DNA of 35,160 bases from positions 1 to 35,160 of the forward strand of contig VXUA01000050.1 of NCBI GenBank assembly GCA_009837185.1, in the 5' to 3' direction. The position numbers and the translations under genes were made by a program. This document shows positions 1 through 35,160 of this stretch, one piece after another. The notes beneath the pieces were generated by a model. It was not told where the DNA came from. It ran no database searches and worked only from the letters and a program-made list of their open reading frames with translations. The first letter of the stretch is position 1. Each line of letters starts with the position of its first letter. Source of the DNA: Gammaproteobacteria bacterium (GTDB lineage: Bacteria > Pseudomonadota > Gammaproteobacteria > Pseudomonadales > Azotimanducaceae).

Positions 1-57
1 CGCGCCATGATCAAAATGTGTTTAAGAACCTGTCCCCCAATACGTGCTCAGACCCAT

Positions 58-1347
58 ATGTTAAGTGTTACTTTAATCAGAGTTATCACAAGCTTAATCG
101 TTTTTGGGCTTGCTTTAGTACAAAACTCTCACGCTCATTCTGGCGGGCACAGGGACAACGAAGGTTTTGGGTCTTCTCTGGAGACAGAACCATTCTTACC
201 GGTCACCGATGAACATCGTGCGGCATGGAATCGTGTTCTGGAACATTGTCTTCCATTGAATACTCGGGAATCTTTGAGCGAACACTGTTTGACCGCACTA
301 GGAGAATACTTTGCTAACGAGCCGGTCTGGAGTTATAACTATATGTTCGTCTATAGCGTACAGGGTTGGGAAGCACTCTACCATAAAACGTTGAATCAGC
401 GAAGAAACCACAATGCAGCAGATTTTCTTAATCCGGATGTACCGTTCTGGAGACATATTTTCGATGATCAAATCGAACAACGTCAGGAGCTCTTCATAAA
501 AGTGGTCAATGATTCGCAATGCTTGGACTTGGCAAGTCCCCTTAAAAGTGGAATGCAAGACTATTGGGCCGAGTATTGTGCAGCGCGAGAGATGTATCAA
601 TATGCAGCTTATCTCAGTGCTTGTTATGATGCAAGACACCGGATGCCCGTGCTTCAGAGAATTGTTCCAGAAGAGGACCCTGAGTATGGTGGCTTAACCA
701 CATTTGAATACAGTTTGAAATTGCTTGATGAAAAAGTGTTGAACAAGGAACTAAAGTCGGTTGCGAAGCGAAGTATGGAGAAAAGTTACCTACATGCTTC
801 CTGGGTCGCGGAGCAGTGCAGTCAACAAGGTTTTTTTGTGCTAATCCCAGAAAACGCCAGTTCTGCGACAGCAGAAAGATTGTCCTGGACCTGGAACACC
901 GATGACAAAGACACAGATTGGCTACTCGATTACACGCATGATTTTATCATGAAGATTGCAATGAAGAGTGGCGATGATTGGGCGATTCGAAGTGGGTATC
1001 TTGATAGTACTGTCGCCGCCGAATTTGGTGCTGATTTGATGCAACGCTATCCCTTGTTAATGCATCGTCTCTTAGGCGATACTTGGAGTGGATGGGGATA
1101 TGAGGGGACGGATTTTACTTCGGAAGAACACTCCCGCCATCGCGCAAAGGCGTATCTCCTACTGGTCGACCAAGCGGGAGAAGAATTTGCGCGACTGGAA
1201 TACGATCCGGTAGAATTAGCCGAAGAAATCCAATATGTAGAGAGTGGTGGATTGCTGAGATCGCCCCCCTCACTCGCTGAAGTAGAAGCAAGGAGGAAGG
1301 CAAGGTCCCGTCAGTTCCGACGAGAACAGTTGAAGCGGGAAGCCTAG
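58..1347 (+). CDS. Secreted protein of unknown function, first of a tandem paralogous pair
   Basis: I do not recognise the family. From the ATG at 58 the protein is about 429 residues and opens with a classical signal peptide: short N-region, hydrophobic core SLIVFGLALVQ, then a likely cleavage after SHA, so it should be exported by Sec. An ATG at 7 gives 17 more residues before the same hydrophobic segment, and the frame has no stop before the window edge, so the start is uncertain. No ribosome-binding site is obvious at either. The mature part is probably helical and rich in Trp, Tyr and acidic residues. It shares FWRHIFDDQIEQR, CAAREMYQYAAYL, KSGDDWAIRSG, RYPLLMHRLLG and LEYDPVELAEEIQYV with the next gene. 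Some stretches recall helical-repeat (Sel1/TPR-like) proteins, but no repeat could be defined. It could be periplasmic or surface-associated. Confidence 0.7.
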   Translation: MLSVTLIRVITSLIVFGLALVQNSHAHSGGHRDNEGFGSSLETEPFLPVTDEHRAAWNRVLEHCLPLNTRESLSEHCLTALGEYFANEPVWSYNYMFVYSVQGWEALYHKTLNQRRNHNAADFLNPDVPFWRHIFDDQIEQRQELFIKVVNDSQCLDLASPLKSGMQDYWAEYCAAREMYQYAAYLSACYDARHRMPVLQRIVPEEDPEYGGLTTFEYSLKLLDEKVLNKELKSVAKRSMEKSYLHASWVAEQCSQQGFFVLIPENASSATAERLSWTWNTDDKDTDWLLDYTHDFIMKIAMKSGDDWAIRSGYLDSTVAAEFGADLMQRYPLLMHRLLGDTWSGWGYEGTDFTSEEHSRHRAKAYLLLVDQAGEEFARLEYDPVELAEEIQYVESGGLLRSPPSLAEVEARRKARSRQFRREQLKREA

Positions 1348-1405
1348 GGGGAGTTGACCCGATAGAACCAGTGTTCCGTTTTTTCAGGTGTCCTCAAACT
1401 ACATC

Positions 1406-2661
1406 ATGAAAACAGAGCTACACTCGGTGTGTGTTTGGTGTTGTATTGGTGCGTTACGCCAGCAGCAATAGGAGATTCACATCAGACTTCCTTAAATCCG
1501 ATTGACTTTAGTGTTCCGCCTGATCCCACGTCGTATTTCAAGGAAAGCCCAGAGCAAAAAGCAGCTTGACAACGCGCGAAGAGCGTATGTACTCCCAATA
1601 ATGTATATGAGCTTCTTGATGACCAAGCGTGCATGGAAGCACTGAGTGAGTACTTTCTAAATGAACCAGTGCGGGCTTACAGTCAGCTCAACTACTATGA
1701 TCGTGAGCAGGGATTGTTGCCACTTCCAATCAAGTTGATCAATTCTCGACCCAGTATCTTACCGTATAGTTACGTGGATTTAAAGCTGGAAGACATTCCT
1801 CGTTGGCGCGACATTTTCGACGGGAAATTAGACCAAAGATCAGATACACTGTTGGACGTGCCTACGAATCCGAAGTGTCAAGCACTGAGTGAGCGCACAA
1901 GCCCAGGTATCCAGCCCGAATTGGCGGAACAATGTGCGGCGCGTGAGCTCTTCAAGTATGCGGCCTATCTTGATGGTTGCTTTGTTGCACTTCAACGGGT
2001 TCAAATACTTGTCAACAATCCGAGCTATAGCGGTATTTTGTCGAACGAAACCTCAAATACCTATGAAGTTGTTCAAGAAATCATAGAGGAAAAAATTTCT
2101 GATGTTTCGCAGCGAACTAGCGCGCGAAACAGATTGGAAAAAGGCTTATTTCACGCAGTTTGGATGGGGTCTCAGTGTGCAGACGGCTACGTGATGCTAC
2201 CTGATATTGAAATTGACGAGACCATGGAGTTTCCCAAGACATTCTTTTGGCAACCACGTACCATTGAAGTGTTTCAGCGCGTTAACGTTACCCATGACAC
2301 AATCCTGAAAATCGCGGCCAAGAGTGGTGATAGTTGGGCGATTCAAAGTTACCCTTTGGGTATCTTGACTAGTAGCGAATTTAATGCAGACGTGCAGAAG
2401 GACTACCCCTTATTGTTTCATCGCCATTTAGGTTCGCCGACCGGATGGTTTCGCAGCGAATTAACTTTCGAGGAGCAAGCGCGTCACCGGGCTCAGGCAT
2501 ACCTCATGCTAGAAGCTACATTGGGTGCGGAAAATGCGAAGTTAGAATACGACCCAACCGAACTAGAGGAAGCGATTAGGTATGTGTCGGATGGACGCCA
2601 ACTAAAGTACCCTCGTTCACGTCAAGACATTTTCGAAGTACTCTCGGACGATCTTGACTAG
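1406..2661 (+). pseudogene. Broken paralogue of the preceding secreted protein
   Basis: The longest intact frame starts at ATG 1633 (342 residues), but homology to the upstream gene continues 5' of it. In the same frame EQKAA, then TGA at 1567-1569, then QRAKSVCTPNN lines up with HRAAWNRVLEHCLPLN of the paralogue, so the TGA stands exactly where the paralogue has Trp (TGG). Further upstream this frame encodes a hydrophobic, signal-like segment (LGVCLVLYWCVTPAA) with no ATG of its own. An ATG at 1406 (MKTEL) lies in another frame and runs to TAG at 1469. One nonsense change plus one frameshift in the signal-peptide region explain this best. Downstream, CAARELFKYAAYLDGC, KSGDSWAIQS, DYPLLFHRHLG and LEYDPTELEEAIRYV are well preserved, so decay looks recent. 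If the 342-residue frame is translated, it would be cytoplasmic for lack of a signal. UGA is a normal stop in this genome (ftsL, mraY, murD, murC and ftsQ end with it). Confidence 0.7.
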
Positions 2662-3549
2662 AGAACTCTAAAGTGCGAGTGGGTTTCCAGGTGTTTGTGG
2701 TCGTCGCACGAACACGAACGATGGATTACCGATGCAGATGACTCAAGCCCCGCGCTATTCTAGAATGTAGCCCTAGCCCTATTCATTTTTGGGATTATCC
2801 AGCTGATTAGTCAAATTAGGGCTGGGAAATTTCTGACTTGGAAAACGATTAGGAGTCCATCACACTGAGGCAGCTTCACTACTGCATCACATTAGAAATG
2901 TTAGCCCAGACACTCGGTCCTCTGAGTTCGTATTCACGTAGAGAACATCTCGTGATGAGGTTCTCCCCCCAATCGCTCTATCGATTTTGTGTATGTGAAT
3001 TGATCGTCAGTTGGTTTCATAGAATGAACTAGCTCGGTCCGAGGCCGCTTCCACAATTGTGTCGCACGTAACCGGACACGAAGCTACGTCCGTCGCGCTT
3101 TCGCCATGTTCATTCGTGGCGTGATGGCAGTGGTCGCTCACCGAGATAGGGCTCCCGAATGCAAAATTGAAAGTATTGCGAGTGCGACTCGAGCCCGATC
3201 ACTAGATCGTTGTTCAAATAATTTACCGTGAAAATGGTAGCGGTTATGCATGGTCCGTTGGAACACGATTGTAATCCTCGAAAACTACCATTTGTTGCTA
3301 GAAATTCCGTTGTGGGCGACACTTTTCAGCTGTTATGATACGTTTCTTGTTCCGTGTTTATGTTTCATGAATGGTGGAATCGAGCAGTAGACGTTTAGTT
3401 AGGACTGGTTAATAAAATTAGTTTTAGATACGATTATCGGCAGGTTCGGTGTTTTCAATTCAATTCAAGGTCGACGGAATTCAAAGATAGAGAATAATAG
3501 TGCTTGGGACTGGAAAATACGAAAAGTGACTCGAACTGCGCGTATTACA
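2662..3549. other. Long non-coding stretch
   Basis: I see no convincing gene on either strand; the open frames are short and lack protein-like composition. A small inverted repeat starts at the stop codon of the previous gene (TAGAG-AA-CTCTA, 2659-2670). GAGAAC at 2940-2945 can pair with GTTCTC at 2960-2965, but no T-run follows. AGCCCTA near 2770 is complementary to TAGGGCT near 2820. None of these is a clear terminator. The promoter of the downstream gene should lie near the end of the stretch, but no box pair is convincing. Confidence 0.4.
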
Positions 3550-4473
3550 ATGAAGAATCTCTGCGCGATACTCCTGATATTCACGATACTTGGAGATTCT
3601 GATAGTGCCCCATCTAATGCCGAAGACATTGAACTGTTGGACTGGATTGGACACAAGGGTGTAGAGGATCCTACGTGGACCGATGAACGAATTTTCGAGG
3701 CGATACAACAGGGATTGAGTAATAGTGATGCCAACGTTGTAAACGCAACGATCGGCGCGATGGCTTGGATAGCTGCGTATGCTGATCTACACTTAGAAGA
3801 TCGTCGGTCGACACAACGAGTTGCGCGAGACATTGGATCACTTCCTGAAATGAAAGAGTACTTAATTAATCGATGGGACGAAGCATACCGCGAAAATTCA
3901 AGTCCTTGGATAGGGTCGAAGAACACAAAATTCGTTGAGATCAGAAATTCGAAGACTGTATGGAAATCGGAGTGGGCGTGGTTGACGATACCGGCGATTC
4001 TTGCAACATTTTTTAAAGGTGACCCCGATATCGTTGAAATTCTTTGGCAGGCGCACAATCCGAACCACCCAGAATTGTTACTGTCGTTGCTTAGCGTTGC
4101 TCAAATCGACACGGAAGAAGCGAACAATTTTCGCGTTCAAATCCTTTTCAATCCCAATGTCAATCCGTTTGCAACCGCACTCGCTATTGATAGCTTGGGT
4201 AGATACCGAAGTGACGACGGTCTCGCGGCCCTAGTCGATCGATTGGGTCGTCAGGACACGTCCAATGAATTGGCAACGCTATTGTTGAACGCTATTGGAG
4301 CGTATGGTGATTCGGTCAAACCCTACCAAAACATCTTGAACAACGCGACCAGCGAGCTAGGATTAGAGGTTCCAGAAGATGTTGAGGTAGAGTCTCCGGA
4401 CCATGAGCTCCTTGCGTACTTGCTGTTCATGGTGCAGAACGGCTACGAAAACGAAGCAGCAGAAGAAAATTAA
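3550..4473 (+). CDS. Secreted HEAT-like repeat protein
   Basis: Unknown protein of 307 residues from the ATG at 3550. This start gives a clean signal peptide (MKNLCAILLIFTILG followed by small residues). An alternative start at 3526 adds eight polar residues and would spoil the N-region. Two helical stretches look like HEAT/Armadillo-type units: roughly residues 45-75 (ALVNATIGAMAWIAAYADL-like spacing) and residues 195-255, around FATALAIDSLGRYRSDDGLAALVDRLG and the next helix pair. Such folds usually hold protein partners; no catalytic motif is visible. The C-terminus is strongly acidic. It lies about 890 bases after the broken paralogue and about 360 bases before the dcw promoter, same strand, apparently on its own. 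Its role is unknown. Confidence 0.65.
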   Translation: MKNLCAILLIFTILGDSDSAPSNAEDIELLDWIGHKGVEDPTWTDERIFEAIQQGLSNSDANVVNATIGAMAWIAAYADLHLEDRRSTQRVARDIGSLPEMKEYLINRWDEAYRENSSPWIGSKNTKFVEIRNSKTVWKSEWAWLTIPAILATFFKGDPDIVEILWQAHNPNHPELLLSLLSVAQIDTEEANNFRVQILFNPNVNPFATALAIDSLGRYRSDDGLAALVDRLGRQDTSNELATLLLNAIGAYGDSVKPYQNILNNATSELGLEVPEDVEVESPDHELLAYLLFMVQNGYENEAAEEN

Positions 4474-4828
4474 CTGATTGACCCATACAAGATGTAATTG
4501 ACTGTAGGTGTTGCACGACTCAAGCAACGGTTTTAATCCATCTGTATCCGCTACAAGATCTAAGCTTAGATCGAAATTCAGTTCAAAGTCAAGTCTTGAT
4601 CATCGGTGCACCTATCTGCGGCGGAACATACCAAGCACATGTTCGGCATCCATGTAGAACGTGAAATTTCATCGCACAGCTGATAAACGAAGAATGAAAG
4701 TCTTCGTTGCCGCTATTGAACTTCAACGAGCTATTCGATAATCACTGTCCAAATTTCACTCTCCGGTCAGAGCGCGTAGCACAGGGGAAACCAAAATATT
4801 TCTTGTCTCCTCGCCGAAGTAGGAGTTT
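4474..4828. other. Intergenic region before the division cluster
   Basis: No gene is supported here. A weak terminator candidate for the preceding gene lies at 4510-4534 (GTTGC and GCAAC pair, followed by GGTTTT). A perfect palindrome lies at 4557-4572. A seven-base-pair hairpin (ACGAAGA, loop, TCTTCGT) spans 4687-4707 without a T-run. No repeat of the TGGG-type boxes bound by MraZ was noticed. Confidence 0.4.
4557..4572. repeat. Perfect 16-base palindrome
   Basis: GATCTAAGCTTAGATC reads identically on both strands over all 16 positions. It lies between the HEAT-like gene and the dcw promoter, some 270 bases upstream of the -35 box. It could be an operator for a dimeric regulator or simply a hairpin. 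No second copy was noticed in the window. Confidence 0.5.
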
Positions 4829-4856
4829 TTGACTTCCTTATTGTAAAATATAGATA
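4829..4856 (+). promoter_or_regulatory. Sigma70-like promoter of the dcw operon
   Basis: TTGACT (4829-4834) and TAGATA (4851-4856) are separated by 16 bases, a good match to the sigma70 consensus. Transcription would start near 4863, about 30 bases before a strong Shine-Dalgarno sequence (AGGAAGG, 4884-4890) and 140 bases before rsmH. No other promoter is needed for the tightly packed genes that follow, although internal promoters, common in this cluster, cannot be excluded. Confidence 0.55.
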
Positions 4857-4896
4857 ACAACGTAGATTCTGTGCGTTTGGTCTAGGAAGGACGAAC

Positions 4897-4989
4897 ATGC
4901 AGGAGCCTTTCAATATACGTGATCTCTCAATTGAATGGAGGCAGCGAGTGGATTTCACGCAGAGCTATCAGATTAACACGTCCCGCTAG
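4897..4989 (+). CDS. Possible 30-residue leader ORF in the mraZ position
   Basis: ATG at 4897 follows AGGAAGG (4884-4890) with a six-base gap, one of the best ribosome-binding sites in the window. It opens a 30-codon frame (begins MQEPFNIRDL, ends INTSR) that stops at TAG 4987-4989, sixteen bases before the rsmH start. The site is where mraZ normally stands, but the peptide shows no MraZ features (no GRL.IP-type motif), so a remnant cannot be claimed. It may be a leader peptide that couples or tunes translation of rsmH, whose own ribosome-binding site is weak. It may also be a chance frame; the strong site and placement are the only support. Confidence 0.4.
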   Translation: MQEPFNIRDLSIEWRQRVDFTQSYQINTSR

Positions 4990-5005
4990 TTGATTTGAGC
5001 AGCTC

Positions 5006-5920
5006 ATGGTTGCGACCATACACGTACCAGTATTAGTACGTGAAGTACTATCAATGCTGGTCGTCCGTCCCAACGGAAATTACCTCGATGCTACATTCGG
5101 CGGCGGGGGACATACGCGCGCGATACTTGAAAACATCAGCGAAAGTGCAAGATTACTTGCCATTGACCGCGACCCAGATGCGATAGAACGTGGAAAACAG
5201 TTAGTAACTGAAGATGCAAGAGTCCAGGCCGATCATGCATCGTTCGATCAAATCGCAGACGTGAGTCGCCGCAATGGCTTTGAACAGTTTGACGGTATTC
5301 TTTTCGATGTGGGGGTTTCTTCTGATCAATTAGAAGATGGACATCGAGGGTTCAGCTTTCAAAAGAACGGACCTCTTGATATGCGCATGGATCCAACAGA
5401 TGGTAAGCCAGCTTCCGAGTGGTTGAATACCGCTTCTGTTCAATCAATCGCTACTGTTCTAAGAAAATATGGCGACGAACGAAATGCACGTCTAATTGCG
5501 AATGCTATTGTGCGTGCGAGGCCGCTCAGCGAGACTCAAGAACTAGTCGAAGTAATTAATCGAGTCTGTAAGACGCAAGAGGCCAACAAACACGTCGCCA
5601 CTCGTACGTTTCAAGCCATACGCATTCATGTCAACGACGAGTTAGCTCAGCTACGGCAGGGACTTCGTAATGCGTTTGAACTTATCGGTCATGCGGGTCG
5701 AATCGTGGTAATCACCTTCCATTCGCTAGAACATCGAACGGTACGACGGCAGTTTTCACAGTGGGTGGATTCTTCGATTCCCGCCCGAATGCCGATTCGT
5801 GGTCCCAATAAGGGTCCCATGAAAATCGTCGAGAGAGGTTTAAGTCCAAAGAGGCAAGAGACTGAGAGAAACCCTCGCGCGCGTTCAGCTGTGCTGCAGG
5901 TAATCGAGCGTGTCCAATAG
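5006..5920 (+). CDS. rsmH: 16S rRNA (cytosine1402-N4)-methyltransferase RsmH (MraW)
   Basis: Cytoplasmic SAM-dependent enzyme that methylates N4 of C1402 in 16S rRNA, in the ribosomal P site. The 304-residue length is typical. Visible signatures are the N-terminal HVPVLVREVL, the SAM-binding DATFGGGGHTRAIL (about residues 28-41), LFDVGVSSDQLE, GPLDMRMD, and the family-typical VVITFHSLEHRTVR towards the C-terminus. The ATG at 5006 matches where the family starts, though only a weak site precedes it. It is the first large gene of the dcw operon. Its last 11 bases overlap the start of ftsL, suggesting translational coupling. mraZ, the usual gene before it, is missing. Confidence 0.96.
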   Translation: MVATIHVPVLVREVLSMLVVRPNGNYLDATFGGGGHTRAILENISESARLLAIDRDPDAIERGKQLVTEDARVQADHASFDQIADVSRRNGFEQFDGILFDVGVSSDQLEDGHRGFSFQKNGPLDMRMDPTDGKPASEWLNTASVQSIATVLRKYGDERNARLIANAIVRARPLSETQELVEVINRVCKTQEANKHVATRTFQAIRIHVNDELAQLRQGLRNAFELIGHAGRIVVITFHSLEHRTVRRQFSQWVDSSIPARMPIRGPNKGPMKIVERGLSPKRQETERNPRARSAVLQVIERVQ

Positions 5921-6233
5921 TTCAACAGTACAAGCAGAGAAAAAACAACAAGCACCCCCTTGGTTTTGGTGGGCTTCGTGGGTTTGCGTTTTGGGTGGCA
6001 TTATTGTGATGGGATTTCTCATCATCTATCAAATCGACGAACGCTTAAGTCTCTACAATCAGATTCTTGAGCTACGTGTTCAACAAGACGATGCACTAGA
6101 AGAGCTAGAAAGTCTGAAAATTGAACGCGGAAGCGAGCGATCTTATGAGCGTGTTGTCGACATTGCGGTGAACGAACTTCACATGCAGTTCCCAGACAAG
6201 GTGGAAGTTACCAGTTCGGAGACGATCGAATGA
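5910..6233 (+). CDS. ftsL: Cell division protein FtsL
   Basis: Small bitopic divisome protein of 107 residues that, with FtsB and FtsQ, recruits and activates FtsW-FtsI. The GTG start at 5910 lies inside rsmH; the next in-frame starts would cut into the membrane segment. The order is a short cytoplasmic tail (about residues 1-20), one membrane helix (about 22-42, WASWVCVLGGIIVMGFLII) and a periplasmic coiled coil with heptad-like Leu spacing (about 50-75). The sequence is poorly conserved in all bacteria; identification rests on topology, length and position between rsmH and ftsI. Its TGA overlaps the ftsI ATG. Confidence 0.85.
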   Translation: MSNSSTVQAEKKQQAPPWFWWASWVCVLGGIIVMGFLIIYQIDERLSLYNQILELRVQQDDALEELESLKIERGSERSYERVVDIAVNELHMQFPDKVEVTSSETIE

Positions 6234-7888
6234 GCGAGTTCAGATATCGCCTGTTGTTCTTTGGCTTGAGTGTCGTAGTGCTGATACTCCTCTTTCGTAT
6301 GTTTTCGCTGGCGTACTTTGATCGAGAATTCCTTCAAGCCCGCGGTAGTGCAATCGCCGAGCGAACGATTGACGTTCCCACCAATCGCGGAATTATCTAC
6401 GATCGAATGGGGCAACCCTTGGCCTTGAGTATCCCCGTATATTCTTTTTGGACGGATCCAGGATTCGACACAATCGTGGATGAAGACATTCCAGCTTTAG
6501 CAGAAGCCTTAGCAGTTTCTGAAGAGCATTTACGATCAGTGTTATTTGACGGTCGAAACACTAGGTTTGTATACCTCAAACGGCGAGCATCAAGAGAGAT
6601 CGCGGACGCGGTGCAAGCATTGAAAGTAAAAGGTGTTCGATTTGAGACAGAGTATCGGCGTTACTACCCAACAGCAGAAGTTGCATCTCACATCGTAGGC
6701 GTGGCGAACGCGGATGGAACCGGTATTGAGGGTTTGGAAGCAGCACATGAAATCCAACTTCGAGGAGAACCCGGTAAAAGAAGGATCTTGCGTGGTCGTG
6801 ATGGACGACGATTGCGAGACATTGAACTTGCAGATCCACCTGAGTTCGGACAAGATGTGACCGCAACGGTGGACTTGGGTCTACAGTATTTAGCCTATCG
6901 ACACTTGCGAACTGCTGTGGAAGAACACGACGCTCTCTCCGCATCTGCAGTGGTTGTTGAAGTCAGTTCCGGCGAGATTTTGGCAATGGCGAATTACCCT
7001 ACGTTCAATCCTAACGACTTGCGCGATCGAGTTCCCGCACGGATGAGAAATCGAGTAATCAAGGATGCCTACGAACCCGGATCTACAGTAAAACCATTCT
7101 CTGCGATTGCGGCAATGGAAAGCGGACAATTCGATTCCGAGTCTCTGATACCAACTTCACCTGGATTTTTTCGTGTTGGCGACAAGCTTATTGAGGATCC
7201 CCGAGATTACGGCACGTTATCGTTGAAGATGGTAATCGTAAAGTCGAGCCAAGTAGGAATCGCAAAGGTTGCATTGGAATTAGAAAAAGAAGCTGTTTAC
7301 GACGTTTTAACTAGAGTCGGATTCAACGAGGTACCGTTTTGTGGCTTACCAAACGAAACTGCGGGAATATTACGCGTGGAGGAACTTGAACGCGAGATCG
7401 GTCGCACAACTTTTGCATTTGGTTACGGTATGACAGTGTCCCCTTTACAACTGGCGAAGGCTTACTTGACGTTCGCAACAGGTGGTAAACGTCGGACGGT
7501 TACGATTGTGAAGACTCCTACTCGTAGAGTGCCGCGAGATGAGCAAGTTCTCGATCCCGATCACGTGCGAAGCTTGATGAACATGTTACAAGCGGTTACT
7601 TCCATACCTGGTACTGCACCGAAAGCCGCAATAGAGGGGTTTTCGGTGGCGGGCAAGACCGGAACAGTTCGAAAAGTCAAAGATGGACAGTACGACGAAA
7701 ACTTACACATTGCGTGGTTCGTTGGAATTACGCCTGTTGAAGATCCAAGATTCGTAACTGTCGTAGTAGTGAATGAACCAAAGGGAGAAGTCGTGTCAGG
7801 TGGCGGGGTCGCGGCTCCCATTTTTTCGCGGATAACTGCACATGCATTGCAGTTGGTGCCGCCGAACTACCTAGCACAAGAGCGTTAA
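6230..7888 (+). CDS. ftsI: Septal peptidoglycan transpeptidase FtsI (PBP3)
   Basis: Class B penicillin-binding protein that cross-links septal peptidoglycan in the periplasm, working with FtsW. It has 552 residues with an N-terminal membrane anchor (about 8-28), a PBP dimerisation domain (RGIIYDRMGQPLA from about residue 53) and a transpeptidase domain. The active-site serine motif is S285-T-V-K288 and the third motif is K476-T-G-T479. The second motif, SxN in almost all family members, reads S339-S340-Q341 here (tcg agc caa at 7244-7252), within an otherwise textbook context (KSSQVGIAKVALE). Start ATG overlaps the ftsL stop (ATGA). Five bases separate it from murE. The substitution should not abolish the fold but may affect turnover or beta-lactam binding. 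Confidence 0.96.
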   Translation: MSEFRYRLLFFGLSVVVLILLFRMFSLAYFDREFLQARGSAIAERTIDVPTNRGIIYDRMGQPLALSIPVYSFWTDPGFDTIVDEDIPALAEALAVSEEHLRSVLFDGRNTRFVYLKRRASREIADAVQALKVKGVRFETEYRRYYPTAEVASHIVGVANADGTGIEGLEAAHEIQLRGEPGKRRILRGRDGRRLRDIELADPPEFGQDVTATVDLGLQYLAYRHLRTAVEEHDALSASAVVVEVSSGEILAMANYPTFNPNDLRDRVPARMRNRVIKDAYEPGSTVKPFSAIAAMESGQFDSESLIPTSPGFFRVGDKLIEDPRDYGTLSLKMVIVKSSQVGIAKVALELEKEAVYDVLTRVGFNEVPFCGLPNETAGILRVEELEREIGRTTFAFGYGMTVSPLQLAKAYLTFATGGKRRTVTIVKTPTRRVPRDEQVLDPDHVRSLMNMLQAVTSIPGTAPKAAIEGFSVAGKTGTVRKVKDGQYDENLHIAWFVGITPVEDPRFVTVVVVNEPKGEVVSGGGVAAPIFSRITAHALQLVPPNYLAQER

Positions 7889-7893
7889 CAACG

Positions 7894-9342
7894 ATGTTAC
7901 TTAGTGAAATCTTGGGTCGCAATGACGTACCCGCAATTGAAATTTCCGGAATATCAAACGATTCTCGAGAGGTAAGTCCTGGTGACCTTTTTATTGCCTA
8001 TCGAGGTGCGGAATTCGATGGTCACTCTTTTATCCAAGAAGCCGTGAATGCTGGTGCGGTCGCGATATGTGCCGAACAAGACCAACCATCTGATTTTCGA
8101 ATACCTTGGATCAAAGAGTACGACATAGCCCAACGTCAAGCGGAATTTGCGGCGCGTTTTTATGGATTTCCTTCGAGAGGGTTAAACGTCATCGGCGTGA
8201 CTGGAACGAATGGAAAAACCTCGGTAGCTTTCGGAATCGCAAATTTACTCGAAAGCACGGTATTCATGGGTACATTAGGTTGGGGGCCACCGAGCACTTT
8301 GGAAGAAACCCCACTCACAACCATAGGCTCTGTGGCACTTCAACAAAGTTTGAGTCAGGTGCTAGAACGAAATTTTGATCGAGTCGCGATGGAAGTTAGT
8401 TCTCATGCGCTAGCGCAAGGTCGAGTCAATCATGTGGAATTTGATGGTGCGGTATTTACCAATTTAACCCGTGACCACCTTGATTACCACAAGAGTATGC
8501 GCAACTATGCAGACGCAAAGATGAAACTCTTCGAACAATCTGAATTGAACTATGGAATTGTCAATCATGATGACGATTTTGGTCGCGTCATCATCGAAAA
8601 GTTTCAGCAACGGAACATTAAGTGTTTGACCTACGGAGCGAGTTCGAGTGCGGATTTGAGCTGGTCTGGAGTGCGGCACACTTCCAGGGGATTGTGTGGC
8701 CGTTGGCTCAGTCCTTGGGGCCATGAGGACTTTTTCTTGCCTTACTACGGGAGTATGTATGTATCAAATGCGGCGGCGATTTTGCTTACTAGTCTTTGTA
8801 ACGGTCAAAAATTTGCTGACGTAGTAACACGGATGCGTACATTACCGCCGGTACCCGGTCGCATGGAATTCATAAAAAAGCACGGTGAACTCACGGTAGT
8901 TATAGACTATGCCCACACGCCAGATGCCTTGCGACACGCACTCGTAGCTGCTCGAGCGCACGCGCAAGGACGCGTATTTTGCGTATTTGGTTGCGGTGGC
9001 GATCGTGATGCTGGAAAACGACCTGAAATGGGCCGCATCGCAGAGATTCTAGCTGACGAAATCTATCTCACGTCGGACAATCCCCGCAACGAATCACCGG
9101 ATTCGATAGTAGACGACATTATGCAAGGTATCGCCGAACCTGACTCAGTATTGGTTGAACTAGATCGCCATACAGCAATCCAGCTCGCTATTGAAGCTGC
9201 CACATCAAAAGACGTGGTGTTGATCGCTGGAAAGGGGCAAGAGAGTTCACAAGAGATTCAAGGACAAAAAATCCTAGGCGACGATCGATCGGTGGTAGAA
9301 AACATTCTCGAAGGAGCACATTGTGTTACTGTGGCTGACTGA
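7894..9342 (+). CDS. murE: UDP-MurNAc-L-Ala-D-Glu:meso-DAP ligase MurE
   Basis: ATP-dependent cytoplasmic ligase that adds the third residue to the peptidoglycan stem peptide. The 482-residue length is normal. The N-terminal UDP-binding part has [18 protein letters not shown]. The ATP loop is G104-TNGKT109, and the central metal and substrate region includes [10 protein letters not shown]. The D395-N-P-R398 motif is the established marker for meso-diaminopimelate rather than lysine, so the wall is of the Gram-negative type. It lies five bases after ftsI, and its last 20 bases overlap mraY. murF, which normally follows, is missing. Confidence 0.96.
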
Positions 9343-10399
9343 AAAATTAGCCGAACATAGCGGCGTGTTCAATGTATTTCACTACATTACTTTTCGCGCT
9401 ATGGTCGGCGCGGTGACAGGACTCGCGTTAACTCTTCTGTTTGGACCCATTGTGATCCGACAGTTCTCCCAACGAAATATCAGTGAGTCGATTCGACCCG
9501 ACGGACCTACTTCCCATCATACTAAGGCAGGTACCCCGACGATGGGCGGAATCATGATTGTCGTAGCAATTGTGATCGCAGCTTTGCTGTGGTGTGACTT
9601 AACAAGTCATCGGGTGTGGATTGTGCTGTTCGCATTAGTCGGCTTTTCACTGATTGGATTTCTTGATGACTTTCGAAAATTTCGACAACAACGTGGAATC
9701 TCCGCGGGCTTGAAATTTTTACTTCAGTCTGTGCTAGGTATAGGTATCGCCTTCGCACTTTTTGCGTTGGCTTCCCAACCTGAAGAAACCGAACTCATCG
9801 TTCCACTCTTCAAGGACGTCATCATACCCTTGGGAGCCGGGTTCATATTTCTCACCTATTTGATGATTGTAGGTATGAGCAATGCGGTCAATTTGGCGGA
9901 CGGATTGGACGGACTAGCGATCATGCCCGCGGTGATGATAGCTGCGGCTTTGGGATTTATCGCATATTTGGTTGGTCATGGTGAACTGTCCGCGTATCTA
10001 TTCATTCCGAATATTCCCGGATCGGGAGAGCTTGCGGTACTTTGCGGAATTATCGCCGGTGCCGGATTAGGATTCTTATGGTTCAATGCCTATCCAGCAC
10101 AAGTGTTCATGGGGGATGTAGGAGCCCTTGCGATAGGCGCTGCCCTAGGGGTAATCGGAGTTCTTGTTCGACACGAGATCGTACTGCTGATTATGAGTGG
10201 GATTTTTGTGCTCGAGACTGCGTCTGTCATCGTACAAGTCGCTAGTTTCAAGTTAACGGGCAAAAGGGTCTTTCAGATGGCTCCACTGCATCATCATTTC
10301 GAATTGAAGGGTTGGCCCGAGTCTCGAGTCATTATCCGCTTCTGGATCATTAGCTTCGTTCTCGTTTTAGTTGGATTGTCGATGTTGAAATTACGATGA
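9323..10399 (+). CDS. mraY: Phospho-MurNAc-pentapeptide transferase MraY
   Basis: Integral membrane enzyme that transfers phospho-MurNAc-pentapeptide to undecaprenyl phosphate, giving lipid I. It has 358 residues and about ten membrane helices. Key motifs are [12 protein letters not shown] near the N-terminus, [32 protein letters not shown] and the C-terminal HHHFELKGW, which hold the catalytic Asp and His residues of the family. The GTG start at 9323 is fixed by AAGGAG at 9311-9316 with a six-base gap and by the family N-terminus MLLWL. It starts inside murE and shares ATGA with murD. In most relatives murF separates murE and mraY; here they overlap directly. Confidence 0.96.
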
Positions 10400-11700
10400 A
10401 ACAAGAACGCGATATCGTATTAGGCTTAGGTGCAACAGGCTATTCCGTCGTGCGCCACTTACACACTCAGTGCCCACTGTCAGTATTCGACTCTAGATTG
10501 GGACGAGACGCACACGCGATCCCATTTCTAAACAACGTTCGCATGGACTATCCTGACGTTGATGTTATTTCTCCTAGAGGGTATAAACGCGCGTTAGAAA
10601 GCGCGCGTCGCGTTATTGCAAGTCCGGGCATTCCCCTGTCGAACAGTATGCTCAAATGGGCACAGATAGAACGAATTCCAGTAGTCGGAGACATCGACTT
10701 GTTCATGGAACAAGTCAGAGCTCCGGTGATTGGGATCACCGGTACCAACGGGAAGAGTACCACGGTAAGTCTAGTTGTCGACATGTTGCAGGATCGAGGT
10801 TTCGTTGCGTGTGGGAATATCGGAACTCCCGTACTCGACACGTTGAAGTCCAAAGCCACGGGATATGTTCTGGAACTGTCAAGCTTTCAATTGGAGAGAT
10901 TGCAGAAAGGACCATTTAAGGTTGCGAGCATTCTCAACATTAGCGAAGATCATTTAGATCACCACGGGTCTATGGAACACTACAGAACTGCAAAGCAACG
11001 AATCTATCAAGACGCGGAATTTGCGGTTTATGACCATCTCCGACCAGAAACTATACCCGACAAAATTCTTCCAGGCGTTGAGTTAAATAGAGATCCAGAT
11101 TGGACGGTTCGCGAAGAAGGAATAACAGTTGGTGGAGAGTTGCTCCAACTGAGTGAAATCGCGTTGTCTGGGTCGCACTATCTACAAAACCTACTCACCG
11201 CGGCCGCGATTTCGATTCAACTCGGTGCCAGCATCGAAGATGTCGCGCGCGTCGCTCGTACGTTTGAGGGTCTACCCCATCGAGCACAAACGATAGGTAC
11301 CTTTAACGGTGTTGAGTTTATCAACGATTCAAAAGCGACAAATGTCTGTGCCGCAATTGCTTCTATACAAGAACAGTACGAAGAAGGTTCCAAACTCATC
11401 CTCATTTGTGGTGGCGATGGTAAAGCGGCCGATTTCAAAGAATTGGGAGTGTGTATCGACAAACTTGTCTCACACACGATACTGTTCGGCAACGATGCAC
11501 AGAGCATTGCATCGTGTATTCACCGTACTGGTTACGAGTTTGTGACGTCCATGGATGACGCTGTATCAGTCTCGGTCAACTTAAGCCAGTCAGGCGATAA
11601 GGTCTTGTTAGCACCAGCCTGTGCTAGTTTCGACATGTTCAACGACTTTGCACACCGAGGAACTACCTTTACGAAGTGCGTATCGGAGCTGCTAGGATGA
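10396..11700 (+). CDS. murD: UDP-MurNAc-L-alanine:D-glutamate ligase MurD
   Basis: Cytoplasmic ATP-dependent ligase that adds D-glutamate to UDP-MurNAc-L-Ala. It has 434 residues. A Rossmann-like N-terminus ([15 protein letters not shown]) is followed by SPGIPLSN, the ATP loop [11 protein letters not shown] (about residues 113-123), [20 protein letters not shown], and FINDSKATN in the C-terminal part, all typical of MurD. Its start overlaps the mraY stop, and its stop overlaps the preferred ftsW start, so translation is probably coupled along the three genes. Confidence 0.96.
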
Positions 11701-12806
11701 TCAATCGACTTGATCCATTTGTCGCATGTTCGACATTCTTGCTAATTGCTCTGGGCTTAGTCGCCATAGTTAGTGCTACGATCTATCGTGCAGATGAGGT
11801 ACTCAATCCCTATGTGGTCCGGCATGCTATTTATATGCTGTTGGCCGTCGCAGTTTTTATTACCTTGCTGCACATTCCATTAGCGTTGTTTCATAAGTTT
11901 CACAAGATACTATTCTTGGGAACACTAGTGATCTCGGTATTAGTACTGATTCCGTGGATCGGTGTGGTGGCTGGTGGTGGTCGTCGATGGATTGATTTAG
12001 GATTGATGACGGTACAAGTTACCGAAGTGGCTAGATTCTTGGTTCCAGTATATGTTGCAGGACATCTAGCGAATACCTACTCTGCAATTAGGGTTTCGAC
12101 CGCAGCAACACTCAGACCCGTATTTTGGGTTGGTATCTTACTTGTCCTTTTCATACTGCAACCTGATTTTGGTTCGGCAGTACTAATCGGAGGTGTTACC
12201 GTTGGTATGTTGTATGTTGCGGGCGCACGATTCCGTGATTTGATCCTACTCGCGATAGTTGGTGCGGGTGGTTTAGCTTATGTCTTCTACCATCGCTGGG
12301 ATCGAATCACAGCTTTTCTGGACACGTGGACGCATTCCTCGGGTGAGGGTTATCAACTTGCACAATCATTGATTGGATTCGGCCGCGGAGAGTTAACTGG
12401 CGTTGGTTTAGGCGATAGTGTTCAAAAGCTCCTCTATCTCCCAGAGTCGCACAACGACTTTATTTTTTCCGTCATCGTCGAAGAAACAGGATTTATAGGA
12501 GGTGCTTTGCTGTTGCTGTTGTTGGTTGCCTTGGTGTGTCGCTGCTGGCAAATTGGCAAACACGCACTCGAACATGAACGTTATTTCGCTGGTTATATTG
12601 CGTTCGGTGCTGGGTTAATGTTGGGCTTTCAAACTCTAATAAACGTCGGTGTTACCATGGGCGCGCTACCTACAAAAGGGCTAACGCTACCGTTTATAAG
12701 TTTCGGTGGAAACAGTCTTCTAGTGTGCGTCGCACTCGTCGCGTTGGTTTGCCGAGCTCGCGCGGAAACATTAAATCCCGAATTACGACGAGACAACCTT
12801 GCATAA
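11697..12806 (+). CDS. ftsW: Septal peptidoglycan polymerase FtsW
   Basis: SEDS-family membrane glycosyltransferase that polymerises lipid II at the septum together with FtsI. From the ATG at 11697 it has 369 residues and about ten membrane helices. The signature regions are GGGRRWIDLG, QPDFGSAVLIGG, LPESHNDFIFSVIVEETGF and the C-terminal TKGLTLPFISFGGNSL. The in-frame GTG at 11676 would add seven residues, but the ATG overlaps the murD stop (ATGA) and is preceded by GGAG at 11685-11688, so I prefer it. One base separates it from an ATG of murC. murG, the usual next gene, is absent. Confidence 0.95.
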   Translation: MINRLDPFVACSTFLLIALGLVAIVSATIYRADEVLNPYVVRHAIYMLLAVAVFITLLHIPLALFHKFHKILFLGTLVISVLVLIPWIGVVAGGGRRWIDLGLMTVQVTEVARFLVPVYVAGHLANTYSAIRVSTAATLRPVFWVGILLVLFILQPDFGSAVLIGGVTVGMLYVAGARFRDLILLAIVGAGGLAYVFYHRWDRITAFLDTWTHSSGEGYQLAQSLIGFGRGELTGVGLGDSVQKLLYLPESHNDFIFSVIVEETGFIGGALLLLLLVALVCRCWQIGKHALEHERYFAGYIAFGAGLMLGFQTLINVGVTMGALPTKGLTLPFISFGGNSLLVCVALVALVCRARAETLNPELRRDNLA

Positions 12807-12807
12807 G

Positions 12808-14232
12808 ATGAAAGGAATGCCAGAACACACGTTCGAAGGGATGCCCTTGATGCGTCGCGTCCGGAATGTGCACTTTGTTGGTATAGGTGGTGCGGGGATG
12901 TGCGGTATTGCCGAAGTTATGCATAACCAGGGTTATAAGATTACTGGGTCTGATCTGATTGCAAATCACGCAACCGAAAGGCTACAGGGTTTAGGTGTAA
13001 CGGTGCATGAAGGGCACCGCGCGGAATATATAAGAAATGTAGATGCAATAGTCATTTCAACTGCTATTCCTGCGAATAACGCCGAATTACAAGCTGCTCG
13101 GAATGCCCGTACTCCTGTTGTGACTCGAGCGGAAATGCTCGGTGAATTACTCAGAGCACGGTATGGTATTGCGGTGGCCGGAAGTCATGGAAAAACCACA
13201 ACAACGAGCCTCATCGTAAGCATATTTAATGAGGCTGGCTGGGATCCAACTTATGTGATCGGTGGCTTGTTGCGCAGTGAGGGGCGACATGCGAAGTTAG
13301 GTGGGAGCCGCTATCTTATAGCTGAAGCAGACGAAAGTGATGCTTCCTTTCTCTACCTAAATCCATTGGTAGCGGTGATATGCAATATCGACCGCGATCA
13401 TCTTGCCACCTATGATCACGATTACAACCGCCTACTGCAGAGTTTCCAGGAATTTGTACACCGATTACCGTTCTATGGACTAGCGGTAGTATGTTCCGAC
13501 GACTACGGGGTTCAACAGATTCTAAATGAACTCGCCCGCCCGGTAATAACCTACGGTTTGAATAAGGACGCAGACTATCGCGCTTTGGACATTCAGTATG
13601 AGGATACCAGGTGTAAATTTAGGGTCGTTCGACCTGATGGTCAGGCAACCTTAGACGTTGAGACTTGTCTGCCCGGTACCGAGAATGTTCGAAATGCCTT
13701 AGGAGCAGTCGCGATCGCGTCAGACGAAGGTGTACCAGATAGGTACATTGTCGACGGTTTGCGGAACTACGAAGGAATACACCGTCGTTTTGACACCGAA
13801 ACGCTCACAGTGGACGGTCACAACATCGTGCTTCTCGACGATTATGGACACCATCCCACAGAACTTGTACATATGGTGTCGACCGCGCGTGAGCTGTACC
13901 CCGAAAGGCGTATTTTCATGGTCTTCCAACCGCACCGGTTTACACGTACGCGGGACTTGTTCCACGACTTCGTTGAGGTTTTGGAACGAGTCGACCATTT
14001 GGTCGTAGTTGACACATATGCGGCGAGCGAAGAACCGATCATTGGGGCACACGCGAGTGATCTCACGGCCGCAATTGTCCACAAAGATTTGGTACCAACA
14101 GCTTTTGCATCAACGACGCAAGAAGCGCTGGATTACGTGTTGGAGAATATTCAAGACAACGACGTACTAATCGTTCAAGGTGCAGGGAGTGTGGATCAAG
14201 TTTCAACTCAATTACGAGCTTTGGCACAATGA
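12808..14232 (+). CDS. murC: UDP-N-acetylmuramate:L-alanine ligase MurC
   Basis: ATP-dependent ligase that starts the stem peptide by adding L-alanine to UDP-MurNAc in the cytoplasm. About 474 residues. The nucleotide-binding N-terminus (HFVGIGGAGMCGIAEVM), the ATP loop (AGSHGKTTTTSL), EADESDASFL, NIDRDHLATY and DDYGHHPTEL in the C-terminal domain mark it as MurC rather than Mpl. The start is uncertain: TTG 12799 overlaps ftsW, ATG 12808 follows the ftsW stop by one base, and ATG 12850, preceded by GAAGGG at a nine-base gap, would place the family motif nearest the N-terminus. Its TGA overlaps the ftsQ start. Neither murB nor ddl follows, unlike in most relatives. Confidence 0.95.
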   Translation: MKGMPEHTFEGMPLMRRVRNVHFVGIGGAGMCGIAEVMHNQGYKITGSDLIANHATERLQGLGVTVHEGHRAEYIRNVDAIVISTAIPANNAELQAARNARTPVVTRAEMLGELLRARYGIAVAGSHGKTTTTSLIVSIFNEAGWDPTYVIGGLLRSEGRHAKLGGSRYLIAEADESDASFLYLNPLVAVICNIDRDHLATYDHDYNRLLQSFQEFVHRLPFYGLAVVCSDDYGVQQILNELARPVITYGLNKDADYRALDIQYEDTRCKFRVVRPDGQATLDVETCLPGTENVRNALGAVAIASDEGVPDRYIVDGLRNYEGIHRRFDTETLTVDGHNIVLLDDYGHHPTELVHMVSTARELYPERRIFMVFQPHRFTRTRDLFHDFVEVLERVDHLVVVDTYAASEEPIIGAHASDLTAAIVHKDLVPTAFASTTQEALDYVLENIQDNDVLIVQGAGSVDQVSTQLRALAQ

Positions 14233-14966
14233 AGACGCTGATCCGGTTTTCTCTGGGGTTAATGATCGGAATGGCGTTGACTGCTAGCGCGATCTATGGA
14301 TATCACTTCATATATGACTATGAACCAAGCATCGTCGTGAACGGGAAGTTAACCGACAGCGAAAAACTCGCAGTTGCAGAGACGGTTATCAGAGAGGTAG
14401 ACCGGTCGGGTCGATGGGTGTCGTCCCTTGGTCTCACAGAGTCGTTACTTGAGCTTCCGTGGATCCGAGACGTTTCCATTGCACGTTCGCTTGACAACAG
14501 AATTAATGTCAATGTGGAGGTGAAGAACATTATGGCTCGCGTAGATGCAGATACTGCATTAACTGAACACGGTGAAGTAATCCAAACCATGCGCGAACCT
14601 CCGAGTTACTTACCCACAGTGCAAGGGTACCCGCACAAACAAAATTCAACTGACGTCGAAACCCTAAAAAAAGTGCGTGCCAAATTCGCTCTCGCCGGCG
14701 AGTGGGTATCACTGTTTGAGCTGACGGAAGAAGGGTGGCACATCACCTTGGACACGGGACACAGCGTGTTATTAGGGGACCGGGACTTAGTCGCGAGAGC
14801 TGGTAGATTTTTGCGAATCTATCGAGATTTAGACACTTCGAATGAAGACACAATCATTGTTGCTGATGCGAGGTACAACCACGGCGTAGCAGTACGTACC
14901 GAACCACGCGACGCAGATTCTCCTAGTGATTCCGATGTTGCAGTTGAAACAGTGCAAGGAGAATGA
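14229..14966 (+). CDS. ftsQ: Cell division protein FtsQ
   Basis: Bitopic inner-membrane divisome protein that scaffolds FtsB and FtsL. It has 245 residues: a very short cytoplasmic tail, one membrane helix (about residues 7-26), then a periplasmic POTRA-like domain (about 33-105, including LELPWIRDVSIARSLDNRINVNVEVKN) and the FtsQ domain, ending with the family-typical VADARYNHGVAVR. The acidic C-terminal tail after it is long. ATG overlaps the murC stop, and ftsA starts three bases after its TGA. ddl, which usually precedes ftsQ, is absent. Confidence 0.92.
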   Translation: MKTLIRFSLGLMIGMALTASAIYGYHFIYDYEPSIVVNGKLTDSEKLAVAETVIREVDRSGRWVSSLGLTESLLELPWIRDVSIARSLDNRINVNVEVKNIMARVDADTALTEHGEVIQTMREPPSYLPTVQGYPHKQNSTDVETLKKVRAKFALAGEWVSLFELTEEGWHITLDTGHSVLLGDRDLVARAGRFLRIYRDLDTSNEDTIIVADARYNHGVAVRTEPRDADSPSDSDVAVETVQGE

Positions 14967-14969
14967 GAT

Positions 14970-16232
14970 ATGAACACTAAAACCAAAAACTCCGATCAAG
15001 GAAAAGTATTAGCTGGCTTAGATCTCGGCACAACAAAAGTTTCTGCTTGCATGGGAAGAACTTGTGCCGATGGGTCCATAGAGATCACTGGTATTGGTAC
15101 CAGACCATCAAGTGGTGTTCGGCACGGTATGGTCGTGAATATCGAAGCCACTGTAGAAGCGGTTAAAGAAGCAATTCAAGAAGCCGAATCGATGGCAGGT
15201 GAGAAGATGAACTCAGTGCACGTAGCTATCGGTGGAGAACATATTAAGTGCGTAAATTCTCAAGGAAACGCGGCAATTCGTGAGGGCGAGGTAACTAAGG
15301 CTATTCTGGATCTAGCGTTGGAGTCGGCCATTGCTATTCCTCTTAGTAACGACGAAAAAATCATTCATGTGATCCCACAAGAGTATGCGATCGATTGGCA
15401 GGACGGCATTAGAGAACCAAGTGGTATGTCGGGGACTCGACTCGACGCGAATTTTCATGTTGTAGTGGGTGCAAAAAACGCGCTCAGCAACATCGCCAAG
15501 TGTGTCGGTATGTGCGGTCTTGACATTCAGGACATCGTCGTTGAACCGATCGCGGCCGCCACGTCGGTACTCACTGACGAGGAAAAAGAGCTTGGAGCCG
15601 TACTACTCGATATCGGTGGGGGAACGACGGACGTAGCTGTCTATACTGACGGTTCGCTAAGGCACACTGAAATAATTCCAATAGCTGGGGACTCAGTAAC
15701 GCGCGACATCGCGATGACATTTCGAACCCCAGCACAACATGCGGAACAAGTAAAGATCAAGTATGCGTGCGCGTTGCAAGAACTGACCGACGAAACAGAA
15801 TCGATTCGCGTTCCCGGTCTTGCGGATCGGCCGGCGACACAGATTCCTCGTCAAATGCTTGCTTCAGTAGTGGAGTCTAGGTACAGAGAACTGTACAATT
15901 TAGTTCATAACAAGTTGCAAGAAGCAAAAATTTCTAAGGAAAAACTTGGATCCGGTGTTATACTTACCGGTGGAGCAGCAACCATGGAAGGAGCTGCTGA
16001 ACTCGCAGAGGAGATTTTTCATCTCCCCGTGTCCAGCGGCAAGCCAAAAAATCTTCAAGGATTGAACGACCTATATGACAACTCTGCGTTTTCCACATGT
16101 ACCGGTTTGCTGGTATATGCTAGTTCTCGGAAGCGTGGATGGATGTATGAACCCAGGGAGTCTCGAAATGGGTTCAAGTTCTCGTGGCGAGCCATTCGTA
16201 CGTGGCTGCACAAAACATACAAACAAATTTAA
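14970..16232 (+). CDS. ftsA: Cell division protein FtsA, actin-like membrane tether for FtsZ
   Basis: Actin-fold ATPase that anchors FtsZ polymers to the inner membrane and recruits later division proteins. It has 420 residues. ATP-binding motifs are AGLDLGTTKVSACMG near the N-terminus, LLDIGGGTTDVAVY in the middle and GVILTGGAATMEG towards the end. The C-terminal WRAIRTWLHKTYKQI looks like the amphipathic membrane-targeting helix of the family. The start is set by AAGGAG at 14956-14961, eight bases before the ATG. It lies between ftsQ (three-base gap) and ftsZ (15-base gap). Confidence 0.96.
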   Translation: MNTKTKNSDQGKVLAGLDLGTTKVSACMGRTCADGSIEITGIGTRPSSGVRHGMVVNIEATVEAVKEAIQEAESMAGEKMNSVHVAIGGEHIKCVNSQGNAAIREGEVTKAILDLALESAIAIPLSNDEKIIHVIPQEYAIDWQDGIREPSGMSGTRLDANFHVVVGAKNALSNIAKCVGMCGLDIQDIVVEPIAAATSVLTDEEKELGAVLLDIGGGTTDVAVYTDGSLRHTEIIPIAGDSVTRDIAMTFRTPAQHAEQVKIKYACALQELTDETESIRVPGLADRPATQIPRQMLASVVESRYRELYNLVHNKLQEAKISKEKLGSGVILTGGAATMEGAAELAEEIFHLPVSSGKPKNLQGLNDLYDNSAFSTCTGLLVYASSRKRGWMYEPRESRNGFKFSWRAIRTWLHKTYKQI

Positions 16233-16247
16233 GTTGAGGTCTAAGTG

Positions 16248-17561
16248 ATGGAACACACAGATACTGGACACGAAAATTTCAAGTTTTCGATACCTGACGA
16301 GAATCAAACGCCGCTCGGCTCGGAGCCGTTTAAATTTGAACCAGCCATAGAAGGCGACGCGGATGTTTCCGCACCGGCGGTGGTAAAAGTCATCGGGGTA
16401 GGAGGAGGCGGCGGTAACGTCTTGAGCTACATGGCCGATTCCGGTTTAAGTGGCGTCGAATTCATCGCCGCGAACACGGATATACAAGATTTGCGTTCTT
16501 TACCCGAGTCGATTCGTAAATTGCAGTTGGGTACTCCTCGACGCCGAGGTCTGGGCGCTGGGATGAATCCGAGTACCGGTGAAGCAGCCGCGAAGGAATC
16601 AATCACCGAAATCGAAGATGCATTGGATGATGCGAATTTGGTATTCATTATTGCGTGTTTAGGTGGAGGTACCGGTTCCGGTGCTGCACCTGTGATTTCT
16701 GAAGTCGCTAAAGAGAAGGACATACTAACGGTTACGATCGTCACGTTGCCATTGATGGAAGAGCAGATCGTTCGCAAACGTAACGCAGAAATTTGTCTGC
16801 GGGATTTGCACGCTATCGCTGATTCGGTGGTCGTAATTCCTAACGATAAGTTATGTAAGGTGGTCGACGGCTCGATGGGCTTTTCTGCTGCTTTCAACGA
16901 GATGAACGACTTTCTGGCTGAGTCGGTAAAGGGCGTAGCTGACGTAATCAACACGGCGGGGCTATGGAATTTAGATTACAAAGATGTTGAGTCCGTTTTA
17001 GCGTCCAATGGTGACGGGGTAACCTTAATAGGTAAAGGGATCGCGACGGGTCAAAATCGGGCTGAAAACGCTGTGCGCGCGGCTTTGAATAGTCCACTCA
17101 TGGAGGACACGGATCTCAGTGGAGCTCGCAGCGTACTGTACAACGTGCGTGCGAACGATTTGAGCTTTGATGAAGCACGACACATCATGCGCATCTTCAA
17201 TGAGATCATGATCGCGTCGGGAGGTTCTGGAGGTGTTTTTCCCGGAATCGTGGATGACCCAACCATGGGCGAGCAGCTGGAGATTACCGTATTGCTCACA
17301 GGAGTCGACCGCGGTCTTAATAGCCCTTCGTCAATGGAAGTGGATACTCATCAGCGCGACAGTCACTCAACGCGCGAACGCCCCAAGGTTTATCGTCCTG
17401 AACCTCGAATAGAAGAACACGCCACTCCGAGTCAAAAAGTTGGGGAAGAGCAGGCGGGAGATAGAGTGATAAGCGGAGGTTCGCGAACGATTTCTCGTCC
17501 GGCGGGACGCAGACTCAACACTAGTGATATTCCTGCGTTATTTCGAGATCAAGCGGATTGA
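16248..17561 (+). CDS. ftsZ: Cell division protein FtsZ with N-terminal extension
   Basis: Tubulin-like GTPase that forms the Z ring. 437 residues from the ATG at 16248, which GAGGT at 16236-16240 supports over the GTG at 16245. Present are VIGVGGGGGN (about 48-57), AANTD, the tubulin signature LGGGTGSGAAP, IPNDKL, the T7-loop NLDYKDV with its catalytic Asp, and a C-terminal SDIPALFRDQAD that matches the peptide binding FtsA and ZipA. Two oddities: the GTPase core starts about 33 residues later than in E. coli, after an extension with two FKF motifs (FKFSIPDE, FKFEPAIE), and the usual TKPF stretch reads TLPL with a changed neighbourhood. It is the last gene of the operon, followed by a terminator. 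Confidence 0.96.
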   Translation: MEHTDTGHENFKFSIPDENQTPLGSEPFKFEPAIEGDADVSAPAVVKVIGVGGGGGNVLSYMADSGLSGVEFIAANTDIQDLRSLPESIRKLQLGTPRRRGLGAGMNPSTGEAAAKESITEIEDALDDANLVFIIACLGGGTGSGAAPVISEVAKEKDILTVTIVTLPLMEEQIVRKRNAEICLRDLHAIADSVVVIPNDKLCKVVDGSMGFSAAFNEMNDFLAESVKGVADVINTAGLWNLDYKDVESVLASNGDGVTLIGKGIATGQNRAENAVRAALNSPLMEDTDLSGARSVLYNVRANDLSFDEARHIMRIFNEIMIASGGSGGVFPGIVDDPTMGEQLEITVLLTGVDRGLNSPSSMEVDTHQRDSHSTRERPKVYRPEPRIEEHATPSQKVGEEQAGDRVISGGSRTISRPAGRRLNTSDIPALFRDQAD

Positions 17562-17606
17562 GTTCCGTTCCTTGACTAGATAGTATCCCTAATTTGTTAG
17601 GGGCAT

Positions 17607-17635
17607 AAAAAAGGGTTCAATCGAACCCTTTTTTT
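17607..17635. terminator. Bidirectional intrinsic terminator between ftsZ and the surface-protein gene
   Basis: AAAAAAGGGTTC (17607-17618), a four-base loop AATC and GAACCCTTTTTTT (17623-17635) form a stem with a T-run on either strand. It lies 45 bases after the ftsZ stop and about 20 bases past the stop of the convergent gene, so it can end both transcripts. Confidence 0.9.
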
Positions 17636-17654
17636 ATCAAACTTTATTGAGAGC

Positions 17655-20600
17655 TCAGAAAGTAATACGACTCGCGATGACCATTCCGGAATTTGATCTC
17701 CTTTCCTCTCTCGTAGTGAAAGAAGAAATGTCAAGTAAGAACCGACCTAGTCCTACGTTTGCCTCGGTGATTCGAACTCCCAGTTTCAACTGGTTTCCGA
17801 GGGCGAAGCGTGCGACCGCTCCGTAAGGTTCTATTAAACCCCTACGATCCGATGAAATTCCGTATGAAATCTCGATTTCACTACGAAATCCCGCGACAGG
17901 ACTATCGAACGAAGTGTGCATAGGTAGTTTTAGATCAAAGCTTAGCTCTTGTAGTGATGAATTTCCCCAGGCCGGAGTGAACTGAAAGTTTAGACCGGAA
18001 CCATCTGCACCACTTTCACGACGAACGTCGAACTGAATTCCGAAGGATTGATAAGCGTCGGTTTCCATAGATCGAACAAATCGTAGTTGCCCGCTGGCAG
18101 ACCAATTGTCGGTGAAGAAAATATCTACTTGTCCGGCAATGTCGAGATTTGTTCCATCGGCAACTCCTCCATCTTCAAAGCGACCAAGGAACTCGCCGGT
18201 GAGGACCAAATCTAAGTCTACAGTCTTATAGTATCGTCGGCCTTGTATTCCAACTCTAAGCCTTCGAACAGAATTTGACAGTGAGCCATCAAAGTCCTCA
18301 GAATCGTCAGTATCGATATCGGATTGAAACAGATCTCCCTTCAGAGCAAATCCATTCTCGCCTTTGTCATCAAAGTTGAAGTGAACTCCCGTTGCGAGCA
18401 CAGTTGCGGTGAGGCCAAGATCGTCAATTTCACCCCAGCGATCTGTGAGCGTGGCAGAGCCGGTCGCGCGACCGAGAGTCCCCCATACTCTCAGTTGTTC
18501 ATGCAGCTTGCCTATCACATACGGATGTAGACTCGTGAGAGAGAATTCGACATTGTCTTGATCGGTATTGTTTACCGTACCATTTTGCAACCTGTCGACG
18601 TCCACATCACCTGTAGCGCGCGATACCGCAATTCCTAAACGAACATCCTCCGTGACTCCGAACTCTGCACCTAACCAAATACTAGTTGTTTGAGCTTCCA
18701 ACGAAGAAACGATTTCCTCATTTTCAACAACTTCCATGGGATTAGCATCGCGCTGTGTCGTGTCAAAACTAGCCCACGCAGCCCAGTCGAAGCCGTTTGC
18801 AGCATCGGTGGATCCGTTCGAGTTGTTGAGTACGAAATTTGCTGATCGAGGGAGCATTGATAACAGTCGAGAGTAAGGATCAACGGGTGATCGATTCTTG
18901 TAGTGAAGTCGAGAAGTCGGTACCTGTCCATTGAATTTTGGCACCAGTGAGAAATCTTTGTCGCTAAAGTAATACGGCGGTTTATATCCTTCGTCGGTTT
19001 GCCGTTGAGTTGCATCTATTAGGTTCGCACGGTTGCCTATTCTCTCTACCGCGCCTTCACCGAGCATTGTTCCCGCAACACCTAGGGCATGGATTAGCGG
19101 TCGAGAACGGATTTCGACAGGAACTTTGGTCGTCGTGAACTCCATCCATGCTGACCAATCGCTGGGTCCGACGTCGTTGATTGCGCGAATGCGAACCTCA
19201 TAGCTGGTCTGAGGAAGCAAATTTGTTGCAGTAAAGCTTGTGCTCGTAGGATCGTGCTGAGTGACATTGTTTTGCTCCTCAGATTCTCGCAGTTCTAAGT
19301 CATACGATGTAATACTCGATCCTCGCGCATCCGGTATAGACCAGGAGATATGTGCAGATTCATAACCAATGTCTTCAATCATCAAGGCTGGAGTGAGTGG
19401 TGTATTTGCGGCGACGGTAATCTCAAACGTCAAAACAGACTCGTCGTCCTCCATAAATTCATCCGAATCAGCAACGGTGTAAGTGTATGTAGTAGTAATT
19501 TGAGTTGCCGTAGGTGTTCCGCTGAGGGTCCGAACATTAGGGTTGAAACGAATCCCGGTTGGAGGAGCAGGAGAAAGAGAATAGACTAAATAACCATCGC
19601 CCTCTGACGCGCGTGGTAGTTCTAAGGTTGCAACTGATTCGCCCACTTTATAAGATTGGTTCGGTATCGATGTTCCCATGGCGAATACAGGGCGAGAATT
19701 CTTAATAGTACTAGCAGAAAGATCGTCAGACCAAGGTCCAGTTCCAGCAACGTTGACCGCGCGCACACCAATGAGATATTCGGTCCCTTGTTCGAGTCCA
19801 GTAATCGTGAAAGAAGTCGTTCTTGTTTCTTCTTCGATCCAGGTTTCGGCACCTTTCTCGCGATAACGCACATCATAGACCACCACTCTGCGGCCGCCGT
19901 TATCTGCTGGTTGATCCCATTCGATAGACAATGTCTCGGTGCTGGCTTCCACCAAGGAAACATTTCGAGGTGCGCTAGGAGTCGCATACGGTCTAGTTTC
20001 CGCCTCGAGAATACTAGAAAAACCGACATGTCCCGATTCTGCGACGTTTTTCACCCGAATCTGGTAGGTCGTATTTCGCGTCAGTCCAGTGATTGTGTAA
20101 CTTGTAGCCGGCGCATCGATCCGTTTTCTCTTCCATCGCGAAGTCCCCTTTACGCGATATTCGATCTCGTGCTCTACAACTGGCACAAAAGGTGTTGATA
20201 CATTCTCCCACCGAATAGTGATGCGATCGGCGTGGGCTCGTTGAACAGAGAGGTTGATGGGAGCTTTGGGTGCTTTACCGAACACTCGAAAAGAAAACGT
20301 CAGTGAATCAGTCTCTCCTTCGATGTCGGTAGCAGTGTAAGTGTAGGTGGTTCGTTTAGTCGTAACCGTTGCGGTTCCCTTTAGTTTCCCTGTCCGTCGT
20401 ACGATTTCCAAAGCGTCCGGTAAATCAGGATCGACCGAATACGAAACTGGTCCGTCGCCACCAATTGCCAACGGTAGTTGAATCTCAACATATTCGCCCA
20501 AGGTAAGATCGTCTACTTCGGCTTTTGCATCTTCTGCGAAATACAGCGGTTCGGAGACGTTTGTAACTTCAACCGTAACCATCACAGACGATTCGAGTTT

Positions 20601-21998
20601 GCGAGCGCCGGTACCTCCAGTTGCAGTAACTTTAACATTGATCGTAGGAGTCGCTTCGTGATCTTCACCATCTCCAATGTAGTACAGAATACCCGAACTA
20701 GATCCAATGGTAAATCTATCGGTATCAGCGGAGTCGAGCGCATAAGTGACGGTATCTTGTGGATTAGGATCGGTCGCGTCCACTTCTCCTAATCTGATCC
20801 GTCCACCGCGGCCAGAAACATTTTCGGTCAAAGTGAACGTGTATTCGGTTTCCTCAAACGTGGGCGCATTGTTGCCTAAGGTATAAGCTTGTACCCAATC
20901 GGACCACCTCCCGCCACGAATTCGGAGTCTTGCTTGGTATTGAGTATCCGTCTCTAAAGAACCAATGGTCAAGCTCGTGACAGTGTTTGCTAACTCGTAA
21001 AGCTCGGATCTATCACCACCGACAACTTTACGAAACTCCAAATCGAAACCAGTGATGTAGTCTCGTTCATCTTCGTCGACCTCCCACACTAGGTGTAGGG
21101 TCTTCAAAGCTGGCGTTGTGATCACTGGGCTATCTGGTGCTGGATGATCGTCGACAACTTCTAGTACGACAGTGGTTTGCGAGGTCGCTGCGACGTCTTC
21201 TTTGTGTGCAGTTATTCGAATTCTGTAGATACCGATGTTGTCACGGTCGTCACTGATCGATTCGGTGAAATACACAATTCCATTTTCATATTTGGACTGA
21301 CCGATGAAACTCAAGAATGCTGGACAACTGCCGATGTAATTTTCTGCGAGATCGTACTTTCCTGTACACCGAGCACCATAGGTAAGCGTTGCTCCTTGCT
21401 CCGTCTCGTCCGGTCCTGCAGGTTGCGTCCAACGACCTCCGAGATGCACTTGGCTCCAACCGTAAAACGGCTTAGGTGGTGGAGTTTGATCGAGTTCTTC
21501 GGAGTCTTCAACGGGAGGTGTGCCGGTGGTAGAACACATGGGATCGGTTTCGTCATCGTCGTCGTCCTTGATGCGAAATACCACTTCCAAAATTGCGGGC
21601 GTACAACTACACGCATCGGGACCAGTTGCGACTAAGGAGAATTTGTGACCAGACAAGACTTCGGTCGAACAACCACTAACCGTGACTTCTTCCTCGTCGA
21701 AAGTAAATCCCTCGGGCAATACTGGATTGGTTGAACGTCGAACTTCATACTGAATGTCATCGGCATCATCAACGCAGGAAGCACCGTTCGGATCGACACT
21801 AGCGGTAGGGAGCTGGAACGTCTTGGACTCGCCGACTTCTAGTTGGATCAATTGTGTTTTTTCATCTCCCCACGTAGCACAGCTGAATGCTTGCCCATAG
21901 GCATTGCCAAAAAGCAAGAAAACCATGGCAAGTATTACTGAAGTAAGACACTTGGTGTTATTTCCAGATTCCATGCACAACACGAATTTTTCTCTCAT
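17655..21998 (-). CDS. Giant FN3/cadherin-like surface protein with autotransporter-type beta-barrel
   Basis: 1447-residue exported protein. The start is supported by AGGAAG eight bases before the ATG. An N-terminal signal peptide (about residues 15-38, ending NAYGQA) leads into a Cys-containing region with an acidic run. Then follow FN3 (about 288-375), a cadherin-like domain (378-482), a putative-Ig (He_PIG-like) domain (485-575), two FN3 domains (577-672 and 673-768), a second putative-Ig domain (768-865) and a further FN3 (866-962). A linker leads to a beta-rich C-terminal region (about 1070-1447) with alternating aromatic strands and a terminal Phe (ASRITF), as in Type V outer-membrane barrels. 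The likely role is adhesion or surface display. It stands convergent to ftsZ, in the place lpxC often occupies, so it is probably an insertion. FN3/cadherin proteins are common in bacteria associated with animals, but the host link is inference. Confidence 0.85.
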   Translation of the reverse strand: MREKFVLCMESGNNTKCLTSVILAMVFLLFGNAYGQAFSCATWGDEKTQLIQLEVGESKTFQLPTASVDPNGASCVDDADDIQYEVRRSTNPVLPEGFTFDEEEVTVSGCSTEVLSGHKFSLVATGPDACSCTPAILEVVFRIKDDDDDETDPMCSTTGTPPVEDSEELDQTPPPKPFYGWSQVHLGGRWTQPAGPDETEQGATLTYGARCTGKYDLAENYIGSCPAFLSFIGQSKYENGIVYFTESISDDRDNIGIYRIRITAHKEDVAATSQTTVVLEVVDDHPAPDSPVITTPALKTLHLVWEVDEDERDYITGFDLEFRKVVGGDRSELYELANTVTSLTIGSLETDTQYQARLRIRGGRWSDWVQAYTLGNNAPTFEETEYTFTLTENVSGRGGRIRLGEVDATDPNPQDTVTYALDSADTDRFTIGSSSGILYYIGDGEDHEATPTINVKVTATGGTGARKLESSVMVTVEVTNVSEPLYFAEDAKAEVDDLTLGEYVEIQLPLAIGGDGPVSYSVDPDLPDALEIVRRTGKLKGTATVTTKRTTYTYTATDIEGETDSLTFSFRVFGKAPKAPINLSVQRAHADRITIRWENVSTPFVPVVEHEIEYRVKGTSRWKRKRIDAPATSYTITGLTRNTTYQIRVKNVAESGHVGFSSILEAETRPYATPSAPRNVSLVEASTETLSIEWDQPADNGGRRVVVYDVRYREKGAETWIEEETRTTSFTITGLEQGTEYLIGVRAVNVAGTGPWSDDLSASTIKNSRPVFAMGTSIPNQSYKVGESVATLELPRASEGDGYLVYSLSPAPPTGIRFNPNVRTLSGTPTATQITTTYTYTVADSDEFMEDDESVLTFEITVAANTPLTPALMIEDIGYESAHISWSIPDARGSSITSYDLELRESEEQNNVTQHDPTSTSFTATNLLPQTSYEVRIRAINDVGPSDWSAWMEFTTTKVPVEIRSRPLIHALGVAGTMLGEGAVERIGNRANLIDATQRQTDEGYKPPYYFSDKDFSLVPKFNGQVPTSRLHYKNRSPVDPYSRLLSMLPRSANFVLNNSNGSTDAANGFDWAAWASFDTTQRDANPMEVVENEEIVSSLEAQTTSIWLGAEFGVTEDVRLGIAVSRATGDVDVDRLQNGTVNNTDQDNVEFSLTSLHPYVIGKLHEQLRVWGTLGRATGSATLTDRWGEIDDLGLTATVLATGVHFNFDDKGENGFALKGDLFQSDIDTDDSEDFDGSLSNSVRRLRVGIQGRRYYKTVDLDLVLTGEFLGRFEDGGVADGTNLDIAGQVDIFFTDNWSASGQLRFVRSMETDAYQSFGIQFDVRRESGADGSGLNFQFTPAWGNSSLQELSFDLKLPMHTSFDSPVAGFRSEIEISYGISSDRRGLIEPYGAVARFALGNQLKLGVRITEANVGLGRFLLDISSFTTREERRSNSGMVIASRITF

Positions 21999-22251
21999 GA
22001 ATAAAACTTCCTGTAGTTTCGTCGATTCTCTAGGACGGGACTCTCTTTCTCAGATTGCCATTGTGACCGATTACGCTATCGATAGTTCGAACACAGTGAC
22101 TAAGTTCAGTACTCGGTGTTGAGTAGTCCAGAAACCAATGGCTTCTAAAGTCTTATTCTATTGTTTCGTGCGTCGTTCATTGACTCTGAACAAATTCGAG
22201 TAGCAATCTTGATTACCAGTTACTCGAAGTACGAAAGAAGCTTTTTTCGGC

Positions 22252-22581
22252 CTAAGACGATTCCCTTGATGTATTTCCTCGGTTCGTATTGACGACGATT
22301 TTTTTGACGTGCGAGAATTGTGCGAGCTCTTGCATCTGTTCCAAAAGCATCGATGTTTGGAAGCGGGCTCGATTAGCCCAAGCATTGGAATCAAACGACA
22401 CAAACACCGTATTACCCTGAACCCTTGCTCCAGTGCAATGGCTAGCTTCCTCTTCTGGTAGCAGGAATCGCACCACTCGAATGGTCGCTTGATGTGCATC
22501 AAGTTCTTTAATGATGCGCGCCAGTTTAGAGAAGCGTTTGTCCGGCGCTACTAAGGAGTCTTTCAATCGGTAATAGTTCAT
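22252..22581 (-). CDS. dciA: DciA-like protein (DUF721)
   Basis: 109-residue protein resembling DciA, the helicase-loading partner of DnaB in bacteria without DnaC. Supporting signs are the small size, the pattern GARVQGNTVFVSFDSNAWANRARF (basic, then alternating hydrophobic, then SNAWA), followed by a helix (LLEQMQEL) and a final beta strand, and its place next to secA, where DUF721 genes are found in many gammaproteobacteria. It is transcribed away from secA, with a 116-base shared upstream region. The family is divergent, so the function is inferred from pattern and synteny. Confidence 0.7.
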   Translation of the reverse strand: MNYYRLKDSLVAPDKRFSKLARIIKELDAHQATIRVVRFLLPEEEASHCTGARVQGNTVFVSFDSNAWANRARFQTSMLLEQMQELAQFSHVKKIVVNTNRGNTSRESS

Positions 22582-22653
22582 ATGTGGACTCCAAAAACGA
22601 AATCCTTAAAGCTACGAGCAGTTTGGAGATGTACACGTGGTGCAGGTAAGGTG

Positions 22654-22682
22654 TTGAAAGGCATAAAATTAGGTCATATATA
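22654..22682 (+). promoter_or_regulatory. Sigma70-like promoter of secA
   Basis: TTGAAA (22654-22659) and TATATA (22677-22682) are exactly 17 bases apart. Transcription would start near 22689, only about nine bases before the secA ATG. That agrees with the lack of any Shine-Dalgarno sequence there and suggests a leaderless or nearly leaderless mRNA. Confidence 0.55.
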
Positions 22683-22697
22683 TTAAATAGTTTACTT

Positions 22698-25469
22698 ATG
22701 CTAACGAAAACGTTTCAGTCGGTCTTTGGAAGTCGAAATTCGCGCGAATTGAAGCGAATGCAAGGCATCGTTACGCAGATTAATGCGTGGACCGACCGAG
22801 TTTCAGACCTGACCGATGAACAGATGCAGTCTAAAACTGCTGAGTTCAAGCAACGATATGCGGATGGCGAAACCTTAGAACAGTTATTGCCTGAAGCGTT
22901 TGCATTGGTACGTGAAGCTGCTGACCGAAAGAATGACACTCGACATTACGATGTGCAACTTCTTGGTGGGATCGCACTGCACGAAGGCAAGATTGCGGAA
23001 ATGCGTACAGGCGAGGGGAAGACCCAAGTAGCAACACTCGCCGCGTTTCTGAATGCACTGTCCGGTCAGGGTGTTCATATTGTTACTGTAAACGACTACC
23101 TAGCGCGCCGCGACGCAGAATGGATGGGTCCGGTGTATCAAGCGCTGGGGATGTCTGTGGGTGTCATTCAGTCTCGTCAAGACCAAGAAGCAAAACGAAT
23201 CGCGTATTTACAAGACATCACGTACGGTACGAACAACGAGTTCGGCTTTGATTACCTGCGCGATAACATGGCGTTTCGATCACAAGATCGTTATCAACGT
23301 GGTCTAAATTACGCGATCGTCGATGAAGTAGACTCCATCTTGATCGACGAGGCTAGAACGCCTCTGATCATATCCGGTCCGGCCGACGACAACACGGAAC
23401 TGTATAAGCAGATCAACAAGATAGCTCCTCGCCTAGAACAGCAAAAGTACGTTGAGAGTAATCTACCTGCGGTGTTGGGAGGAGAACGACCGGAAGATAC
23501 GGGTGACTTCTTCATCGAACCGAAGAATCGTACGGTTGAAATGACCGAACGAGGTCATAACCGTGTCGAAGAATTTCTAAAGAAGGCAGGCTTACTCGAC
23601 GAAAACGACAGTTTATATTCGTCCGCAAATCTACAACTACTGCATCACGTGACTGTCGCGTTAAAAGCACATTTTCTGTTCAAACGCGACGTTGAGTATA
23701 TGGTGAAGGATCGTGAAGTCATTATCATTGACGAACACACAGGTCGCGCAATGCCAGGCCGGCGTTGGTCTGAAGGAATACACCAAGCTGTCGAAGCTAA
23801 AGAAGGCGTCCCCATTCGCCACGAGACCCAGACTTTAGCTTCAACGACGTTTCAGAACTATTTTCGACTCTATTCAACGCTAGCGGGCATGACGGGTACG
23901 GCGGATACTGAGGCGTTCGAATTTAACCAGATATACGGTCTCGAAGTTGTCGTGCTACCCACACACATGCCAATGATTCGCGAAGACCGCAACGACTTGA
24001 TCTACTTGTCAATGGACGAGAAGTACGACGCGATCGTAGAAGATATCAATGAATGTACCGAGCAGCACCGACCAGTGTTAGTCGGTACGACATCGATCGA
24101 CTCTTCCGAGAGATTATCAAAGGAACTGCACAAACGCAAGATCGAACACAACGTACTTAATGCGAAGCAACACGAACGAGAGGCGGAAATCGTCGCTCAG
24201 GCCGGGAAACCTGGAAAGGTCACTATTGCAACCAATATGGCCGGTCGTGGAACAGACATCGTTTTAGGAGGAAGTTTCATGGCCGAGATAACCAAACTCG
24301 GAGATGAACCCGACGAAACAGAAGTCCAGAAGATTATGTCGGAATGGCAGCCTCGCCACGACCAAGTTGTTGCCGCGGGTGGATTGCACATTATCGGTAC
24401 CGAACGCCACGAATCTAGACGCATCGACAATCAATTAAGGGGTCGCTCGGGTCGTCAAGGGGACCCTGGTAGCTCACGCTTTTATCTATCGATGGAAGAT
24501 GATCTGATGAAACGTTTCGCCTCTGATCGATGGAACAACATGATTCAGTCCCTTGGGTTGGAGCGTGGCGAAGCAATTCAACACAAGATGGTTAACAACG
24601 CAATCGAACGAGCGCAACGTCGAGTCGAGAGTCAACACTTTGATATTCGGAAGAATCTGTTGGAATTCGACGATGTCGCGAATGACCAAAGACAGGTGAT
24701 CTACGCACAGCGGAACGAATTAATGGAGTTTGAAGAGATCTCCGCGACCATTGAGCAAATGCGAGCTGAAGTCGTCGAAGACACGGTGAGTGAACACATC
24801 CCACCTAATTCTGTACCTGATGAATGGGATCTAACTGGACTAGAAAATACGTTACGAACCGAGTTTGGGAATCCGCAGCCGGTGCAAGAGTGGATAGCGA
24901 ATGGAGAGGTCGACAATATTGAGCAGATTCAAAAAAGAGTCCTACAAGACTTTATTGCCAAGTATGACGAGAAGCGAGCCGGCTGGGTGGAGCGGGGCAT
25001 CGATGCTAATCTCGTAGAGAAGCAGATTACGCTGTCGATCCTAGACCAAAAGTGGAAAGAACACTTACATACGATGGATCACTTGCGACAGGGCATCCAT
25101 CTGCGAGCTTATGCACAGAAGCAACCAAAGCAAGAATACAAACGGGAAGCCTTTCACTTATTTCAAGCCTTGCTCGCGAACATTCAGCACGCCTCTGTTC
25201 GCATTTTGAGTCGTATGGATGTGAGTCAAGAACAAGCCCGGCGCGAAGAAGAGTTAGAGCGGCGTCGGGAAGAGATGAAACGAATGCAATTTCAACATGC
25301 GAGCGATATAGATGGAGAGTCGAAGGGTAACCGGCGACCAGATGCACAGAAGCCTTTCGTTCGGGAGCAACCTAAAGTGGGTAGAAACGATCCTTGTCCT
25401 TGCGGTTCGGGGAAGAAATACAAACAGTGTCACGGACGAGTAGCTGAAACGCGATCCGGAGTTGGTTAG
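22698..25469 (+). CDS. secA: Preprotein translocase ATPase SecA
   Basis: Motor of the Sec pathway that drives unfolded preproteins through SecYEG. 923 residues, close to E. coli SecA. Visible are the Walker A motif in MRTGEGKTQ (residues 102-110), [15 protein letters not shown], the DEAD-type [54 protein letters not shown], and the C-terminal zinc motif with C900, C902, C911 and H912 that binds SecB and ribosomes. No ribosome-binding site precedes the ATG and no secM-like arrest gene is present, so the secM type of regulation is absent. It converges on yacG with a 21-base gap. Confidence 0.98.
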
Positions 25470-25490
25470 CGGGCTCAGCACTATTGTCCC

Positions 25491-25685
25491 TTATTGATCT
25501 TCGTGGTCGTTTGGGTGTTGCGGCGGAATTTCAACGGGATCTCCCGGAATAGATCGTCGCTCCTCAATCCATTCGTTTAAATCAATTAATTTGCAACGTT
25601 CTGAGCAGAACGGCCGGTAGGGATTGTCCGGTGCCCATTCACTAGACGTTTTACACGTCGGACATTGAACTAAACGCGATCTCAT
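25491..25685 (-). CDS. yacG: DNA gyrase inhibitor YacG, zinc-binding
   Basis: 64-residue protein with one zinc site: C8-PT-C11 and C27-SER-C31, the exact pattern of YacG, and the family stretch [19 protein letters not shown]. In E. coli YacG binds GyrB and blocks DNA binding by gyrase. The acidic, Pro-rich C-terminal tail is also typical. Placement near secA and pilD matches conserved gammaproteobacterial synteny, although zapD and coaE, usual neighbours, are not seen. Confidence 0.93.
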
Positions 25686-25773
25686 CTAAGTTCCGCACAG
25701 TGAAGAAAGAGAAAATGTTTTCGTGCGACACTCCCAAAGACTAATAGCATTGTGGTTTTAGCCAGTATTACAG

Positions 25774-26361
25774 TTACTTAGCCTCTTGACTTGTTGGCGT
25801 TGAATCCGCTTTGGATTTTTGTGCGACCAAGCCATCTTGATTGGGTTCGGAAGTGTCTGTAACATTGTCGCTTTGCTGTTGTGAAGAGCGGTTTGTACTT
25901 GTGGTTTTGACGTCCCGAAAAACGGTTACATTTTCATCGAGAGACCACATCGCGCCAGTAATTGGATCAATTACAAAGAATCCAATGATCAACCCAGGCC
26001 CATTGAGAAAGTTGACAAAGTACCAACCATCAATCGATCCATCTATTTGTTTTCGACCTACCACGTTTCCAGAGTCATAGAGTTCTATAGTGTATGTCTC
26101 GCGTACAAAGTAGCCTCCGCGAGCATCTAGGTTCACGATTGTGGGTGTCCGTCCGCGGTATTCGATGTCGCCATTGCGATCAGTAATTACGATCTCCATA
26201 TCTGTTGGGACGCTGTCAATGCGAACTGGGTATTCTGACACGCTGAACACGGAGGCGCAACCATTCAACATCAGTGTCGACATACCGATTAACACTAAGC
26301 TAAACGTAGATAAAAGTTTAGCGATGGTTCCTCGTTTCTTAAGAAAAGCTCTCACTCTCAT
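25774..26361 (-). CDS. Outer-membrane-type lipoprotein with PEGA-like domain, unknown function
   Basis: 195-residue predicted lipoprotein from the ATG at 26361. The signal peptide ends in a lipobox LNGC with Cys35, and the residue after it is Ala, so outer-membrane sorting is expected. A GTG at 26442 would add 27 basic, polar residues and spoil the signal; no ribosome-binding site decides between them. The mature part begins with a PEGA-like unit (VPTDMEIVITDRNGDIEYRGRTPTIV), then GGYFVRETYTIEL and a hydrophobic stretch (FLNGPGLIIGFFVIDPITGAMW) known from small bacterial lipoproteins of unknown role. The Ser/Thr/Gln-rich tail (last 45 residues) looks disordered. It lies between yacG and pilD, same strand. 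Confidence 0.75.
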   Translation of the reverse strand: MRVRAFLKKRGTIAKLLSTFSLVLIGMSTLMLNGCASVFSVSEYPVRIDSVPTDMEIVITDRNGDIEYRGRTPTIVNLDARGGYFVRETYTIELYDSGNVVGRKQIDGSIDGWYFVNFLNGPGLIIGFFVIDPITGAMWSLDENVTVFRDVKTTSTNRSSQQQSDNVTDTSEPNQDGLVAQKSKADSTPTSQEAK

Positions 26362-26568
26362 ACAAAAATTGTCCCGTTCACCGCGGATATTGTTGGTCCC
26401 TAGTCGATCGCGTCGCGGTAGACGCGGGTCTTTTTTAGGCACTAGGAAAAGTGCTAAGCATTTTAAAGTTTGTAACAGAAAGTTGGAACAGCTATTTACG
26501 AAATCGAATCACCTAGTGGGTGCTCTGTTTTTTTGGGGTGCGTGACTGCTTACAGAATAAAAAACTGT

Positions 26569-27414
26569 TTAGCCCAGCCAAGAACGTTCGAACACAAAAT
26601 TGAAAAGCTCCTGGCGGTATATCACAACACAAACACATCCCATACATAAGGAGGGACCGAATGGGATTCCCTCATCTCTTGAGTATCTTTTTTGCAATAT
26701 TCGCACGAGACCGTAAACAAAACCGAGCACTAAAGCTATGAGAACAACAATGGATAACAAATGCCAACCTACCCAAGCACCGATTGCAGCCAGTAACTTG
26801 AAATCTCCTTGTCCTAAACCGTCTCTGTTGCGAACTATCCGAAACAAGAAATTGATTAACCAAAAACTCAAGTATCCCGCGATTGCACCAATGATTGCCT
26901 CGCTCGGAGATGGAAACACGTTCGAGTGCTCGAAGTAAATACTAGTGAGTAAGCCACTCCATAGTAAAACGTAGTTTAACTCGTCGGGCAATATGCCGTG
27001 TTCTATGTCGATAGCACTCAGTGCAATTAATAGTGCCATGCAAATCGCGGCACACCCCAGAGCATCAGTAACAGCGAAATGTCCAACCAACAAGATCGCA
27101 AACAAACATCCAAGAGTTTCTACTATAGGATATCGCCACGAAATTCGGGCTGAACAGTTACGACACCTTCCCTTGAGTAAGACCCAACTCAACACCGGTA
27201 TGAGGTCGCGGTAACGAATGGGCGTTAAGCACGAATCACAACGCGACCGAGGTACCCAAAGATTGAACCTGACATCGCGAGTTTCGTCTTCTTCCTGTTT
27301 GTCATTATTTCTGGCATTTACGATGACGGGTAGACGAGAGATTACGACATTGAGGAAGCTCCCAATGACTAAACCGATCAAACCAGCGAGCGAATAGATA
27401 TATAGATTGGTCAT
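26569..27414 (-). CDS. pilD: Type IV prepilin peptidase / N-methyltransferase PilD
   Basis: Integral membrane aspartic protease that cleaves the leader of type IV prepilins and type II secretion pseudopilins and methylates the new N-terminus. It has 281 residues. The N-terminal cytoplasmic domain has the zinc tetracysteine motif (C59, C62, C84, C87). The catalytic aspartates are D136, in AIDIEHGILPDEL, and D204, in the GxGD motif GQGDFK. Several membrane helices surround them. Start ATG at 27414. No pilin or pilus assembly gene is in the window, so its substrates are elsewhere. pilBCD, where pilD usually sits, is not complete here. Confidence 0.93.
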   Translation of the reverse strand: MTNLYIYSLAGLIGLVIGSFLNVVISRLPVIVNARNNDKQEEDETRDVRFNLWVPRSRCDSCLTPIRYRDLIPVLSWVLLKGRCRNCSARISWRYPIVETLGCLFAILLVGHFAVTDALGCAAICMALLIALSAIDIEHGILPDELNYVLLWSGLLTSIYFEHSNVFPSPSEAIIGAIAGYLSFWLINFLFRIVRNRDGLGQGDFKLLAAIGAWVGWHLLSIVVLIALVLGFVYGLVRILQKRYSRDEGIPFGPSLCMGCVCVVIYRQELFNFVFERSWLG

Positions 27415-27445
27415 CTACAGTTGAAGTCTATGTGTCTTTTTGAAC

Positions 27446-27495
27446 CGCGGACTAAAAGTCCGTGCGTGCGATACATCCTAAGTCTATCTTTAGAC
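27446..27495. repeat. Two adjacent hairpins between pilD and tRNA-Thr
   Basis: CGCGGACT (27446-27453), an AAA loop and AGTCCGTG (27457-27464) form an eight-pair stem with one G-T pair. GTCTA (27482-27486), TCTT and TAGAC (27491-27495) form a second short stem. Neither has a clear T-run. They may lie in the untranslated leader of pilD or mark an old transcript end. Confidence 0.35.
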
Positions 27496-27511
27496 GAATA
27501 ATACTCGGTCG

Positions 27512-27540
27512 TTGGTTACATCACCTCGCAATCTTAAAAG
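27512..27540 (+). promoter_or_regulatory. Possible promoter of tRNA-Thr
   Basis: TTGGTT (27512-27517) and TAAAAG (27535-27540) are 17 bases apart, about 30 bases before the mature tRNA 5' end. The -10 match is moderate, and an alternative -10 (TTAAAAT near 27550) exists. Confidence 0.3.
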
Positions 27541-27569
27541 TATCAAATTAAAATTTGCGGTGGTACGCT

Positions 27570-27646
27570 GCCGGAATAGCTCAGTTAGGCAGAGCAACTG
27601 ATTCGTAATCAGTAGGTCCGCAGTTCGAATCTGCGTTCCGGCACCA
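27570..27646 (+). tRNA. tRNA-Thr (CGT anticodon)
   Basis: A full cloverleaf can be drawn: acceptor GCCGGAA with TTCCGGC, D stem GCTC/GAGC, anticodon stem ACTGA/TCAGT with loop TTCGTAA (anticodon CGT at 27604-27606), variable loop AGGTC, T stem CGCAG/CTGCG with TTCGAAT loop, discriminator A and encoded CCA. It is 77 bases with CCA. It reads ACG threonine codons. It stands at the border between conserved genes and the accessory region, as many integration-site tRNAs do, but no duplicated 3' end was found within the window. Confidence 0.97.
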
Positions 27647-27716
27647 GCCAAACTCGCCACTGTAGCTAACGCGCACCTGTCGAACCGTGATACAACGCGC
27701 GTAGCACGGCCTTGAT

Positions 27717-28022
27717 TCAATCGGAATCTAGTGCGCCTGAACTTCCCTTGTCCAAGTATGTCCATTTGATGGCGTCAGCGTACACATACTGTCCGTCCGA
27801 TTCGTTGCTCACCGCCACACGAACATTTCCGGGAGATTCGATGTTAATAATCGAGATTTCATTCCAACCGACCGGTAATTCGTTAGCAGAGACGCTGAGA
27901 TTCCAGGACCGTTCACCAGCAGTAACTTCGAGATCGTATTCACCAAGCGAAACCCCAAGTAACTGCAGAATCGAGACATTTGGATGGTAATATGACAAGG
28001 ACCACCGTCCATGACTTCGGAA
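27717..28022 (-). pseudogene. Gene fragment resembling a golvesin-type C-terminal domain
   Basis: A frame open from 28022 to the stop at 27717 has no ATG start (only TTG at 27998). Its end (PGNVRVAVSNESDGQYVYADAIKW) matches the pattern of golvesin/xanthan-lyase-type C-terminal modules, in which a Val-rich strand pair ends in an ADAI/ADAV segment. The preceding SVSANELPVGWNEISI also fits a beta sandwich. It overlaps, in another frame, the end of the decayed permease/peptidase gene, so this is probably the leftover 3' end of a different or frameshifted gene. The domain call is by eye and moderate at best. Confidence 0.4.
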
Positions 28023-29493
28023 TTAGATCGATTTTGAGCGAAACATTTGGAGCTTGAGTGGTAGTCATTTCACTTCTGAGAGTGGCTGAGGATATCAACT
28101 GCGGGTACCAATGACTCGACGGAGTGAGTGCGACGTAATCCGAAGTAAAAATGCTCGACTTCTGGCCCATTAGACGAACCAGTTGTGGATCCACATTGGA
28201 GCGACCTGCGCGCGGGATGTGTTTGACAAGATAATGTGGAACAGGTTTTCCGCTAGCATCAATGTCGATTGAGTACTCTTGGTCTTCGTTTGGATCACAG
28301 GCAGATAGACCGATAAAGAGAGTTCCGTTTTCGTGTGAGAAGTTCAATTCAGAGTTAGAACAGCGTACACTCTGAACCGTCATTCCTGGGTTGAGAGCAA
28401 ACCAAATCTCTGGAGATTCAATTTGGGATGTGTCCTCAGAATCAGAGTAGTCTAGCACGAACTTGTAGTTGAGGTTCAGACTCAGTTTCGAACCTGGCTT
28501 GATTGATACTTCCTCTTCAAGCGCGTTGATTGATGCTCGTTGTATGAATTTATCAGCAAAAAATTCCTGTTCTTTGTTCCATGATCGGTGCTGACTGTAT
28601 CCGATCAAATTTGATGCTTGAACCACAACTTGACTAGCTATGCCGAGAGAAGTGAGAATCACGATCATTGGTTTGTAAACGCTTTGTTTCGCGGGGTCTG
28701 TGCGTTCGTGAAACCATGAGGTTGCAACGATGAACGCAAAAGCGAGACTAACTATCGCCAGAAAGTAGACGAACTGTTTAATACTCCAGTAGGTGGGCGC
28801 AATTTCCGAAACATACAAGTTCGCAGCGCCGTACCCGAACGTAAACGAACCCAGTTCACCGGGTAATGCTGGACTAATCTAGGCTTGCAGAATCAGAATC
28901 ACAAGGGTGCCGAGGAACCCGACTGGAGCACTCTTGAAGACGTGAGCGATCAGGATCGCCAGGCTAGTCCAGAATAGCATTGCTAGGAATAGTTCGACTA
29001 GAACGAAGATGAGAGATTGGACTTCGAATGGCTCTACGATACCGGGCTGGTTTGCGACATTTATGCTCGAAATAACTTGGTAGGCAATTACAGTTGCAGC
29101 CACGCAACCGAACACAATTAGTGTTGGTGTTAGTACTCGAGACAGAGTCAGTAAATAGTTACTCGGCTCGCGATAGCTAATGACAACGTTTTTGATCGAT
29201 TCTTCACGATAACTGGGTAAGCGAAGAGCGAAGATCAGAACGACAGCGATACAAAGATAAAACAATGATGGTTCGTATCCGCCTAAACCAAATTTGGGAT
29301 TGGAGACGCCATGTAACGGCGCATAAACGGACGTTAGATAGTGAAACGTACCGAGTATGAGAGCGAAAGAGACGAGAATTATCAGTAGCGCCACAATTAC
29401 GATGGGGTTTGTAATTCGTTGAAGTAGGTGCTTAAGGTCAAGCCGGACCAAGCATACCAAGACCCGTAGAAAATCGAAAATTTTTTCAGCCAA
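27940..29493 (-). pseudogene. Decayed ABC-2 permease fused to M1-like peptidase N-terminus
   Basis: From the ATG at 29493 a 204-residue frame encodes membrane helices (IVALLIILVSFALILGTF, FYLCIAVVLIFALRL, IFVLVELFLAMLFWTSLAILIAHVF) and ends with TAG at 28879-28881 (LILQA). The same frame continues past the TAG (ISPALPGELGSFTFGYGAANL...) into a further long frame with YVSEIAPTYWSIKQFVYFLAI, HERTD and later YVALTPSSHWYP, which match ABC-2 permease/M1-aminopeptidase-type fusions in order. One nonsense mutation therefore splits the gene. After KIDLIPKSWTVV the homology stops and random residues run to the end at 27940, so the peptidase catalytic part (no HExxH) is lost. No ABC ATPase gene is nearby. 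The family call is from pattern recall and not verified. Confidence 0.6.
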
Positions 29494-29902
29494 AAGTGAG
29501 TAATCTCCGACTATTCGACATTACAGAGTGCATAAGACACTTGTCTAGCTCGTTAAATGAAATAGTTCTACACGTACCGAGTAGCTCCCTAGCACCGTTT
29601 CAAGAAGTTGGCTTTGTCCAACGTCATGGGATAGAGTCGAAATCGTATTGAACGGTTATACATACTGTTATCATAAATTCCATCCAACAATACTCTCGTG
29701 TTTGTCAAGTTATCTACGGAATTCCCATCATTTTCGTTTTCATAGGAAAAGGGATGAAGTTCGAGTAGCAGAACAGTCCTGGTTCTTGTTGTGAACAGAT
29801 AGTTATGGCAATTCAAAAGAATCGGAGTCGCGTGTTGTTAGCTCGAGAATTGCTATCGACCCTAAAATCACCTGTAAATTATTAGCAGTAGCGAACGATA
29901 AG
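29494..29902. other. Gene-free stretch between the broken permease gene and the IS remnant
   Basis: No gene is supported on either strand. The bases just before the IS3 fragment stay open in its frame for about 90 bases but do not encode a recognisable helix-turn-helix of the usual OrfA N-terminus. The stretch is AT-rich by eye and probably holds decayed DNA. Confidence 0.35.
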
Positions 29903-30337
29903 ATGGACCCAGATCAGCGAGAAGTCCGCAAAGAGCTACGACAAGTGAAACGGAAAATAGCGAGGCTCGAAGAAGAGAACGCGATCTTAGCACAGTCGGT
30001 TGCCCGGATCGTTAAGGAGAAAATGAAGTCCCCCCTTCCAGTTTTCGAATTCATAAAAGCGCATCAGAGTGAATTTCGAGTCTCGACGATGTGTCGCGTA
30101 CTACCTGTGTCTCGCAGCGGTTACTACGCATGGTTGCATCGGGGACCGTCGCGTTGGGAAGAAGCGGATCGTCGACTATTTCCCCTTATTAAAAGGATCT
30201 ATGAGGACTCTAATGGACACTATGGAACACTTCGGATCCAGGCGGTATTGCGAGAATAAGAGCTTCGAGTTAGCCGGCGACGAATTGCACGTTTAATGTC
30301 GGCTGCAGGCATGCGCGGGGACAATCGGCGCGATTGA
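29903..30337 (+). pseudogene. Truncated IS3-family transposase remnant
   Basis: The 118-residue frame begins with the C-terminal coiled coil of OrfA (RKELRQVKRKIARLEEENAIL) and runs straight into the OrfB N-terminus (FEFIKAHQSEFRVSTMCRVLPVSRSGYYAWLHR, then YEDSNGHYGTLRIQAVLRE). TAA at 30257-30259 interrupts it. The next codons, in the same frame, continue the family pattern (ELRVSRRRIARLMSAAGMRGDN) until TGA at 30335-30337. The OrfA helix-turn-helix, the DDE catalytic core and the inverted repeats are missing, so it cannot transpose. It marks past insertion activity in the accessory region. Confidence 0.85.
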
Positions 30338-30522
30338 AGAACTCGACTCGATTGGGCTGCGAGATGGTGGTACCAGTTTTTGTGGAAATTGTTACGAAGT
30401 TCAAAAATTTCATGTACGGGAGTGTTTCTATACCTTGCAAACGGAACACCGAAGTTGCACCGCACTGATGGTCCTCTACAAATTTTAAATTCAGCCAAGT
30501 CTTCTGAAAACACCTACTTTTT

Positions 30523-31752
30523 TTAAGGTTCTTTCCTGATACACACTACAAAACGACTCTCTTGATCGAGTAACTCGGGTTCTGTTCCATTGTGTTGGCG
30601 AACAGACGCGATAATTCGGTTTCGGACCCCCATACCGTAATGCTCAATGTATCCGTAGTCGCGCAAAATTTCCTTTAGTAAAGCATTACGCGCGACGCGC
30701 ACCACACCCTCTTTCATTTTTGCAACAGTCACGCCATTTGGTAAACCGCCAGGTGAAATTACTTCGAGCCGGTCCCGATACAGAGATACTTCAATATCGG
30801 TACCATCCCGGGTGTAATCGCGATGTGCCACGGCGTTTACTATAGCTTCGCGAACCGCATCTATCGGGAACGCGTTTCGATGTCGTCTGCGGCCGCCATC
30901 GATCCATGCTACACTACCCATATTTCGTTCCACGAAATCCACCGTCCGGTCGATTACACCCTTGTTTATTGCTTCACCCTGTTCTGAAACAATTGATGTC
31001 AGCGGTCCTGTTATTCGTTCTTCGTCAACCGTGTTGTATTCCTTTTCCAAGTCTGGGAATGCAGCCGCGGTTACGCCTGCTTGTGGCAATCGACGGTTTG
31101 GGTTACTACCAAACAAGAGCAAACCCGATACAGATGCCCCAAATTCAGTTCCGTTTGCGACGAGAAAATCTGAGTTGAGCAGAAGTTGTTCCCAACGTGC
31201 TGTGTTCGTTTGTTCAGGTTCAGTTCGTCCAAGCACGACTCCATAGTAATTTTCGATACGATCCATATCGAAGCTCTCCAAACCAGTGTCTGGTACAGGT
31301 TTTATTTCATAACGCACAAGTCCCGCAGCTTGGTACAGTCGTCCCTCTTCTTCGCGAGTGGATTCTCGCGAAGTACTTCCAACACGAATGAACGTCACCC
31401 AAGCTTTACCTCGCTTTGCTTTGTGAGGCTTCCCTAGACGATCGCTTAGAAGTTCGATGACACCTACAGTTTTCTCATCTGTCACGGTGATACAAGTCCA
31501 AACGGGGATGACTGCAGGCTGGACATTTTGAAGGGCGATGTCCATCGCCCATTTCTCGACGGTTTCGCGGCTTCTAGTTAATCCGGTGATTTGTCCATCA
31601 TTTTCCACGCCCAACAATATAAAGCCACCCGAGAGGTTCAACAATGCGGACATCTCCTGTGCTAATTCGTTTGGACGACAGTCGTCGCGTTTGAATTGGA
31701 CGCATGTATTCTCCGAACTCGCGATTAGTTCAAGCAGTTGCGTTTTGTTCAT
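30523..31752 (-). CDS. AlbA_2 / HATPase-domain regulator-like protein
   Basis: About 409 residues from the ATG at 31752; a GTG at 31770 would add six. The N-terminal third is an AlbA_2 (Schlafen AlbA-like) domain: VQFKRD near residue 20, then LSGGFILLGVENDGQITGL and IRVGSTSRESTREE. The C-terminal part has a HATPase_c_4-like segment with the pattern EAIVNAVAHRDYT (about residues 302-314), EVSLYRDRLEVISPGGLPNGV, and YGYIEHYGMGVRNRI. Such proteins are annotated as putative ATP-binding transcriptional regulators, and some lie next to defence or mobile genes. No partner is known. It sits between the IS3 remnant and the restriction genes, reverse strand, with no clear ribosome-binding site. Confidence 0.85.
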   Translation of the reverse strand: MNKTQLLELIASSENTCVQFKRDDCRPNELAQEMSALLNLSGGFILLGVENDGQITGLTRSRETVEKWAMDIALQNVQPAVIPVWTCITVTDEKTVGVIELLSDRLGKPHKAKRGKAWVTFIRVGSTSRESTREEEGRLYQAAGLVRYEIKPVPDTGLESFDMDRIENYYGVVLGRTEPEQTNTARWEQLLLNSDFLVANGTEFGASVSGLLLFGSNPNRRLPQAGVTAAAFPDLEKEYNTVDEERITGPLTSIVSEQGEAINKGVIDRTVDFVERNMGSVAWIDGGRRRHRNAFPIDAVREAIVNAVAHRDYTRDGTDIEVSLYRDRLEVISPGGLPNGVTVAKMKEGVVRVARNALLKEILRDYGYIEHYGMGVRNRIIASVRQHNGTEPELLDQESRFVVCIRKEP

Positions 31753-31770
31753 CAAGATTTGTTGGAGCAC

Positions 31771-32113
31771 TATCGAGTGTGTATCAATTTGCGAATGTTG
31801 AGGGTGGTTTTACCGACTTGTGTGTGAGGCATCGCTGAAACATCATTGAAGATGTTACATTTCGGAAGATTTTTTTAGAAGATGTCGAAAGTAACGACCA
31901 TGTGAAAAATTTTGTCTAAATTTCATTGACTGCCTCCCTGCGACTCGCTGAGCTCATCGACGCAGAACTAGGATATCGAGATTGTCAACGTCGGCTCGCC
32001 TAGTGAATTCACTAACATTTGCATCCTTCAGTTTCGATTTCGATATTAAGACCCGGTATGACCGTGGCTATTCCCAGAGTCAAAATTGAATGCAGAAGCC
32101 TAGAGAGATATAG
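31771..32113. other. Divergent intergenic region before the restriction gene
   Basis: The upstream regions of the AlbA_2 gene and the restriction endonuclease gene meet here. A protein-like tail can be read on the plus strand at about 31930-32005 (ASLRLAELIDAELGYRDCQ, then stop), which may be the end of a lost gene; nothing upstream in frame supports it. GAGAGA about seven bases before the endonuclease ATG is its likely ribosome-binding site. No clear promoter was defined. Confidence 0.35.
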
Positions 32114-33175
32114 ATGGACACCGCCGATCAGAATCCTAAAAAACTCGTCGACGCAATTCGCCACAGTGGTCTTTCAATCTATGATAGTATCGACTCTTCC
32201 AAGTTAAACGTGTGGATACCCACTACGATGCTGCAATATATACTGAATGATTCACTGACGGGTGTATCTCTTCCAGACCTACCTTTACGAACTCGGTCCA
32301 AGAGAGTCAAGGAATATATCTGTGATGCTTTAGGCTACCCCGTTCCGAAGAGTTTCAAAAAAACTCAACCACGTTTTCCAAATCAAAACTTTGATACTTA
32401 CGTTCAAAAGTCCAACAATCTGCAAATCTGGAATGAGGATATAGTCATTGGACGGCGTTATGTGATTGTTCGGATTGACGGCTCTGGGACGATTACAGGC
32501 GTGCGCGTGGTGACAGGACAAGACTTGGCGCGTCTAGATACGACTGGTACATTAACACAAAAGTACCAAGCTCGGTTAATACCAGGCATTGAAGAAGCGG
32601 AATTGATATCACCTAAAGATACTACTCCGATCTATCGTGTTAATCAAGGAATCCAATATCTTGACTCATCTCTTATTGCAACACCACTAAGAAATCCAAT
32701 TCCCACCGAATTACTTCCCATAGATGTACTGTTCAAGAGTTTAAAGAGTCTTGTCGGAACGAGTTTTCCGGATGTCGGGGATGATCAGGACCGGAGGCGT
32801 GGTGAATCGTTGCATCGCTTAGTATGTCAAACTCTTGGATACACTACCTTTGAAGATGACGGACGGTTCCCGGATTTAAAGCACCAAATCATGGAAGTGA
32901 AGCTTCAGACATCGCCAACGATTGATCTCGGTCTAGTGAAACCTGACAGTGAAGACCAAGTCGGTCTTTTGACCGTAGGTGACCATCACGTCCGGCATTG
33001 TGATGTTCGTTACGCGCTGTTTTATGCGGAAACCGATGGAAATGTGGTCTCGATTAGAAAAGTGTACCTAACAACTGGTGAGAAGTTTTTTACTAGATTT
33101 CCGCAATTTCAGGGTCGAGTCCTTAACAGGAAACTACAGATAAGACTATCGGACAGTTTTTTCGAGACTGAATGA
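32114..33175 (+). CDS. Putative Type II restriction endonuclease, PD-(D/E)xK type
   Basis: 353-residue cytoplasmic protein without recognised sequence relatives by eye. The C-terminal part carries a convincing PD-(D/E)xK nuclease motif: P253-D254 (GRFPDLK), then E261-V-K263 after a six-residue spacer, preceded by a helix with E231 (RRGESLHRLV), the usual order of these metal-dependent nucleases. The N-terminal two thirds would hold target recognition. It converges, with a 24-base gap, on a gene for an N6-adenine methyltransferase, so the two most likely form a Type II restriction-modification system that cuts unmethylated foreign DNA. The recognition sequence cannot be read from here. The function is inferred from motif plus neighbour. 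Confidence 0.75.
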   Translation: MDTADQNPKKLVDAIRHSGLSIYDSIDSSKLNVWIPTTMLQYILNDSLTGVSLPDLPLRTRSKRVKEYICDALGYPVPKSFKKTQPRFPNQNFDTYVQKSNNLQIWNEDIVIGRRYVIVRIDGSGTITGVRVVTGQDLARLDTTGTLTQKYQARLIPGIEEAELISPKDTTPIYRVNQGIQYLDSSLIATPLRNPIPTELLPIDVLFKSLKSLVGTSFPDVGDDQDRRRGESLHRLVCQTLGYTTFEDDGRFPDLKHQIMEVKLQTSPTIDLGLVKPDSEDQVGLLTVGDHHVRHCDVRYALFYAETDGNVVSIRKVYLTTGEKFFTRFPQFQGRVLNRKLQIRLSDSFFETE

Positions 33176-33199
33176 AATCTTGAGCATTAAAGAGTTCAG

Positions 33200-34960
33200 C
33201 TAACAAATAGGTCGTTTTTCTCCGAGAAATACTACCCACACCATCGTGTCAAGTCTCTCTTGTAAGACTTTTGCCTCTCGAGAGTCATGGGCTAAACGAT
33301 AAACTTCCTTGGCGGTCGATACTATCTCTTTGCTCTTTTGATTGTGTGGAGACGGAAGTGGAAAATTTTCTACGTATTGAGTCATAAACCTTCGCCGACC
33401 AGAGTATAGCTTATTGTGAAAACGCAGATCATAAAAGGTTTCTGCAAACGTCGAGTTCGCAACAGCTAAAGACAACCACAAGAGATCCAATTCTGCGGGA
33501 TCGCGGTTCACCATCCAATAGCAGTCTCCATTGACAACCGTCCCTTTTAAATCCATCCAAAAAGTAGGTTTTTCAGTGATGTCGCGGAACACTAGCTTCG
33601 GACGATCCCAGTTCCGTGGATCTTGTGGTACCCATATTTCATACCAGTCTCGCCCTGCCTCATTTAAGTACTTTCGATTTGCAAGAATTGATCGGTGCGA
33701 CTCCAAGTACGCTTTGGTTCGTGGAAATTTTTCGAGATTCACCGCTCGACGCTTACCCTGAACTACTTCGTGAGGGTAAACAACCATCTTTGGTTGATCA
33801 GGAGTCTTTGGAGTAAAGCGTTTCGCAACATGATGCGTAGTAATTGGTCTCAAGAGTTCTGGGCGAACTGATTCAGGCAAATCCTCCCAATCGCTTCGAA
33901 TGAATATTTTGTCAGCACAAGTCTTTACGCCAACACGTATTTTTCCAATGTCGCGAAAAGTTGCCCATGTATGCTTGTCTACGGTTTTGAGCCAGGCATT
34001 TGCCGATTGTGTGGCGACTCTCCAAACACCATCAGAAGACTTACCGGTATCTAAAGTGCCTTGCTTAACTTTGAATCGTCTACCATCATTAATTTTTACA
34101 ACACCGTTGTCGTGGGAAAGCGCACTTATGACATCGTCAGCTGTCGATGTCGCTGGATCAGTGGTTTCGTATATAGATTGAAATGTGGGAACAGTCGAAT
34201 TGGAATCATTCTTTCCTTGCAGTAGAAGAACGGCTGGTAGAACTGCGGCGTCAAAGAGTTTTGTATCCCCAAAGTCCCAAACGGCACGCAGATTGTATCG
34301 TTCATACAGACCTCTCCTCACAGATACTCCGGCCCTGGTCGTCATGAAGCGGTTAGAGACAATGATTCCTGCGACACCGGTCCGATCTAACACGTTCGAA
34401 ATACCAAGAATAAAGGCGTGGTATAAATCAACGCGACCGGACAGATTAAATTGTCTGGCTATTTCTTGTGCATGATTCGATCCGAGAATTTGCGTACGAA
34501 CATATGGCGGATTCGCAATAATCAAGTCATAGGTAGTAAGCTCATCTTGATCAAACAAGTCACCGCTTTGAGAACTTGTTTCGACTCTTGGCTTACTAGC
34601 AACTTCCAAGAAGTTTTTTAATTCGAAGCACAGTGAAACAGATGGAAATTCTCGTTTTATCCTTTCTGCTGCTCGATCCATCTCCGATGGGTTTGTTTCG
34701 TACCCATAGACTTCGATTATCGTGTTCGTAAATCCGCTCAAACTATTGAGAAGGCTCAGGAGTAATTCTCCTTGCCCAACAGCGGGGTCCAAAATACGGA
34801 GCGGTCTATCACCAGCTGGAGTGTCGATCGCCGCGACGATTTGTTTAGCAACAAAGTCTGCTAGAGTTTTAGGTGTATAAATCGCTCCGTGTGCTTTTTT
34901 CTTGGTAACTGTGCTATACCGAGATACAGGAGATGAACTCGTTTGTAGATTTTCTGCCAT
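33200..34960 (-). CDS. Type II N6-adenine DNA methyltransferase, gamma class
   Basis: 586-residue SAM-dependent enzyme that should methylate adenine in the host recognition sequence and so protect it from the convergent endonuclease. Motif X-like (GAIYTPKTLADFVAKQI, residues 25-41) precedes motif I (D58-PAVGQG) and motif IV N150-PPY153, the gamma-class order also seen in M.TaqI- and Eco57I-type enzymes. Residues after about 330 form the target-recognition part, with a TaqI-like C-terminus (HNKLYSGRRRFMTQYVENFPLP). The start at ATG 34960 agrees with the family; no ribosome-binding site is obvious, which may keep expression low. No separate controller (C) protein gene is seen. Like its neighbours here it looks more AT-rich than the dcw genes, consistent with transfer. 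Confidence 0.92.
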   Translation of the reverse strand: MAENLQTSSSPVSRYSTVTKKKAHGAIYTPKTLADFVAKQIVAAIDTPAGDRPLRILDPAVGQGELLLSLLNSLSGFTNTIIEVYGYETNPSEMDRAAERIKREFPSVSLCFELKNFLEVASKPRVETSSQSGDLFDQDELTTYDLIIANPPYVRTQILGSNHAQEIARQFNLSGRVDLYHAFILGISNVLDRTGVAGIIVSNRFMTTRAGVSVRRGLYERYNLRAVWDFGDTKLFDAAVLPAVLLLQGKNDSNSTVPTFQSIYETTDPATSTADDVISALSHDNGVVKINDGRRFKVKQGTLDTGKSSDGVWRVATQSANAWLKTVDKHTWATFRDIGKIRVGVKTCADKIFIRSDWEDLPESVRPELLRPITTHHVAKRFTPKTPDQPKMVVYPHEVVQGKRRAVNLEKFPRTKAYLESHRSILANRKYLNEAGRDWYEIWVPQDPRNWDRPKLVFRDITEKPTFWMDLKGTVVNGDCYWMVNRDPAELDLLWLSLAVANSTFAETFYDLRFHNKLYSGRRRFMTQYVENFPLPSPHNQKSKEIVSTAKEVYRLAHDSREAKVLQERLDTMVWVVFLGEKRPIC

Positions 34961-34970
34961 ATTTGCATTT

Positions 34971-34984
34971 AACTGATATTAGTT
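34971..34984. promoter_or_regulatory. Near-palindrome ahead of the methyltransferase gene
   Basis: AACTGATATTAGTT is symmetrical except for one mismatch pair (AACT.ATAT.AGTT). It lies ten bases upstream of the methyltransferase start and is flanked by TGCA on both sides (34965-34968 and 34984-34987). It may be an operator, for example for self-repression by the methyltransferase, but nothing else supports this. Confidence 0.3.
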
Positions 34985-35150
34985 GCATAGTCAATAGTTT
35001 TTCAAGCTTACTCATTACTGAACTGAAAATCATATATATTCATTTATACGTTGAATCATTTAGAGCATGAAAACTTTCATCTGACGTGTGTGGTTAAGTG
35101 GATGCAGGGGTTCGCGCACGGTTTTGGGGACAGTCAATAAGATAGTTTAC

Positions 35151-35160
35151 AGGAGGAATT
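35151..35160 (+). promoter_or_regulatory. Strong ribosome-binding site at the window edge
   Basis: AGGAGG at 35151-35156 is followed by AATT and the end of the window, so a plus-strand gene probably starts just beyond it. The TTTTGGGGACAGTC at 35122-35135 resembles sequence often found near mobile elements, which is only a hint. Confidence 0.4.

Follow-up and report, generated by a model that had tools for sequence, protein, structure and literature searches.

How does a bacterium make its peptidoglycan precursor when its division and wall (dcw) cluster lacks several of the usual enzyme genes, and what became of those genes? Genes of the dcw cluster are often treated as vertically inherited and as held together by co-translation and protein contacts. 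The locus that raises the question lies in a window of 35,160 nt (the whole stretch of DNA that was analysed), in which an earlier note had read the standard gammaproteobacterial gene order minus murF, murG, murB and ddl. NCBIfam profiles confirmed the order rsmH-ftsL-ftsI-murE-mraY-murD-ftsW-murC-ftsQ-ftsA-ftsZ on the + strand, without murF, murG and ddl, with the following features.

5006..5920, + strand, rsmH (mraW): TIGR00006, 313 bits (cut-off 154).
5910..6233, + strand, ftsL: TIGR02209, 34.9 bits (under the cut-off of 42.45), named by position.
6230..7888, + strand, ftsI: best match NF011685, 398.4 bits (under the cut-off of 737), named by position.
7894..9342, + strand, murE: TIGR01085, 489.5 bits (cut-off 257).
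9323..10399, + strand, mraY of native gammaproteobacterial type: TIGR00445, 398 bits (cut-off 192), at the usual place of murF.
10396..11700, + strand, murD: TIGR01087, 356 bits (cut-off 212).
11676..12806, + strand, ftsW: TIGR02614, 316.8 bits (under the cut-off of 337.5).
12808..14232, + strand, murC: TIGR01082, 487 bits (cut-off 335), directly 3' of ftsW, at the usual place of murG.
14229..14966, + strand, ftsQ: NF008043, a weak 28.2 bits (cut-off 366), named by position and junction, at the usual place of ddl.
14970..16232, + strand, ftsA: TIGR01174, 428 bits (cut-off 176).
16245..17561, + strand, ftsZ, 438 aa and unusually divergent: TIGR00065, 295.1 bits (under the cut-off of 295.2).

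The best model was thus over its cut-off for rsmH, murE, mraY, murD, murC and ftsA, and under its curated cut-off for ftsL, ftsI, ftsW, ftsQ and ftsZ, the identities of which were settled by gene order and neighbours. Compared to the dcw cluster of E. coli K-12, the 11 kept genes have the same order and strand and are likewise overlapping or closely spaced, whereas murF, murG and ddl are absent, there is no mraZ beside rsmH, and lpxC does not directly follow ftsZ. The absence of murB, which the note had counted among the departures, is not one, because the E. coli K-12 cluster also lacks murB and because tblastn with the MurB of the source genome detected none in two same-order clusters (L114 and L115), although the same search does match a dcw murB in other loci. 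Also, ddl was unmatched in some other gammaproteobacterial loci (e.g., L060, L066 and L067). What truly sets the cluster apart is the absence of murF and murG and, to a lesser degree, that of ddl.

The tight junctions that had been noted were borne out when read directly. The overlap of murE and mraY is 20 bases long, with the mraY GTG at 9323 inside murE, the murE TGA at 9340–9342, and an AAGGAG within murE that ends 6 bases upstream of the GTG. A single base separates the ftsW TAA (12804–12806) from the murC ATG (12808), and ATGA at 14229–14232 is common to the end of murC and the start of ftsQ. The mechanical open reading frame of murC begins at an in-frame TTG at 12799. We compared these gaps in 17 related loci, all from other assemblies (11 genomes of the source genome's uncultured family, hereafter f1, and 6 MAG contigs), with starts chosen mechanically. 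The murE–mraY gap (14 loci), or the murE–murD gap in the 3 loci without mraY, was −41 to +16 bases; the ftsW–murC gap fell within the same range in all 17, and the murC–ftsQ gap was −74 to +20 bases in 15 of 16 measurable loci and +109 in L042. For E. coli and two same-order genomes, the distances were 1335–1363 (murE–mraY), 1050–1117 (ftsW–murC) and 910–942 bases (murC–ftsQ). A mis-joined contig or collapsed segments might be suspected in a draft of 86 contigs, but the joins at the murF and murG places were equally tight in 17/17 loci from other assemblies, so the layout is not an assembly gap, and we consider the chance of an artefact negligible.

The assembly of the source genome (2.77 Mb, 86 contigs, 95% complete) was then searched with profiles, as the note had proposed, and all four enzymes were found as full-length open frames over curated cut-offs: murG at C3:95583-96617 (258.8 bits), murF at C16:51401-52618 (304.6 bits), murB at C3:57176-58123 (189.8 bits) and ddl at C12:24553-25461 (267.2 bits). 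With one full-length frame each, they occupy four places on three contigs, and murG and murB lie ~37 kb apart on contig C3; relocation as one intact group, which the note held would have made this a simple relocation, is ruled out by this dispersal. The murF gene overlaps by four bases a neighbour that reads, from its sequence, as an arginase/agmatinase-like gene. Since homologues of MurF, MurG, Ddl and MurB are all over cut-off elsewhere, no pathway step is missing, and the gene set for the peptidoglycan precursor pathway is complete; candidate missing steps were likewise ruled out by the intact genes in the assembly. The note had also suggested that the lineage uses different enzymes for D-Ala-D-Ala addition and lipid II synthesis, which in the strong form of the idea would mean a different chemistry. 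The gaps in the cluster would suit this reading, but the enzymes belong to the ordinary families, over cut-off, and keep the motifs of GlcNAc transferase and ligase, which makes a different chemistry highly improbable. In alignment, MurG keeps GGGTAGH, GGSLGA and the Glu/Gln/Asn positions, which we take to be residues of the GlcNAc-transferase site, and MurF keeps GSSGKTT and DDSYNANP, features that support ordinary catalysis as the predicted function of both. What held of the suggestion is that the MurG, and less surely the MurF and Ddl, in use come from other branches of the family trees.

To compare the arrangement over the nearest relatives, MraY, MurF and MurG were searched in 58 genomes. 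Family f1 contributed 37 of them (18 in the genus of the source genome, counting that genome itself, and 19 in other genera), and 21 other families of the order contributed one each. All 21 of the latter (21/21) have murF directly against mraY, and murG on the same contig a few kb further downstream. Within f1, murF was found at full length in 33/37 genomes and murG in 35/37 (in two pieces in G012), and neither was ever beside mraY; in G015, murG shares a contig with mraY at a distance of 370 kb. Among the 37 f1 genomes, the searches gave no murF for G012, G022 and G033, a partial one for G011, and no murG for G016 and G034; these failures may be assembly gaps, though G022 is 98% complete. Scores did not overlap between f1 and the other families, either for murF (251–329 vs 337–467 bits) or for whole murG (196–262 vs 316–378 bits). 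The same layout was present in 6 of 80 further loci (L028, L042, L047, L054, L068 and L080), and the L068 genome yielded no MurF. A dcw cluster lacking murF and murG is thus common to f1 and present in 0/21 genomes of other families: it is a family-wide trait of f1.

The earlier note had also considered that the genes moved elsewhere and that coupling was re-formed. Homologues do exist elsewhere, but MurG, and less surely MurF and Ddl, are not the native genes moved. The MurG of the source genome passes the PRK12446 model NF009102 (351.3 bits, cut-off 339), as do by score those of Legionella adelaidensis (440 bits) and a Staphylococcus aureus plasmid (425.7 bits), whereas E. coli MurG fails (128.8 bits); this score was taken for the source genome's MurG, and other f1 MurG proteins were placed by the tree alone. 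Its best match outside itself in 398 Pseudomonadota genomes, among which f1 was represented by the source genome alone, reached 139 bits and 35% identity. Matches in plasmid records were L. adelaidensis (266 bits, 41%), Anoxybacillus (251 bits) and Aureispira (241 bits), and the top five MurG matches from plasmid records (Legionella, Aureispira and Bacillales) were 38–41% identical to it.

For the trees, references were subsampled from the 80 loci (every fourth for MurG, every third for MurF and odd numbers for Ddl), and short proteins (MurG <320, MurF <400 and Ddl <270 aa) were dropped. In the MurG tree (85 rows), 21/21 f1 rows (the source genome and 20 of the other 34 f1 genomes with a find) sit with 7 non-dcw-type references, and starred branches part this side from 52 rows of Proteobacteria and 5 other canonical rows. 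A clade of f1 MurG with the 41 gammaproteobacterial rows was rejected (−195.7 lnL, AU p 1.3e-63), as was a clade with all 52 proteobacterial rows (149.1 lnL units, p 3e-82). Support for the f1 group itself was moderate, at 89/42 in this tree and 85/96 in a tree enlarged by 20 PRK12446-type rows, in which f1 still formed one group and a clade of f1 with 12 canonical proteobacterial rows was rejected (p 2e-8). Nonomuraea, one of the 7 non-dcw-type references, switches side in the enlarged tree. The coded families of the order otherwise group with Pseudomonas, Marinobacter and Halomonas in the MurG tree, which makes it very probable that this order is the Pseudomonadales of GTDB. Family f164, which is probably Legionellaceae, groups with L. 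adelaidensis in the enlarged tree. Over 369 gammaproteobacterial genomes, NF009102 was over cut-off in 21, namely the source genome and 20 genomes in 11 other families, and in 0/14 control genomes. Each of the 21 gives a single match, so the PRK12446 type is the only MurG-family protein detected in them, and f1 is not alone in having it as its one MurG. These results strongly indicate that the f1 MurG is a xenologue, of an ancestry other than the native gammaproteobacterial dcw MurG, and f1 probably makes lipid II with this PRK12446-type enzyme.

The evidence for MurF points the same way with less force. The protein of the source genome passes TIGR01143 (304.8 bits, cut-off 288.6) and fails both the gammaproteobacterial model NF008041 (168.6 bits, cut-off 551; E. 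coli 914) and the alpha-type model NF010693 (255.5 bits, cut-off 544; E. coli similar at 257.4). Over 390 genomes of the order, it matched at least 271 bits in 17 of 18 f1 genomes (its own included), had no match in the remaining one (G239), and reached at most 186 bits in any other family. In the MurF tree (64 rows), all 29 f1-type rows (24 from f1 and 5 from same-layout genomes) fell in a single clade (100/100). The 4 alphaproteobacterial rows share its side of the tree (100/99), and the 28 gammaproteobacterial and 3 Gram-positive rows stand on the other; the alpha and Gram-positive references are thin and the bootstrap had not settled. A clade of f1 and gammaproteobacterial MurF was rejected by 46.6 lnL units (AU p 0.028), a modest rejection of a constraint chosen after the tree was seen. 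No close donor was found in plasmid records (best match 191 bits). The genome of L022 also lacks murF beside mraY and has a canonical MurF elsewhere (469 bits) that falls within the gammaproteobacteria in the tree; it is a case of plain relocation and a control for the f1 MurF. That the f1 MurF is a xenologue, with an ancestry other than the native gammaproteobacterial dcw MurF, appears fairly well supported.

Ddl was placed for the source genome only. Its Ddl passes the D-Ala-D-Ala ligase model NF002378 (282.4 bits, cut-off 243) and, in a tree of 35 rows in which it is the one f1 sequence and one of four rows outside the dcw group, pairs with the Ddl of an Acinetobacter sp. plasmid (100/99), outside 31 dcw Ddl. 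The tree supports a putative xenologue in this genome, and it may instead be an old paralogue. MurB is of the ordinary E. coli type (NF000755, 315.8 bits, cut-off 277) and, with the E. coli cluster itself lacking murB, was ruled out as part of the anomaly.

As an identity yardstick, we used the median identity of the source genome's and E. coli proteins to the 80 loci (50–80 loci per gene, matches covering >70% of the query; the loci were chosen by MraY and include the six same-layout loci). Most native dcw proteins of the window were 2–11 points below the E. coli median (own/E. coli, %: MraY 59.5/62.8, MurE 40.9/42.5, MurD 36.5/43.9, MurC 49.1/56.8 and RsmH 43.1/53.6). The drop was larger for MurF (30.4/43.5), MurG (28.2/46.6) and Ddl (33.4/51.8). 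FtsZ, which is native and in place, was also far below the yardstick (36.6/60.6), so distance alone is no proof of another origin, and fast evolution therefore acts on some native genes here. This bears on simple relocation, in which the present murF, murG and ddl would be the native dcw genes, moved elsewhere and since diverged fast: FtsZ documents such divergence in this genus, L022 demonstrates that plain relocation occurs, all the genes are present elsewhere in the assembly, and the MurF clade was rejected only at p 0.028. Relocation is nevertheless rejected for MurG, which passes the PRK12446 cut-off and shares the motifs of that group rather than being merely a long branch, is closer to plasmid-record MurG than to anything in the 397 other Pseudomonadota genomes (at most 35% identity), and is separated from the gammaproteobacteria by 196 lnL units. 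Overall, we regard simple relocation as unlikely.

In a few genera of f1, mraY seems to have shared the fate of murF and murG. No native mraY was found in five f1 genera, and four of these carry a divergent MraY-like gene: the protein that matches MraY best in G018, G024, G030 and G036 is divergent, with 87.9–95.7 bits to the source genome's MraY and 106–124 bits on TIGR00445 (cut-off 192). No MraY was detected in G019, nor in G001 of the source genus (78% complete). In G019, G024 and G030, murE is followed directly by murD in the dcw cluster. The other three MraY-like proteins are 71–79% identical to that of G030, and all four keep DD, NxxNxTDGxDGL and MGDxGS, with HDH where E. coli has HHH, motifs that we presume to have their usual MraY roles. 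Close relatives were found neither in plasmid records (best 95 bits) nor among solved structures (best 103 bits). In the MurF tree, G018, G019, G024 and G030 group together and G036 is elsewhere.

We favour, with a probability of roughly 80%, an ancient displacement of the dcw murF, murG and ddl by acquired genes, followed by deletion of the operon copies. The ancestor of f1 would have gained murG, murF and ddl of other ancestry at non-dcw loci, both gene sets would have co-existed for a time, and deletions would then have removed the dcw copies and left compact, translationally coupled junctions. The acquired Ddl would make D-Ala-D-Ala, the acquired MurF would add it to UDP-MurNAc-tripeptide, and the acquired MurG would turn lipid I into lipid II by adding GlcNAc. 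The chemistry of such a pathway is presumably conventional, and what is unusual is where its parts came from and where they are encoded. Among the relatives examined, no genome with both the native and the acquired set was seen, so that the order, acquisition first and loss second, is an inference. The surroundings of the genes recur across f1. Downstream of the source genome's murG lies a phosphoglycerate-dehydrogenase-like gene (under cut-off) that recurs in 11 of 20 f1 murG loci. On the upstream side, an Hda-like gene (under cut-off) recurs in 14 of the 20 and two other frames in 15 and 19; the divergent 371-aa frame is present in 15. For murF, 23 loci were compared, some of which are short, and 17 have a nearby SppA-like gene, so named from its sequence. 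These recurring neighbours and the tight joins fit a history in which each gene was acquired once and lost once before f1 diversified, but MurG may have been acquired more than once, as the f1 MurG group is only moderately supported. A broader and rather doubtful version would be a stepwise swap, with MurF and MurG (and Ddl, if the source genome is typical) exchanged at or before the root of f1 and MraY later in a few genera; the driver, as a conjecture, would be attack on the native enzymes by toxins, phages or antibiotics.

Some known systems resemble what is proposed here. MglA, a distant MurG homologue encoded outside the dcw cluster, can replace MurG in Kitasatospora and Streptomyces (PMC8092295). 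It is like the f1 MurG in that respect; however, MglA is an extra copy beside a native MurG and is proven by mutants, whereas the f1 MurG is the sole copy, with its role deduced from sequence. A MurG-like protein of a Streptomyces plasmid (a stand-in, not MglA itself) scored 255 bits on NF009102, missing the cut-off of 339, and branches on the f1/non-dcw side in both MurG trees. In Cyanobacteria, dcw genes are described as dispersed over the genome (PMC8871954), and they are likewise present though scattered, whereas the f1 cluster stays compact and specific enzymes alone have left and would have been replaced. Among the matches listed in open-access literature, including searches on MurG2 and the Legionella dcw cluster, there was nothing on f1 or this dcw arrangement.

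The PRK12446 type of MurG is also seen in Legionella and in plasmid records of Bacillales; by the tree, it includes those of Cytobacillus, Anoxybacillus and Aureispira. Here, by comparison, it occurs in a family of the Pseudomonas order, at a locus common to much of f1 beside the Hda-like gene, together with a MurF and (in the source genome) a Ddl that appear to be of other ancestry. A second MurG type is thus the only one detected in several gammaproteobacterial families, and the results speak against MurG, MurF and Ddl as phylogenetic markers in this order. Throughout f1, the division and wall operon does without murF, murG and ddl, which makes the family a natural experiment on whether MurG and MurF must be encoded beside their partners. 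If the stepwise swap were true, f1 would be a natural test of which Mur enzymes can be swapped while their operon partners stay, and the compact dcw cluster would be a record of those swaps.

FtsZ is unusually divergent across the genus of the window's genome.

16245-17561, FtsZ

Median identity to gammaproteobacterial loci was 36.6% for the window FtsZ, compared with 60.6% for E. coli FtsZ. The protein measured 429-439 aa in the own-genus loci measured (n = 4) and 381-398 aa in the other loci of the family and the loci from named gammaproteobacterial records. FtsZ of genome G006 shared only 31% identity with whichever was nearer, the window or the E. coli protein.

An E. coli MraZ query gave no match 5' of rsmH in own-genus loci L101-L104, and positions 4474-5005 of the window, ahead of rsmH, held no 100-aa frame; a match was present in most loci from other genera of the family. 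The ftsZ-secA interval, which lpxC occupies in many other loci, harbours the following gene in the window.

17655-21998, minus strand, 1447-aa protein (domains: fibronectin type III, Ig-like)

Four genera of the family carried a divergent MraY-like protein, in which an HDH motif replaces HHH, and no native MraY (gammaproteobacterial dcw type) was found in them.

L110:6025-7074, divergent MraY-like protein, 349 aa; also at loci L227, L228 and L229

The copy in genome G030 was 71-79% identical to the others.

Individual genomes of the family stood out for MurF or MurG.

G003:C13:58557-59774 and 66829-68046, two MurF genes in one genome, 8 kb apart, each scoring above cut-off
G024:C34:79448-80485, MurG frame with a single internal TGA

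MurF was not detected by TIGR01143 profile search in a further family genome (G022, 98% complete). The murE-mraY interval of a gammaproteobacterial MAG (L022, genome G064) lacked a murF match; its canonical murF lies elsewhere in the genome (469 bits) and is an example of plain relocation.

A murG of the PRK12446 group, to which the MurG of the window's genome belongs, was also carried by the Anoxybacillus plasmid NZ_CP015440 (L174). Close to it lie murF and the genes for a circular bacteriocin, a Ddl-like ligase and a polysaccharide deacetylase, a gene set that is perhaps a cassette for self-protection or wall remodelling.
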